DNA of 49,936 bases from a virus: positions 1-49,936 of IMG/VR virus record IMGVR_UViG_3300028388_002947, one strand, 5' to 3'. Within the stretch, counting starts at the first letter, position 1; the number at the start of each line of letters is the position of its first letter. A program made the translations under genes and the position numbers. Below, in pieces: positions 1 through 49,936 of the stretch. Below the pieces are notes generated by a model. The model was not told the origin of the DNA. It searched no databases and was given only the letters and a program-made list of their open reading frames with translations.

Positions 1-9
1 GTTCCATAT

Positions 10-591
10 TTAAAGTTCTAAGTTATATCCTGAAAACTTTGTTAAATATCTTTGTAGTTTTGTTCCGTTTCCATCTTTAAATTCTATACCACCATCGAGA
101 TATTTTATCACATTTCCAACTCCACCAAGGTGAGCGGCTGCTAAAATACCACTTTCTGTGATTTCAACTCCATCGATTTTCTTACCTTCCCAACGTTTGA
201 TTCGAGAACCAAGTGATTGTTTATTTGCTTTTAACAAATCCAACATAGCTTTTTCTTGAAGATATGGTGAGTTTAAGAACTCTTTTCTTGATACATCATA
301 TCCCAAACTCTTCAAAGTTCTTCGATGGAATTGATATTTTCCCATATATCCCCATCGATTCACGATTTTATACCGATTGGAACTTTCAGATTCAGCAATT
401 GCATCTAAAAATATATCAGTTTGGTCAATTTTATCTATCTTTTTGAAATCAGATAGTGAAATATATTCAATTTTTGGTTCTTTTATCTCAATAACCTCAA
501 TAGGTTGTTGAATTTCTCTCCATAAATGAGAGAATCCCATTATTCCACTACAAGTTAGCGTAATAATCAATAGTTTTTTTAATCCTTTCAT
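10..591 (-). CDS. Lysozyme/transglycosylase-like exported protein
   Basis: About 193 aa starting at the ATG at 591; an in-frame extension to 636 is ignored because the hydrophobic signal segment (residues 5-20, after Lys-rich MKGLKK) fits the later start. The domain at residues 60-175 looks like a lysozyme/soluble lytic transglycosylase fold: an acidic AESESSNRY motif (about 66-74) followed by GYMGKYQF (about 81-88) and a late AAAHLGG helix. Such proteins cleave peptidoglycan, so it may act in lysis or entry. The N-terminal anchor suggests action in the periplasm. A candidate holin lies 3.3 kb upstream. The fold is recognised from motifs only. Confidence 0.6.
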   Translation of the reverse strand: MKGLKKLLIITLTCSGIMGFSHLWREIQQPIEVIEIKEPKIEYISLSDFKKIDKIDQTDIFLDAIAESESSNRYKIVNRWGYMGKYQFHRRTLKSLGYDVSRKEFLNSPYLQEKAMLDLLKANKQSLGSRIKRWEGKKIDGVEITESGILAAAHLGGVGNVIKYLDGGIEFKDGNGTKLQRYLTKFSGYNLEL

Positions 592-639
592 GTGCTTCAA
601 CTTTAAAGTTCTCAATCCAAAATCTTGCATCATCATCTT

Positions 640-1158
640 TTATTTTATTCCATCTTGGATATTTCTAATAAAGTTATCCCCATACCATATTTTCAACTCT
701 TCTGGTATTGGCAACCAATGGTCTTTATTAAAAAGAATAAGACATCCCCAACCATTTAACACAACTTCACCTCTCCATGGTTCAAGTGTAGGATTGTATT
801 CTACACCTTCCTCATAGTTTTCAGAACTCATACCTATAAAACCTTTGTGTTTTAGTTCTACCTCATTTGAGAACCTTTCGAAAATTCTAGTGTCAAACTT
901 TATATCATCATTTATTAAAGCGATTGACTTATTTCTTGCATACTTAACCCCATAATTCCATGCGGGGTTTACATAAATATTAAAAGAAGGACTAAAAACC
1001 TTCACTTTTTTCATTTCTTCATAAAATTCACTATATCGATTGTTGTTATCAATCAATATGATTTCATCCACATATGAACAAGCAACTAATGAATTCAAAA
1101 GACTATGAATTCTCTTAGACTCCCATAAAGTGGGTATTACTGCAGTAAACTTTCCCAT
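640..1158 (-). CDS. Small GT2-like glycosyltransferase
   Basis: 172 aa. The N-terminus (FTAVIPTLWESKRIHSLLNS) followed by EIILIDNNN and ALINDDIKFD has the layout of a GT-A family 2 glycosyltransferase: nucleotide-binding strand, then an acidic DD motif for the metal and sugar nucleotide. It is shorter than the usual 230-300 aa, so it is a minimal catalytic domain. No membrane segment is visible. It starts 2 bases after the stop of the upstream zinc protein gene and probably shares its transcript. Donor and acceptor cannot be told from sequence. Confidence 0.65.
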   Translation of the reverse strand: MGKFTAVIPTLWESKRIHSLLNSLVACSYVDEIILIDNNNRYSEFYEEMKKVKVFSPSFNIYVNPAWNYGVKYARNKSIALINDDIKFDTRIFERFSNEVELKHKGFIGMSSENYEEGVEYNPTLEPWRGEVVLNGWGCLILFNKDHWLPIPEELKIWYGDNFIRNIQDGIK

Positions 1159-1160
1159 AG

Positions 1161-1373
1161 TTATCTTATTATTGAATATGTTTTAATACTATCACAACGA
1201 GTGCAAACCACCGTGTCAATCCTTCCACGAACACAAGAATCATGTTCCCATAGTTCTACTAGATGATTTCCATCTTTACATTTGCAACTCGTTTTTTTAT
1301 CAGTGCATTTTACCCTATTCCATTTCTTTAAAATAGGGTCTGTAATCCATTCTTCTCTTAGTTTAGCTATCAT
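1161..1373 (-). CDS. Small zinc-ribbon-like protein
   Basis: 70 aa of unknown function. Cysteines in CTDKKTSCKCKDG and VVCTRCDS (CxxC), with a nearby His and Cys, suggest one structural zinc site. A Bacteroidota-type promoter (TATATTTG at 1400-1407) lies 27 bases upstream, inside the end of the preceding gene, so this gene can be expressed separately. It overlaps the gene before it by 11 bases. No relative is recognised. Confidence 0.6.
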   Translation of the reverse strand: MIAKLREEWITDPILKKWNRVKCTDKKTSCKCKDGNHLVELWEHDSCVRGRIDTVVCTRCDSIKTYSIIR

Positions 1374-1746
1374 ATCCTACGAATCCATATTTTGGTTTAC
1401 AAATATACGATTTTTTTACCAAATAATCAAGCTCTTCATTCAAAACATAGTTTGGAGCACTTACAATCTCTTCATAGATTGAATCATACATATCATCTAT
1501 CTCATATCCATCACCATATTTAGGGCCGAATGTAGAAGCTAAATCATTCATTTCTTTCTTAGAAGCTCCACCTTCATACATTTTCTTTAAGGTTTTATAT
1601 AAATCCATCTTTATCAGTTTTGCAACTGTATCGTTCCATTCATACATTTCTTTTGACCAAGGTTTGGTGATTTCGATTCCGTATTTTTTTCCAATAACTT
1701 TCATAATACTAGTGACTTTTCCTTTAGAATTAATGTTTATTTTCAT
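1363..1746 (-). CDS. Hypothetical protein, 127 aa
   Basis: Not recognised. The protein is charged and mostly helical by composition, with Lys/Glu-rich helices around residues 35-75 and an acidic YEIDDMYDSIYEEI stretch. No signal peptide, membrane segment or metal motif is evident. Its 3' end overlaps the zinc protein gene and contains that gene's promoter. The start ATG at 1746 follows an AT-rich leader, as for most genes here. Confidence 0.55.
   Translation of the reverse strand: MKININSKGKVTSIMKVIGKKYGIEITKPWSKEMYEWNDTVAKLIKMDLYKTLKKMYEGGASKKEMNDLASTFGPKYGDGYEIDDMYDSIYEEIVSAPNYVLNEELDYLVKKSYICKPKYGFVGYDS
1400..1430 (-). promoter_or_regulatory. Bacteroidota-type promoter
   Basis: On the minus strand TTG (1428-1430), 20 bases, then TATATTTG (1400-1407). 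It matches the Bacteroidota -33/-7 consensus TTG/TAnnTTTG and precedes the gene starting at 1373. It lies within the coding end of the 1363-1746 gene. Confidence 0.7.
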
Positions 1747-1751
1747 TATAA

Positions 1752-1979
1752 CTATTTCAATAAGTAACTATATTGAAATCCACAATCATCATCGAACATT
1801 TCATCTTCGATAACTTGAACTCCCCAACCAAGAATGTTTTGAAGGGTTTCAAGACTAACTTGTTTCCAATATCCAAATCTTAGGTAAACATCATTAGTGC
1901 CACCTTTTACTTGTCCAACTTCGAACTCACCAAGTTGGTTTTCTACTTCTTTTAAAGTTTTAATACTGATTTTATTCAT
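1752..1979 (-). CDS. Hypothetical small protein, 75 aa
   Basis: The ATG at 1979 is preferred over an upstream codon at 2018 because the longer form would run into the preceding gene. The protein (MNKISIKTLKEVENQLGEFEVG...) looks compact and alpha/beta, with an acidic C-terminal EDEMFDDDCG segment. No family is recognised. It lies 5 bases from the next gene and is probably co-transcribed from the promoter at 2191-2221. Confidence 0.55.
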   Translation of the reverse strand: MNKISIKTLKEVENQLGEFEVGQVKGGTNDVYLRFGYWKQVSLETLQNILGWGVQVIEDEMFDDDCGFQYSYLLK

Positions 1980-1993
1980 ATAATAAGGGATTT

Positions 1994-2167
1994 TTAGTTG
2001 TTTATTAAAGTTCCACAATCTTTACACCAAGTAACTCCGAAACCGTTGGTTACTCCAGCGTGTTTATGTTTCTTACATCTTGTGTTTCTTCTGAACTCTC
2101 TTGTTTTCAGTTCTTCGGTAGTCATCTCAACTACATCTCCATTCTTATTTAATCTACCTAGTTTCAT
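1994..2167 (-). CDS. Small zinc-binding protein
   Basis: 57 aa from the ATG at 2167; a TTG nine bases upstream is an alternative. C-terminal residues RCKKHKHAG and WCKDCG form a likely Cys/His zinc site (CxxH...CxxC). A Bacteroidota-type promoter sits about 24 bases upstream, so this is the first gene of its transcript. Function is unknown. Confidence 0.6.
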   Translation of the reverse strand: MKLGRLNKNGDVVEMTTEELKTREFRRNTRCKKHKHAGVTNGFGVTWCKDCGTLINN

Positions 2168-2190
2168 ATCTCTCAATCTTTATTACATAG

Positions 2191-2221
2191 TAAATATAAG
2201 GAGAATTTTCGGTAATATCAA
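2191..2221 (-). promoter_or_regulatory. Bacteroidota-type promoter
   Basis: Minus strand TTG (2219-2221), exactly 20 bases, then TATATTTA (2191-2198). The same spacing occurs at about ten other sites in the window. It precedes the zinc-binding protein gene starting at 2167. Confidence 0.65.
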
Positions 2222-2249
2222 GCAAAAAAATGTTAAAGTTTTCTTAAAA

Positions 2250-2678
2250 TTATATAAGTGAATTGGGTAAAGACCCAAACACAGTCAATGATATTCTTGT
2301 TCCCTTTTGTATTTTAGGAACTTCATGTTTGGTTTTAAAATCAAAAAGCCCTTCTTTAAGTGGTTTATTTTCCACTAGTAGTGTAGTTTCACACTCTGAA
2401 GGTTTTAGTTCTGAAACAAAAGACCACCGTCTGTTAAAGTTATTATCAATATGTTCTTCAAAGAAATCACCTTCGTTCCAAATATGAATATGATACACTT
2501 GATAATCCGTTTCTTCTTTTGAGGGATTAAAACCAAAAATATACTCTTTTAGTTCTTCGTGAAAAGGCACCTCTTTATAAAATATATTTAGGTAACTATA
2601 CCGTCTATCATCCCAATCGTATTCTTCAACTTCTTCATTGATTTGGGAGATAAACCACTCTTTCCATTCTTCTTTCAT
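2250..2678 (-). CDS. 2OG-Fe(II) oxygenase-like protein
   Basis: 142 aa. The centre has HIHIWNEGDFFEEHIDN, where EHID gives the HxD iron ligands, and the end has KHEVPKIQKGTRISLTVFG, which supplies the distal His and the Arg that binds 2-oxoglutarate. This is the prolyl-4-hydroxylase-type double-stranded beta-helix layout. It would hydroxylate a protein or small molecule using O2 and 2-oxoglutarate. It is short for the family and lacks obvious extra domains. It overlaps the next upstream gene by 4 bases. Substrate unknown. Confidence 0.65.
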   Translation of the reverse strand: MKEEWKEWFISQINEEVEEYDWDDRRYSYLNIFYKEVPFHEELKEYIFGFNPSKEETDYQVYHIHIWNEGDFFEEHIDNNFNRRWSFVSELKPSECETTLLVENKPLKEGLFDFKTKHEVPKIQKGTRISLTVFGSLPNSLI

Positions 2679-2866
2679 CTTCTATAAACTATGGTTTCTC
2701 CTCTACCTCCGATTCCTGCTTTCTTTCTTAGTTCTACGAGTTTTTCTCTTATGGGTTGAACCTCATCATCTTCTCTCGCAGTTCTTGTTTCATGATAGTG
2801 GTTCAATACGATTTGTTGTAATCGTATAATCTCACTTATTATTTCATTTCGCTCTTCCTTTGTCAT
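2675..2866 (-). CDS. Hypothetical helical protein, 63 aa
   Basis: Start set at the ATG at 2866 (MTKEERNEI); a longer form from 2911 would overlap hemA more deeply. The protein is a charged helical segment (IISEIIRLQQIVLNHYHETR) with a basic Gly-rich end (GIGGRGE). Its start lies inside the last codons of hemA, suggesting translational coupling. Function unknown. Confidence 0.5.
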   Translation of the reverse strand: MTKEERNEIISEIIRLQQIVLNHYHETRTAREDDEVQPIREKLVELRKKAGIGGRGETIVYRR

Positions 2867-3854
2867 AATATTTTTGTAAGAATTTGATTCCTTGATTGAT
2901 TTGGTCTTCAAACTTATCCAATCTCTCCTTCATTATTTCTTCCGCTTTGGATAGTTCTTCTTTTCTTTTCTTTAAGGTTTGGGTTTTGACCTTGGATAAC
3001 TCATCCACATTGACTAACTTTACAAAGGGTTGGTTCTTCAGTTTAGGATTGATGTTTTGTGGAACCGATAAATCCAATAGGGTTTTTTCTCCCCCTACAT
3101 CGTTTATCAGATAATCAGGTGAGTTGGTAGCCACTATGATGATATCGGAGTTTTCCACCCCTTGTTGGAGTTTTTCGTATCTACCTTTTTCAATTTTATA
3201 TTCCTCAACCCATTTATCCGTATGGGATTCAGTTCGGTTCATTAGGGTGATTTGCGAGGGGTTTACTTCTTCAAGTATATGTTTCATCGTTGAGGTTCCC
3301 ATTTTACCCGCACCTACTATTAAAATCGATTTCTCGTTCACCCCATCCACATTCTTTTTAATCCAATCCGAAGCGGCCTTCGAAACTGATACTGACCCTT
3401 TCGATATTTGAGTTTGTGTTCTTATGGTTTTGGCGATATTCTGGCCAAAGTTTATCATTTTATGGAAATATCCACCTAACTTTTTGTATTTCTCTGAGAG
3501 TTTAATCGAATCCTTAACTTGTCCTGAAATCTCATAATCCCCAAGTAACTGAGAATCAATACCACTTGTTACTTTAATGAAGTGTTCGAATCCTTCTCTA
3601 CCTTCAATAGTATAAGCTTCTTTCCGAAAAAGTTCGATATCTTCTCCACCTATTAGATTTTGTAGTTCTTCAAGGGAGTTATCAAAAGAATAGATTTCTG
3701 TTCTATTACAAGTTGAAAGAATCAAAAAATGTTTGAGATTTGACTTTTTATATATCTCTTCGATTTCTTTGGTGGTGAGAGCAAACTTGGACCGAGTTTC
3801 CACATCGGATTTCTTGTAACTTACCCCTAAAACCGTAAAAAGTTCAAATATCAT
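2844..3854 (-). CDS. hemA: Glutamyl-tRNA reductase, short form
   Basis: 336 aa. GluTR reduces glutamyl-tRNA(Glu) with NADPH to glutamate-1-semialdehyde, the first step of the C5 route to 5-aminolevulinate and heme. The N-terminal catalytic domain has the nucleophile Cys49 in STCNRTEIY, conserved His91 (HFIKVTSGIDSQ) and the LLGDYEISGQVK signature (103-114). The NADPH domain has SILIVGAGKMGTS (176-188). The spinal helix is present (about 283-320), but most of the C-terminal dimerisation domain is missing; cellular enzymes are usually above 400 aa. No partner hemL is seen here, so host HemL would have to finish ALA synthesis. The active-site residues are intact. It may feed the heme oxygenase/bilin reductase pair at 13-14 kb. 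Confidence 0.92.
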   Translation of the reverse strand: MIFELFTVLGVSYKKSDVETRSKFALTTKEIEEIYKKSNLKHFLILSTCNRTEIYSFDNSLEELQNLIGGEDIELFRKEAYTIEGREGFEHFIKVTSGIDSQLLGDYEISGQVKDSIKLSEKYKKLGGYFHKMINFGQNIAKTIRTQTQISKGSVSVSKAASDWIKKNVDGVNEKSILIVGAGKMGTSTMKHILEEVNPSQITLMNRTESHTDKWVEEYKIEKGRYEKLQQGVENSDIIIVATNSPDYLINDVGGEKTLLDLSVPQNINPKLKNQPFVKLVNVDELSKVKTQTLKKRKEELSKAEEIMKERLDKFEDQINQGIKFLQKYYDKGRAK

Positions 3855-3915
3855 CTTTACCTATTGTTTCCTATATTATTTCTTATCTTACCTCAAAAAT
3901 TTCGATATTGTTCTT

Positions 3916-4224
3916 CTATCTCTTCAGCCTCGTAAGAGCAGAACCCGTAAGGAGAGCACCAAAAGCGATATGGAACAATCCCCCACCCTTTAGGGTGAAT
4001 GGTTCGTGTTGATACGATAACTTATCAATGATACGGATTTGAACACTAGGGTCTAAATCAATAAAGTTGGATAAATCTATTTGAGTTTCGAAGAGTTCTC
4101 GTGTGATACCAATCCATGCAGGCACTACCACGAAATCAAAAAGGCAAATCACTGCGTAGGTGAGGGCTAACATCGCTTTCCATCCTTCTTCTTTTTGTAA
4201 CCAAATAAGAGCTCTTTTTATCAT
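3916..4224 (-). CDS. Candidate holin (small membrane protein)
   Basis: 102 aa with an amphipathic start, a hydrophobic segment at about 17-40 (AMLALTYAVICLFDFVVVPAW) and another near the end (LFHIAFGALLTGSAL, about 83-97). Size, two membrane segments and the GGGLFHIAFGALLTG ending resemble holins annotated in T4-like marine phages, which permeabilise the inner membrane at lysis. It is located between hemA and the tailoring island, 3.3 kb from a lysozyme-like gene. Another small membrane role is possible. Confidence 0.5.
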   Translation of the reverse strand: MIKRALIWLQKEEGWKAMLALTYAVICLFDFVVVPAWIGITRELFETQIDLSNFIDLDPSVQIRIIDKLSYQHEPFTLKGGGLFHIAFGALLTGSALTRLKR

Positions 4225-4311
4225 AATCTTGTATAAATACTATCTAAAAAATTTTAGGTAACGACCCCCTTCGGTGGTCTGAGGAATACCCACAAAATCG
4301 AGAATCGAGGA

Positions 4312-5937
4312 TTAAATCAAATTCACAACTTTCTTTTTATCTACTTTTGGTTTTTCTTTTACTATCTTCGAGTTATCTAAATGCTCTTTAAGAACACCTC
4401 TATTATATACACTATGATTGATTCCTTCATCTTTGAACATTTGTTCTATTTCATCTAACCATTCTAATCTTTCGTATGTTGTATTATAATCGGTATCATA
4501 AACTACATTGTTTTCAAAGTTGTAAAACTTCTCACCTTCACCAATCCATCTTTTACGAAGAGGTTCGTGGAGTAGGAATGCACTACAAGTAAGAATCTCA
4601 CTCATTACATCTTTATATTGTTTCACAAAGTTATATGTTTCTAAAAAGTCTTTTCTTGTTTCGTTTAGATATCCAATGATAAGTTGCATTGAAAACATCA
4701 TAGGGAATCCACCATCTTCTTCATTTACTTCTCTTACATTTTGGAATATTTCATGAACCCCTTCCATATTTGTATATTTCTTCATATGTTTGAGAACAGG
4801 TTCGGAAGCGGATTCAAAACCAGTAATCACTCGTATCAATCCTGCGTTTTTATACAATCGAATGGTTTCTTTATCTCTCATTGTTTTACCTAACCTCATG
4901 TTACCTCCAAAGGTAAATCCTTGTTCTGGCCAACCTCGTTTGATTACTTCTTCACAAAACTCTTTCAACCATTTTGGATTACCATTGATGATTGAATCAT
5001 GACAGAAGAATGATTTTCTACCTTTATCTATCCAATGTTGGATTTCATCTAAAACAGTTTCTAACTTTCTGTATCTAAATACTGGTATAAAATCAGGAAC
5101 TGAACAAAATGAACATCTATAAGGACAACCTCTTGAGAATACAAGTGGAACGTTATCTTGGTAAGTTGATTTATAATAATAGTTATCTTCCAACGAAGAA
5201 TAGTCAGGAAAAGGTAAACTTTCCATATCTACATTATCTCGTTTTCCATTATGTATTAGTGTCCCATCATTCCACCAAACTATCCCATTTATACGGGAAA
5301 GGGATTCTGGTGTCCAATCTGATGAAAGAAGTTCAACAAAGGTAAGTTCACCATCACCTCGAACAAATACATCAATAAAATCGTAAATACTTGTGTTGTA
5401 GTTTGTATTTGGAAGAACTCCAAAGTCTAATACCTCAATACCATTACCACCCAAAAGTATTTTAAGATGTGGATATTTCTCTTTAGTAAGTTTAGCGATT
5501 GCAAGTGTGGCATCAATATTACCATCAATGATACTAAATCCTAAGAAAGTTGGATTCGCTTTATCAATATAAGGAAATAAGTAGTTGGTTACCATATCTC
5601 CTATTTCAGGATAATCATACAATAACCAAAACTCTCCCTGTCTTGTATAAGTGTTGAATAGATTGAAAAACTCTGAACTTTTATCTGGTGGATTTTCAAA
5701 GAAGTAATCGATGATAGGGTCAATAACTGATACATCTAAATCATCATGAAACTTATCTATATAGGATTTGAGTGCAACAATGCCAGAGTAATAACCTGAT
5801 TCGTTGATGTTTGGTATTTGAATCAACAAACAATCTTGTTTAGTCAAATCATCAAGTTGTCTCTTATGTTCAACCGCTTGTTTCTTGTGGTTGATTATAT
5901 GTTGTTGTTTATGTAGACTGGCTAAATCCTTTTCCAT
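4312..5937 (-). CDS. B12-binding-type radical SAM enzyme
   Basis: About 541 aa from the ATG at 5937; another ATG at 5943 overlaps the -7 element. Residues about 35-200 look like a cobalamin-binding Rossmann domain (FLGFSIIDGNIDATLAIAKL, ILLGGNGIEVLDFG). The radical SAM cysteines lie in RGCPYRCSFCS (CxxxCxxC, about 271-278). Such enzymes use a [4Fe-4S] cluster and SAM for methylation or rearrangement at unactivated carbons, and make 5'-deoxyadenosine or SAH as by-products. It opens an island of modifying enzymes and has its own promoter. The substrate is unknown. Confidence 0.85.
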   Translation of the reverse strand: MEKDLASLHKQQHIINHKKQAVEHKRQLDDLTKQDCLLIQIPNINESGYYSGIVALKSYIDKFHDDLDVSVIDPIIDYFFENPPDKSSEFFNLFNTYTRQGEFWLLYDYPEIGDMVTNYLFPYIDKANPTFLGFSIIDGNIDATLAIAKLTKEKYPHLKILLGGNGIEVLDFGVLPNTNYNTSIYDFIDVFVRGDGELTFVELLSSDWTPESLSRINGIVWWNDGTLIHNGKRDNVDMESLPFPDYSSLEDNYYYKSTYQDNVPLVFSRGCPYRCSFCSVPDFIPVFRYRKLETVLDEIQHWIDKGRKSFFCHDSIINGNPKWLKEFCEEVIKRGWPEQGFTFGGNMRLGKTMRDKETIRLYKNAGLIRVITGFESASEPVLKHMKKYTNMEGVHEIFQNVREVNEEDGGFPMMFSMQLIIGYLNETRKDFLETYNFVKQYKDVMSEILTCSAFLLHEPLRKRWIGEGEKFYNFENNVVYDTDYNTTYERLEWLDEIEQMFKDEGINHSVYNRGVLKEHLDNSKIVKEKPKVDKKKVVNLI

Positions 5938-5942
5938 GTCCA

Positions 5943-5973
5943 TAAATATAAACTACTCTTTTTCTTTTAACAA
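5943..5973 (-). promoter_or_regulatory. Bacteroidota-type promoter at a start codon
   Basis: Minus strand TTG (5971-5973), 20 bases, then TATATTTA (5943-5950). The -7 element touches the first possible ATG (5941-5943) of the radical SAM gene. A transcript starting 5-7 bases downstream would begin almost at the second ATG (5935-5937), so the message may be leaderless. Confidence 0.55.
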
Positions 5974-6420
5974 CCAAGAAGATGATTGTATTTTTCCTCC
6001 CATACCATCAATCATAAAGATACCATACTTATCACAAACTTCTCTTTCCGCCACTTCATTTGAGAACTGGTCACCACCATTTACAAATATAAGTTGGTAT
6101 TGTATTGGTTCACCTTCAAGTTTTGATTTGTGTTCTTTTGCAGAGAATCTCTCGTATATCTTTGTTATAGTTTCACGAACTGTTCTATCTTCATCAATAG
6201 ATAAAACCACTTCATCAACAGGTTTTAGTGTTGATATGATTTTACATCGTTCGTTTTCATCTTGGAACTCTTTCGAACCTTTGAGTTCTCTTTGTTTATC
6301 GTTATTTACAATCACAATCAAACCATCTGATATGGTTTTTGCCTTTTCAAATAACTCAATGTGTCCTTTGTGGACTGGATTAAAGTATCCACTTGCTATT
6401 GTTATAACTCTTTTTCTCAT
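5953..6420 (-). CDS. Cytidylyltransferase-like nucleotidyltransferase
   Basis: 155 aa. VITIASGYFNPVHKGHIELFEKAK carries the HxGH nucleotide-binding motif (HKGH), followed by IVIVNND and, near the C-terminus, IQSSSWLL in place of the usual ISST motif. These mark the HxGH nucleotidyltransferase family (glycerol-3-phosphate cytidylyltransferase, HldE C-terminal domain and relatives), which joins CTP or ATP to a phosphorylated polyol or sugar. It overlaps the upstream gene by 4 bases. It could activate a building block for the glycosyltransferases elsewhere in the window. Exact substrate unknown. Confidence 0.8.
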   Translation of the reverse strand: MRKRVITIASGYFNPVHKGHIELFEKAKTISDGLIVIVNNDKQRELKGSKEFQDENERCKIISTLKPVDEVVLSIDEDRTVRETITKIYERFSAKEHKSKLEGEPIQYQLIFVNGGDQFSNEVAEREVCDKYGIFMIDGMGGKIQSSSWLLKEKE

Positions 6421-6620
6421 ATTATTTCTGCTTCTTTAACTTCATTTACTAAATAATAAAATCCATCTCCACCTCTAAGAATCTTTTCACAATGGTAACT
6501 TTCACAAATCTGTTGACCTGAAAAGTTGTCAACTACCTTTTGAAAATTTTCTATTTTAAATCTCCTATCTACCTGAAATAAAGTTCCATTTACTTCAATC
6601 ATTTCTTTTCTCCAATACAT
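6417..6620 (-). CDS. Hypothetical small protein, 67 aa
   Basis: Not recognised. It starts one base after the methyltransferase stop and overlaps the nucleotidyltransferase start by 4 bases, so it is inside a tight operon. The sequence has beta character (EVNGTLFQVDRR, GDGFYYLVNEV) and two Cys in CESYHCEK. A start at a second ATG (6602) is possible. Confidence 0.5.
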   Translation of the reverse strand: MYWRKEMIEVNGTLFQVDRRFKIENFQKVVDNFSGQQICESYHCEKILRGGDGFYYLVNEVKEAEII

Positions 6621-7160
6621 TTATAACTTCTTTAATATAACTATTGTATCTTTTATTTCTCCTTTTGGGAATGAGTTTTCCTCTGTGATAAGTTTTAGTT
6701 GTGGTAAGTTTAGAACTGAATGATACTTTTTTCTATTCCAAAAATCATGTATAATCATGTATCCACCTGTAACAAGTTTATCAACAGTAGCTTCTACTGA
6801 ACGAACTCTATCTCTCCCATCAATCAATATAACATCAAATACTTCTTCTAGTGATTTGAGATGATTTACATACCTATCAAACTGACCTGGTTGAGCAGGT
6901 TGAAATGGATGATGTTGTGGAAAGTTTGGTTCTGCTATATGTATTGTCCAATTATTTCTTCTACTTCTTTGTAAAATATTCAATATTTTAGAACCCCATT
7001 CTTTGTTGTGTTCAACAGTAACTAATCTTTTAACAAACTTTGAAAGAAATATTGTGCTTGTCCCACCACCAACTTCCAACATTCTTGTATTTCTGTTTAT
7101 ATATCTCATCAAATGAACGATTTCACTTTCGTTCATATAAGGTATTTCGTTTTCAGTCAT
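6621..7160 (-). CDS. Class I SAM-dependent methyltransferase-like
   Basis: 179 aa. MLEVGGGTSTIFLSKF is a class I methyltransferase motif I (Gly-rich SAM loop), LVTVEHN supplies the acidic residue at the end of strand 2, and FDVILIDGRDR is the post-motif strand 4. The late GGYMIIHDFWNR segment resembles sugar or cell-surface methyltransferases. It overlaps the SET gene by 8 bases. Likely a soluble cytosolic enzyme acting on a small molecule, sugar or protein; the acceptor cannot be told. Confidence 0.75.
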   Translation of the reverse strand: MTENEIPYMNESEIVHLMRYINRNTRMLEVGGGTSTIFLSKFVKRLVTVEHNKEWGSKILNILQRSRRNNWTIHIAEPNFPQHHPFQPAQPGQFDRYVNHLKSLEEVFDVILIDGRDRVRSVEATVDKLVTGGYMIIHDFWNRKKYHSVLNLPQLKLITEENSFPKGEIKDTIVILKKL

Positions 7161-7605
7161 AGATGTTCTCTTTATAATATTCTAAAATTTCTTCACCTTT
7201 TTTAATATCTCGTAACGCTATTCCATAGTTAGTCATGTTATGTTCTTCATCTGTATTATAAGATGAGTTACAATATGAAAAGTTATTGGCCAAGAAGTTT
7301 AATCCTTTTATCAATCTGATTACTTTATATCCACATTCATCGTTTATAAAATACATATCCAACAACTCCAAAACTTCTTTGGGTATTTCGTTCAATCTAT
7401 TGTTTGGTATTATATAAACACCTGTTTCTTTATCCCATTCAGGAAATACTTGTTCTCCAACTCGAATATCTCTAATGGCAAAAACACCTACTCCATGAAT
7501 AGGTGATACTCCAAGTTTGGTTTTGATGTTGTTTTTTAGATGATACATTACATCTTCTAACTCACCAAATCCATTCAATACCATTAAATCATCAACTACA
7601 TTCAT
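7153..7605 (-). CDS. SET domain protein
   Basis: 150 aa. Residues from about 35 on follow the SET fold: SPIHGVGVFAIRDIRVGEQVF at the N-terminal part, then NFLANNFSYCNSSYN, which resembles the NH-rich knot, and IALRDIKKGEEILEYY at the end. SET proteins usually transfer methyl groups from SAM to protein lysines. The conserved NHS/C motif is imperfect here, so activity is uncertain. It overlaps neighbouring genes on both sides. SET proteins are uncommon in phages; a role in modifying a host or virion protein is an inference. Confidence 0.75.
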   Translation of the reverse strand: MNVVDDLMVLNGFGELEDVMYHLKNNIKTKLGVSPIHGVGVFAIRDIRVGEQVFPEWDKETGVYIIPNNRLNEIPKEVLELLDMYFINDECGYKVIRLIKGLNFLANNFSYCNSSYNTDEEHNMTNYGIALRDIKKGEEILEYYKENIYD

Positions 7606-8126
7606 TTTATAAAGTTGTATTCTTTCATTCCTATTTTAAAGGCCAACTCCAAAGAACGAGTATTCCAAATATCCACATATGAATACGCAACTTTGTTTCC
7701 CATTTCATTTAAAAAGTATTCAAACCATTTAGAGTAGAAGTAAAGTCCTGAACCACTTGGTCTTTCAACTGTTTTAGATAAGTAACTACCTCCAACATAT
7801 ATTTCGTTACTATTTAGTTTCTGAACACTACCTTCCCAATATGGAGTTAGGTTTTTATTTGCCCATATCCAACCCACTATTTTTGATTTGTAATAAGATA
7901 ATAAACAAAATGAGTTACTTTCGAATCTACTTATCAACGAAGATTCATCAGGTATACCATCCCAATCAAAATCCTTTTCCATTAAAGAAGAAACATAAAG
8001 TAAATCAGTAATATATTGTTGGTAGTTTGAAATATCAATAAAAGTAAATGAGTAATCATCGTTATTATCAACTGTGATTAGATTGTTTTTTAACAACTTT
8101 AACTCAACTACTTTATTTAATCCCAT
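7602..8126 (-). CDS. GNAT-type acetyltransferase-like protein
   Basis: 174 aa. The C-terminal half has the GNAT pattern: SKIVGWIWANK on the central strand, EIYVGGSYLSKTVERPSGSG near the acetyl-CoA loop, and the terminal NTRSLELAFKIGMKEYN, a typical GNAT ending (N-x-x-S...a-x-k-x-G). It would move an acyl group from CoA to an amine. The pyrophosphate loop is degenerate. It sits in the tailoring island, overlapping the SET gene by 4 bases. Confidence 0.65.
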   Translation of the reverse strand: MGLNKVVELKLLKNNLITVDNNDDYSFTFIDISNYQQYITDLLYVSSLMEKDFDWDGIPDESSLISRFESNSFCLLSYYKSKIVGWIWANKNLTPYWEGSVQKLNSNEIYVGGSYLSKTVERPSGSGLYFYSKWFEYFLNEMGNKVAYSYVDIWNTRSLELAFKIGMKEYNFIK

Positions 8127-8127
8127 T

Positions 8128-8409
8128 TTAAAACAATGATTTATTATTTTTTAAATCAATAGAATGATATTTTTTATCTACATCTTCCCACTTGTTTTTT
8201 GGACATGGATTTATTACTGATGAATAAACCTTTCCTTTTATAGAACACCCACATACATCACAAAATAAAGACCACTCTTTGTTTTTTAAAAGTTGTTTTT
8301 TAAACTCACACGAACTACATACCTCAAACCTATCTTTTGCCCTATTGAACTCATCTTCAGTTGGGTTTATTACCTTAGTCCAAGAATTGAATATATCTTT
8401 TATGTTCAT
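8128..8409 (-). CDS. Zinc-finger-like small protein, 93 aa
   Basis: Cysteines occur as CSSC (VCSSCEF), CDVCGC and NPCPKNKW, enough for one or two zinc sites. The start (MNIKDIFNSW...NPTEDEFNRAKDRFEVCSSC) resembles a small-protein type often seen in phage genomes, always hypothetical as far as I know. It starts where the upstream oxygenase gene ends (1-base overlap). Confidence 0.6.
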   Translation of the reverse strand: MNIKDIFNSWTKVINPTEDEFNRAKDRFEVCSSCEFKKQLLKNKEWSLFCDVCGCSIKGKVYSSVINPCPKNKWEDVDKKYHSIDLKNNKSLF

Positions 8410-9038
8410 TATATAAGTGATTCTTTTTTCAAATCTTCATCCAACTTTACTGTCAAGTTTGAACATATAACTATTCGTTTCTGATTTGAACTTGGAATAA
8501 AGTTTGGTTTGTGTAAGTAAAGTGGATTAAAGAATATAATATCACCTGTTTCTGGCCTTATTCCTACTTCATTACCATCTTTATCCATAAACATTAGTTT
8601 ACCATCATCACCTTTTAAATCATCAGGAACATTTAAATAAAAACAATATGTTAGTTCTGTTTTTATTCTAGTGATGGGTCTTGTTGTAACTGTTGTAAGA
8701 GTTATTGGATGGTCATGATATAGAAGAGCTTTTGCTTCAAATTCATCAACATGGGTTGTTCTATCTGATAAGTAAATCCAAAACTGTTCTGCCCAACTTG
8801 ATACATCTTCTACTTTATGTCCAAGTATTTCAATACCAATATTTCTACAATATTCTTTTAGGTAGTTTACTTCTTTACTCTGAATATGAAAGTTTGAAGT
8901 AGTTAAATCATCCATACCGATATAAGATAAGTTTTGTTTTACTTTACTTATCAAACTATCTTGTGGATATTTCCAATCAAATTTTGCTTTGTAAACTTCA
9001 ATATTTTCATTGAGTTTTATATGTTCAATATTACTCAT
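8409..9038 (-). CDS. 2OG-Fe(II) oxygenase-like protein
   Basis: 209 aa. Elements of the double-stranded beta-helix are visible: a possible iron ligand region at THVDEFEA (HxD), FYLNVPDDLKGDDGKLMF, then GDIIFFNPLYLHKPN with the distal His, and KRIVICSNL with the 2-oxoglutarate Arg. Oxygenases of this type are frequent in T4-like cyanophages. It is paired with a second oxygenase immediately upstream (1-base overlap). The substrate is unknown; the neighbouring modifying enzymes suggest a shared target. Confidence 0.6.
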   Translation of the reverse strand: MSNIEHIKLNENIEVYKAKFDWKYPQDSLISKVKQNLSYIGMDDLTTSNFHIQSKEVNYLKEYCRNIGIEILGHKVEDVSSWAEQFWIYLSDRTTHVDEFEAKALLYHDHPITLTTVTTRPITRIKTELTYCFYLNVPDDLKGDDGKLMFMDKDGNEVGIRPETGDIIFFNPLYLHKPNFIPSSNQKRIVICSNLTVKLDEDLKKESLI

Positions 9039-9637
9039 TATAATAGTGTTTTTGGATTTGTCTTTACTACTGTATTGAAATTTATCACAAACCTATTTCC
9101 ATTTTTTGGATAAGTTGAATGGTGAGGGGTCAATCCATCGAAAACCACAACTTTACCTTTTTGAGGAGAAACTGATTTGAGTTTTGTAAATCTATTGTAT
9201 TCTTTGTTGGAAAGATATTCTATTATATCTTCATTATTACCTTTTAAATCATAAAATACAGTATTTCCTTCACTATCATTTATATAGTAAACTAATGATA
9301 TATGTGGGCGGTTTGTATCTATATGAATACCATCCATTTCATTTCTACTTTCAGAATAATCATCAGATGATAAAAAGTTTATTTTATATCTGTAATTTTG
9401 TAGAATGGATGTGTTGAGTTTTTTTACAGTATTTTCTTCTATTTCAAGAATAATATCTCTAATACTGTCTTGTATTCTATCTTCAGATTTTATGACTTTT
9501 TGTGGAAAATAAAGTTTTAAATAATTTGTATTATTTTCTTCTTTCCACTTTAAATCATTTTTTGTAAAATACCTTTCAAGGATATCTTGATTTTCTTTTG
9601 ATATAATATCATTAAAAATATGTATATCGTTTATCAT
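9038..9637 (-). CDS. 2OG-Fe(II) oxygenase
   Basis: 199 aa. The iron triad is clear: HID in MDGIHIDTNRPHISLVYY, then GKVVVFDGLTPHHSTYP with the distal His, and NRFVINFNTV with the Arg for 2-oxoglutarate. This is the 2OG-FeII_Oxy family as found in prolyl hydroxylase-like phage proteins. It uses O2 and 2-oxoglutarate and is probably cytosolic. It overlaps the next oxygenase by 1 base. Confidence 0.8.
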   Translation of the reverse strand: MINDIHIFNDIISKENQDILERYFTKNDLKWKEENNTNYLKLYFPQKVIKSEDRIQDSIRDIILEIEENTVKKLNTSILQNYRYKINFLSSDDYSESRNEMDGIHIDTNRPHISLVYYINDSEGNTVFYDLKGNNEDIIEYLSNKEYNRFTKLKSVSPQKGKVVVFDGLTPHHSTYPKNGNRFVINFNTVVKTNPKTLL

Positions 9638-9656
9638 GTAACTTATTTTTAGATGT

Positions 9657-9791
9657 CTAAGATAAATGTTTTTCTTTAAATCTATCTACCACATCTTTAA
9701 ACGCCACTCCTAGTTTAGTTTTTAAATCCTCTGAGATTGGATTTATTCTTGTGTATATGATTCTATCTTTTCTTGAATTTACTTCACTCAT
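9657..9791 (-). CDS. Small basic peptide, 44 aa
   Basis: Starts at the ATG at 9791 (MSEVNSRKDRIIYTRINP); a longer frame to 9905 is antisense-like and overlaps the preceding gene. It lies between the Hint-tailed protein gene (16 bases) and the oxygenase gene (19 bases). No family is recognised. The placement resembles a small accessory gene beside a structural gene. Confidence 0.5.
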   Translation of the reverse strand: MSEVNSRKDRIIYTRINPISEDLKTKLGVAFKDVVDRFKEKHLS

Positions 9792-9807
9792 TTTTTTATT
9801 TTTATTG

Positions 9808-11307
9808 TTATTTTTGTGCCATACCACCTCCACAGAAGGAACAATCTGAAGTGCAAGCCCAATTTCCACATGGTGCCCATAAACGACCACACCATCTACA
9901 CTCATTGTGCATAATCATAAACTCATTTGAATCTTTATCTACTAAGAAGTAATCATAAGGTTCAAAGTCTAAGTTAAATATTTCAAGGTTTGCACGATGA
10001 ACTATTTCAAGGTTTACTATCTCTCGTGATGATATTTCTTTTCTTTCTTTATTGATTACAACTACCTTATCACCTTCATATAATCCATTTACATGAGTAA
10101 ACATAGTTTGGTTTGAACCTGATTCTTCAATGTAAAGGGTAGAAGATGGAGTATCAATAATCTCTTCCCCATTATCCAATGTCATTTTAATCATCAAGGT
10201 ATCAATAACTTGTGATTTTTTAGATACGAGTGAAGAAGAAACCCATTCTATCGAACCACTCAAATACTCTAAATCGTATTTTTCTTCTTCAGGATGTGGT
10301 AATAATGAACTGTGTTCTACGAAACTAGCAGAACCAAAGGTAACAGTTTGAATGATATCTCCATCAGTTATCTCATCAACTCTTTTGAGTTCTTCATTGG
10401 ACATCCAAATTAAACTTTCCAAATCTGTGTGATAAACAGGTAAAGACCTTCCATCAAACTTATTGATATATTTTGCCTTAGATTTAGAATCTAAATCATT
10501 TGAACCACTTACAACATTATTTTCTGAGAAAGTAAGTGGAACTGGTGCAGATTGTTTATACCCGCCTAAGTTTATGATATCTAGATTTGAGCCATAAATA
10601 ATATCAAAGGTTCTGATAACAGAATAATATCCATCTACTATATTTTTATCATCGTAAATAAACTCTTGTAAAAGAGTATTTTGGTAATCTACAATAGTAT
10701 CTTTTTTATCTTGTAATGAACCTGAATCTGCTAGTATTGATATTTTTGGAAACTCTTGTAGTTCAGTAGTGAAATATCTATTTTTTTGTATTAAGTTAGG
10801 CTGGCCACTACTATCATAGTTTAAAGTATCGATGTTATCAAGGAATAAATCATCTGCAGATGATGAGAAAAAAGTTTTAGGAACATAAGGAGATTCAGCC
10901 ATTAATGAGAAAAACTCAAGTTTGTCTGATGTATAGTTAGAATCTAAGATTGCATAAGTATCGTATGCCTGTCTTAATATGAACTTATGGTCATCATCTT
11001 CAATATAAGGAACTGTAACAGAATTTCTACCAACTTGGTATTCAAAAAATTGAATATTATTTTCACTACATAAAAGTTGTAATGTATCTATAAACTTATT
11101 ACCAGTCCCCAAAGGAGCTGCAGATACATCTTCAGTAAAAATATAGTGAAACTCTGTAATATTATTTGAAACTAAAGTGGAAAATAATGGTGTTAAGTCG
11201 AGTAGTTCAACTCCATCATTAAACATTTGGGAGTTGGTATTTATCTCTAATATTTTAACATCATCACCTTGTTCAAGATAATCTGTTCCTATTAAAACTG
11301 CTTTCAT
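9808..11307 (-). CDS. Protein with Hint-like domain and Cys-rich tail
   Basis: 499 aa. Residues 1-290 may have an ATP-grasp-like layout (DSNYTSDKLEFFSLM, LLQEFIYDD...YYSVIRTFDIIYG, INLGGYKQ), although this is tentative. Residues about 345-468 resemble a Hint/intein-type domain: IKMTLDNGEEIIDTPSSTLYI (block B-like), LYEGDKVVVIN, then IFNLDFEPYDYFLV and MIMHN (blocks F and G). The catalytic Asn468 is present with His467, but I see no N-terminal nucleophile Cys, and the next residue is Glu, so splicing is unlikely. Asn-mediated C-terminal cleavage remains possible and would release 31 residues with Cys at 470, 473, 480, 485, 489 and 492. Hint modules occur on virion proteins of marine phages, so it may be structural. 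Confidence 0.6.
   Translation of the reverse strand: MKAVLIGTDYLEQGDDVKILEINTNSQMFNDGVELLDLTPLFSTLVSNNITEFHYIFTEDVSAAPLGTGNKFIDTLQLLCSENNIQFFEYQVGRNSVTVPYIEDDDHKFILRQAYDTYAILDSNYTSDKLEFFSLMAESPYVPKTFFSSSADDLFLDNIDTLNYDSSGQPNLIQKNRYFTTELQEFPKISILADSGSLQDKKDTIVDYQNTLLQEFIYDDKNIVDGYYSVIRTFDIIYGSNLDIINLGGYKQSAPVPLTFSENNVVSGSNDLDSKSKAKYINKFDGRSLPVYHTDLESLIWMSNEELKRVDEITDGDIIQTVTFGSASFVEHSSLLPHPEEEKYDLEYLSGSIEWVSSSLVSKKSQVIDTLMIKMTLDNGEEIIDTPSSTLYIEESGSNQTMFTHVNGLYEGDKVVVINKERKEISSREIVNLEIVHRANLEIFNLDFEPYDYFLVDKDSNEFMIMHNECRWCGRLWAPCGNWACTSDCSFCGGGMAQK
9904..10275 (-). other. Hint/intein-like domain (coding region)
   Basis: Codes approximately for residues 345-468 of the 499-aa protein. The C-terminal HN preceded by YDYFLVDKDSNEFMIM is the strongest marker. 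The block A nucleophile is absent and block B lacks the usual TxxH histidine (TPSS instead). It is therefore either a degenerate domain or a C-cleavage-only one. Confidence 0.5.
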
Positions 11308-11371
11308 TTTTGTGTATTTAGTATTTATCTATCTTTAAATATACCATAAGTATATTTTAATAAATATATTG

Positions 11372-11441
11372 AGGTCGAGGATGGATTCGAACCACCTCTA
11401 TTGGTGTTGCAAACCAACTGCTCTCCAAGAACAACTCGACC
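11372..11441 (-). tRNA. tRNA-Cys (GCA)
   Basis: Acceptor arms GGTCGAG (11435-11441) and CTCGACC (11373-11379) pair over 7 bp. The D-arm is GTTC/GAGC, the anticodon stem TTGGT/ACCAA encloses loop TTGCAAC with GCA at positions 34-36, and the T-loop is TTCGAAT. The discriminator base is U, as expected for Cys. CCA is not encoded. Confidence 0.9.
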
Positions 11442-11446
11442 AATAA

Positions 11447-11509
11447 GATATGGAGGCTCCTTTCGAACATATTAATATATGACCTATTTGGTATTAATAC
11501 CTCCATATC
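11447..11509 (-). repeat. Inverted repeat upstream of tRNA-Cys
   Basis: GATATGGAGG and its complement CCTCCATATC frame 63 bp between the 11537-11935 gene and tRNA-Cys. The inside holds TTCGAAA, close to a tRNA T-loop, and a GTATTAATAC palindrome, but no D- or anticodon arm folds. It could be a terminator or processing stem, or a decayed tRNA. No clear T-run follows. Confidence 0.45.
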
Positions 11510-11536
11510 AAAAAACTATCGCTCTTTATTGTTTAT

Positions 11537-11935
11537 TTATTGATTTTGATAAGTTCTTATGAACTCATCTACTTTTTCTTGTAATCTATATAAATCGTAT
11601 CCAAGTTTATTTATATCATCATCTGAAAAACTTGATTTGACACGATATTCTAATCTATCCAATCTCGAATCGATTTCTTTTCTAGATATATAATCTCCCA
11701 TATCACCGGATAAGGTTTCGTAATCTAAATCGATTCTTCTATAAACACCTTCCATTTCGGTGTCCAACTGTCTAATGAGTTCATCTATTCTTGTATGAAC
11801 ATCTCTATCCATTGTATCCAACCATTGGTGGTTTTCTTCAATGTGTTTACTGTTTCTAAATGCACCAACTACCGCATACCCCAAAAGGAATATCATTATC
11901 GATAGTAATACACCTAATAAAAAATGTATTTCCAT
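11537..11935 (-). CDS. Membrane-anchored coiled-coil protein
   Basis: 132 aa. One membrane segment at about residues 5-26 (FLLGVLLSIMIFLLGYAVVGAF) is followed by a long heptad-rich, charged region (about 35-130) typical of a coiled coil. It is probably anchored in the inner membrane. Candidates are a spanin-like or membrane-tether protein, but no specific family is recognised. It lies between tRNA genes. Confidence 0.55.
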   Translation of the reverse strand: MEIHFLLGVLLSIMIFLLGYAVVGAFRNSKHIEENHQWLDTMDRDVHTRIDELIRQLDTEMEGVYRRIDLDYETLSGDMGDYISRKEIDSRLDRLEYRVKSSFSDDDINKLGYDLYRLQEKVDEFIRTYQNQ

Positions 11936-11980
11936 AATTAAAAAATTTAAAAATTAATATTTCAAAGAACGATAGTTTTG

Positions 11981-12052
11981 TGGCGGGGGACAGATTCGAA
12001 CTGCCGACCTGATGGTTATGAGCCACCCGAGATACCACTTCTCCACCCCGCG
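11981..12052 (-). tRNA. tRNA-Met (CAT), initiator-like
   Basis: 72 nt. The anticodon loop CTCATAA has CAT at 34-36; stems are GAGA/TCTC (D), GGTGG/CCATC (anticodon) and GGCAG/CTGTC (T, loop TTCGAAT). Position 1:72 is an unpaired C:C, and the D-stem has A11:U24; both are initiator tRNA traits. Two of the three initiator G:C pairs in the anticodon stem are kept and the third is U:A. CCA is not encoded. A terminator lies just upstream. Confidence 0.88.
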
Positions 12053-12061
12053 ATATAAGAC

Positions 12062-12090
12062 AAAAAAATCCTCACGAAAGGTGAGGATTT
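12062..12090 (-). terminator. Rho-independent terminator
   Basis: A 10-bp stem (12066-12075 with 12081-12090) and 5-base loop, followed on the minus strand by seven T. It ends the transcript of the 12114-12467 gene, 10 bases before tRNA-Met. Confidence 0.85.
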
Positions 12091-12113
12091 CAAAAGTGAA
12101 TATGTATTCTACT

Positions 12114-12467
12114 TTATTGTATTCTCGTAAAAACCCAAGCTTGTTTAGAATTTGGTTTTGTGATAACCAAGGTTTCTTTACTTGGGGAAAAAACATATCT
12201 CAAAGTGTATGTTTCTTTTTTAGGATAGTTTCTCTGAACTTCGATAAGTCCTTCATAAGAATCTAAGATTAAACCTTTTGCCTTTAGGTTATAACCAGAT
12301 ACTCGTGTGAACATTACATCAAAGTTATTGTTTCTTGTAATCTGAACTGATTCTTTATTAAATTCATCGTGCCAGATTCCAATCAAATCGTGTTCAACCT
12401 CTTCGGTTGCTGGTGTTCCACTAATCAAAAATGGAAAAATAAAAAGTGTAAATAAAAGTTTTTTCAT
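12114..12467 (-). CDS. Exported lipocalin-like small protein
   Basis: 117 aa with a signal peptide (MKKLLFTLFIFPFLISGTPA). The mature part begins DLIGIWHDEFNKESVQI and continues with alternating beta strands (FDVMFTRVSG, YTLRYVFSPSKETLVITKP), suggesting a small beta-barrel like the lipocalin-type domains common in Bacteroidota. No Cys lipobox is seen. It is probably periplasmic. Its gene is isolated by a terminator after it and tRNA-Glu before it. Confidence 0.55.
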   Translation of the reverse strand: MKKLLFTLFIFPFLISGTPATEEVEHDLIGIWHDEFNKESVQITRNNNFDVMFTRVSGYNLKAKGLILDSYEGLIEVQRNYPKKETYTLRYVFSPSKETLVITKPNSKQAWVFTRIQ

Positions 12468-12602
12468 GTATGTTTTTTGTTATTTTAAAATAAGTATATA
12501 CCTATTTTCTTTTATATGTAAATTTATCATTAAAATGAATCAAAATGGTAAATGAGTATAAACATTGGGTAAAATACTACATATTCACTCTGTCAAAGAA
12601 CT

Positions 12603-12678
12603 TGGTAGTCCATCCGGGACTCGAACCCGAGTTTCCACCGTGAAAGGGTGGCGTCCTAACCAACTAGACGAATGGACC
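12603..12678 (-). tRNA. tRNA-Glu (TTC)
   Basis: Starts GGTCCAT at 12678 and ends with encoded CCA (12603-12605). The anticodon loop CTTTCAC has TTC at 34-36; the T-loop is TTCGAGT. It closely follows the bacterial tRNA-Glu consensus. A strong Bacteroidota-type promoter lies immediately upstream. GluTR (hemA) uses Glu-tRNA, so this tRNA could also support the C5 pathway; that link is only an inference. Confidence 0.95.
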
Positions 12679-12688
12679 AAAATTTATA

Positions 12689-12719
12689 CAAATATACGAT
12701 TTATTTTTTAATAATCCAA
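12689..12719 (-). promoter_or_regulatory. Bacteroidota-type promoter for tRNA-Glu
   Basis: Minus strand TTG (12717-12719), 20 bases, TATATTTG (12689-12696), ending 11 bases before the tRNA 5' end. Transcription would start at or just before the mature tRNA. Confidence 0.8.
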
Positions 12720-12881
12720 GTCATCTTCCCAATTTCTTTTATTCTTTCCTTTTCTTGAATAATCTTTCTTGGGTTTGTGGATTTTCTCTGTGGTTTTCTT
12801 TCCGATATGATGTCTGGCTTCTCCATAACTCATATCATCCCACTCAACCTTTTCCTTGTATTTTCCTTTATTTCGTTTCAT
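12708..12881 (-). CDS. Small basic protein, 57 aa
   Basis: Reads MKRNKGKYKEKVEWDD at the start and is rich in Lys/Arg, ending in acidic WEDDLDY. It has its own promoter 6 bases upstream of the ATG, so the leader is very short. No family is recognised; the composition fits a nucleic-acid-binding or disordered protein. The gene's 3' end contains the -33 element of the tRNA-Glu promoter. Confidence 0.6.
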   Translation of the reverse strand: MKRNKGKYKEKVEWDDMSYGEARHHIGKKTTEKIHKPKKDYSRKGKNKRNWEDDLDY

Positions 12882-12886
12882 TTTCA

Positions 12887-12917
12887 CAAATATACAAAAT
12901 TTATTTTAATTTTACAA
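12887..12917 (-). promoter_or_regulatory. Bacteroidota-type promoter
   Basis: Minus strand TTG (12915-12917), 20 bases, TATATTTG (12887-12894). It precedes the 57-aa basic protein starting at 12881. Confidence 0.75.
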
Positions 12918-13209
12918 GTTCTGCACATCTTTCATATTCTTCGTATTCTTCATAGTGAGAAATCAATCTATCTAGAGTTTCATGTATTCCATCTTTTGTA
13001 ATCACAAAATCCATAGAAACACCTTCGTATTTAGAACCTTCTATTTCTAAATCACTTTTCATAATAACTTCTAATACAAGTAGTTTATCCAAATCTGAAT
13101 CTACGAAATCAAATATTTCTTTATATAAGGTATCGTAAACTTCTGAACGATTCTCATCTATCCAATCAATGATTGCTGTATTCGGTGGTATGATTATCTT
13201 TTTATGCAT
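12901..13209 (-). CDS. Hypothetical protein, 102 aa
   Basis: Not recognised. It overlaps the bilin reductase gene end by 8 bases and so is translated with it. It is acidic, helical in the middle (SEVYDTLYKEIFDFVDSDLDKLLVLEVI) and ends EEYEEYERCAELVKLK. No metal or membrane motif is seen. Its coupling to the bilin genes makes it a candidate accessory protein, but there is no direct evidence. Confidence 0.55.
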   Translation of the reverse strand: MHKKIIIPPNTAIIDWIDENRSEVYDTLYKEIFDFVDSDLDKLLVLEVIMKSDLEIEGSKYEGVSMDFVITKDGIHETLDRLISHYEEYEEYERCAELVKLK

Positions 13210-13849
13210 TTACTTTAGGGAATAATATGTTTCTCATAAAATATCTAGCTCGTTCTTCACCCACTTTACCTTTCAAGGCTCCAAAGGTTCGTTCGTTCTG
13301 CCATTGTCTTTCACAATAACTGTTTTGATTCTGTATTATAGTTTTGATTACTTCTTCATCATCAGTTTTCCACTTATCATCATTCAACTCGTCCAACGCT
13401 TCATTGAACATTGAAAATGCTTTCAACATTAAAAGGTTGTATTCATCTTTACTTGGAACACAAGCGGCAAATCTATCTGAAAATATACCATCTGCCCAAT
13501 CTGGTAAATCATAAGGTTGAGTAAACTTTGGTGGATTCCACTCGTAAGTTTCGTAAGTTGGTGAAAAATCTAAGAATCCTGCTCCAATCACTCCTTTTCT
13601 TGGATATCCAATCAAATCAAATCCAAACATTGGAAATGTGCTATTGTGATGTGGAAATATAGTGATGTGTAAAACCATCAAATGTGGATGGAAATATCTT
13701 TCGATGTGAGCCTGTCTAAACTTTGGAGAAGTATATAAGTAGTTTTCCCAGCCCCATTCCTCTACATCCAAGGGAGTTACATCAGGTTCTTCGTTTAACC
13801 TCTGAATGAATAAATCACTATGATGGGTTATGTATTGATTCAAGTTCAT
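13202..13849 (-). CDS. Ferredoxin-dependent bilin reductase
   Basis: 215 aa from the ATG at 13849 (an upstream TTG at 13861 is less likely). The family (PcyA, PebA, PebB, PebS, PcyX, HY2) reduces biliverdin to phycobilins with electrons from ferredoxin. Visible signatures are MVLHITIFP (His61), FPMFGFDLI (Asp78, the position of the catalytic Asp of PcyA/PebS), GFLDFSP (Asp94), and the C-terminal YC..Q..N.RTF stretch with ARYFMRNILFP, matching the family end. Length is slightly under the usual 230-250 aa. The gene overlaps heme oxygenase by 32 bases, so both are co-translated. The subfamily, and so the product (phycoerythrobilin, phycocyanobilin or other), cannot be assigned by eye. Confidence 0.88.
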   Translation of the reverse strand: MNLNQYITHHSDLFIQRLNEEPDVTPLDVEEWGWENYLYTSPKFRQAHIERYFHPHLMVLHITIFPHHNSTFPMFGFDLIGYPRKGVIGAGFLDFSPTYETYEWNPPKFTQPYDLPDWADGIFSDRFAACVPSKDEYNLLMLKAFSMFNEALDELNDDKWKTDDEEVIKTIIQNQNSYCERQWQNERTFGALKGKVGEERARYFMRNILFPKVNA

Positions 13850-14354
13850 CGAAAATATCAATCATGTATTCAAATCCTTTATTTACTTCGTCCGCCCACT
13901 CATCAAGTTGTAGTTCTCTAATGGATTGAGCAGCCTCCATCATGTTTTCAAAATCATACATATGACCTGATGATGGAACTTTCTCTTTCATCATCTGACC
14001 ACCAAACATCAGTGCAAGATAGTGAAGATAGATATGAGGAAGTAAATCATCATAATCTATTTCTTTAAGATATGTTGTATATTCAAAAACACTCGATAAA
14101 AGTTGTATATCCACAGATTCAGGTTCATCCGTCATTGTAGAAACTAACTCATCAATATCTTTTTTGATAGCATCCATTCTACTCAAAGATGGATGTGGTA
14201 ATCTATCCGATTCTAATGCCGAAAATATTGTATTTTGAACCCAAAGATAGGCCAAATATTCTTTTTTAGAAAGTTCACCTTTGAACATTCTTACGTTGAA
14301 CGGCATTCTTTCTGCCTGTTTGTGTTTATCGTGAGTTGCCTCTTTTAATCCCAT
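13818..14354 (-). CDS. Heme oxygenase
   Basis: 178 aa, of the HO-1 fold. The N-terminus has KEATHDKHKQAERM with the proximal heme ligand His11, and the distal helix has YLALMFGGQMMKE, matching the GGQ kink of canonical enzymes. It would cleave heme to biliverdin IX-alpha, CO and iron using ferredoxin electrons. It is shorter than cyanobacterial HO1 (about 240 aa), as phage-type enzymes can be. It overlaps the bilin reductase gene, forming a two-gene biliverdin-to-bilin unit, downstream of superoxide dismutase. Confidence 0.92.
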   Translation of the reverse strand: MGLKEATHDKHKQAERMPFNVRMFKGELSKKEYLAYLWVQNTIFSALESDRLPHPSLSRMDAIKKDIDELVSTMTDEPESVDIQLLSSVFEYTTYLKEIDYDDLLPHIYLHYLALMFGGQMMKEKVPSSGHMYDFENMMEAAQSIRELQLDEWADEVNKGFEYMIDIFDELESIHNPS

Positions 14355-14356
14355 AA

Positions 14357-14917
14357 CTATTGTTTTATTGGTCTTCGACCATTTGAACTTCTACTATTAC
14401 TATTACTCCTTCTTACAGTTGAGTTTCTGTTTGAATGTGTTGGTGGTGGAGTTGTAACTCTACCTCTTGTATTTGGACGAACATAGTTTGGTTTTCTAAC
14501 CTGTGTTCGTTGTTTGTTACTTCTTCCACGATTTGGTTGAACTGTTGTTCTTCTTCTTCGAACTTCGTTTCTTCTTGGTTGATTTCTTGGTCTCCAAATA
14601 TTGTTTGGTCTGTAAATATAGTTTGGATAAACCCAAGGTGAATATGGATTCCACCACCAGTTATTTACAAACCATCTTCTGTTATAGATACCTGGATTGT
14701 ATAAATGCCAGTTATCTCTCCAATAAAAATACTCCAAGTTGAAATCATAACTTCGTGTAGTTCTATCACCAAAGTAATCCATTGGAACTTGGATAGTATC
14801 ACCTTCTTGTGTTACACCCAATACTTTATCAACTCTTGCAGAACTTGGATAGTAATAACTCAATCTACAAGATGATAAGAATATAACACTTAGTAAAAGT
14901 AATACAATGTTTCTCAT
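14357..14917 (-). CDS. Arg/Asn-rich lipoprotein
   Basis: 186 aa with a lipoprotein signal: MRNIVLLLLSVIFLSSC, the Cys at 17 being the lipidation site. The middle is rich in Tyr, Trp and Asn (FYWRDNWHLYNPG, WWWNPYSPW) and the last 75 residues are strongly basic and low in complexity (repeated Arg, Asn, Ser, Thr). It is probably bound to the outer membrane. It resembles small lipoproteins of Bacteroidota. It lies between sod and heme oxygenase with gaps of 0-2 bases. Function unknown. Confidence 0.6.
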   Translation of the reverse strand: MRNIVLLLLSVIFLSSCRLSYYYPSSARVDKVLGVTQEGDTIQVPMDYFGDRTTRSYDFNLEYFYWRDNWHLYNPGIYNRRWFVNNWWWNPYSPWVYPNYIYRPNNIWRPRNQPRRNEVRRRRTTVQPNRGRSNKQRTQVRKPNYVRPNTRGRVTTPPPTHSNRNSTVRRSNSNSRSSNGRRPIKQ

Positions 14918-15565
14918 TTATTGTTTGTTTTCGTGAAGGGCCTGAACATAGTTAGTGTTCGCTTGTTCCCAATCCAAAACCTGAAAGAAAGATTCTAACC
15001 ATCCTCCTCTGTTTGATTTGTGTTTCAAGTAATAAGCATGTTCCCAAACATCACACCCAATGATTGGAGTTTGTCCAAACATCAATGGATTATCTTGGTT
15101 TTTAGTTGTAGTGATTTGTAGATTTCCATTTTCATCTACTACTAACCATACCCAACCACTTCCAAATCGTTTGAGTCCAGCTTCCTTGAACTGATTGATA
15201 AAATCATCAATACCACCAAACTTTGTGATAAGTTTAATCTTTAACTTACCTGTTGGTTCTGTTTTATTTGGTGTAAGTAAGTTCCAAAACAAACTATGAT
15301 TGTAATGCCCACCACCATTGTTTCGAACTCCTTGTGAAAATGATTCTATATTTTTTAGGATTTCTTGAATAGGTTTACCAAGATTTGGAGTTCCTTCAAG
15401 TTCTCCATTTAACTTATTTACATACCCTTGATGATGTTTTGTATGATGCTCAATCATAGTTTCTTCATCAATCACGGGTTCTAAATCATTATACTCATAT
15501 GGAAGTTGTGGTAGTTCGAACTGATTACCATCTTCCATTTCTAAAAATTCTTTCAAACTTTTCAT
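14918..15565 (-). CDS. sodA: Superoxide dismutase, Fe/Mn family
   Basis: 215 aa. It converts superoxide to O2 and H2O2. Metal ligands are visible in HHTKHHQGYV (His), GGGHYNHSLFW (His) and DVWEHAYYL (Asp and His). GGH before NHSLFW and NQD before the last motif point to the Mn-type subclass. There is no signal peptide, so it is cytosolic. It sits in the operon with heme oxygenase and bilin reductase; protection against oxidative stress from free heme, iron and pigment chemistry is a plausible reason. Length is normal. Confidence 0.93.
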   Translation of the reverse strand: MKSLKEFLEMEDGNQFELPQLPYEYNDLEPVIDEETMIEHHTKHHQGYVNKLNGELEGTPNLGKPIQEILKNIESFSQGVRNNGGGHYNHSLFWNLLTPNKTEPTGKLKIKLITKFGGIDDFINQFKEAGLKRFGSGWVWLVVDENGNLQITTTKNQDNPLMFGQTPIIGCDVWEHAYYLKHKSNRGGWLESFFQVLDWEQANTNYVQALHENKQ

Positions 15566-15732
15566 GATAATAAATTTATTACAGACCTTCTAACTCTCCC
15601 TTGTTTATCCGCAGTAGTAATGTATAAATCACCAGTTGTAGGATTATACAACTTTCTATTGGAAGAAAGAGGGTCAGAAAGTTCTTGTTTTAATTCTTCT
15701 CGTTGTTGTTTTAGTTTCTCTTCTTTGGTCAT
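15562..15732 (-). CDS. Small helical protein, 56 aa
   Basis: The ATG at 15730-15732 opens a frame starting MTKEEKLKQQREELKQEL, an amphipathic charged helix, and ending with basic DKQGRVRRSVINLL. Its stop overlaps the sod start by 4 bases (TCATGA), indicating translational coupling. No family recognised. Confidence 0.6.
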   Translation of the reverse strand: MTKEEKLKQQREELKQELSDPLSSNRKLYNPTTGDLYITTADKQGRVRRSVINLLS

Positions 15733-16008
15733 TTAATAAAGCGGTTTCACTTTTAATAAAACACTTGAAAAGTTTTTATGTTTTGTATCTTCTTTTTTGA
15801 TACTTTGGATTTTCCAATTCAGTTTTCCATATCTGATTTTAGCACCTACTGTTAAACAAGGTCCTCCTTCAAAATCAAACATTGAAACCTTCTTCTTTTT
15901 GTTTTCTGAAACTCTTACAAACTCCGATTGACCCATTACTCTGAATGTATCAACACTAATCTTTTCAACTGAACGGTCTAAACCGTATCTACTTTTGATA
16001 ATCTCCAT
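15733..16008 (-). CDS. Hypothetical protein, 91 aa
   Basis: Not recognised. It is a beta-rich, basic protein (MEIIKSRYGLDRSVEKISVD, CLTVGAKIRYGKLNWKIQSI) that looks like a small barrel such as an SH3-like fold. It abuts the 56-aa gene directly. Part of the operon that leads into sod and the bilin genes. Confidence 0.5.
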   Translation of the reverse strand: MEIIKSRYGLDRSVEKISVDTFRVMGQSEFVRVSENKKKKVSMFDFEGGPCLTVGAKIRYGKLNWKIQSIKKEDTKHKNFSSVLLKVKPLY

Positions 16009-16012
16009 AACT

Positions 16013-16195
16013 TTATTCGTTATTTTCTATTAAACTTAGTTTATACTCATATACAGAAAGAAGTTCATTATACTCTTCTTTCTTTTTATAAATAGTATAA
16101 AAATTGGAAATTAATCTCATTACACTACCATTTTTTAGGTGTTTATATTGTGATGTAATGATTGTATCAAATACTTTTTTATATGCTTCCATCAT
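16013..16195 (-). CDS. Hypothetical protein, 60 aa
   Basis: Short, basic and helical with many Tyr and Lys (FYTIYKKKEEYNELLSVYEYKL). Its start overlaps the stop of the upstream 163-aa gene by 4 bases. Two adjacent ATG codons could serve as start. No function can be assigned. Confidence 0.5.
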   Translation of the reverse strand: MMEAYKKVFDTIITSQYKHLKNGSVMRLISNFYTIYKKKEEYNELLSVYEYKLSLIENNE

Positions 16196-16683
16196 GGTTG
16201 TAATCCTTTTGTTGTTTTTCTACCCAATCTTATTGCAAGTTCTGATGGTGTTGTTCCCATTCCAACTTGTTTCTTATACCACCAATACATATCTTCAGTA
16301 GTTCCCTTACCTCTCTGTCTTTCCATACACTTATCCCAAAGGTCTTTACCAAACTCCGCAGTGAGTTCTTTACGAAGTTGAGCCATTCTCACTTCTTCTT
16401 CCTCCAAACCTTTTTCCATCAACTTCTGTGAAGCAACTCTTCTTAGTTTTGCATATTGATGAGCTTCGATTTCTCTTCCTTTGATATCTTGAATCTTAGA
16501 AGTTTTCATAAACTCATCAAACTTTTTGTGATAGTTGTTCTCTTCATCAACTGCCTCCAATAAAAAAGGTGAATACTCAAAATCACCATTTTGGATTTTG
16601 AGTAGTAGGGGAGCATTTGATTTCATAGGTTTTTTTCTGTATTTACCTTTTGTAAACCATCTGAAGGGGTTGTATTTTGGCAT
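16192..16683 (-). CDS. Hypothetical basic protein, 163 aa
   Basis: Highly charged, Lys/Arg/Glu-rich and helical (RRVASQKLMEKGLEEEEVRMAQLRKEL) with an aromatic YWWYKKQVG segment. It resembles small phage accessory proteins, but no family is recognised. It overlaps its upstream neighbour by one base. Confidence 0.5.
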   Translation of the reverse strand: MPKYNPFRWFTKGKYRKKPMKSNAPLLLKIQNGDFEYSPFLLEAVDEENNYHKKFDEFMKTSKIQDIKGREIEAHQYAKLRRVASQKLMEKGLEEEEVRMAQLRKELTAEFGKDLWDKCMERQRGKGTTEDMYWWYKKQVGMGTTPSELAIRLGRKTTKGLQP

Positions 16684-16934
16684 TATCTGTGTTTAATGAT
16701 TTGTTTTTGAACCCATAATCTATCTTTATACTCTTCGAAAGATTCACCTTCTAAACGAGCATTACCTTTGAAATGTGTCATCACACCTTCAGAATAATCA
16801 AAGTTTTGTTTGAAGTAATCTCGTAATCCCCAAATATAAGGGTCTTTTGCTCCAAATCGTAAATCTTTCAAACTTTCTCGAAACATCTCACTTCTAAAGG
16901 AGGTTGCCTCATTTCTAATCTTACTATAATCCAT
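16683..16934 (-). CDS. Hypothetical protein, 83 aa
   Basis: First gene after the promoter at 16954-16983 and so likely the head of the operon that runs through sod, heme oxygenase and bilin reductase. The protein is basic and helical (MDYSKIRNEATSFRSEMFRESL). Function unknown. Confidence 0.55.
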   Translation of the reverse strand: MDYSKIRNEATSFRSEMFRESLKDLRFGAKDPYIWGLRDYFKQNFDYSEGVMTHFKGNARLEGESFEEYKDRLWVQKQIIKHR

Positions 16935-16953
16935 ATTTTTTTCTTATTTGTTA

Positions 16954-16983
16954 CAAATATAGTGATTTTTTATTCAATATCAA
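16954..16983 (-). promoter_or_regulatory. Bacteroidota-type promoter (bilin operon)
   Basis: Minus strand TTG (16981-16983), 19 bases, TATATTTG (16954-16961), 20 bases before the ATG at 16934. No terminator-like hairpin was seen between here and 12901, so it may drive the whole sod/heme oxygenase/bilin reductase operon. Confidence 0.7.
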
Positions 16984-17521
16984 AAAAATCTTTTGTTAAA
17001 GTTTTCTTAAAGTTTTCATATCCCTTTGCTGCATTTTCTTTCCACTTACTTGAATCTCCATCATCACTTACCCATTTATAGGAATGGAATGGTATATCAT
17101 AGTATTTACAAACATTTGCAAGAGCGAATCCTTCCATATCAACTATATCACATTTGTTGATATTCATATTATACCAAGTTGAGTAGTTTTCAAAGGGTTG
17201 GAAAAAATGGTCTGTGGTAAATAGTTTGATATCAGAGTTTTCATCCAACACGATTTCTCTTTTTACATCTCCCAAACCATAAGTTTCGTAATCATTGATA
17301 ACAGTTCCAACTTTGAGAACATCACCAACTTTATGATTTTTGAGATTACCACAAGAACCGAAGTTGATAACTACATCTGGTTTTACACTAAGGATGATAT
17401 CTGTCATTCTTGAAGCAGCATTCACCTTTCCAATACCAATCTCCAAGATTGGAATACCATTTATTTCCCATTCATTATATCTCTCAAAAGGAGATGCTGA
17501 TACTAATATTACTTTACCCAT
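16970..17521 (-). CDS. Nucleoside phosphorylase/nucleosidase (MTAN-like)
   Basis: 183 aa. It follows the PNP/UDP family: VNFGSCGNLKNHKVGDVL for the phosphate/ribose loop, VDMEGFALANVCKYY for the ribose-contacting Glu, and YKWVSDDGD with the catalytic Asp. Members split methylthioadenosine, SAH, 5'-deoxyadenosine or other nucleosides. The neighbouring apt gene suggests adenine release followed by salvage. It is a little short for MTAN (about 230 aa). Confidence 0.8.
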   Translation of the reverse strand: MGKVILVSASPFERYNEWEINGIPILEIGIGKVNAASRMTDIILSVKPDVVINFGSCGNLKNHKVGDVLKVGTVINDYETYGLGDVKREIVLDENSDIKLFTTDHFFQPFENYSTWYNMNINKCDIVDMEGFALANVCKYYDIPFHSYKWVSDDGDSSKWKENAAKGYENFKKTLTKDFFDIE

Positions 17522-17678
17522 CTATATTTTTCTTGATATAGTTCCAACTTGTTTCTAGTTTTTCAATCGCCATTTCTAAACCACTTGAATCGAAATCTTC
17601 ATAATCAACTTCGAACTCACCTTTCATTCTTTTCAAAGATTTAATCCAATGGTCTACATTTTCTATTTCTACTTTCAT
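17514..17678 (-). CDS. Small acidic protein, 54 aa
   Basis: ATG at 17676-17678, stop at 17514-17516, overlapping the nucleosidase start by 8 bases. It begins MKVEIENVDHWIKSLKRM and has an acidic centre. It sits between apt and the nucleosidase. No family recognised. Confidence 0.55.
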   Translation of the reverse strand: MKVEIENVDHWIKSLKRMKGEFEVDYEDFDSSGLEMAIEKLETSWNYIKKNIDG

Positions 17679-17679
17679 A

Positions 17680-18171
17680 CTAGTAAGTTATTAAACATTT
17701 AACATCGTGGTCTTTCTTGATTCCAATATCTACCAAACAAAGTTTATCAGTTACATCGTAACCACTCATTTCACACAATCTTTCTGCAGCTTCGATTGTT
17801 CCACCTGTAGCGTAGACATCATCTACAATCACCACATCACCATTTCCTGATTTCATTTCAATGGTTGCTGAACCATATTCTAAATCGTATTCAACTGAAT
17901 GAAGTGTGTGATTTACATCAGGTAGTTTACCTTGTTTACGAATCATCTTTACACCACCACCAAACTTCATAGCAAGTGCAGAAGCGAATAAGAAACCTCG
18001 TGATTCAATACCCACCCAATAGGTTGGTTTTTGTTCAATCAACTCACCCATTTCTCTAATCGCAAATGGAAAAGCAAAATCATCTTCGAGTAGTGGTTGA
18101 ATATCACGATATACTATCCCCTCTTTTGGGAAATCATGTGCGGATTCAATATAATCTTCGTAATCAATCAT
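17680..18171 (-). CDS. apt: Adenine phosphoribosyltransferase
   Basis: 163 aa. It joins adenine and PRPP to AMP. The PRPP-binding motif VVIVDDVYATGGT (about 115-127) is intact; IESRGFLFASALA and KQGKLP near the middle match APRT. It overlaps the upstream gene by 4 bases and lies 1 base from the 54-aa gene. With the nucleosidase it would form a two-step adenine salvage route. Slightly shorter than cellular APRT (about 170 aa). Confidence 0.92.
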   Translation of the reverse strand: MIDYEDYIESAHDFPKEGIVYRDIQPLLEDDFAFPFAIREMGELIEQKPTYWVGIESRGFLFASALAMKFGGGVKMIRKQGKLPDVNHTLHSVEYDLEYGSATIEMKSGNGDVVIVDDVYATGGTIEAAERLCEMSGYDVTDKLCLVDIGIKKDHDVKCLITY

Positions 18172-18455
18172 ATATGTAAACTTAAATATTCTTCAATCTT
18201 CTCTGAAAATAACATATCATAAACTTGTTTACCAACCTCACTTGGGTCTATGGTAATCTGTTTAGATGCATATCGAGTTGCTCCTATAATATCAGATTCT
18301 GAATATCTTGGTTTGGTAGAATCAATCTCACCATTTACATATTCAACAAACTCTTCAGTTTGTAACCATTCTTGATATTCAAGTTCATCTTTGTATCTGT
18401 GATACAACTCCTTTTCTAGTTCTGCCTGTGATATTCCTTCAAGTAACTTACTCAT
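18168..18455 (-). CDS. Hypothetical protein, 95 aa
   Basis: Acidic helical protein starting MSKLLEGISQAELEKELYHRYKDEL. No motif is recognised. It shares a 4-base overlap with apt and follows the 40-aa gene by 4 bases. Confidence 0.5.
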   Translation of the reverse strand: MSKLLEGISQAELEKELYHRYKDELEYQEWLQTEEFVEYVNGEIDSTKPRYSESDIIGATRYASKQITIDPSEVGKQVYDMLFSEKIEEYLSLHI

Positions 18456-18459
18456 TTTT

Positions 18460-18582
18460 TTAATTTTTATCCAATATAATCTTTTTTTGTTTATCAGTCA
18501 AGATTTTTGTAGGTTTTTTTTCTTCAGTTGGAACTTGGTAGTTCTCAACTAACTTTTTCATCCAATCATCTTTGTTTTTCAT
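18460..18582 (-). CDS. Small Lys-rich peptide, 40 aa
   Basis: Frame from ATG at 18580-18582 to stop at 18460-18462, starting MKNKDDWMKKLVENYQVP and Lys-rich throughout. It lies 1 base after the sulfotransferase-like gene and 4 bases before the next. Its fit in the tight gene order supports it, but function is unknown. Confidence 0.5.
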   Translation of the reverse strand: MKNKDDWMKKLVENYQVPTEEKKPTKILTDKQKKIILDKN

Positions 18583-18583
18583 T

Positions 18584-19078
18584 TTAATCTTCTATTTTAA
18601 AGTCAATGTTTGATAATGTTTTTCCACCATCCCATATGGTTCGTTTCATAGGTTGTTCCCAATCTTTTTTAAATTTGTATCCAAACTTTGATTGGATTAT
18701 TTTTAATAACTCTTCATAGTTTTTATATGCCCATCTATGATTTACCAAAATATAGTCTTTCTCATCCCAACCTTCTCTCTTTGGTGTATCGTAGTAATAT
18801 TTGTAGTTTTCATAGGTATATGAAGTTTGGGTAATGCGTTTTTTTACTGATATTTTCCACTCATCATAGTCTCTCTGTATTATTAAAGGTCTTCCGTTTT
18901 CAAGATTTGGTAAACAATGTTTAAGAGATTGAGGATTTTGGTATCTATCATCACCAATAACATTACCAATACAACCACATTCACCATTATAATCGATATC
19001 AAAATTATTTATCAATGTCCACTCAAGAAAGTTAGTTCCACTTGCTTGCATTCCATAAACTTGAATCTTATTTTTCAA
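18584..19078 (-). CDS. Sulfotransferase-like P-loop protein
   Basis: 164 aa with a TTG start at 19076-19078 that overlaps the upstream stop (ATTGA), pointing to coupled translation. IQVYGMQASGTNFLEWTL resembles the 5'-phosphosulfate-binding loop of sulfotransferases (GxxxSGTN), and RPLIIQRDYDEW matches the second strand. If active it would use PAPS, for which an APS kinase is encoded at 25405-25881. It is short for the family. Other P-loop functions are possible. Confidence 0.6.
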   Translation of the reverse strand: MKNKIQVYGMQASGTNFLEWTLINNFDIDYNGECGCIGNVIGDDRYQNPQSLKHCLPNLENGRPLIIQRDYDEWKISVKKRITQTSYTYENYKYYYDTPKREGWDEKDYILVNHRWAYKNYEELLKIIQSKFGYKFKKDWEQPMKRTIWDGGKTLSNIDFKIED

Positions 19079-19176
19079 TCTTCTTCTGTTGTTTTTCGTT
19101 CTTTTTTTCTAGTATCTATTTCATCAATATTATCTTCAAAAAATGGTTGATTCCATTCTTCATTAAAAAATGTCAT
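19075..19176 (-). CDS. Acidic peptide, 33 aa
   Basis: Starts MTFFNEEWNQPFFEDN at 19176 and ends in charged Lys/Arg/Glu residues; the stop overlaps the TTG start of the next gene. The evidence is only the overlap and spacing; no function is visible. Confidence 0.45.
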   Translation of the reverse strand: MTFFNEEWNQPFFEDNIDEIDTRKKERKTTEED

Positions 19177-19189
19177 ATTATCTCTCTTC

Positions 19190-19438
19190 TTATCCTTCAT
19201 CTAGTATGATATTAAATTTAATCGCTTGTGTTTCTCTTATTATTAAATGGGTTCCATCGATATTCAGTTCATACATTCCAAGTTTTTTACTGATAACTTT
19301 GAGTTGAGAACCAGGAACTAATCCTCGTTCCATCAATCCAAGTATTTCACAAGAATCTCCATCAAGCTCACAACCATCACAAAACTGAATGTCTTGAACA
19401 TCGTATATTTTTCCTACTATTGCATCTTTCAATCTCAT
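19190..19438 (-). CDS. FeoA-like domain protein
   Basis: 82 aa. The sequence ILGLMERGLVPGSQLKVISK, followed by short strands ending THLIIRETQAIKF, fits the SH3-like FeoA domain. FeoA normally assists the FeoB ferrous iron transporter; FeoB is not seen here. Four Cys in FCDGCELDGDSC near the start could bind metal, which is unusual for plain FeoA. It could modulate host iron uptake, in keeping with the heme theme, but this is inference. Confidence 0.75.
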   Translation of the reverse strand: MRLKDAIVGKIYDVQDIQFCDGCELDGDSCEILGLMERGLVPGSQLKVISKKLGMYELNIDGTHLIIRETQAIKFNIILDEG

Positions 19439-19465
19439 AGATTTGGGTTTTAATAGTGATGGTAA

Positions 19466-19488
19466 GGGGAGGTTGAGAGTTCCTCCCC
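19466..19488 (-). other. Stable hairpin between genes
   Basis: GGGGAGG (19466-19472) pairs with CCTCCCC (19482-19488) around a 9-base loop, 27 bases before the FeoA-like start and 27 bases after the stop of the AAA+ gene. No T-run follows on the minus strand, so it may be a processing or stability element rather than a terminator. Confidence 0.5.
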
Positions 19489-19515
19489 ACCACCTTTGGT
19501 AGATAACCCCTTAAA

Positions 19516-20703
19516 CTACCAAGTAATATTGTTTTCTAGTTCGTTTTCGATATCCTCATAAAGTTGTTCGTCCGCATCTGTTTTAAGATACTTCTGAACA
19601 AGTTGAGTAACATAAGTTCGTTCTGAATCTACACCACCATCGTTTGAGAAGAAAGGTAGTAACGAGATTTCAGCGGCCTCCACTAGTGAGAACCCATCGT
19701 AAACTAATCCAGCGGCCTCTACTGAAGCTCTTGTGGAAATCATAGCGGATAACTTACCACTATCACCTTTCGATATTTCTCTAGTGTGGTGAGCAATCTC
19801 TGCGATGGCCTTCAACTCATCTTCACCAACTTCTGGATAAAGATACTGAAGTAATCCAAACTCTTGTTCATCGTTTAGAACATCCATTTCGATAGTTACG
19901 AATCGGTCAAGAATCGCTCTATCCATTACACGAGTTGATGTGTATTCATTACCAACATTGGCCGTTGCGATGAAAGTAACTCCTTCTGCAACTTTTACGA
20001 TTGGTGAACCTTCTGCCTCATCCAAACGGAGGTATCGTTGTCCTTGGTCTAGAACGGTCATCAAGATGTTCCAAGCATCTGGGTGAGCTCTTGATAACTC
20101 ATCTAAAAGGATAACGGCGTTTTCGGTAGTAATCGCTTTTACGAAAGCGGATTCCGCAAAGAATGTTCCTTTCTTGGAATCAAAGTGAGTGTTACCGATG
20201 AGAGTAGCTCGTGGGTCTTGAGTTGCTCCCAAGTTGAAGTAGAAATCAGGTCTGTTAAGTGATTTAACAAGAGCCTTGGCCGCCATGGTTTTACCACAAC
20301 CAGAAGGTCCAACCATCATTATATTTTTCGCTCGAACTGCCGAACGAATCAAAAACTTCCATTTCAAATCTGAAATAATAAGTGATTTTGGTCTAAGATT
20401 TACAGATTTTTCGTGAATGAAAGTAGTAATATCATTGTGAGTTTCATTGTTTTCAGAAACTGTCTCAGTTACTTGGCTCATAGCCGATACCAAGTTTGAG
20501 TATTGTTCCATTTCAACCAATCGGAACATTGATTTTCCAGTCTTGGTTTGGATTTGTTTTAGAGCCTTACCATTGTTGTAAGCCTTCTTACGAGTTCCAC
20601 TTGTAGCACCAAGTGTTCCTAAATCGTTTCCGTTCACATCAATCATTCGAAAGTGTGAACCTACTTTTTCTACTTTGTAAATGTTGTTCTCGTTTTGTAA
20701 CAT
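19516..20703 (-). CDS. CobS-like AAA+ ATPase
   Basis: 395 aa. The N-terminal 130 residues are accessory; the AAA+ core has Walker A GPSGCGKTMAAKAL (about 134-147), Walker B NAVILLDELSRAH (about 194-206) and sensor region FIATANVGNEY. This is the MoxR/CobS clade, common in T4-like cyanophages as cobS. It is usually paired with a vWA protein and acts on protein complexes or metal chelatase assembly. Here the vWA partner is next upstream. Whether it relates to cobalt chelation is unproven, since no CobN is seen. Confidence 0.88.
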   Translation of the reverse strand: MLQNENNIYKVEKVGSHFRMIDVNGNDLGTLGATSGTRKKAYNNGKALKQIQTKTGKSMFRLVEMEQYSNLVSAMSQVTETVSENNETHNDITTFIHEKSVNLRPKSLIISDLKWKFLIRSAVRAKNIMMVGPSGCGKTMAAKALVKSLNRPDFYFNLGATQDPRATLIGNTHFDSKKGTFFAESAFVKAITTENAVILLDELSRAHPDAWNILMTVLDQGQRYLRLDEAEGSPIVKVAEGVTFIATANVGNEYTSTRVMDRAILDRFVTIEMDVLNDEQEFGLLQYLYPEVGEDELKAIAEIAHHTREISKGDSGKLSAMISTRASVEAAGLVYDGFSLVEAAEISLLPFFSNDGGVDSERTYVTQLVQKYLKTDADEQLYEDIENELENNITW

Positions 20704-20741
20704 AATATAGGGGTTAAAGGGTTATCATTTATTTTACTCTG

Positions 20742-20772
20742 TAAATATAGTGTTTTATTTAATCTAAGTCAA
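20742..20772 (-). promoter_or_regulatory. Bacteroidota-type promoter
   Basis: Minus strand TTG (20770-20772), 20 bases, TATATTTA (20742-20749). It precedes the CobS-like gene starting at 20703. Confidence 0.65.
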
Positions 20773-20801
20773 GTCTTTTTTTGTTAATTTTTTGTTAAAG
20801 T

Positions 20802-22847
20802 TTATCCTACTTTTTCCATAAAGACCTTGTTCATTGTGCGGGACACTTGATTTACAGAAGTTACATCAATATAGTTGGCCATCTTACCATAAGCAATTCC
20901 AAAGAGTTGTCTTGAGTATGATTGTGAGTAATCATCTGAAACAAAATAAGAAATCACTTTGATTCCCATCTCTTGAATCTTCTTCACCATTTTGTTGGTG
21001 TGTTTTGCGGCATTATCACCAGAGTAGTAAAAGTTTCTTGTTTGGAAGTAAGGTTCTCCATCTGAAATATTCAAGAAGTAAGAATCGATATCATTACTAC
21101 CCTTTACCATTTCATTTAGAATGGCCTCAAATGTCAATCCTTCAGGTGTTGTGCCAGAAGTAGAAAGTGCTGGGAATAGTTTTCTTACTTTCATAAATGA
21201 ATCAACTCGTGAATCATAAACCATTGCGATGTATGGTTTAGAGTGGAAACAACTTCTCAATGAAACTTGGATTTGTAGGTTTGAAATCATGTCCACTGCC
21301 TTACAAAGGGCAACTACATTTACCATAGTTTGTTTCCATTTATCACCATTCATCGAACCACTTGCATCGATTGAAACATGGAGATTAGCATCATTGTAGA
21401 AATCTACATCTTTGGTGAAGAACACATTTTCATTTCCGAATCCTAATGAAGAAATCATTCGTTTATCAATCTTACCTGTCTTTTGTCTGTTGAAGATAGT
21501 ATCACGAGATTCAGAACGAGTTTGTAGTTTTTTCGAAAGGATAGTTCCCATTCGAATACCTTTCTCAACTTCTTCTTTGAAATAAAGGTTTAATCCACCA
21601 CTCCAATTTTTGTAGGTGAAAGGAAACTCATCTGATTCAGCCAATTCTTGGGTTACTTTCTTTACGAGGATACAATCAATACCATTTTTTACATATCCCC
21701 AACCATCTCGATAATCCTTACCAACTGTCTTGAGTTCTGAACCACTACTATCAATCATTTCGATTTTCTCTTGGTCCTTTTTACTCATTGATTTTTTAGA
21801 AACTTCACCATTCAGAAAATCTTTTTGTTTTTCGATTTTCTTTTTCAGTAACTCTTTTTGTCTGTCCGAAAGTTGGTCTTTTGGATTTGAAGTTGATTGT
21901 GAAGATTGGTTACCTTCAATGCCATCAGTTGAAGTAGAACCACCACCCATTTCATCGTTAGTTTCATCAGAAACTTCCATTTGTGTTGATTCTTCTCCAT
22001 TACCACCACTACCTTGTGAATCACCCATTTCTGATTGAGATTCATTTCCTTTTTTTTGATTTTTGGCAGATTCAGCAGATAAGTTATTTAGGATAACTTC
22101 AAATATCTTCCAAGAAACCTCGAAAGCTTCTTCCGAAGATTTCAATCTACCTATTCTTTTCAAATCAACAAGTTTGTAGATTTCTCGTAATCCTTTGAGA
22201 GTATCTAATCTAGTGTTCTTTGAATGTAGGTTAATCAATCTGAACATATATGAATCAAGATTTTCATCAGTATATTCATCCGATTTCAAACCTTTCTCAA
22301 TAAGTGAGTTGTTGAAGTATTTATCGTATAATGAAACATAGTAATCACGATAACCAGGTGAAGTTCTATAAACAAAGTTATCGATTCTTCTATCCTCTAC
22401 ATAGTTTAGGATATCCTTTACAATACCATAAACTTCATTTCGTGTGATTACAAGTTCTTCGAGTTTCTTATCCAACTCACTATCAATCTTGTAAAAGATG
22501 GTTGTTTCTAAGTTTTTTAGAAACTCAAAATCTGAAAGTTTTAGGTGTGAACCTTCGTGAAGTGCTAACCCAACTGCTACATCAAAATCTTTTGGTTCTT
22601 CAATCTTTGATGAAATCACAATAGATTCACCATCAGTATAAGAATCACCACGAGTTTTAAACTTGATTGGGTATTGTTTACCTGTTAGAATAGAAACATA
22701 GTTTCCTATCGCTCTTTTTCGAGAAGCAAGAGCAAACAAGTTGAGATTATCTTTTTCGTTTTCTGTAAGGAAATCCTCTTCTACATCGGTATCGAACTTG
22801 TCTAACCAAAAAGAAGAGTTTCCATACTTTGACTTGATTACTTTCAT
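20802..22847 (-). CDS. CobT-like vWA domain protein
   Basis: 681 aa. An N-terminal domain has HEGSHLKLSD (about 96-105), an HExxH-like metal site. The middle (about 260-340) is a low-complexity Ser/Gly/Glu linker. The C-terminal vWA domain (about 480-680) has the MIDAS motif DASGSM, then a Thr in SGTTPEGL and Asp in NISDGEP, all for Mg binding. This matches the CobT-type partner of CobS/MoxR ATPases. It has its own promoter. Long isolated genes like this are frequent in T4-like phages, though the role is unknown. Confidence 0.85.
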   Translation of the reverse strand: MKVIKSKYGNSSFWLDKFDTDVEEDFLTENEKDNLNLFALASRKRAIGNYVSILTGKQYPIKFKTRGDSYTDGESIVISSKIEEPKDFDVAVGLALHEGSHLKLSDFEFLKNLETTIFYKIDSELDKKLEELVITRNEVYGIVKDILNYVEDRRIDNFVYRTSPGYRDYYVSLYDKYFNNSLIEKGLKSDEYTDENLDSYMFRLINLHSKNTRLDTLKGLREIYKLVDLKRIGRLKSSEEAFEVSWKIFEVILNNLSAESAKNQKKGNESQSEMGDSQGSGGNGEESTQMEVSDETNDEMGGGSTSTDGIEGNQSSQSTSNPKDQLSDRQKELLKKKIEKQKDFLNGEVSKKSMSKKDQEKIEMIDSSGSELKTVGKDYRDGWGYVKNGIDCILVKKVTQELAESDEFPFTYKNWSGGLNLYFKEEVEKGIRMGTILSKKLQTRSESRDTIFNRQKTGKIDKRMISSLGFGNENVFFTKDVDFYNDANLHVSIDASGSMNGDKWKQTMVNVVALCKAVDMISNLQIQVSLRSCFHSKPYIAMVYDSRVDSFMKVRKLFPALSTSGTTPEGLTFEAILNEMVKGSNDIDSYFLNISDGEPYFQTRNFYYSGDNAAKHTNKMVKKIQEMGIKVISYFVSDDYSQSYSRQLFGIAYGKMANYIDVTSVNQVSRTMNKVFMEKVG

Positions 22848-22871
22848 AGGGTTATCTTTTATTTTACATAG

Positions 22872-22902
22872 TAAAAATAATGATTTTTCCCCACTCGGTC
22901 AA
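22872..22902 (-). promoter_or_regulatory. Bacteroidota-type promoter
   Basis: Minus strand TTG (22900-22902), 20 bases, TATTTTTA (22872-22879). It precedes the vWA gene starting at 22847. The -7 is weaker than the others. Confidence 0.55.
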
Positions 22903-22931
22903 GCAAAAAAGTGTTAAAGTTTTGTTAAAAT

Positions 22932-23093
22932 TTAAAAATCTTCCTCTAAATCATCAAATGGAAAGTCTGATTGTAGGTCTTCATTTACAAAGTTGAGTTC
23001 TTTAATAGCCTCTTCTACACCCTTCCAATCTTCATAAGATACTGAATCTTCAAGTTGTGTGATTATATCGTTTATTTTTTCTGTGATATCCAT
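22932..23093 (-). CDS. Small acidic protein, 53 aa
   Basis: Frame from ATG 23091-23093 to stop 22932-22934, starting MDITEKINDIITQLEDSV. It is strongly acidic and ends in DDLEEDF. A TATATTTA element lies at 23112-23119 upstream but without a TTG at proper distance. Function unknown; it may mimic DNA or bind basic partners, which is only a guess from charge. Confidence 0.55.
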   Translation of the reverse strand: MDITEKINDIITQLEDSVSYEDWKGVEEAIKELNFVNEDLQSDFPFDDLEEDF

Positions 23094-23140
23094 ATTTTAC
23101 TAAATTTATAGTAAATATATAGAAAGTGATAAAAACGATA

Positions 23141-23548
23141 TTATTTTAGCCAACCGATTTTTTTACCCTCTTTTACTCGTTTTTCATACTCCTCAACTGA
23201 ACCAGGATATCTGAAAGCCCAAATAATAATAAGTAAAAATGTGATAGCTGCATACCCAACTACTCGTAGTGGAACTGTAAAATACATTGAGATAAGTGAA
23301 AGTGTCATTACACCTACCATCATATATCTACCTTTTTTAGGATAAACTCTTTTTTGTTCCCAATTTGTAAGGTATTTTCCAAACACTTTGTGTTCGTGAA
23401 TCCATTTATCAAACTTTGGAGATGATTTCGAAAATGCCCAAGCGGCACAAATAACGAAGAATGTTGTTGGAACTCCAGGTAGGATTGTTCCTATGTAAGC
23501 CAGACCTACAAAAATAAGTCCTAAACCTACCCATAACGCTTTTTTCAT
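23141..23548 (-). CDS. DUF454 (YbaN-type) membrane protein
   Basis: 135 aa. Hydrophobic segments at about 3-35 and 75-115 flank a charged middle with FSKSSPKFDKWIHEHKVFGKYL and NWEQKRVYPKKGRYMM, typical of the DUF454 family of inner-membrane proteins. The family is known from Proteobacteria and Bacteroidota; function is not established. It is likely a host-derived gene. Confidence 0.85.
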   Translation of the reverse strand: MKKALWVGLGLIFVGLAYIGTILPGVPTTFFVICAAWAFSKSSPKFDKWIHEHKVFGKYLTNWEQKRVYPKKGRYMMVGVMTLSLISMYFTVPLRVVGYAAITFLLIIIWAFRYPGSVEEYEKRVKEGKKIGWLK

Positions 23549-23551
23549 AAA

Positions 23552-23743
23552 CTACATTTTAAATTTAATGTTTATATAGTTTATGACCCCCATAAGAGTT
23601 GGAGGCCATAAACCTATAAAGAATGCAAGTTGTTGTTTTTCTGAATATGTGAATAGATAAACAGAGAATAGAATACTACTAACTACTGAGCCTAATATCA
23701 GTATTTCTGCCAAAGGTATTCTTCTAGTTCTCCGCGATTTCAT
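23552..23743 (-). CDS. Small two-segment membrane protein
   Basis: 63 aa with membrane segments at about 11-28 and 36-57 after a basic start (MKSRRTRR). It lies 3 bases upstream of the DUF454 gene and may be co-translated. No family recognised. Confidence 0.55.
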   Translation of the reverse strand: MKSRRTRRIPLAEILILGSVVSSILFSVYLFTYSEKQQLAFFIGLWPPTLMGVINYINIKFKM

Positions 23744-23774
23744 AGATATAAATATAAAATAAATCTATGAAAGT

Positions 23775-24041
23775 TTAATACTCACCGTATAATGAGTATC
23801 TTTTTTCTGGTTCTGGTTGAATAACCTTTTCCTCTTTTTCTACCACATAAACAAACCCCTCTCTGGCATCCATATAAAACTGTGTATTACCTTTCTTTTG
23901 GTAGGTGTATTCTAATACATCTGTCAAAGAATCAAAGACTAGAGTGGTGTTATCTAATGGAATCCACGAATCACCTGGAGGTCTTCTCTTTGCCACCTTA
24001 GTTTTTATTTCCTCTACTTCTACTTTTGGTTCTTTATTCAT
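23775..24041 (-). CDS. Hypothetical protein, 88 aa
   Basis: Charged start (MNKEPKVEVEEIKTKVAKRR) followed by a compact beta part (TTLVFDSLTDVLEYTYQKKG, REGFVYVVEK). Its start overlaps the stop of the 55-aa gene by 4 bases. Not recognised. Confidence 0.5.
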   Translation of the reverse strand: MNKEPKVEVEEIKTKVAKRRPPGDSWIPLDNTTLVFDSLTDVLEYTYQKKGNTQFYMDAREGFVYVVEKEEKVIQPEPEKRYSLYGEY

Positions 24042-24205
24042 AATTCATAATCTTCTGATAAAGAATGATATTCAGTCCAAAAAGTTGCGAGTGCATCACG
24101 AAGTCCTTCTATATCGACTCCTCTATCTTCTAACTCATCAACTATTTCTTCAATATCATCTACCTTGTATTGAAGGTCAGATATAATTTGTTTAGTTTCG
24201 TCCAT
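24038..24205 (-). CDS. Acidic helical protein, 55 aa
   Basis: ATG at 24203-24205, stop at 24038-24040. It starts MDETKQIISDLQYKVDDIEE and is mostly acidic helix, perhaps a short coiled coil. It overlaps both neighbours (1 base and 4 bases), supporting translation. Confidence 0.6.
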   Translation of the reverse strand: MDETKQIISDLQYKVDDIEEIVDELEDRGVDIEGLRDALATFWTEYHSLSEDYEL

Positions 24206-24417
24206 TACTCAATAACTCGAATAATTCTACTTTCTTTCGCTCCACTCACTTTGTAATCGATTTGAACACCCGAGTTTTCAAAATCACTAACTACTCGTGA
24301 TTCAGCTTCTGTTACTGATTGTGCATCTACTAAATAGATTTCCTTTTTTAATTTAGGATTTCCATTTTTAAGAGTTGCTACTTCAACTTCAACTGTAACT
24401 TCAAAGAATTTTGCCAT
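24205..24417 (-). CDS. DUF4494-like protein
   Basis: 70 aa. FFEVTVEVEVATLKNGNPKLKKEIYLVDAQSVTEAESRVVSDF follows the pattern of DUF4494, a small family of Bacteroidota and their phages: a strand pair, then YLVDA, then a TEAE helix. Function is unknown. Its presence supports a Bacteroidota host. Confidence 0.7.
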   Translation of the reverse strand: MAKFFEVTVEVEVATLKNGNPKLKKEIYLVDAQSVTEAESRVVSDFENSGVQIDYKVSGAKESRIIRVIE

Positions 24418-24440
24418 AATATATAAAAAAATTTAATTGA

Positions 24441-24755
24441 TTACTTATTCCATTCGAGATTGTAAAACTCGTAATTTTTTCTAACTGATTCATCACTACC
24501 TTCCGCCCGAATAGTTGCCTCTTCATCTTCGTGAATAGCATCAACAGGACATTCAGGAACACAAGCTCCACAATCGATACATTCTTCAGGATTGATATAA
24601 AGTTGAAGACCTTGTTTTTCTTCTTCACTCATGTTTTCAACTTCTTGTCCCAATCCATTGATATCGATTGGTCCATTGATACAATCTACTGGACATACAT
24701 GAACACACGCTGTATCACATACACTCACACATTTATTACCGATTATATAACTCAT
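24441..24755 (-). CDS. Ferredoxin with two [4Fe-4S] motifs
   Basis: 104 aa. One set of cysteines lies in VSVCDTACVHVCPVDC and the other in CIDCGACVPECPVD (CxxCxxCxxxCP), the bacterial-type dicluster pattern. The first set is irregular (CDTACVHVC), as in 7Fe or Zn-type relatives. A soluble electron carrier. Heme oxygenase and bilin reductase both need reduced ferredoxin, so this is a natural phage-encoded partner, although plant-type [2Fe-2S] ferredoxin is the usual donor. It has a strong promoter of its own. Confidence 0.9.
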   Translation of the reverse strand: MSYIIGNKCVSVCDTACVHVCPVDCINGPIDINGLGQEVENMSEEEKQGLQLYINPEECIDCGACVPECPVDAIHEDEEATIRAEGSDESVRKNYEFYNLEWNK

Positions 24756-24771
24756 ACTTTTTTATTTGATA

Positions 24772-24802
24772 CAAATATACGATATTAAATTCGATTATAC
24801 AA
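24772..24802 (-). promoter_or_regulatory. Bacteroidota-type promoter for ferredoxin
   Basis: Minus strand TTG (24800-24802), 20 bases, TATATTTG (24772-24779), 17 bases before the ATG at 24755. One of the perfect copies. Confidence 0.8.
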
Positions 24803-24804
24803 GT

Positions 24805-25362
24805 CTAATACAAGAAATTTTTCTTTGGGCCTGAAAGATTACCTACTTCGAGGAAATAACAGTTGTAACATAACATTCGTAAGTTATCATAGGAGAAGTT
24901 CTTTTTATCTCCATCTATAAAGTCCAATAAGATAGGAACTTTGTGGTCTGTGATTCTTCTTTCACAATATCCACAAGTTGAACATTCTTCTTTTAGGTAA
25001 CCATTATGAAGTAATCTCTTTTTCAGTTTCCATATTGGATAGTTTGGGTATTTACCTTCCAATATATCATCAAGGGAATAGAGTTCACCTGTTTTTGGAT
25101 TTACTCTACGAATACCAACACCCGCTTGATTCTTCAAATCTTCAAATACACCATATAGTTTGGCGTATTTCTTGTAAGTGTTGTAAGATACTCCAAGTAA
25201 TCGTGCAGCTTCTGCAGCACTTCTGGCCTTCTTTTGAGCATCTACTATTTCGTGTTCAAGTAATGGTTTTGCTCCTAAACCTCTTTTTCGTGTAGATGGT
25301 TTGGGTGCGAGTGATAAGTCCCTTGTAGGGTCATAATCAGGATAATCCTTATAGTTTTTCAT
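24805..25362 (-). CDS. HNH endonuclease-like protein with HTH
   Basis: 185 aa. Residues about 35-75 hold a helix-turn-helix of the homeodomain/resolvase kind (ARSAAEAARLLGVSYNTYKKYAK). The C-terminal part has CSTCGYCERRITDHKVPILLDFIDGD and NLRMLCYNCYF, an HNH zinc scaffold (CxxC...CxxC with DH). Similar proteins act as free-standing homing-type nucleases in phages. A DNA-binding role is likely, and cleavage probable. Confidence 0.75.
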   Translation of the reverse strand: MKNYKDYPDYDPTRDLSLAPKPSTRKRGLGAKPLLEHEIVDAQKKARSAAEAARLLGVSYNTYKKYAKLYGVFEDLKNQAGVGIRRVNPKTGELYSLDDILEGKYPNYPIWKLKKRLLHNGYLKEECSTCGYCERRITDHKVPILLDFIDGDKKNFSYDNLRMLCYNCYFLEVGNLSGPKKNFLY

Positions 25363-25404
25363 AATCTATTTTGATATAGTTATAACTTGTTTATTATAAG
25401 TATA

Positions 25405-25881
25405 TCAGATTTGATTATTCTCTCTTAAATAGTGGATTATCTTTGTGAATGATTGATTTGGATTATCTTTAGTAGTATCTACATCGAAGTATTTTACTTC
25501 TGGTTTTTGATAGTCTTTAGCATGGAAATGGTCTCTTTCTCTTTTCTGTGTAGTGTGAACATAGAACTCTTCAAAATCTTCTCCAATCTTATCTTTGAAC
25601 TCTTCACGAACTTCAAGATAAGGAGCAACTAAAGATACTACTACATCACAATCGTTTTTGTAGATGTATTCAGCAATCATTTGTGCTCGTCTGATGTTGT
25701 TGATTCTACCTTCTTTGGAGTAATCTTTGTTTACTGTAAGTTCTCGTAAATCATCACCATCGAGATGAAATACTTGTTTTCTCCAATTTCTTTTTTCTGT
25801 TTGTAGGAACTCTACTAGTTTCTTTGCTAGAACGGTTTTACCTGCTCCTGGCTGACCAGTTAGCCAATATATTTTTGCCAT
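25405..25881 (-). CDS. cysC: Adenylylsulfate kinase (APS kinase)
   Basis: 158 aa. It phosphorylates APS with ATP to PAPS, the sulfate donor. Walker A GQPGAGKTVLAKK is at residues 9-21; FHLDGDDLRELTVNKDYSKEGRINNIRR matches the APS kinase signature. It is shorter than cellular CysC (about 200 aa). Two sulfotransferase-like genes in the window (18584, 35014) give a use for PAPS. A related nucleoside/lipid kinase is a weaker alternative. Confidence 0.82.
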   Translation of the reverse strand: MAKIYWLTGQPGAGKTVLAKKLVEFLQTEKRNWRKQVFHLDGDDLRELTVNKDYSKEGRINNIRRAQMIAEYIYKNDCDVVVSLVAPYLEVREEFKDKIGEDFEEFYVHTTQKRERDHFHAKDYQKPEVKYFDVDTTKDNPNQSFTKIIHYLRENNQI

Positions 25882-25911
25882 AGATTATTGTTTAATATAA
25901 CTATTGATTTT

Positions 25912-26154
25912 CTAGATTTCTGATAATGAAGCAGAGTATGCAGCAATCACTTCTTCAGTCCAAACTGCATTTGCAATGGCTTGGACTTTTGGGTCTTGAC
26001 CACTTACATCATCACCAGGAGAAAGAACGTGTCTATGAAATGATTTTGCAACCACTTGACCATCCTTCTCAATGATATTCGCAGTTCTAACTTGTATGTG
26101 GTTTGTTTCTACAAGTTCTACTTTATCTACTATTTGTTTTTCTAATAATGCCAT
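25912..26154 (-). CDS. Small phage protein next to tail fibre, 80 aa
   Basis: Starts MALLEKQIVDKVELVETNHI and ends TEEVIAAYSASL. Small proteins of this kind are common beside marine phage tail-fibre genes, and the direct position (15 bases after the fibre stop) suggests a virion or fibre-assembly role. Not otherwise recognised. Confidence 0.55.
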   Translation of the reverse strand: MALLEKQIVDKVELVETNHIQVRTANIIEKDGQVVAKSFHRHVLSPGDDVSGQDPKVQAIANAVWTEEVIAAYSASLSEI

Positions 26155-26169
26155 TTTTATTTATTTTTA

Positions 26170-29100
26170 TTATAATGCTCTATAAGTTATAGTAACTCCT
26201 AATTCACCATCTGACCAACTACTCTGACCTATATAAGCTCCACTACTATCATGTGCATAAAGGTTTCCATTACTACCATACAATCCCATATATTCAAGTC
26301 CCGATATAATTGTATTTAATGATGTAAGTCCTCCCAACTTTCCGACAGATATACCAGTTCCATCGGCAGTGAATGGTAAACTTAAATATGGATTTCCTGA
26401 ACCACTTGATTTACCTGTAATAACTACATAAAAATGAACTGTTACCAAATTACCTATTTTTGTATAAGTTCCAGTTACAGTATTGGTGGTTGCTGTAATT
26501 CCTGTTACTGTTCCACTTATAGTTCCTTCTTCGTAATCATCAAGTAGTTCGGAGGTCATACCAGAGGCATCGGAAGTATTAGAAAAATCAATACCATTTC
26601 CATTTGCCACTTTAAAGTTACCAGAAGTAAGTTCAAAGTCATCGTTTGATAAAAGTCTAGCCTTTTCCACACCAGATGTAGAACCTGGTATTGAACCACT
26701 TCTGAAACTCAATCTACCAAGTTCATTCATTATGGTATATCCAGCACCAGAGTCATTCATAAAGATTACTCGTCCACTTGTTGGTCCGTTATTCACATCT
26801 GCATTTAGAATAATACCATTTGCTCCATGTGAAGTAAGATTTATAGAACCACTCACATCAAGTGAACCAGTAACTTGAACATCGGTATTAAATCTACTTT
26901 CTTCAAGATTTTCATCTAATGTAAAGTATGTAGTTCCTCCACCTGAAGTATAATCAAATATAGTAGTAACAGGGTCATATGATAAAGGAGAATCAATTAA
27001 AAATCCGGTAGCGTTATTTTTATATGGTATATTATTTCCAGTAACGGTATTGATAATAAGATTGTTAGTAATTGTAGCACCACTTACATCTAATGAACCA
27101 GTAAACTCATGCGTATCATCTGCTGTATCACCAAATCTAGTTGAACCAGATTCAAATATTACAGATGAAGTTACATATTCGGTATAAAACTGTTGTGCAG
27201 TTATATTACCACCAACTGTCAAGTTTTCAGTTACGGTTAAAGAACCAGTAATAGAATCAATCGTTACAGATTTTGTGGCTTGTGAAGCACTATCTATAAA
27301 CTGAACATCTCCATCTGCACTTCTTTGGATAAGTAATCCACCTAAGTCAATGGTAGAACCTGATAAGTAAAGGTCTCTCCATCTTTGAGTTGGTGTTCCT
27401 AAATCATATACTTCGTTATCCGAAGGTATAAGGTGATTTGAAGCGGATATTGCAGCTGATGTAGAAATGAATGGGTTGAAAGATGTATCGTTAAATACAA
27501 CTTGTGAAGAACCACTAACTACACCTACTGAGTTATTATACTCTAATACATTTGAGTCAAACGATGATGAAAAACTTTCTTGGTCAGTTACTCTAGTTGA
27601 GAATGACCCACTATCAGTTTGTAAGTTACTTATATCATTTTCATTAGTAGTTATTCTTGTTGAGAATGACCCACTATCTGTTTGTAAGTTACTAATATCA
27701 GTTTCATTTGTAGTTACTCTAGTTGAGAATGACCCACTATCAGTTTGAAGATTTGATATATCACCTTCGTTTGTAGTTACTCTAGTTGAGAATGAACCTG
27801 AATCTGTTTGTAAGTTACTAATATCAGTTTCATTTGTAGTTACTCTAGTTGAGAATGAACCACTATCAGTTTTTAAGTTACTTATATCTGTTTCATTGGT
27901 TGTTACACGAGTTGAGAACGAACCACTATCAGTTTGTAAGTTTGAAATATCTGTTTCGTTTCCTGTAAATCTTGTAGATATTGAACCACTTAGGTTATCG
28001 ATATCTGTTTCAAATGATTGAGATACAGTAGCCAATTCAACATCAGTTGCATAGGTATTATCCAATGAAGATGAGAATGATTCTAAATCTGTTATTCTAG
28101 TAGATACAGAACCACTATCAGTATTGTATTGTGAACCACTAAAGTTTTCATACGAGCTACTTAAAAGTGATAATGATTGTGAGTTTTCAGTAATATCTGC
28201 CGAGAATGAGCTCGAATCAGTATTATACTGAGAACCACTAAAGTTTTCATACGAGCTACTTAAAAGTGATAATGATTGTGAGTTTTCAGTAATATCTGAT
28301 GAGAACGAACTACTATCTGTATTATATTGTGAACCACTAAAGTTTTCGTAAGATGAACTTAGTAAACTAAGTGATTGTGAGTTTTCAGTAATATCTGCCG
28401 AGAATGAACCTGAATCAAACTTGTATTGAGAACCACTAAAGTTTTCATATGAGCTACTTAAAAGTGAAAGAGATTGAGAGTTTTCAGTTATATCAGATGA
28501 AAACGAACCCGAATCAAACTTGTATTGAGAACCACTAAAGTTTTCATAAGATGAACTTAGTAAACTAAGTGATTGTGAGTTTTCAGTTACTCTTGCTGCA
28601 AATGATTGAGATTCTATTTGAACTGATGCACTAAATACTGATAAATCAACTCCATCTAAAGTTTGCCCATCTATAATATCTAAAGAACCCGATAATAAGA
28701 TTGAACCAGAGAATTTGTGGGTATCATCACCTGTATCACCAAAGTTAGTTGAACCAGATGAGTTTAAAATAGATGCAGTTTCAAATACATAGAAAATCTC
28801 TTGAACTCGTAATGAACCTGTAATATAAACATCTTCTGAGAAATGAGTTTCTCTGTGAATCTGAACATCTCCACCAAGAGGTCCAACTGAAAGAATAGAA
28901 CTAGTAACAGCAGGAACACCAGGTGCAGTGATAGCATCCTCAATGACAAATCCCTGTCCATTTGTTGCTCTCATTCTTATAGCGGTGATTAAAGCTGGAT
29001 TATTAAAATCTCCAACTGCAACCATACCACCTCTAAGAGTAGTATTATATAGTTCGCCAGCGGGTGTTAAGAAATCTGCATTTAAAAAGGAATCATCAAG

Positions 29101-29367
29101 ATTTATACTTCCAGTAAATCTATTACTTCCACTAAATTCATTATCACCCCTAAATTGATTTGATTGAGTGTAAACATTTGATGCATTCCACACCAATGTA
29201 TTTAAAAAATCATTTGGAGTTATCTGAACAGTTGTTCCATTTGTTATTGGGAAAGTATCACCTATAACCATCGGCATTACCGATGATGAATTTTCTGGTA
29301 TTGGATTCGTTGCTATCTCTAGTTGAGATATCTTTCTACTTCCTGAAGCTACTAAATAATTTGCCAT
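26170..29367 (-). CDS. Repeat-rich tail fibre protein
   Basis: 1065 aa, rich in Ser, Gly, Thr and Asn. Residues 1-260 form an N-terminal part with SGS-rich beta segments. Residues 261-425 hold five 33-residue repeats (TENSQSLSLLSSSYENFSGS...), and residues 470-596 six 21-residue repeats (NETDISNLQTDSGSFSTRVT), three heptads each, typical of trimeric coiled coils. A second SGS-rich beta region follows, and the last about 110 residues (after TGTYTKIGNLVTVHF) look like a receptor-binding tip. It most likely forms trimeric fibres binding the host surface. A TATATTTA lies upstream at 29387-29394. Confidence 0.85.
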   Translation of the reverse strand: MANYLVASGSRKISQLEIATNPIPENSSSVMPMVIGDTFPITNGTTVQITPNDFLNTLVWNASNVYTQSNQFRGDNEFSGSNRFTGSINLDDSFLNADFLTPAGELYNTTLRGGMVAVGDFNNPALITAIRMRATNGQGFVIEDAITAPGVPAVTSSILSVGPLGGDVQIHRETHFSEDVYITGSLRVQEIFYVFETASILNSSGSTNFGDTGDDTHKFSGSILLSGSLDIIDGQTLDGVDLSVFSASVQIESQSFAARVTENSQSLSLLSSSYENFSGSQYKFDSGSFSSDITENSQSLSLLSSSYENFSGSQYKFDSGSFSADITENSQSLSLLSSSYENFSGSQYNTDSSSFSSDITENSQSLSLLSSSYENFSGSQYNTDSSSFSADITENSQSLSLLSSSYENFSGSQYNTDSGSVSTRITDLESFSSSLDNTYATDVELATVSQSFETDIDNLSGSISTRFTGNETDISNLQTDSGSFSTRVTTNETDISNLKTDSGSFSTRVTTNETDISNLQTDSGSFSTRVTTNEGDISNLQTDSGSFSTRVTTNETDISNLQTDSGSFSTRITTNENDISNLQTDSGSFSTRVTDQESFSSSFDSNVLEYNNSVGVVSGSSQVVFNDTSFNPFISTSAAISASNHLIPSDNEVYDLGTPTQRWRDLYLSGSTIDLGGLLIQRSADGDVQFIDSASQATKSVTIDSITGSLTVTENLTVGGNITAQQFYTEYVTSSVIFESGSTRFGDTADDTHEFTGSLDVSGATITNNLIINTVTGNNIPYKNNATGFLIDSPLSYDPVTTIFDYTSGGGTTYFTLDENLEESRFNTDVQVTGSLDVSGSINLTSHGANGIILNADVNNGPTSGRVIFMNDSGAGYTIMNELGRLSFRSGSIPGSTSGVEKARLLSNDDFELTSGNFKVANGNGIDFSNTSDASGMTSELLDDYEEGTISGTVTGITATTNTVTGTYTKIGNLVTVHFYVVITGKSSGSGNPYLSLPFTADGTGISVGKLGGLTSLNTIISGLEYMGLYGSNGNLYAHDSSGAYIGQSSWSDGELGVTITYRAL
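27580..27960 (-). repeat. 21-residue coding repeats in tail fibre
   Basis: Six tandem 63-bp units coding about residues 470-596. Unit length of three heptads supports a coiled-coil stalk. Substitutions among copies (Gly for Thr, Lys for Gln, Asn for Thr) show that they have diverged. Confidence 0.8.
28093..28587 (-). repeat. 33-residue coding repeats in tail fibre
   Basis: Five tandem 99-bp units coding about residues 261-425. All share QSLSLLSSSYENFSGSQY; the tails vary between KFDSGSFSSD and NTDSSSFSAD types. The high DNA identity could promote recombination that changes fibre length. Confidence 0.8.
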
Positions 29368-29396
29368 CTATTAAATCTTATAGGTATAAATATACT

Positions 29397-29927
29397 TTAC
29401 GAGTGTTTTATGTGTTGTATCTTTGATTTAACATTAGGATAACTCCTTAATCTCTTTCTAACAGCATCAACATTTTTCTTCGAATCATCTACAAAAAACA
29501 CATCATCGTAACCTTCATCTTTAACTTGTTGTTCAATCCAATCAGCCTTGTGTTCAGGATTGTTACTTGCAAGAGCTACAACATAAACTCCTTTTACTCC
29601 ACTATCTTTGATAAAATCATAGACAGGTTTGTATTTTGCTCTAGCGGTAAGGATGTAAACTCCTCTATCACCACCACTATTTTTCATTCTTTTCAAAAGT
29701 TCAAAATAACCTTTGATTATTTTTGGGTCATTTACATTATCAAAATCTGAAAAATCGTATTCATCACCTGGTCTTTCCTTATATACTGCATACTCACCTG
29801 GTGTAAGTTTTAACTTTTTACCGTTCTTTTGAGTTACATAGATATATGAGGTAGTTTTGACCAAAGTATCATCGAAGTCAAACACACGGAGTTTCTTAGC
29901 TTCTGTAAATAAACTTCTACTTATCAT
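29397..29927 (-). CDS. HAD-like hydrolase/phosphatase
   Basis: 176 aa. LRVFDFDDTLVKT carries the nucleophile DxD (FDFDDT), YILTAR is motif II and DVFFVDDSKKN motif III/IV. Such enzymes hydrolyse phosphate from sugars, nucleotides or polynucleotides; the shape recalls phosphatase domains of T4 Pnk-like proteins. No second domain is seen. It overlaps the upstream gene by 4 bases. Confidence 0.8.
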   Translation of the reverse strand: MISRSLFTEAKKLRVFDFDDTLVKTTSYIYVTQKNGKKLKLTPGEYAVYKERPGDEYDFSDFDNVNDPKIIKGYFELLKRMKNSGGDRGVYILTARAKYKPVYDFIKDSGVKGVYVVALASNNPEHKADWIEQQVKDEGYDDVFFVDDSKKNVDAVRKRLRSYPNVKSKIQHIKHS

Positions 29928-30220
29928 TTACTCTCTAACAATCTTCTATTTTCCTTTTCTAAGAAGTCCACTTTCACATGAAGTGCTGCAACTTCTTTAG
30001 TAAGTTTCAATACGGTTTCTCTTAGTTCATCTTTTTCATCAGAACTTTTTTGTAGTAATGCCTCAAGTTTGAGGATTCTATCTCTGCAGTCATCGCGGAT
30101 GAAATCATCCTCGTCTTTTTTCATTTGTGCTTTTTTCTCATAATATCTCCACGCACCAGCTGAACCTAAGACAGTGATGATGGCTATTATAACCGTATAT
30201 ATAGACTCAGTCATTTCCAT
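29924..30220 (-). CDS. Membrane-anchored coiled-coil protein, 98 aa
   Basis: One N-terminal membrane segment (about 6-25) followed by charged coiled coil (about 35-98). Size and layout fit an inner-membrane spanin or similar lysis/tether protein; position among virion-type genes agrees. No family recognised. Confidence 0.5.
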   Translation of the reverse strand: MEMTESIYTVIIAIITVLGSAGAWRYYEKKAQMKKDEDDFIRDDCRDRILKLEALLQKSSDEKDELRETVLKLTKEVAALHVKVDFLEKENRRLLESK

Positions 30221-30411
30221 TACTTACCACCACAACCACAACCACAGCCACATCCGCCATCGTTGTTTTCTGTTATATCTTTTTGGTCTTTTTCCTTTGT
30301 TTGAGGTAAAGCAACCCCAACTCTCTGTAAACCTTTATCATCGAGAACAGATTCTCTCATCTGTTTTCTAATAATCTCTCTGATAGTATTTTTTAAATCG
30401 CTTAATCGCAT
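30220..30411 (-). CDS. Small protein with Cys-Gly repeat tail
   Basis: 63 aa from the ATG at 30411 (MRLSDLKNTIREIIRKQMRE); an upstream ATG at 30432 is possible. The helical N-terminal part is of a type seen in marine phage virion genes. The C-terminus is GGCGCGCGCGGK, with four alternating Cys after an Asn/Asp-rich spacer. The tail could bind metal or be modified; its role is unknown. Confidence 0.6.
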   Translation of the reverse strand: MRLSDLKNTIREIIRKQMRESVLDDKGLQRVGVALPQTKEKDQKDITENNDGGCGCGCGCGGK

Positions 30412-30461
30412 AGTAAATTTGTTTATATTCATAAATATAAGATTAAATGATAAAAGGTTTG

Positions 30462-31628
30462 TTATACGAGTTTTTCTGTATAGTAAGGAGTATCTATTTT
30501 TCCAAGTTGGTCTTGATACTCATTTATCCTATCAATAGTAATCTCAATATCACCAATCTTGAACTTACCCACCTCTCCACTATCTTTGATGATATGAGGT
30601 AGTTGTTGTAATACATTTATAGTATCATTGGTGATTTTGTTTCCATCAATCCTTACTTTTATATCAGAATCTGGTGAGGTAAATGTAGATATCTTTTTCG
30701 ATAAGTCAAACAGAGTATTGGGTTGTTCTAAGTTGATATAATCATCTACTTGTTCTTGTGTTAAATCTACATTGATGTGGTCACAAAGTGGTTCAAGAAC
30801 TGAGAGTGTAAGTTGAGTTGCGTTAAACAAACGATACTGAATATCATACTTTGGTGGAACTATTGGATGCTGGAACTCATCGTTTTGTATCCAAGTTCCC
30901 CACTTTCTTAGGTAGTTTCTTTGTGCTCTATTTGTAGCAGCCTTGAAGTAATCATCATCTTTACCTATTTCTTCTGTCCAACGATGTCCTCTACAAGTCA
31001 AGTGATATACAAAAGCATCTCGTGATTGGATAAGTTCATATCCACTAAGAATCCATCTTTGGAAAATATCACTATCTTCAAATGGGAATGGAGCAAAGAT
31101 TGGGTCATGTCCTCCCATTTCTTGGAAATCCTTTTTGTAGATTATCCAAGGAGCAAACATACCTTTTGTGGTTTGACCTTCAAAGGTAAACTGATTCTCT
31201 ACACAAAAAGTTTCGAATGAATCAATATCAAGTGTATCGAAATCCATTCCAAAATCCTTGATTATCTTTTCTTTTCCTTCTGGATGTAAAGGTGGTTCTA
31301 CTCGTGTTCCACAAACTACTGTTCCCTCTTTCAAATGTTTTAATACATTTTCAGTATAGTTAGGTCCAATAATCATATCGGCATGAAGAATACCAACTAT
31401 ATCGTTTGTAGCAAGTTGTATTCCTTTATCATACAAAATAGTGTGCCCAACTCGTGTTGGTGATTGGTAAGAAATAACATCTTGTTCTTGAATCCACTCC
31501 CAAGTTCCATCTGTGGAAGCATCATCAAGTAAGATTACTTCTGATTCAGGTGAGTTTCTTTGGATTGAATCGTAAACATTTTTTAAATGTCTTAGATTGT
31601 TGTGTGAAGGAATAATGTAACTAATCAT
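30462..31628 (-). CDS. GT2 glycosyltransferase, 388 aa
   Basis: MISYIIPSHNNLRHLKNVYDSI and VILLDDASTDGTWEWI are typical GT-A family 2 starts; the DxD-like HADMIIGPNY follows. The C-terminal 130 residues are an extra domain without clear homology. It probably adds sugars to a cell-surface, DNA or virion glycan. It leads, in transcription order, away from the glycan cluster, next to virion genes. Confidence 0.85.
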   Translation of the reverse strand: MISYIIPSHNNLRHLKNVYDSIQRNSPESEVILLDDASTDGTWEWIQEQDVISYQSPTRVGHTILYDKGIQLATNDIVGILHADMIIGPNYTENVLKHLKEGTVVCGTRVEPPLHPEGKEKIIKDFGMDFDTLDIDSFETFCVENQFTFEGQTTKGMFAPWIIYKKDFQEMGGHDPIFAPFPFEDSDIFQRWILSGYELIQSRDAFVYHLTCRGHRWTEEIGKDDDYFKAATNRAQRNYLRKWGTWIQNDEFQHPIVPPKYDIQYRLFNATQLTLSVLEPLCDHINVDLTQEQVDDYINLEQPNTLFDLSKKISTFTSPDSDIKVRIDGNKITNDTINVLQQLPHIIKDSGEVGKFKIGDIEITIDRINEYQDQLGKIDTPYYTEKLV

Positions 31629-31629
31629 A

Positions 31630-32493
31630 TTATATTTGGTAAGATTTAATAAAGTTTATTGCTGCAATACTTGATTTCATTTCGTATTCTTTGAAAAGAC
31701 CATCACTTCTTTTAGCTTCTGTGTTAGTTCTTTTCAATGGGTGGCCGTAGTTATGTCCTTTGATTCTTGTTTTAACCACATATTGTGGAATGTGTTTCAT
31801 ATTAAATACAGTTTCTGCACAATAATCTTCTCGAACAAAGTGCATATCTTCTGGTATAAATGGAAAATCAATACCTCCTGATAAACACAATAGAGAACCA
31901 TCTACTTTTACTACATTGTTTTGGTGTATCTCAATATCAAACTTATCATTAAACTCATTTACTTCTTTTTGTGTGATTACATCTGATGAGTTATATGGTT
32001 TAGGTGCTTGATATGGATTTTCTTCTGTTCGTGGATACTTTACTAAATCTTTATGTTCTACACAATCCCAACTATCATCCCACATCTTTCTACTTGCAAA
32101 TGAAAGTAGGTGTGGTGGTTCGAAGTTTACTTCTGAAAGTATGTAAAAGAAGTCTTTTGGAAGTAAACAATCACTCTCTCCCCAAACTGTGTATTTGTAT
32201 TCTTTATCGTAAACTTCTCTTCTCCAATCACCAATGTTGTAGAATGGGTCTTTATCAGTTTTCTTTACGATTTTCGCCTTTTTCATTATTGGATGATTGA
32301 TAAACTCTTTGAACATATCTTCAGCCTCTCCTTCAATAGGCTTTTCAAGTTCTGTTTGTGAGTTTAAACAAAACCATAAATCTACTTCTAACTTAGAGTT
32401 TTTGAGTGCTTCTTGTAGTGAATCAAGTGTTTCATTTAACATCTTTGATTCATACCACATAATGTGTTGTTGATAAAGAATCTTATTTTTCAT
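31630..32493 (-). CDS. Glycosyltransferase-like protein, 287 aa
   Basis: Resembles a GT-A type enzyme (KYTVWGESDCLLPKDFFYIL has a DxD-like acidic centre), with a late CAETVFNMKHIPQYVVKTR segment. Less typical than its neighbours. It overlaps the upstream GT2 gene by 11 bases. Confidence 0.65.
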   Translation of the reverse strand: MKNKILYQQHIMWYESKMLNETLDSLQEALKNSKLEVDLWFCLNSQTELEKPIEGEAEDMFKEFINHPIMKKAKIVKKTDKDPFYNIGDWRREVYDKEYKYTVWGESDCLLPKDFFYILSEVNFEPPHLLSFASRKMWDDSWDCVEHKDLVKYPRTEENPYQAPKPYNSSDVITQKEVNEFNDKFDIEIHQNNVVKVDGSLLCLSGGIDFPFIPEDMHFVREDYCAETVFNMKHIPQYVVKTRIKGHNYGHPLKRTNTEAKRSDGLFKEYEMKSSIAAINFIKSYQI

Positions 32494-33226
32494 ATTCGTA
32501 GTTTTGTGCTTCTTCTCGTAAATCTATTAAATCTTGCAATCTACCAATCTTTTGGAAAAAGGTAACCATTCCTCTTTCAGCATACTGATTATAGTTTTTG
32601 ATTATATCATCATCTTGGTTTTTCTGAACTGTGGCATTTGATAAGTGTATTGCAGGTGCAAAATCTACCACACCACATTTCCAACCTTTTTCTCTACAAA
32701 TAAGACCTGAATAAACATCGTTACCCCAACCAAAAATCAAATCATCATCAAACTGTTTGATTTCTTCAATCAAATCTCTATGGATAAGTGGACATTGAAA
32801 GTCAATCCAAGGAACATCACGAGTTTCGGTTGATTGCCAGTTGTGCATTGTTGGCCAGAAACATTGGTTCTTTTCAGGTTGCATAACCGCTGGTGAAATA
32901 ATCTTGTAATCACTTTCGAACATTTCTTTTCTCAAAGTTTTTACAAAGTTATAACCATGGACTATCAAATCTGAGTTTAGAAATAAAAGAGAATCGTATT
33001 GTGAATTATCTAATACAAGTTGCATCGTCATATTTAATCCACCACCAAAGTAAACATTTTGAGGAGAACGATAAGTTGTATTCAAACTCCTACCTTCTTC
33101 AGGTGAACCATTATCCAAAACCACTAAATCGTAATCTTCTCTTTCGTATGGTTTGAGTTGTCCAAATAACCTATCGGTCATTTCAGGTGTGTTGTAATGT
33201 AATATTACTGCTAAAGTTTTACCCAT
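32483..33226 (-). CDS. GT2 glycosyltransferase, 247 aa
   Basis: LAVILHYNTPEMTDRLFGQL, LVVLDNGS and SLLFLNSDLIVHG give the nucleotide-binding and DxD regions of a family 2 enzyme (rhamnosyltransferase-like). It overlaps both neighbours by about 8-11 bases and belongs to the glycan operon. Confidence 0.85.
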   Translation of the reverse strand: MGKTLAVILHYNTPEMTDRLFGQLKPYEREDYDLVVLDNGSPEEGRSLNTTYRSPQNVYFGGGLNMTMQLVLDNSQYDSLLFLNSDLIVHGYNFVKTLRKEMFESDYKIISPAVMQPEKNQCFWPTMHNWQSTETRDVPWIDFQCPLIHRDLIEEIKQFDDDLIFGWGNDVYSGLICREKGWKCGVVDFAPAIHLSNATVQKNQDDDIIKNYNQYAERGMVTFFQKIGRLQDLIDLREEAQNYEYEK

Positions 33227-34064
33227 TTTTCTTAAAATAATCTACAATTTTGTCAAACATATCATTAGTTTGAATTAACTGATTTTTTTCTTGGTTTATA
33301 AGGTCTTCTCTTAACTTATAAACATTTTTAGAGTTTTCAATATCTTCCAACCCATAACAAACTCCATATCTTTGAGTTGGTTGCTTTCTTTTAAACTCTT
33401 CTGCACTTATTCCATTAACAGGAACTATAATAGTTTCACATCCACATAAAGCTGAAATGGTGTTAGTGTAACTATCGTTATCATATGTATAATATCTTTT
33501 ATAAGTGTTAAACATATCAAGGTATTCTTTAGGACTAAATGTATTATTTCCTATAAAAACAGAATCATCTTCATGATATTCTTTAGATACATGGTCATAA
33601 TCAGCTATTTTCCTACGAGAATAAGCAGATTTATTATTTCTTTCTTTTCCTAAATCTTTATAAAAATCAACCATCGTATCAAAAATAGTAAGTATATTTT
33701 TTGGTTTCATTTCATCATAAAAAGCTTCTGTATAATAAATCCAAAAGTCTTTTTTATCCCATGTCTTATATTTGTTTCTAACTTTATTATAAAATAGTAT
33801 ATACCTTACACACTTTTTCATTTTATATGGGTTACCACTTACTATTTCTGGATAAACTATGATATCTTTATCTTTATCAACTTCACCAATTGTTATATTT
33901 TTCGTGTTAAAATTTGGATTAAGATTAATGCCTTTCCCATTACCGGTAAAGTTAATCATATAGGAATCGAAGCCAACCTCATTTAATACATGACAAAGTT
34001 TATGGAGTGCTATAATACCACCCCATTTAGTTTCATATCCTGGTGCTGCAATAATAATTTTCAT
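33219..34064 (-). CDS. GT-B-like glycosyltransferase, 281 aa
   Basis: Starts MKIIIAAPGYETKWGGIIALHKLCHVL, as in GT-B enzymes, and has YTNTISALCGCETIIVPVNG, resembling the sugar-nucleotide-binding C-terminal domain. The donor-binding ExG motif is weak. It overlaps the DUF2061 gene by 4 bases. Confidence 0.65.
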   Translation of the reverse strand: MKIIIAAPGYETKWGGIIALHKLCHVLNEVGFDSYMINFTGNGKGINLNPNFNTKNITIGEVDKDKDIIVYPEIVSGNPYKMKKCVRYILFYNKVRNKYKTWDKKDFWIYYTEAFYDEMKPKNILTIFDTMVDFYKDLGKERNNKSAYSRRKIADYDHVSKEYHEDDSVFIGNNTFSPKEYLDMFNTYKRYYTYDNDSYTNTISALCGCETIIVPVNGISAEEFKRKQPTQRYGVCYGLEDIENSKNVYKLREDLINQEKNQLIQTNDMFDKIVDYFKKNG

Positions 34065-34279
34065 TTGTCTATTTTTTTATTAAGTCCAAATCTCGAAAAC
34101 TTATACCAAGCTCGTTCATGAAGAAAATAAAGAACCATTTTGGTGATTACCTCAACTCCACCAATAGTCAATCCAAGTTTCCAAGAACCTGTAATCAAAC
34201 CAGATAAAATCATTGTATCTAATGTTCCTATGATTCTCCAAGTAATAGTTTTTACTAAATGTCTTTTTACTGAAACCAT
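34061..34279 (-). CDS. DUF2061 membrane protein
   Basis: 72 aa. VKRHLVKTITWRIIGTLDTMILSGLITGSW and the HERAWYK end match DUF2061, a small two-helix membrane family found in bacteria and some phages, sometimes beside sulfate-activation genes. This fits the APS kinase and sulfotransferases elsewhere in the window. Function is not established. Confidence 0.85.
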   Translation of the reverse strand: MVSVKRHLVKTITWRIIGTLDTMILSGLITGSWKLGLTIGGVEVITKMVLYFLHERAWYKFSRFGLNKKIDK

Positions 34280-35014
34280 TTATATTAATGTATCTTCGTT
34301 TTTCTTTTCTAGTTTTTCTTCCAAGAATCCCCTTTCATATTTATTTTCACCTGCTAAATGATAATATTCATTATAAGGATTACTTCTTACATATTTTACA
34401 GTATATGAACCATAGTCTATTATATTTTGAAGTAATAGTTGTCCTAATAATATTGAGTATTTTGGAAATGGCTCTAATTTACTTCTTTCACTAAGTGCTA
34501 TTTCTTTGACTAGGTTATACTTTGATATATATTCATTCAAAAGCTTTTGATTAAAAAACTTTAATATTCCTATGTTTGATACATTTCCTGACTCGGAATA
34601 AAAATCTATATATTTTGAAAACTTAAACTTTTTAGCAGGCTCATAATCGTTTTTATACCATTCATCTCTTATACTTTCAGGTCTTTCAGCATATAAATCA
34701 CAATCACTTGATATTCTAAGTTCTTTATACAAAAAAACATCAGGATCTATCAAAATTTCATTTTCTAATATATGTGGTAATACTGATATTTTTATATCAT
34801 CGAGAAATCTTAACTCACCAAAATCATATATTTGTTTTTGAACACCAATATCATCTAAAAAATTTATAGTGTTTTCATCAGTTATTATTCTGATATTATG
34901 AAACCTAGATGCTAACTCAACAGATTTTTTAAGTGAATACAAAATATTTTTAAAATTTTGTTCATTCTTAGATAATCTTTTGGTAAAACAATATACTAAG
35001 TTCCACCTATTCAT
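34280..35014 (-). CDS. Glycosyltransferase-like protein, 244 aa
   Basis: NLVYCFTKRLSKNEQNFKNILYSLKKS followed by ENEILIDPDVFLYKEL, where DPD may be the metal-binding DxD. The overall form is a GT-A like enzyme, but no exact family. It overlaps the next upstream gene by one base. Confidence 0.6.
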   Translation of the reverse strand: MNRWNLVYCFTKRLSKNEQNFKNILYSLKKSVELASRFHNIRIITDENTINFLDDIGVQKQIYDFGELRFLDDIKISVLPHILENEILIDPDVFLYKELRISSDCDLYAERPESIRDEWYKNDYEPAKKFKFSKYIDFYSESGNVSNIGILKFFNQKLLNEYISKYNLVKEIALSERSKLEPFPKYSILLGQLLLQNIIDYGSYTVKYVRSNPYNEYYHLAGENKYERGFLEEKLEKKNEDTLI

Positions 35015-36018
35015 TATAGTAAACCTTCTTCTCGCATTTTTTCTCTAATAGATGTTGCAGATATTTCTCCTATTTCTTTTGGAGGAACGTGCTCGATAAT
35101 ATCATATCCAACACCACGACCATAATTAATTGATTCAATATCTGGTATAATAGTTGGTAGAACCTTACCATCTTCAATAAGTTCTTTAAGTGGTCCTTCT
35201 TTTACCATCTCCAAAACTTCTTCCGCAGTCCAAGGATTCTTTTCATCTGGTTTTACATCTCTGATTCCTAACCAAACATTATATCCTTCTTTTAATCTTT
35301 CGTTGATAAGCCACAAATGACCTTTGTGTAGTGGTTGCCATCTTCCTGCGAAGAATGAATATTTCTTTTCGGTTGATGAACTTTCTTTGTCTGCTTTTGC
35401 TTTAAATTCTGTCATTTTTTTTGTTTTATTTGAGTGTAAAAAATTATTAAATCTGGTTTTTATACCTAAAAAGTTTTGAAAGTTTTGATATGCATACTGA
35501 GATGATAAGTTAAGTATTAAAAAGTTTGGGTTACCTAAAAAGTATCGTATAACATCTTCATTATGTTTTCTATAAAAAGATTTGAACTTTTCTTCATTAT
35601 ACGGGTCATCTTCTGTTACTCCATATATTTTTTGATGTAAATCCCAAACAGAAAAGTTTTGTATAGTCCAGCTTTTTAACTGACTTATACTAGGAAGTTT
35701 TCCTCTAAATAGTTGTTTGTGCCATCTTATAGTTGATTGATACCACTCATCTTCACTATTTCTAACTGATAAAATAAACTTTGCATCAGGATACTTTTTA
35801 TGAAGTGTTTTATACAAGTTTGGCAAAGAAAAGGGTATATCTTGAAAGAAATCATGCTCTTGACACATATCAGCTATTTCTTCGTATTTTCCTTCCTTAT
35901 AAATTGGAAATAATCTTTCAAAATCTTCTTGATGTGGAACATTGAACCCCAATCTTACAAATTCATGATATAAACTTGTTGTTCCTGTTTTATTTGCCCC
36001 TATACAAAATACCTTCAT
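35014..36018 (-). CDS. Sulfotransferase-nucleotidyltransferase fusion
   Basis: 334 aa. Residues 1-190 resemble sulfotransferases: FCIGANKTGTTSLYHEFVRLG is the PAPS 5'-phosphosulfate loop and KFILSVRNSEDEWYQS the 3'-phosphate region. Residues about 220-334 are an HxGH nucleotidyltransferase: FFAGRWQPLHKGHLWLIN and GEISATSIREKMREEG (ISAT motif). I know of no common fusion of these two. It may make an activated sulfated compound, or the two halves may act separately in one pathway. PAPS could come from the APS kinase at 25405. Confidence 0.78.
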   Translation of the reverse strand: MKVFCIGANKTGTTSLYHEFVRLGFNVPHQEDFERLFPIYKEGKYEEIADMCQEHDFFQDIPFSLPNLYKTLHKKYPDAKFILSVRNSEDEWYQSTIRWHKQLFRGKLPSISQLKSWTIQNFSVWDLHQKIYGVTEDDPYNEEKFKSFYRKHNEDVIRYFLGNPNFLILNLSSQYAYQNFQNFLGIKTRFNNFLHSNKTKKMTEFKAKADKESSSTEKKYSFFAGRWQPLHKGHLWLINERLKEGYNVWLGIRDVKPDEKNPWTAEEVLEMVKEGPLKELIEDGKVLPTIIPDIESINYGRGVGYDIIEHVPPKEIGEISATSIREKMREEGLL

Positions 36019-36020
36019 AG

Positions 36021-36743
36021 TTATATTGTTCCTGAATCCACAAACAGATTTTGTCCTGTAATAGATTCTGATTTATCTGATATTAAAAAGTTTATAGTTT
36101 CTGCAACTGATTCTTTACTTGTTTCTTTTTTTAAAGATGTTCTTTTGTATATTCTATTCTTTTGTTCACTACTTAAAGTATCACTCATATTGGTTTCCAT
36201 AAATCCACAAACTATACAGTTCGAACGAATACCCATCTCACCCCATTCTCTGGCAGTGTTTTTTGAAAAAGCCTCTAAAGCTCCTTTAGTAGATGCATAC
36301 ATTGATAATCCTTTATATCCTGTATGGACACTTATACTTGAGATGTGTATAATACTTCCATTGTTTTTATTAAGTATAAAGTTTCTCAAAATAGATTTTG
36401 TAATCATTATTGGATTTAAAACATTTGTTTTAAACATAAAATCCAACTTATCAAAGTTTGCATTTGTAATGATATCATCGTATGCTACCGCTGCGTTGTT
36501 TACAAATGAATCAAACTTTATTTTATTCTTCAAAATATACTTATTCAAATCTTTAACAGATTCTTCTAAACTCAAATCGTATTGTAAGTGTATAAATGAA
36601 TCTGTAAACTTGGATTTTATTTGTTCAACTTCATCATTAGATGTTCTACTTATTCCATAAACAGTATTACCATCTTCTAACAAGTTCTTTAATATAACAA
36701 GTCCTAATCCTTTTGATACTCCTGTCAATAAAATAGTTTTCAT
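36021..36743 (-). CDS. SDR oxidoreductase (FabG-like)
   Basis: 240 aa. TILLTGVSKGLGLVI is the TGxxxGxG NAD(P) motif, FVNNAAVA the NNAG-like strand, and ISSISVHTGYKGLSMYASTKGALEAF carries Ser and YxxxK. Closest by form to 3-oxoacyl-ACP reductases. It is grouped with an ACP, an AMP-ligase and an acyltransferase, suggesting reduction of an ACP-bound acyl group before transfer to a sugar. Confidence 0.85.
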   Translation of the reverse strand: MKTILLTGVSKGLGLVILKNLLEDGNTVYGISRTSNDEVEQIKSKFTDSFIHLQYDLSLEESVKDLNKYILKNKIKFDSFVNNAAVAYDDIITNANFDKLDFMFKTNVLNPIMITKSILRNFILNKNNGSIIHISSISVHTGYKGLSMYASTKGALEAFSKNTAREWGEMGIRSNCIVCGFMETNMSDTLSSEQKNRIYKRTSLKKETSKESVAETINFLISDKSESITGQNLFVDSGTI

Positions 36744-37693
36744 CTTCTTAGTATTTTACCTGTTGAGTTTGTTTCTATATTATCAACAATGTTTATTTTA
36801 AGTGGCATTTCATATGAAGTAAGATGTTCTTTTAAATCTTGTTTTATCTTACTTTTATCCACACTTTGATTTAAAACTACATCACACATAACCACATTAC
36901 CCATAACAGAGTTATTTTTGGAATAAACAACTGAGTTTTTGATGTAATCAAAAGAGTTTACTACATTTTCTACTTTAATAGGATTTATCTTAACCCCACC
37001 AACATTAATCATATTAAACTCTCTACCAATAATCTGAAACTTAGTATCATCAATCATTTCCACTACATCACCCGTATCTTTCCACCCATCTTGATTGACA
37101 AAAATACGATTATTTTCTATCTTTACTAATATACTATTTTTTTCTGATATTTCAAAATAATAATCATTAGAAGAAAACAAGGTTCCAAACTCTGTAAGTG
37201 CGTATATATTTGTTATATTGGCACTTGGAAATGATTTTTTAAGTTTATCTATTAGAGATTTACTTACAACCTCACCACCAAGAGTTATTTGTTTTACTTT
37301 ATTAAAGATTTCATTTCCTAAAAATAATCTATAAAATGTAGGTGTTGCTGATATGTGAGTTATATTATGTTTAGTTATTAGTCTTGTTATTTCTTCTTTT
37401 GTTTTACCAAACAGATTTACAACTTTACCATTATTAAGATAAGATTGTAAAATAACTTGAGAACCTGCTATCTTTTTGTAATCGTAAGTTAATCCCCAAA
37501 CTACATTTGAAAGGTTATCACTTATTTTTATATTTTTAGTTAGTGATTCAAATGTGTGATTTATATATTTAGGTTCACCTGTTGTGCCCGATGTTTGAAA
37601 AACAATATCTTCTTTATTGTCAACCTTTTCAATAAAATCTAAAATACCCAAATCTGTTTCAGATTCTGTATTATTTAGAAGAAAGTTATCCAT
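36740..37693 (-). CDS. Short AMP-dependent acyl ligase
   Basis: 317 aa. Core motifs are present: FQTSGTTGEPKYINHT (A3), NIYALTEFG (A5), KDTGDVVEM (A7), GREFNMINVGGVKI (A8) and TGKILRR (A10 Lys). The N-terminal about 150 residues usual in acyl-CoA synthetases are missing. It probably activates a short acyl group as acyl-AMP and loads the neighbouring ACP. It overlaps the ACP gene by 8 bases and the SDR gene by 4. Confidence 0.85.
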   Translation of the reverse strand: MDNFLLNNTESETDLGILDFIEKVDNKEDIVFQTSGTTGEPKYINHTFESLTKNIKISDNLSNVVWGLTYDYKKIAGSQVILQSYLNNGKVVNLFGKTKEEITRLITKHNITHISATPTFYRLFLGNEIFNKVKQITLGGEVVSKSLIDKLKKSFPSANITNIYALTEFGTLFSSNDYYFEISEKNSILVKIENNRIFVNQDGWKDTGDVVEMIDDTKFQIIGREFNMINVGGVKINPIKVENVVNSFDYIKNSVVYSKNNSVMGNVVMCDVVLNQSVDKSKIKQDLKEHLTSYEMPLKINIVDNIETNSTGKILRR

Positions 37694-37907
37694 TTATCTT
37701 TTTTTCAATATCAGCAACTGTTGATACCATTCCATCTTCAAACACATCAACTCCATACTCATCCTCGATTAAAACAGTCAATAGGGCAAGATTCATAGAA
37801 TCCATACCCAAATCATTTCTTAAATCTGTTTCACTTGTAATAGATTCTACTTGAGAATCTGAATCAGATAATACTTCATTTATTATTTCCAATAAACTTC
37901 TTTTCAT
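37686..37907 (-). CDS. Acyl carrier protein
   Basis: 73 aa. DLRNDLGMDSMNLALLTVLIEDEYGV contains the DSM motif with the Ser for phosphopantetheine. Acidic, four-helix form, normal length. Start overlaps the acyltransferase gene by 32 bases. It would carry the acyl group in the cassette; the host must supply the phosphopantetheinyl transferase. Confidence 0.88.
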   Translation of the reverse strand: MKRSLLEIINEVLSDSDSQVESITSETDLRNDLGMDSMNLALLTVLIEDEYGVDVFEDGMVSTVADIEKKING

Positions 37908-38436
37908 AATCTAAAAATCGTTTTAATCTATTTCCTATTTTTTTAGCTGGTATTCCAAAGTAAACGCCAAGTTCATCACAATCTTCCTTTATCAAAGTTT
38001 GGGAGTATATTGAACTACCCATACCAATAGTAACATTTGGAAGTATCACACTTCCCACTCCAATAATAGTGTGTTTTTTGATATGAACTTTACCATTGGT
38101 TACTTTTTTAAACTCATTTGGAATCATTGGATTTGTCATTGACATTCCTGTATAATCATCCGAACTACTATAAATCGATACTCTACCAGAAATACCAACA
38201 AAATCCTCAAGGATTATTTCACCCTTTCCAATAATCGATGAGTAGCAAGCGATATGAACATAGTTACCTATCTTTAAAGAAGTAGATGGTGATAATATAG
38301 TAAAATCATCTATTCTAACATTACTACCTATTTCAATATTTTGAGGTGAGTATATAGAACATTTATCAGATATGAGAACATTCTCACCAACTGATTTGAA
38401 ACCTATGTTTTCTATTTCTTCTTTAGATAAAAACAT
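37876..38436 (-). CDS. Hexapeptide-repeat acyltransferase
   Basis: 186 aa. Repeating hexapeptides (for example IEIGSNVRIDDFTILS, LPNVTIGMGSSIYSQ) form a left-handed beta-helix; a His near the middle (VHIKKHTIIGVGSVI) may be catalytic. The family (WbbJ/VioB/PglD-like) transfers acyl groups to amino sugars. Here the donor may be the neighbouring acyl-ACP. Confidence 0.85.
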   Translation of the reverse strand: MFLSKEEIENIGFKSVGENVLISDKCSIYSPQNIEIGSNVRIDDFTILSPSTSLKIGNYVHIACYSSIIGKGEIILEDFVGISGRVSIYSSSDDYTGMSMTNPMIPNEFKKVTNGKVHIKKHTIIGVGSVILPNVTIGMGSSIYSQTLIKEDCDELGVYFGIPAKKIGNRLKRFLDYEKKFIGNNK

Positions 38437-38439
38437 ACT

Positions 38440-39081
38440 CTATTGTTTATACACATCAAACTTACTTAAATCAGGATAAGGAAGTTCTAAATCTTCATTT
38501 TGTTTTTTATTTCCATTGGTATCGTAAAACTGATTCATAAGAAGAACTCCTCTTGCTGCAAGTTCTGGCATCATATAGAAGTTCCATCCTATCATATCAA
38601 AATGGTCATCGTGGTAAGACATTTCTCTTCTACCACTATATCTTGCTCGCTTGAACCAAAGATATGCATCATAATCATCAGTTAAGATTGCTCCACCTTT
38701 GGATAGTTTGAAATGTTTGTAAGGGCCTGTAAAAGATACACACATATGTGTATTTGGTTTATACATATCTGCAGTAAAAGTAAGTGCAGAATCCCATACA
38801 TTGGAACCTTTAAGTTGATACGCACCTTTAATAGTCTTACCCTCAATAGGTTCAAAATCAACTTTTAATCCAGCATGAATAATCTCACAAGGAACTGATG
38901 GATAAGTTCTACTTGGAATAGTAATAACTTCTTCAGTTCTATTTTTTACTTTGTTTTCGTAATAAAGTGCTAAGAATAAACCATTACTCATATTATCAAC
39001 AGTTACAACATATTTTGCACCTGTGTATTGTCCTAGTTTTTCTTCAAACTCTTCTGTTATTTTGTAGATTCCGTTTGCCAT
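38440..39081 (-). CDS. Short DegT-family sugar aminotransferase
   Basis: 213 aa. TVDNMSNGLFLALYY and EVITIPSRTYPSVPCEIIHAGLKVDF follow the DegT/DnrJ/EryC1 fold, and SFTGPYKHFKLSKGGAILTDD contains the PLP-Lys region. Full enzymes have about 370 residues, so the C-terminal domain is missing or reduced. It may aminate a keto sugar whose amine is then acylated. The short length makes activity uncertain. Confidence 0.75.
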   Translation of the reverse strand: MANGIYKITEEFEEKLGQYTGAKYVVTVDNMSNGLFLALYYENKVKNRTEEVITIPSRTYPSVPCEIIHAGLKVDFEPIEGKTIKGAYQLKGSNVWDSALTFTADMYKPNTHMCVSFTGPYKHFKLSKGGAILTDDYDAYLWFKRARYSGRREMSYHDDHFDMIGWNFYMMPELAARGVLLMNQFYDTNGNKKQNEDLELPYPDLSKFDVYKQ

Positions 39082-39082
39082 A

Positions 39083-39904
39083 TTAATATTTTTCAGTTGG
39101 ACTAAAGTTAGATTGAAGAACTATCCCCATATAGTTTTTGGAGAACATTTCCTCTGTATATCCTTGTTGTTTGTAAAAATCATATTGTGGTTTAAAGTGA
39201 AATACTTTAAATAAGGGTTGAATAGGAACAATATCAATCGGTCTAGACTTTAAAAGAAACTCACCATACCAAGTAAACTCAGAAGGAACCATTTTTATTA
39301 TTTCAGAAATATCCAACTCTTGTGGCTTTAACTGTGTTTCATACAATAGTTTCCATACTGTTGATGACCATATAGTTGGTGAGGGGCCAAAATCATATAA
39401 CCTACCCTCTCTTTGAAACATTTTCATTATTTTACTTCTATCATCACCAAATCCTATTTGAGGGTCATGACCTATGTGTTCATGATATCTTGATGTAAAC
39501 TCAAACAACTCTTTTTGTTCATGCATTACTGTATAAGGAGTTATATCATTATACATAAAATCTGAAACATAAAAGTCTTTAATGAAATATGAATCTGAAT
39601 CAATACACACATAGTTTTCACAAATATCAAGTTTCCAAAAAGAAGATTTAACGATTTGTTGTAAATACCAACCTATTTGTCTTTGTTCTTCTTGAGTATA
39701 TTCAAACTCAATAATATCTTCATCTACTATTAAGTTTACATATTCAGTATCTAAGTTATCTTTGAAAAGCTTTTCATCAACTTTTGGAACTGATATGTAA
39801 AATGGTATATTATCTTTATTATACTGTTTTACAGATTCTACTAATCTTTTTATTCTATGTAAATCATTATAATATGTCTTACAATAAAGAACTATTTTTT
39901 CCAT
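39083..39904 (-). CDS. DUF6492-like glycosyltransferase
   Basis: 273 aa. IVLYCKTYYNDLHRIKRLVESV, then QQIVKSSFWKLDICENYVCIDSDSYF with a DSD motif, and a late EFTWYGEFLL segment match DUF6492-type glycosyltransferase-like proteins. Part of the glycan operon; overlaps the next gene by one base. Confidence 0.72.
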   Translation of the reverse strand: MEKIVLYCKTYYNDLHRIKRLVESVKQYNKDNIPFYISVPKVDEKLFKDNLDTEYVNLIVDEDIIEFEYTQEEQRQIGWYLQQIVKSSFWKLDICENYVCIDSDSYFIKDFYVSDFMYNDITPYTVMHEQKELFEFTSRYHEHIGHDPQIGFGDDRSKIMKMFQREGRLYDFGPSPTIWSSTVWKLLYETQLKPQELDISEIIKMVPSEFTWYGEFLLKSRPIDIVPIQPLFKVFHFKPQYDFYKQQGYTEEMFSKNYMGIVLQSNFSPTEKY

Positions 39905-40749
39905 TAATCAAAATCTTTAATCATTCCATATTCATCAAAAACAGGTGGTCTACCCCATTTTTGAATCCACTTTTGTATATTTTTTTGTTCTGATTTTATT
40001 TGTCTTTCAGAACTTTTACCATCGTTTTCCTCTAATCTATGTGAACCTCGTGCTCCAAAGTGCCAAACAACTGATGAAGATGGTAGAATAAATCTAAATC
40101 CATTTTGTAACATTCTTAGGAATAAATCCATATCATCATAAGATGCCGGTGCAAATAGTGGGTCATTACCCCCTATTTCATCCCAATGTTCTTTTTTGAT
40201 TAGTCCACTTACACCCTCACCTTTTGGGATTTCGAAATCGTTTTCTTTTTTAAACATTTCTACCCACTTATCAAAGGTATCAGATATAAAATCGTGGTGG
40301 TATGCACCAAACATATCTTTAGGCACCACCACAGTTCCCCATCTACCTTGTGAGTTTGGAAACATCTGTGGTTCTACTCTATGTGAGTTTACCCATAGTT
40401 TTTCGTTTGGGTATTTTTCGTAAACTTTTAGTAAGTCCAAATCCCAATCTTTGGTTACATAGAAATCTGAATGAAGGAACATAATGTATTCAGTCTTTAC
40501 TCTTTCTGCACAAAAGTTCATTCCACCACCAATACCAATAGGTGATTCGTTTTTATCTATGAAATATTCAAGATTGTATTTTTCTGAGTTTTGTTCTAAC
40601 CACTCATCCGTTCCATCATCACAGTTTTCAGCATGAATGATGAAGGGTGCATCTTTGAAGTGTGAGTTTTTTCGAACACTATCTACTGCAATCTTTAGGT
40701 ATTCGAGATTGTTATATGTTGATATACAAAATGTTAGTGGTGAACTCAT
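39904..40749 (-). CDS. GT2 glycosyltransferase, 281 aa
   Basis: LTFCISTYNNLEYLKIAVDSV, IIHAENCDDGTDEWL and EYIMFLHSDFYVTKDW show the family 2 motifs. A late HWDEIGGNDPLFAPASYDDMD region is also typical. Overlaps the groES-like gene by 4 bases. Confidence 0.87.
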   Translation of the reverse strand: MSSPLTFCISTYNNLEYLKIAVDSVRKNSHFKDAPFIIHAENCDDGTDEWLEQNSEKYNLEYFIDKNESPIGIGGGMNFCAERVKTEYIMFLHSDFYVTKDWDLDLLKVYEKYPNEKLWVNSHRVEPQMFPNSQGRWGTVVVPKDMFGAYHHDFISDTFDKWVEMFKKENDFEIPKGEGVSGLIKKEHWDEIGGNDPLFAPASYDDMDLFLRMLQNGFRFILPSSSVVWHFGARGSHRLEENDGKSSERQIKSEQKNIQKWIQKWGRPPVFDEYGMIKDFD

Positions 40750-41051
40750 TTTTTAACTACTCCAAGTAATTGATGTTCGTGAAATAATAAATACTTTTCT
40801 TCTCCAATCTCAATAGGTGAACCCGCCATATCATGTTCATACATAATAGTATCACCAACTTGAACCGTCATTGGGATTCTTGCACCTGATTGTGAAAAGA
40901 TACCTGTTCCAATAGATACAACTTCTCCATATACTCTTGCACCTCTTTGTGCCGTATCAGTAAGAATCAATCCACTTTCAGTTTTCTTTTCACCAAGTGA
41001 TTCTGGTTTGATTAGGACTCTATCTCCTAATGGTTTAAATGTTCCTTCCAT
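40746..41051 (-). CDS. GroES-like co-chaperonin
   Basis: 101 aa, normal length for Cpn10. FKPLGDRVLIKPE at the start, GEVVSIGTGIFSQSGARIPMTVQVGDTIMY with the mobile loop before it (KKTESGLILTDTAQRG), and KYLLFHEHQLLGVV at the end are diagnostic. Phage GroES proteins (as T4 gp31) redirect host GroEL to fold capsid protein. No GroEL gene is seen here. It is placed oddly among glycosyltransferases. Confidence 0.93.
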   Translation of the reverse strand: MEGTFKPLGDRVLIKPESLGEKKTESGLILTDTAQRGARVYGEVVSIGTGIFSQSGARIPMTVQVGDTIMYEHDMAGSPIEIGEEKYLLFHEHQLLGVVKK

Positions 41052-41054
41052 AAC

Positions 41055-41684
41055 TTATAATGTTTCGTAATATTCGTTTTGTTTTTCTTGTCTTTCAATA
41101 TCTTTTGGGTGTTTGAGGGCAAATATCTCCTCTGTTGGTAAAATAGTCATTGTGTTGTATCCAACGATTCGTTCATGAACTTTACCTACCCACTCTATTT
41201 CAGAAGTTCTTCTGTATATTCTTGTTTGAACATCTGGCCAGTTTATCCAACCTTCTTCATTTAGTTGCCATCCCCACTTTTTAACGTGCTCACTTGTCAA
41301 ACCTTTTACTGTATTTACTCTTGGAACAAAGAACAAATCTACTTCTTTGTTGGCCTCTAAAAGGTCTCCCATATTTGTTACCAAGTATTCATGTGGTATT
41401 TCATCTGCATCTATTTGGAAAATAAAAATACCTTGTGCATGATTCTTTAGGTTATTTTTAAATGATGCAAAATCATTGTTGAGAGGAAATCCTATTACAG
41501 ATACTTGTTGATTTAGTTGAGATACAATATCTAAGTAAGATTTTACTTCTTTAGTTACACCATCTTCATCATACTGAATGAGAATATCATCTTCACTACG
41601 AAGTTTTGGTAAAAGGAAATCTACCAATCTTGTTATTTCTTCTAACTCATTACAAACTGTAATCGCATAAGTAACATTTATCAT
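41055..41684 (-). CDS. GT2-like glycosyltransferase, 209 aa
   Basis: NVTYAITVCNELEEITRLVDFL and GIFIFQIDADEIPHEYL (DAD) fit a family 2 catalytic domain. Ends with WVGKVHERIVGY and LKHPKD, as in WaaE/KdtX-like enzymes. Lies between groES and a phage-type gene. Confidence 0.82.
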   Translation of the reverse strand: MINVTYAITVCNELEEITRLVDFLLPKLRSEDDILIQYDEDGVTKEVKSYLDIVSQLNQQVSVIGFPLNNDFASFKNNLKNHAQGIFIFQIDADEIPHEYLVTNMGDLLEANKEVDLFFVPRVNTVKGLTSEHVKKWGWQLNEEGWINWPDVQTRIYRRTSEIEWVGKVHERIVGYNTMTILPTEEIFALKHPKDIERQEKQNEYYETL

Positions 41685-41690
41685 AATCTA

Positions 41691-42320
41691 TTATTCTTTA
41701 TTTATTATATCCATTGCCGCATCAAAGAAGTCATCCATTGATGTTTCTTCTTGAGATTCAGTTGGTTTACCCTTTTCAGATACTTCTTTACCAAGTTCTT
41801 TTGGTTCAACTCGTTTTTTATCAAGTTGTTGTTCTTTTTCATCTGTTATTGTTGGTGAACCAAATATACTTTCAAGTTTTTCTCTTTTTAAATAAACTTC
41901 ATCTATGTTTTTTATATTGAATAGTTTATAAGTTCTGTAAGCTCTTGGTTCTATTTTATAAACAGCATTTCCTTTGATTCGTGATTTGAAAAATGATTGA
42001 CCTGATTCTTCACTTTTCTTTAATAAAGATTTTAAATCAGATTCATTTAGCATTTTATCAGTTACTCTTCTACTTGAAGACCGTTTCATCCATCTGAAAA
42101 ATACATCAGGATTTATTGTATTCAACTTCAAAGCATGAACTTCTTTTTCAAATATACCAAAAACAAATATAAGAACCAAGTCTTTACCTGAGAAAGTTTC
42201 TGTTTTTCCACTTGAGTATTCATAAGATTTTAAAAGGTAAATCTTATTTGTCTCCATTGCAGTTGGAGTTACTCTTTTGGAAGTTCTTATAAATGATTTG
42301 TATAGTGAAGCAAAATTCAT
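41691..42320 (-). CDS. Phage-type hypothetical protein, 209 aa
   Basis: No clear family. The pattern KDLVLIFVFGIFEKEVHALKLNTINPDVFFRW recalls uncharacterised T4-like phage proteins with a conserved 'gLnlh' strand. The C-terminal 60 residues are charged and low in complexity. It overlaps the epimerase gene by one base. Confidence 0.5.
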   Translation of the reverse strand: MNFASLYKSFIRTSKRVTPTAMETNKIYLLKSYEYSSGKTETFSGKDLVLIFVFGIFEKEVHALKLNTINPDVFFRWMKRSSSRRVTDKMLNESDLKSLLKKSEESGQSFFKSRIKGNAVYKIEPRAYRTYKLFNIKNIDEVYLKREKLESIFGSPTITDEKEQQLDKKRVEPKELGKEVSEKGKPTESQEETSMDDFFDAAMDIINKE

Positions 42321-43171
42321 TATAATGAGTTGATATATTCTTTTAATCTATCAGTTGGTTTCCAATCTAAAACTTCTAAACTATCATCGTTTTCACGAAG
42401 TGTTTTACGATAGTTTCCTTTTTGGTCTGGTAAGTTTACTTTTTCTAACTCACCAAATCTTTCACAAAACATTTCATATACTTCGTTGATTGAGTAATCT
42501 TGACCTGTTCCAAGTTCCCACCCATCTTCGTGTTTGTAATCACCAAATCCAATCTTTACAAGTGCATCAATGATATCATCTACATGAGTAAAATCTCTTC
42601 TTTGTTCACCATCACCAACGATTGTAATAGGTTCTGAGTTAAACACTTGATGTTGAAAAATACCAATCACAGCTGCCCACTTTCCATCTATGATTTCATG
42701 TGGTCCATATACATTGTAAAAACGAGTAATCTCAAAATCACAACCATATACTTTCTTATACATCTTTACAATATCTTCACCCAACTTTTTGTAGGTTGCG
42801 TATGGTGATTGTAGTGGGTCATGCCATCTTGAAGATGAGCCTGAGTAAATCATCTTTACTCCATGTTTTCTTGCCCACTCACAAACGATTTGTGTTCCTG
42901 TGGTGTTTACTCTATAAGTTTCAAGTGGGTTCTCAAACGATGGTTGAATACGAGCAAGAGCGGCTAAGTGATATACAATATCAAACTCACCACTAATATA
43001 AGGTAACATTTCAATATCACCTTTGATATACTTTACTCCTTCGATGTGGTTGTTTTCAGAACCAGTTTCATAATCATCGAGTGATACTACTCGATGACCT
43101 TCTTCGTGTAACCTTTTGATAAGATTAGTTCCAATAAAACCGGCTCCACCTGTTACTAAAATCTTCTTCAT
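42320..43171 (-). CDS. NAD-dependent sugar epimerase/dehydratase
   Basis: 283 aa. ILVTGGAGFIGTNLIKRL is the GxxGxxG NAD motif; SGSSSRWHDPLQSPYATYKK supplies Ser and the catalytic YxxxK. It belongs to the extended SDR family (UDP-glucose epimerase-like). It probably makes a nucleotide sugar for the glycosyltransferases around it. Overlaps neighbours by one base each. Slightly shorter than UDP-galactose epimerase (about 310-340). Confidence 0.9.
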   Translation of the reverse strand: MKKILVTGGAGFIGTNLIKRLHEEGHRVVSLDDYETGSENNHIEGVKYIKGDIEMLPYISGEFDIVYHLAALARIQPSFENPLETYRVNTTGTQIVCEWARKHGVKMIYSGSSSRWHDPLQSPYATYKKLGEDIVKMYKKVYGCDFEITRFYNVYGPHEIIDGKWAAVIGIFQHQVFNSEPITIVGDGEQRRDFTHVDDIIDALVKIGFGDYKHEDGWELGTGQDYSINEVYEMFCERFGELEKVNLPDQKGNYRKTLRENDDSLEVLDWKPTDRLKEYINSL

Positions 43172-43728
43172 TATTTTACTTTTTCTAGTTTTGGAAGTTT
43201 AAATGGAACTACTTTTGGTTTTTCTTTAACATATTTCGTGATAATGTCAATAAATATCTCATTCATTTTGTCCAAAGAGAAGTTTTTGACAATATTTGAT
43301 TTTAAACCTTTTGATTTTTTTGTGTATTGTTTATAGTTTTTAAATACATCAAAAATAGTATTTGCTGCCTTCGAATAGTTTACATTAAACCATTGTGATT
43401 CTTTCATTAAAAACTTATCTGCAGCACTCTCATGGACATTTTGTAAATCACCCTCCAAATATAAAGTCTTATCTTCAGGTAAAAAATCAAGATGACCACT
43501 CCACTTTGATACAATAATAGGTTTATCAGTCAGTGCAAATTCTGCAAGTGGTCTACCATACCCCTCTCCTTTGGTAAATGAAATCATAGATTTAACTTTA
43601 GGATGGTGATATAGATTTGCTAAATCATTTTCTGATAAATCACCATGTAGTAAGTAAATAGGTGGACATTTTTCTCCAAATGATTCTGTGATTCTATCAA
43701 TCTTTTCTCTAATACTTTCTCTATCCAT
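43171..43728 (-). CDS. GT4 glycosyltransferase, C-terminal fragment
   Basis: 185 aa from the ATG at 43728; the frame is open up to a stop at 43801-43803. It has YLLHGDLSENDLANLYHHPKV and SFTKGEGYGRPLAEFALTDKPIIVS, the donor-binding ExG-type region of GT-B family 4. The codons before the ATG (SLPKNQQPGLIVKTSSAGFSV) also look like coding sequence. It appears to be the second half of the gene whose first half is 43793-44344. Confidence 0.75.
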   Translation of the reverse strand: MDRESIREKIDRITESFGEKCPPIYLLHGDLSENDLANLYHHPKVKSMISFTKGEGYGRPLAEFALTDKPIIVSKWSGHLDFLPEDKTLYLEGDLQNVHESAADKFLMKESQWFNVNYSKAANTIFDVFKNYKQYTKKSKGLKSNIVKNFSLDKMNEIFIDIITKYVKEKPKVVPFKLPKLEKVK

Positions 43729-43792
43729 TACCGAAAATCCAGCTGATGATGTTTTTACAATAAGACCTGGTTGTTGGTTTTTTGGTAATGAT

Positions 43793-44344
43793 TCAAAATT
43801 CTACTCCTTCGAGAATATCATATTCTGATTTTTTGTAATCTAAGAATACACTCAAATCAACTCCCTCCATTAAAACTTCAACAGGTTTTGTAACTTTAAA
43901 TTCATTTACAACTTGTTGAGTTTGTTGATTTTTTTCCTGGTAAACAGTTCCAACCAAAGATGTTTTTGTAAACTCAGATGGAACCAATGTTAAATCCATT
44001 TTATTTACTCCTTCAATAAACTCTTTAGGAACAACGGTGGTTTCTACACCAGCAGTGATTCCAATATTATAGTCTCCAATAGGATTAAACTCATTTGCAA
44101 CTGAAACTTGTATAAATACATTAGGTTTTTGAGATAGCTTTGTAACTACCCTCTCCAACATCCACTTACCAAACTCAGTTGAACCATCAACTTGATTTTG
44201 TGGAGTGTTTCCCCAACGTAGTGGAATAATTTTAATATCAAACCTATCCATTGCTCGTAAAGATTTTAGTAAATCTCTACAATGGTCTCCATATCCACTT
44301 CGTGTGAATGCCGGTCCTTGAAAAACTAATACTTCTTTATCCAT
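43793..44344 (-). CDS. GT4 glycosyltransferase, N-terminal fragment
   Basis: 183 aa. VFQGPAFTRSGYGDHCRDLLKSL and LVPSEFTKTSLVGTVY are the acceptor-domain parts of a family 4 enzyme. It stops soon after VLMEGVDLSVFLDYKK, where intact relatives continue into the donor domain. The missing strand-linker portion and frame change suggest an internal deletion near 43793-43803. It may be a broken gene, or two subunits. Confidence 0.75.
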   Translation of the reverse strand: MDKEVLVFQGPAFTRSGYGDHCRDLLKSLRAMDRFDIKIIPLRWGNTPQNQVDGSTEFGKWMLERVVTKLSQKPNVFIQVSVANEFNPIGDYNIGITAGVETTVVPKEFIEGVNKMDLTLVPSEFTKTSLVGTVYQEKNQQTQQVVNEFKVTKPVEVLMEGVDLSVFLDYKKSEYDILEGVEF

Positions 44345-45119
44345 TTTTTTGTTTTTTTCTTTTATCTATTACTACTTCGTATATCGCGTTATTTTTATTT
44401 ATTTTGGCAGCTAATGAAGATGCTGTTCTGTAATCATCACCTCTCCAAGTTTCCCAAGCGGTGTAAGGTAACCACTTACTATGAAAACAAAAGTTTGAAG
44501 AACATACAAGATTGAGTGCTGGTGGAATATCTCCTTTTAAGTGTTCCATCACATAATCTGGTGGATAAGGTGCTTCAGGATAACCACCAGGAACTCCAGC
44601 ATCGTTTATAGTTCTCATCCAATGCATTGTATCTTCATCGTGTTGTAAAATGTTATTTACTATAAGTTCTAATGATTTTTCATCGTGTAGATAATCATCA
44701 TCGTCTAAATAAATAACCCAACCCTCTTTCACAAACTTTTCAGCTTTCAAACAATAAAGGTTGTAAGGGAAATGATTGACTTTGAATCTACAACCATCAA
44801 ATTGTGCAGTGCCTGATGTTTCTTCTAAACCATCCCATAACTTATACTTCCACTTATCAAGTTCTTGAACTTGTGTGTATTGGTTATACCAAAATGATTT
44901 CCAAAGGTTTGGAACATATTTTACAGGTGTAACTCTACAAATAGAAGTATTTTTTTCGTCAATCAAATCCCTAACCACCTTTTCATTCACATCATTTTCA
45001 ACTGTAACAATGTGATTGATTACTCTGTATGTTTGATTATCAATAGTTTTTCTACATCTCTCAAAACCTTCTTTTCGAGACATACGAGTTATGATATTGA
45101 TAAGTGGTAACTTACTCAT
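44337..45119 (-). CDS. GT2-like glycosyltransferase, 260 aa
   Basis: LPLINIITRMSRKEGFERCRKTI, HIVTVEND and GWVIYLDDDDYLHDEKSLEL (DDDD as metal site) fit family 2. The middle has an inserted Trp/Tyr-rich stretch. It overlaps the GT4 fragment by 8 bases and abuts the next gene. Confidence 0.83.
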   Translation of the reverse strand: MSKLPLINIITRMSRKEGFERCRKTIDNQTYRVINHIVTVENDVNEKVVRDLIDEKNTSICRVTPVKYVPNLWKSFWYNQYTQVQELDKWKYKLWDGLEETSGTAQFDGCRFKVNHFPYNLYCLKAEKFVKEGWVIYLDDDDYLHDEKSLELIVNNILQHDEDTMHWMRTINDAGVPGGYPEAPYPPDYVMEHLKGDIPPALNLVCSSNFCFHSKWLPYTAWETWRGDDYRTASSLAAKINKNNAIYEVVIDKRKKQKNG

Positions 45120-46511
45120 TTACTTTATTTTGAAAAGTTCGAATCTTTGTCTTGGTTTAAAGTTTTTGAGGGCACTGAAGATACCTTCAGCCATTGTGTT
45201 GTTCATGTTCTCAACTGATAATCCCATATCATTGATGAATGCTTCTCTACCTTTTTGTCCTCGTAACTTTCTTTCTTGTTTTGGTAAGTTATACATTTCT
45301 TCGATTGCATCAGTTACTTCCTCTAAATCTGGTCTATCATCCCAAATGTAAGGAGTAGGAACTGAACCTGCAAGTGAACGAGAACGAGGCCATACTGGTC
45401 TTACCCACTCACCATGAGTAACTTTATCTTCCCATTTTCTCCACTCATGGAGTGAACCAATCTCAATATAATCTTCAGCGGTTAAATACTCACCATCTTT
45501 CTTAAATCCAGCTTGGTCTTGTAGTCCACCTGTTACATTGATAATGATTGGTGTTCCTGCAGTTACTGATTCTGCAGTTGTTAAACCAAACCCCTCATTA
45601 TTGGCAATATTAATCGTGCAATCAGCAATGTTGTAGTTGTAGTTTAATTCCTCAACACTTCTTCTTTTATCTGAAAAGATTACATTTGCATTTGGTGCAA
45701 GTGCCTTAACTACTGCGGGTAAATCAGTTCCATTATTGTCCACAGGTTGAGTGTGCATCACAAGGGCAACTTTCTCAGCCTTTTCTTTTCCAATTCTTTC
45801 ACAGAAGTTATTGAAAGCCCAAATAACATCTGATGCTTGTTTTCTACGAATATTTCTATTTGCCCAATAAAGAACAAAATCATAATCTTTACCTTTTAAT
45901 ATTTCGTTCTTATATTCTTGAGGCACTTCGGTTGGTTTGTAAACATCTGTATTGATTCCATGGGGAACATAACTTACTTGCCAATCTTCTTTTTGTTTCC
46001 AAGTTCTACCATTATCTAGTTGTGATAAACGAGAAACAATACCATAAGTTTGACGAGAAATACAACCAATCCAATCACAAGATTCGTAGTAGTTTCTGTT
46101 GTATTGTGGGTCTGGTAAATCATCCCAAATTGCGTAGAATAGGATTGGAATGTTTTGTCTGATTTCGTGTTCCATATCATACAACCAAATCCAATATCTT
46201 GGGTCTGTAAAGTGTAAGATTGCATCAGGTTGTTCTGAGTTGATAAGTTGTCTAATCAAATCAGCATTACCATATCCGTCCCAAGGTAGGATTTTAAGAG
46301 AGGCATCTTCTACACCTGTTCTTTTTCGAACATCATCACTTAAATCTAACATTTTACCTTGTTCTGGATGTTTGATTGCAGCACCAACTTGCACCCAATC
46401 GAACTTATCAAGAGTTCCCATTACGAACTCTCTACTCATTGTTGCAATACCAGATGCCATTCGTAAATCATCTGATAATAAAAGAATCTTTGGTTTCTTC
46501 TTTCCTTCCAT
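45120..46511 (-). CDS. GT4 glycosyltransferase, 463 aa
   Basis: LLLSDDLRMASGIATMSREFV at the start and, at about 300-320, NIANNEGFGLTTAESVTAGTPIIINVTGG, the E(x7)E donor region of GT-B family 4. Full length and intact. Probably a cytosolic glycosyltransferase and first glycan gene of the cluster after the RHH gene. Confidence 0.9.
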   Translation of the reverse strand: MEGKKKPKILLLSDDLRMASGIATMSREFVMGTLDKFDWVQVGAAIKHPEQGKMLDLSDDVRKRTGVEDASLKILPWDGYGNADLIRQLINSEQPDAILHFTDPRYWIWLYDMEHEIRQNIPILFYAIWDDLPDPQYNRNYYESCDWIGCISRQTYGIVSRLSQLDNGRTWKQKEDWQVSYVPHGINTDVYKPTEVPQEYKNEILKGKDYDFVLYWANRNIRRKQASDVIWAFNNFCERIGKEKAEKVALVMHTQPVDNNGTDLPAVVKALAPNANVIFSDKRRSVEELNYNYNIADCTINIANNEGFGLTTAESVTAGTPIIINVTGGLQDQAGFKKDGEYLTAEDYIEIGSLHEWRKWEDKVTHGEWVRPVWPRSRSLAGSVPTPYIWDDRPDLEEVTDAIEEMYNLPKQERKLRGQKGREAFINDMGLSVENMNNTMAEGIFSALKNFKPRQRFELFKIK

Positions 46512-46535
46512 TAAATTTGTTTTTATAACTTTTTA

Positions 46536-46739
46536 TTAAAACTGTGAGCCACTTATTTGTAGTTTGAGATACTCGTTCATTTCACTTCTAAACTCTTTAT
46601 CACTTACATATCTTTCAACTGTTCTGTTCACTAACTTTTGTAATGTAACATCAGAATCAAAAGATACTTGTTTGAAGTTTGAATAAACATCTTTGAGTAT
46701 CTTCACACTAGTAAGTTTAGTGTTACTTTCTCTTGCCAT
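46536..46739 (-). CDS. Ribbon-helix-helix-like small protein
   Basis: 67 aa. NTKLTSVKILKDVYSNFKQVSFDSDVTLQKLVNRTVERYV fits an RHH/CopG-type DNA-binding fold (strand, two helices). It is the first gene of the glycan cluster after the promoter at 46776-46805 and may regulate it. Function is inferred only from fold. Confidence 0.65.
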   Translation of the reverse strand: MARESNTKLTSVKILKDVYSNFKQVSFDSDVTLQKLVNRTVERYVSDKEFRSEMNEYLKLQISGSQF

Positions 46740-46775
46740 AATCTTGTATTTTATATAAATATATATTGTTGTATA

Positions 46776-46805
46776 TAAATATATATAATACTTTCAAGTT
46801 TTCAA
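46776..46805 (-). promoter_or_regulatory. Bacteroidota-type promoter (glycan cluster)
   Basis: Minus strand TTG (46803-46805), 19 bases, TATATTTA (46776-46783). A second TATATTTA (46756-46763) lacks a spaced TTG. It precedes the RHH gene and possibly the glycosyltransferase operon. Confidence 0.55.
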
Positions 46806-46814
46806 AAGAAAAAT

Positions 46815-47681
46815 CTAAACTTTTCCATCACAAATCCCTCGTTGAAGGAACTCACAAAATCTACAATTCTTTTGTTTATCACCTGGAACCTTTGGATAAG
46901 GTAAATCTCTGAACTTACCTTCATCATCAAATACCTCATCAACAAATCCCATAAACTCGTTGTAAACTTTATTTACAGTTGGTTTACCACTCGCAGGGAC
47001 ATGTCTTGAAATATAAGGTATAGGGAATGGAGCATCTTCAATGAGTTTTCTTCTCATAATCTGATACTCTACTTTTATTTTATCTAGCGGTATATTGAAT
47101 AACTCAGAGTAATACTTTTTATAGATTACAATCTGAGCATTCTTATATTTATCTTTCTTTTGGTATTTGTTCCAACCTCGTGTTGAAGTTTTCAAATCGA
47201 TTATAATGATTGAGTTATCTGATAAATCTCTCATTACAATATCCACAAAACCAATAAAGTTTACACCTTCTTTTACTTTTGCATTTAGTGGAACTTCAAT
47301 ACCAACTAACTCAAAACCTGTTTTTGTGTAAAACTTATCGATTTTCTTTTTGAACCATTCGATGATTCTTCTACCATCACCATAGAACTCTTCTAACTCC
47401 AACTGTGAACATACCTGCCCTTCTGTTAGTTTTTCGTTCTCTTTGATGAACTCTTTTCTCATCCACTCTAATAATAACTTATCAGTATCGATTTCCATCG
47501 CCTGTTTCTTTGATACTCCATACATTACCGAAAGAAAATGTTGAATTGTTTCGTGGATAGCAGTTCCGAAAATTGTATAAATGTTAGCTGATGATTCTCC
47601 CAACTTATCAATATATCTTAACTTATACGCTCTTGGACAAGTTGAATATAATTGATATTGTGAGAAGCTTACTTTTGCCAT
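46815..47681 (-). CDS. PD-(D/E)XK nuclease (RecB/Cas4-like)
   Basis: 288 aa. SFSQYQLYSTCPRAYKLRYID and FGTAIHETIQHFL are the RecB-type start; SIIIIDLKTS supplies D-x-K of the catalytic core (Asp and Lys). Cysteines at the start (Cys15) and in NCRFCEFLQRGIC at the end would hold a [4Fe-4S] cluster as in Cas4/AddB-like nucleases. Probably a single-strand exonuclease in phage recombination or repair. It has its own promoter. No CRISPR array or cas1/cas2 is present. Confidence 0.88.
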   Translation of the reverse strand: MAKVSFSQYQLYSTCPRAYKLRYIDKLGESSANIYTIFGTAIHETIQHFLSVMYGVSKKQAMEIDTDKLLLEWMRKEFIKENEKLTEGQVCSQLELEEFYGDGRRIIEWFKKKIDKFYTKTGFELVGIEVPLNAKVKEGVNFIGFVDIVMRDLSDNSIIIIDLKTSTRGWNKYQKKDKYKNAQIVIYKKYYSELFNIPLDKIKVEYQIMRRKLIEDAPFPIPYISRHVPASGKPTVNKVYNEFMGFVDEVFDDEGKFRDLPYPKVPGDKQKNCRFCEFLQRGICDGKV

Positions 47682-47699
47682 AACTTTACTTTTGTTTCA

Positions 47700-47730
47700 C
47701 AAATATACGAAAAAAGTTTGAGAGTATCAA
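47700..47730 (-). promoter_or_regulatory. Bacteroidota-type promoter
   Basis: Minus strand TTG (47728-47730), 20 bases, TATATTTG (47700-47707), 19 bases before the nuclease start. Confidence 0.78.
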
Positions 47731-48176
47731 ACTTTTAACTTTAATTTTGTAATAGATTTTTTTTCGATTCCGTATCTCTGACACAAATCGAGAATAGATT
47801 CTCTACCTTCTTTTGTAGAATAAAGTATATCACAATACTCTATTGCAGTTGAAGAAGAACATTCAAATGAATCCCTAATCAAATCAATAAGAAATTTTTC
47901 ATATTTACTATCTTTTTTTCCTTTAGTATATTTAAGAAAATGTCTACCTCTAGGGATAAGGTCTATCATTAGTTTATGGAAATCTCTTGGCTCCAATCCT
48001 TGTGCATAGGGTTGTATTTCAGATATCAGTTCTATCCAATCTGGATTCATTGATAGAAATCTGAGTAACATATATTTTGAATATGTTTTTTTATCACTCT
48101 CTTCTAGTGTATCCCAATATTTAGGGTCTTGATTTGATGTGATTTCCTTTACATGGTCAAAAAGTCCTTTTGCCAT
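47727..48176 (-). CDS. 62: Clamp-loader small subunit, T4 gp62-like
   Basis: 149 aa. Aligned by eye with T4 gp62: KKTYSKYMLLRFLSMNPDWIELISEIQ corresponds to KDYSKFMVENALSQFP..., and FHKLMIDLIPRGRHFLKYTK to FNYLMAAVPRGKRYGKWAK, with a following helical end. gp62 works with gp44 to load the sliding clamp for DNA replication. gp44 and gp45 are not in the window. This is the strongest evidence for a T4-like phage. Confidence 0.85.
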   Translation of the reverse strand: MAKGLFDHVKEITSNQDPKYWDTLEESDKKTYSKYMLLRFLSMNPDWIELISEIQPYAQGLEPRDFHKLMIDLIPRGRHFLKYTKGKKDSKYEKFLIDLIRDSFECSSSTAIEYCDILYSTKEGRESILDLCQRYGIEKKSITKLKLKV

Positions 48177-48434
48177 TTATTCTTCCATTTTTAGACCTGG
48201 TGGTAATAGTTCGTTTAAAACTTCTCCACAATCTCCACAAAGGAATAGTTCAACAGGTAACATTTCATCTTTAGATTTACCTGTTAGAAGTTTGGGAACT
48301 CTACGAAATGAGAATCCTTGAATGAATACTTCACCACCACATTTCTCACAACCTACCGATTCGGTTTTTGTAATATCTAGTGGTTCTTCTTCTGATTGTA
48401 GTGGTTGCCCACCTGCTCCAATAATCTGTGCCAT
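48177..48434 (-). CDS. Zinc-ribbon phage protein, 85 aa
   Basis: CEKCGGEVF and FLCGDCGEV form a CxxC...CxxC zinc ribbon; it starts MAQIIGAGGQPLQSEEE. It sits directly before the gp62-like gene, as such ribbon proteins do in some T4-like marine phages, where their role is unknown. A promoter lies 17 bases upstream. Confidence 0.7.
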   Translation of the reverse strand: MAQIIGAGGQPLQSEEEPLDITKTESVGCEKCGGEVFIQGFSFRRVPKLLTGKSKDEMLPVELFLCGDCGEVLNELLPPGLKMEE

Positions 48435-48450
48435 AACTTTTAATTTTTTA

Positions 48451-48481
48451 CAAATATACGAATTTTATTTGGATTTACCAA
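48451..48481 (-). promoter_or_regulatory. Bacteroidota-type promoter
   Basis: Minus strand TTG (48479-48481), 20 bases, TATATTTG (48451-48458). It precedes the zinc-ribbon and gp62-like genes, so it may drive replication genes. Confidence 0.78.
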
Positions 48482-49010
48482 GTATCTTCATTATTTCTTT
48501 TACTGTGTGTTTTCCTACCTTTACTGTGTGATAAGGTATATTATTATCATCTAGTATCCCTTTCATGATTCTATCTATTTCCAAAGATTCATCAAGGGTC
48601 TGATATCTTTCTTTTTGATTATGATTGCCATCACTTCTTTCCAAAAGGATGTTGATGTTATCATAAGAGTTGTGTAAATCAACTATAAAGTTGAAAAATG
48701 ATTCACCATATCTATCAGATGGATATCCTTTATCGTAATATCCTGTATAAACAAGGGAAAAGAGTATGGGTGAATCTATAACTATATAATCAACTTTACC
48801 ATAAGATTTTGCAATACCTCTGTGTTGATTACCAGCAATAAAGAACTGGTCTTTTATTGCTTCTTTATTTTCATCCCATGCAAGCAGTTTTGGAAACTCG
48901 TAAGGGTTATCACAAATGATATGTTTCTTTTTTAACTTGTATGTTATTCCAGCTGCGATGGATGACTTTCCTATGCCAGGCCCACCAAAGAGATTTACAA
49001 GTTTACTCAT
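48465..49010 (-). CDS. P-loop ATPase/kinase
   Basis: 181 aa. LVNLFGGPGIGKSSIAAGITYKL carries Walker A, and VDYIVIDSPILFSLVY a Walker B-like strand. The layout is of an AAA_28/nucleoside-kinase-like NTPase often found in phages. Substrate unknown. It overlaps the phosphoesterase gene by 8 bases. Confidence 0.75.
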   Translation of the reverse strand: MSKLVNLFGGPGIGKSSIAAGITYKLKKKHIICDNPYEFPKLLAWDENKEAIKDQFFIAGNQHRGIAKSYGKVDYIVIDSPILFSLVYTGYYDKGYPSDRYGESFFNFIVDLHNSYDNINILLERSDGNHNQKERYQTLDESLEIDRIMKGILDDNNIPYHTVKVGKHTVKEIMKILGKSK

Positions 49011-49701
49011 TCTTCAATACAAACTTTCCTTTATTATAAACTATGTAAGAGTTGTTTTCAATCCAATCCCCACAGTTTAAGTAGTGAATATTTTTTTCTT
49101 TAATCTGTATGGTTTTGTTTTCTGGTGTGTGAATATGTCCACAAATAACTCCTTTACAATCTCTCATTATTGCTTGATAACCAAGTTGTTTTTCAAAGTT
49201 AGTAATAAACTTTACAGCACCTTTTACTTTGTTTTTAAGAGTTTTGGAAAAGGATTTTTGATATCCCATTTTTTTGAGTAATCTATCAATGTATATGGCA
49301 ATCTCATATCCAACTGAACCCAATACTCCTAACCATTTAAGTTTTACAACACCATCGTATAAATCACCATGTGAAATGTAGTATCCATTCCATTCATATT
49401 CATCAACGATTTGGATATTTCCCAAATCAGTTCCACTATAACTTCGTAAAAAATCATCGTGGTTTCCTGTGATGTAAATAACCTCTGTTCCTTTTTTTGA
49501 ATAAGAAAGAATCTTTCGAATCACATTGGTAAAGGACTGATTCCAAAACATTCTTTTCTTTAATAACCAACCATCTATAAAATCACCAACGATGAATAGT
49601 TGTTTTGGTTCGTATTTTTTAAGGACTTTTAGTAACTCATCAGAGTTGGCTCCTTTCGAACCTAAATGAACATCTGATATAAATAATGCATCTACTTTCA
49701 T
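49003..49701 (-). CDS. LpxH-like metallophosphoesterase
   Basis: 232 aa. The calcineurin-like signature is complete: FISDVHLG, FIVGDFIDGW, ITGNHDD, SHGDLYDG and CGHIHTPE. By overall form (ISDVHLG, GDFIDGWLLKK) it is close to UDP-2,3-diacylglucosamine diphosphatase (LpxH), a lipid A enzyme, but could act on another phosphodiester. Host-like gene just downstream of the receptor terminator. Confidence 0.88.
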   Translation of the reverse strand: MKVDALFISDVHLGSKGANSDELLKVLKKYEPKQLFIVGDFIDGWLLKKRMFWNQSFTNVIRKILSYSKKGTEVIYITGNHDDFLRSYSGTDLGNIQIVDEYEWNGYYISHGDLYDGVVKLKWLGVLGSVGYEIAIYIDRLLKKMGYQKSFSKTLKNKVKGAVKFITNFEKQLGYQAIMRDCKGVICGHIHTPENKTIQIKEKNIHYLNCGDWIENNSYIVYNKGKFVLKNE

Positions 49702-49705
49702 AAAT

Positions 49706-49730
49706 AAAAAGGGGAGGATTTCTCCTCCCC
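49706..49730 (-). terminator. Rho-independent terminator
   Basis: Perfect 8-bp stem GGGGAGGA/TCCTCCCC (49711-49718, 49723-49730) with a GAAA loop on the minus strand, then TTTTTATTT. It ends the receptor gene transcript; the next gene starts 5 bases on. Confidence 0.88.
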
Positions 49731-49744
49731 AATATTATTATATA

Positions 49745-49936
49745 TTAGAAACGATACTTTAGGGAAGCGTTCCAAGTTCTTCCAAATCCGAACCAAACTG
49801 AGTTGTTTACATCAATACCATTCCAAGTTGTTGAACCTGCAGTAGCATGGATGTTAGAGTTTGATTCAGCGATGTAAACTGTATCAAATAAGTTGTTTAC
49901 GTTTACACGAGCACTAAACTTACCTAAGTAAAGAGT
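49745..49936 (-). CDS. TonB-dependent receptor, C-terminal part (partial)
   Basis: 63 residues at the C-terminus, read from 49936 to the stop at 49745-49747; the rest lies beyond the window. FSARVNVNNLFDTVYIAES and FGRTWNASLKYRF are the last barrel strands and end in Phe, the outer-membrane sorting residue. Such receptors import siderophores, glycans or cobalamin in Bacteroidota. It may be phage-carried or mark host DNA at an edge; the nearby phage genes favour the former. Confidence 0.82.
   Translation of the reverse strand, partial: TLYLGKFSARVNVNNLFDTVYIAESNSNIHATAGSTTWNGIDVNNSVWFGFGRTWNASLKYRF

Follow-up and report, generated by a model that had tools for sequence, protein, structure and literature searches.

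The stretch of DNA analysed here, hereafter the window, comprises 49,936 nt (positions 1 to 49,936 of IMG/VR record IMGVR_UViG_3300028388_002947). An earlier note, made from the sequence alone, had read a heme oxygenase (HO) gene followed by a ferredoxin-dependent bilin reductase (FDBR) gene, and this pair is borne out by Pfam, by AlphaFold models and by fold matches. The two genes do overlap, as that note had stated, by 44 nt if the FDBR starts at TTG (from which residues are numbered below) or by 32 nt if it starts at the alternative ATG at 13849. HO precedes FDBR, and spacing and promoter place both in a run of about ten genes from 16934 to 12901, which is probably co-transcribed.

16954..16983, minus strand: Bacteroidota-type promoter TTG-N19-TATATTTG, 20 bp before the run that holds SOD, HO and FDBR
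14918..15565, minus strand: Fe/Mn superoxide dismutase (SOD) of the same run (PF02777, 1.2e-35; PF00081, 2.2e-29)
14357..14917, minus strand: lipoprotein-like gene between SOD and HO, read from its sequence, signal ending LSSC, no Pfam family
13818..14354, minus strand: predicted heme oxygenase (PF01126, HmuO/HO-1 fold, alignment)
13202..13861, minus strand: ferredoxin-dependent bilin reductase with a PcyA-type active site (PF05996, PcyA fold, triad, tree)
12901..13209, minus strand: small protein adjoining FDBR, with a homologue directly downstream of the FDBR of G656, a 271-kb relative (tblastn 32%, E 1.7e-10)

The nearest relatives of the SOD, at ~52%, are mostly from Bacteroidota. No SOD match was found beside the cassette at the relatives' loci, and SOD was rejected as a constant part of it. 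On many contigs with PcyA-type FDBRs, HO is immediately preceded by a RyR-domain gene (L137:5525-6094 and 15 other loci), and a plant-type 2Fe-2S ferredoxin, which the window's clade lacks, lies ~2 kb downstream at L022, L054, L084 and near-identical loci with cyanophage-type PcyA. The DUF454 membrane protein at 23141-23548 of the window is 79% identical in G656 and is also present at the HO-FDBR loci L151 and L152.

A PcyA-type reductase and a heme oxygenase without the distal aspartate

The FDBR matches Pfam Fe_bilin_red (PF05996) at E 4.6e-26, with 92 bits against a cut-off of 31, and the top PDB match of its AlphaFold model (pLDDT 96.8) is PcyA (TM 0.84, E 2e-15); the models of FDBR and HO were made from the window and related-locus sequences. 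Its Glu54, His65 and Asp82 align with Glu76, His88 and Asp105 of Synechocystis PcyA. Asp82 is the aspartate of the MFGFD motif pointed out previously, and this conserved residue is thus retained. PcyX has Asp55 at the position of Glu54, which rules out a PcyX identity, and the curated NCBIfam PcyA equivalog was the best among the FDBR models, yet at 91.9 bits it stays below its cut-off of 206. Glu76 is specific to PcyA, where the reduction of the 18-vinyl group depends on it (PMC10151467). Phage CB_2 has an FDBR without the PcyX Asp55, and this enzyme produces phycocyanobilin (PCB) (PMC11480375). Because the whole triad is kept, we predict from the sequence that the product is PCB, not the phycoerythrobilin of the PcyX type.

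In a tree of 118 FDBRs, from which alphaproteobacterial PcyA, CB_2 PcyA and bacterial pre-PcyA were left out, the window FDBR falls inside an 18-member viral clade (SH-aLRT 98), all members of which carry the Glu-His-Asp triad. This clade, the outcome of a check suggested in the earlier note, lies outside the PcyX clade and is separated from cyanobacterial and cyanophage PcyA with a support of 100; the exact place of the window FDBR within it is unsure because of a long end branch. HO is directly upstream of FDBR in 17 of the 18 members, the last one beginning at a contig end, and the overlap is likewise kept in 17. More than 550 FDBR relatives came out of each IMG/VR scan, and the HO-FDBR pairing is seen in hundreds of contigs. 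A single protein query found no FDBR relatives in IMG/VR, an alignment of all FDBR types reached only 36% identity, and a tighter alignment reached 46%, the closest FDBR (46%) being on contig L090. A search of 396 Bacteroidota genomes yielded no FDBR, and a genome scan that used only two short FDBR patterns yielded no bacterial relative. Bacteroidota are not known to produce PCB, a blue-green pigment, themselves. In near relatives (the L102-L107 group) dN/dS is 0.04-0.12 for FDBR and 0.2-0.39 for HO, indicating purifying selection on both.

The HO matches Heme_oxygenase (PF01126; E 3.8e-14, 53 bits against a cut-off of 23), and its model (pLDDT 94.9) has HmuO and HO-1 as top matches with a TM of ~0.8. 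The proximal His11, invariant across 96 aligned HOs, and the GGQ motif are present as first described, with one correction: the residue before GGQ that is Asp140 in HO-1 is Leu. In place of the distal network (Asp140 and Arg136 of HO-1, Asp136 of HmuO) the protein has Leu115 and His111, and the Asp position is occupied by Leu, Ile or Met in every HO-bearing member of the clade. The distal Asp is missing from 34 of 50 HO partners of PcyA-type FDBRs as against none of 38 partners of PcyX-type FDBRs, all 38 of which keep it; we make no statistical claim for this link, since the tree holds only four changes and one independent pair. The residue is missing, too, from HOs encoded next to flavobacterial phytochromes.

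These replacements, together with the loss of the distal Arg across the clade, raise the idea that its HOs are no longer heme oxygenases and instead serve as heme- or bilin-binding partners of FDBR, and human HO-1 with Asp140His indeed has a much lower activity (PMC7948506). However, plant HO-1 is active without the same Asp and Arg (PMC7948506), the phytochrome-neighbor HOs are without the Asp as well, and His11 is invariant. Moreover, HO was found in 32 of 297 Bacteroidota, and in a host without it such an FDBR would have no biliverdin to act on. We therefore regard a non-enzymatic role as improbable. The window protein is likely, not certainly, an active heme oxygenase, the doubt coming from the missing canonical Asp and Arg. 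A subfamily of this kind offers a natural experiment on HO chemistry.

Glutamyl-tRNA reductase and the C5 pathway

Besides the missing distal Asp, the earlier note had overlooked a second feature, a gene for the first C5 enzyme towards 5-aminolevulinate (ALA).

2844..3854, minus strand: glutamyl-tRNA reductase (GtrR/HemA) without the dimerisation domain (Pfam, PDB, motif)
12603..12678, minus strand: tRNA-Glu (UUC) (ARAGORN)

GtrR matches GlutR_N (1.4e-31) and Shikimate_DH, the NADP domain (1.7e-23), its PDB matches are glutamyl-tRNA reductases (1gpj at 4e-31), and the catalytic motif STCNRTE is present with its catalytic Cys. The C-terminal dimerisation domain gave no match at E 0.01 in this 336-aa protein; the GtrRs of L090 (321 aa) and L274 (337 aa) are equally short, and that of L277 has 393 aa. 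The tRNA-Glu(UUC) is of the kind that GtrR uses once it is charged, so that the two genes may be connected. Two genes away from GtrR, at 4312-5943, lies a radical SAM protein with a B12-binding domain. Its best NCBIfam model is BchE at 137 bits against 481, making it a distant relative only, and it has weak homologues on the FDBR contigs L127 and L134.

A scan of IMG/VR with two phage GtrR queries found five loci. On the L090 contig HO, FDBR and GtrR are consecutive genes, GtrR following FDBR after 18 nt, and G656 and G657 show the same GtrR match and carry all three genes. Thus, HO and FDBR accompany GtrR on at least three of the five viral contigs found to bear it, from at least two phages besides the window; the two further contigs show GtrR alone and may be fragments. 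Conversely, only L090 among 50 other FDBR contigs has GtrR, and since most HO-FDBR relatives lack it, an ALA supply does not belong to the cassette as a rule. Hits to GtrR in the phage collection were set aside, as they resemble bacterial contigs that had been entered as phage, some of them 1.6-3.7 kb long. An AlaS-type cassette in the window was rejected: AlaS was found in none of 46 related or reference records, and the long window ORFs that were scanned belong to other families. In the literature searched, which lay outside subscription journals, no paper described a phage GtrR together with HO-FDBR. GtrR makes the arrangement a C5-pathway version of a phage cassette already known.

A distance of 9.3 kb separates GtrR from the HO-FDBR pair in the window, and the gene is remote from the pair in G656 too. 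Such spacing, like the many HO-FDBR phages without GtrR, would be expected if GtrR sustained respiratory heme, as has been proposed for phage AlaS, and HO-FDBR were a separate valve for heme homeostasis with the bilin as waste. The 18-nt gap in L090 and the presence of HO and FDBR on most of the GtrR-bearing contigs speak against this separation, and we consider it unlikely.

The co-occurrence of the three genes suggests instead that tetrapyrrole is made for the bilin, and it bears on a further explanation, in which HO frees iron from host heme and FDBR merely clears the biliverdin. A role in supplying iron has been considered for HO-FDBR pairs of phages (PMC11480375), and HO is the sole iron-releasing step. 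However, FDBR would consume reductant beyond what the release of iron calls for, and the same phages would build heme by way of GtrR just for breakdown. Pure scavenging becomes less likely because GtrR would feed new heme, and heme that is made and then cleaved gives back only the iron invested. We judge iron or heme salvage as the whole purpose to be rather improbable.

Host and phage type

The identification of the DNA as that of a T4-like phage of Bacteroidota, also made previously, is strengthened by promoters, scarce Shine-Dalgarno sites, gene matches and the backbone of a relative.

30462..46511, minus strand: glycosylation cluster common to Flavobacterium phage immuto and Mel-JY01 (several genes, 42-79% identity)
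47727..48176, minus strand: T4-type clamp loader A subunit (gp62; PF16790 at 6e-6, just above the cut-off)

The promoter TTG-N20-TATATTTG has seven exact sites where 0.06 would be expected, and every one of them is on the coding strand. When spacers of N18-20 are allowed, six of eight sites are located 11-27 bp ahead of the start of a gene or tRNA. A Shine-Dalgarno-like site precedes only one of 57 genes. Immuto matches 14 window genes (up to 79%) and Mel-JY01 11, and two each are matched by P-SSM4 and by Mosig, of which 17 kb were read. The likeness of the backbone to immuto was tested through G656, in which 43 of 84 window ORFs find a match (up to 84%) and the terminase, capsid, portal and tail sheath are of the immuto type; homologues in G656 were found for 62 of 128 immuto ORFs versus 11 of 93 P-SSM4 ORFs. 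The host very probably belongs to Bacteroidota, and likely to Flavobacteriia.

The other origin to be weighed is a cyanophage whose cassette serves phycobilisomes. FDBR genes are best known from cyanophages, and the window encodes a CobS-like protein 57% identical to that of Mel-JY01, which was deposited as a Microcystis phage. The FDBR tree contradicts this origin, however, as do the two matches to P-SSM4 against 14 to a Flavobacterium phage, the Bacteroidota-type promoters, which Mel-JY01 also has, and the immuto-like backbone of the close relative G656. We reject a cyanophage source as very improbable.

Several observations concern these relatives. Mel-JY01 itself (PP395634.1; L006-L009) appears to have a Bacteroidota host, to judge from its promoter motif, its immuto-like genes and a 'major paralogous domain' gene. 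The CobS-like AAA ATPase (window 19516-20703) is 71% identical in G656, and its CobT/VWA-like partner (20802-22847) is 49% identical in G656 and 31% in Mel-JY01. A SET-domain protein at 7153-7605 (4e-7), unusual for a phage, has a homologue in G656, and L293 (G656:180001-200000) holds 24 tRNA genes and a tmRNA within 6 kb.

Possible benefit and relation to known systems

Our main reading, to which we give a probability of roughly two in three (0.68), is that the window is a fragment of a T4-like Bacteroidota phage carrying both ends of a tetrapyrrole-to-bilin route. The reading of the earlier note stands with three supported refinements: the PcyA-type site, the loss of the canonical distal Asp from HO, and GtrR. 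In the proposed route, GtrR would reduce Glu-tRNA(Glu) and so drive the host C5 pathway towards heme, HO would open heme to biliverdin, CO and Fe2+, and FDBR with host ferredoxin would reduce biliverdin to PCB with four electrons. The gene identities, folds, triad, joint occurrence of the three genes and type of host are results of the analysis, and the enzyme activities, PCB as the product and the flux through GtrR are inferred. We consider this biochemical prediction a good one.

Phage bilin genes have so far been explained by cyanobacterial light harvesting. What such genes do in phages of non-phototrophs is a recognized puzzle (PMC11480375). Tentatively, at about one chance in three, we favor a benefit in which the reduced bilin and CO buffer redox and heme stress in the infected cell, FDBR also drawing biliverdin off HO. 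The SOD of the same run lends weak support, weak because the relatives have no SOD at that spot. Against our main reading we count that GtrR is 9.3 kb off and could serve another purpose, and that the phage has no known partner to bind the bilin; among hosts, globin-like proteins of the bilin-binding kind exceeded the cut-off in only 3 of 297 cases. Somewhat more doubtful is a broader version, in which a C5 tetrapyrrole-to-bilin module with an Asp-less HO yields a bilin, possibly another isomer or product, for a general non-photosynthetic purpose. HO-FDBR is found in phages whose hosts are unrelated, a Pelagibacter phage among them, and this points to a general role.

Light sensing, one of the uses listed in the earlier note, would mean that the cassette alters which chromophore a host phytochrome carries: it could provide PCB, or it could take biliverdin away and thereby disable a phytochrome of the biliverdin type. 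Phytochromes are present in 27 of 297 Bacteroidota and, within one order, in 50 of 248 genomes, frequently with an HO as neighbor, and PCB from a phage PcyA can load the phytochrome Cph1 (PMC11480375). The flavobacterial phytochromes that were read, however, have the PAS Cys of the biliverdin type and no readable GAF motif with a PCB-holding Cys, so PCB is not their native chromophore, and this weakens the idea of supply. Most hosts are also without a phytochrome, and HO-FDBR occurs in a Pelagibacter phage as well. A phage-borne phytochrome was rejected, none being found among the 46 related or reference phage records. Altogether, light sensing appears a poor candidate, and we return to redox or heme stress as the favored benefit. 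Support for the host lineage is good, with a cultured Flavobacterium phage close by, no FDBR turned up in 396 genomes of the host phylum, and with three genes in hand the question of bilin use becomes testable.

The pairing of HO and FDBR in phages of non-phototrophs has precedents, including Pelagibacter phage Mosig. Flavobacterium phage vB_FspM_immuto shares the T4-like backbone (via G656) and the glycosylation cluster, and no HO, FDBR or GtrR match was found in the 150 kb of it that were compared. Cyanobacterial and cyanophage PcyA have the fold and the Glu/His/Asp triad in common with the window FDBR, but they are only 22-31% identical to it and form a separate clade (support 100), and the cyanophage PcyA genes examined have no HO directly upstream. 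Bacterial pre-PcyA proteins (PMC10151467) are likewise FDBRs of non-photosynthetic organisms, but lack Glu76 and His88. The marine HO-PcyX pair (PcyX_EBK42635, Pelagibacter phage Mosig) also consists of an overlapping HO and then an FDBR of the same broader viral group; PcyX, however, carries Asp where the window FDBR has Glu, and its partner HO keeps the distal Asp. Closest in design is the AlaS-HemO-PcyA/X cassette of CB_2 and other phages of non-phototrophs (PMC11480375), which likewise combines an ALA-forming enzyme, HO and an FDBR of the PcyA/X type; phage CB_2, one of the methanotroph phages, carries hemO and pcyA (PMC11480375). There the ALA step is that of AlaS (Shemin), whereas in the window it is that of GtrR (C5 pathway), and the Bacteroidota host and the HO without the distal Asp are features of the window.
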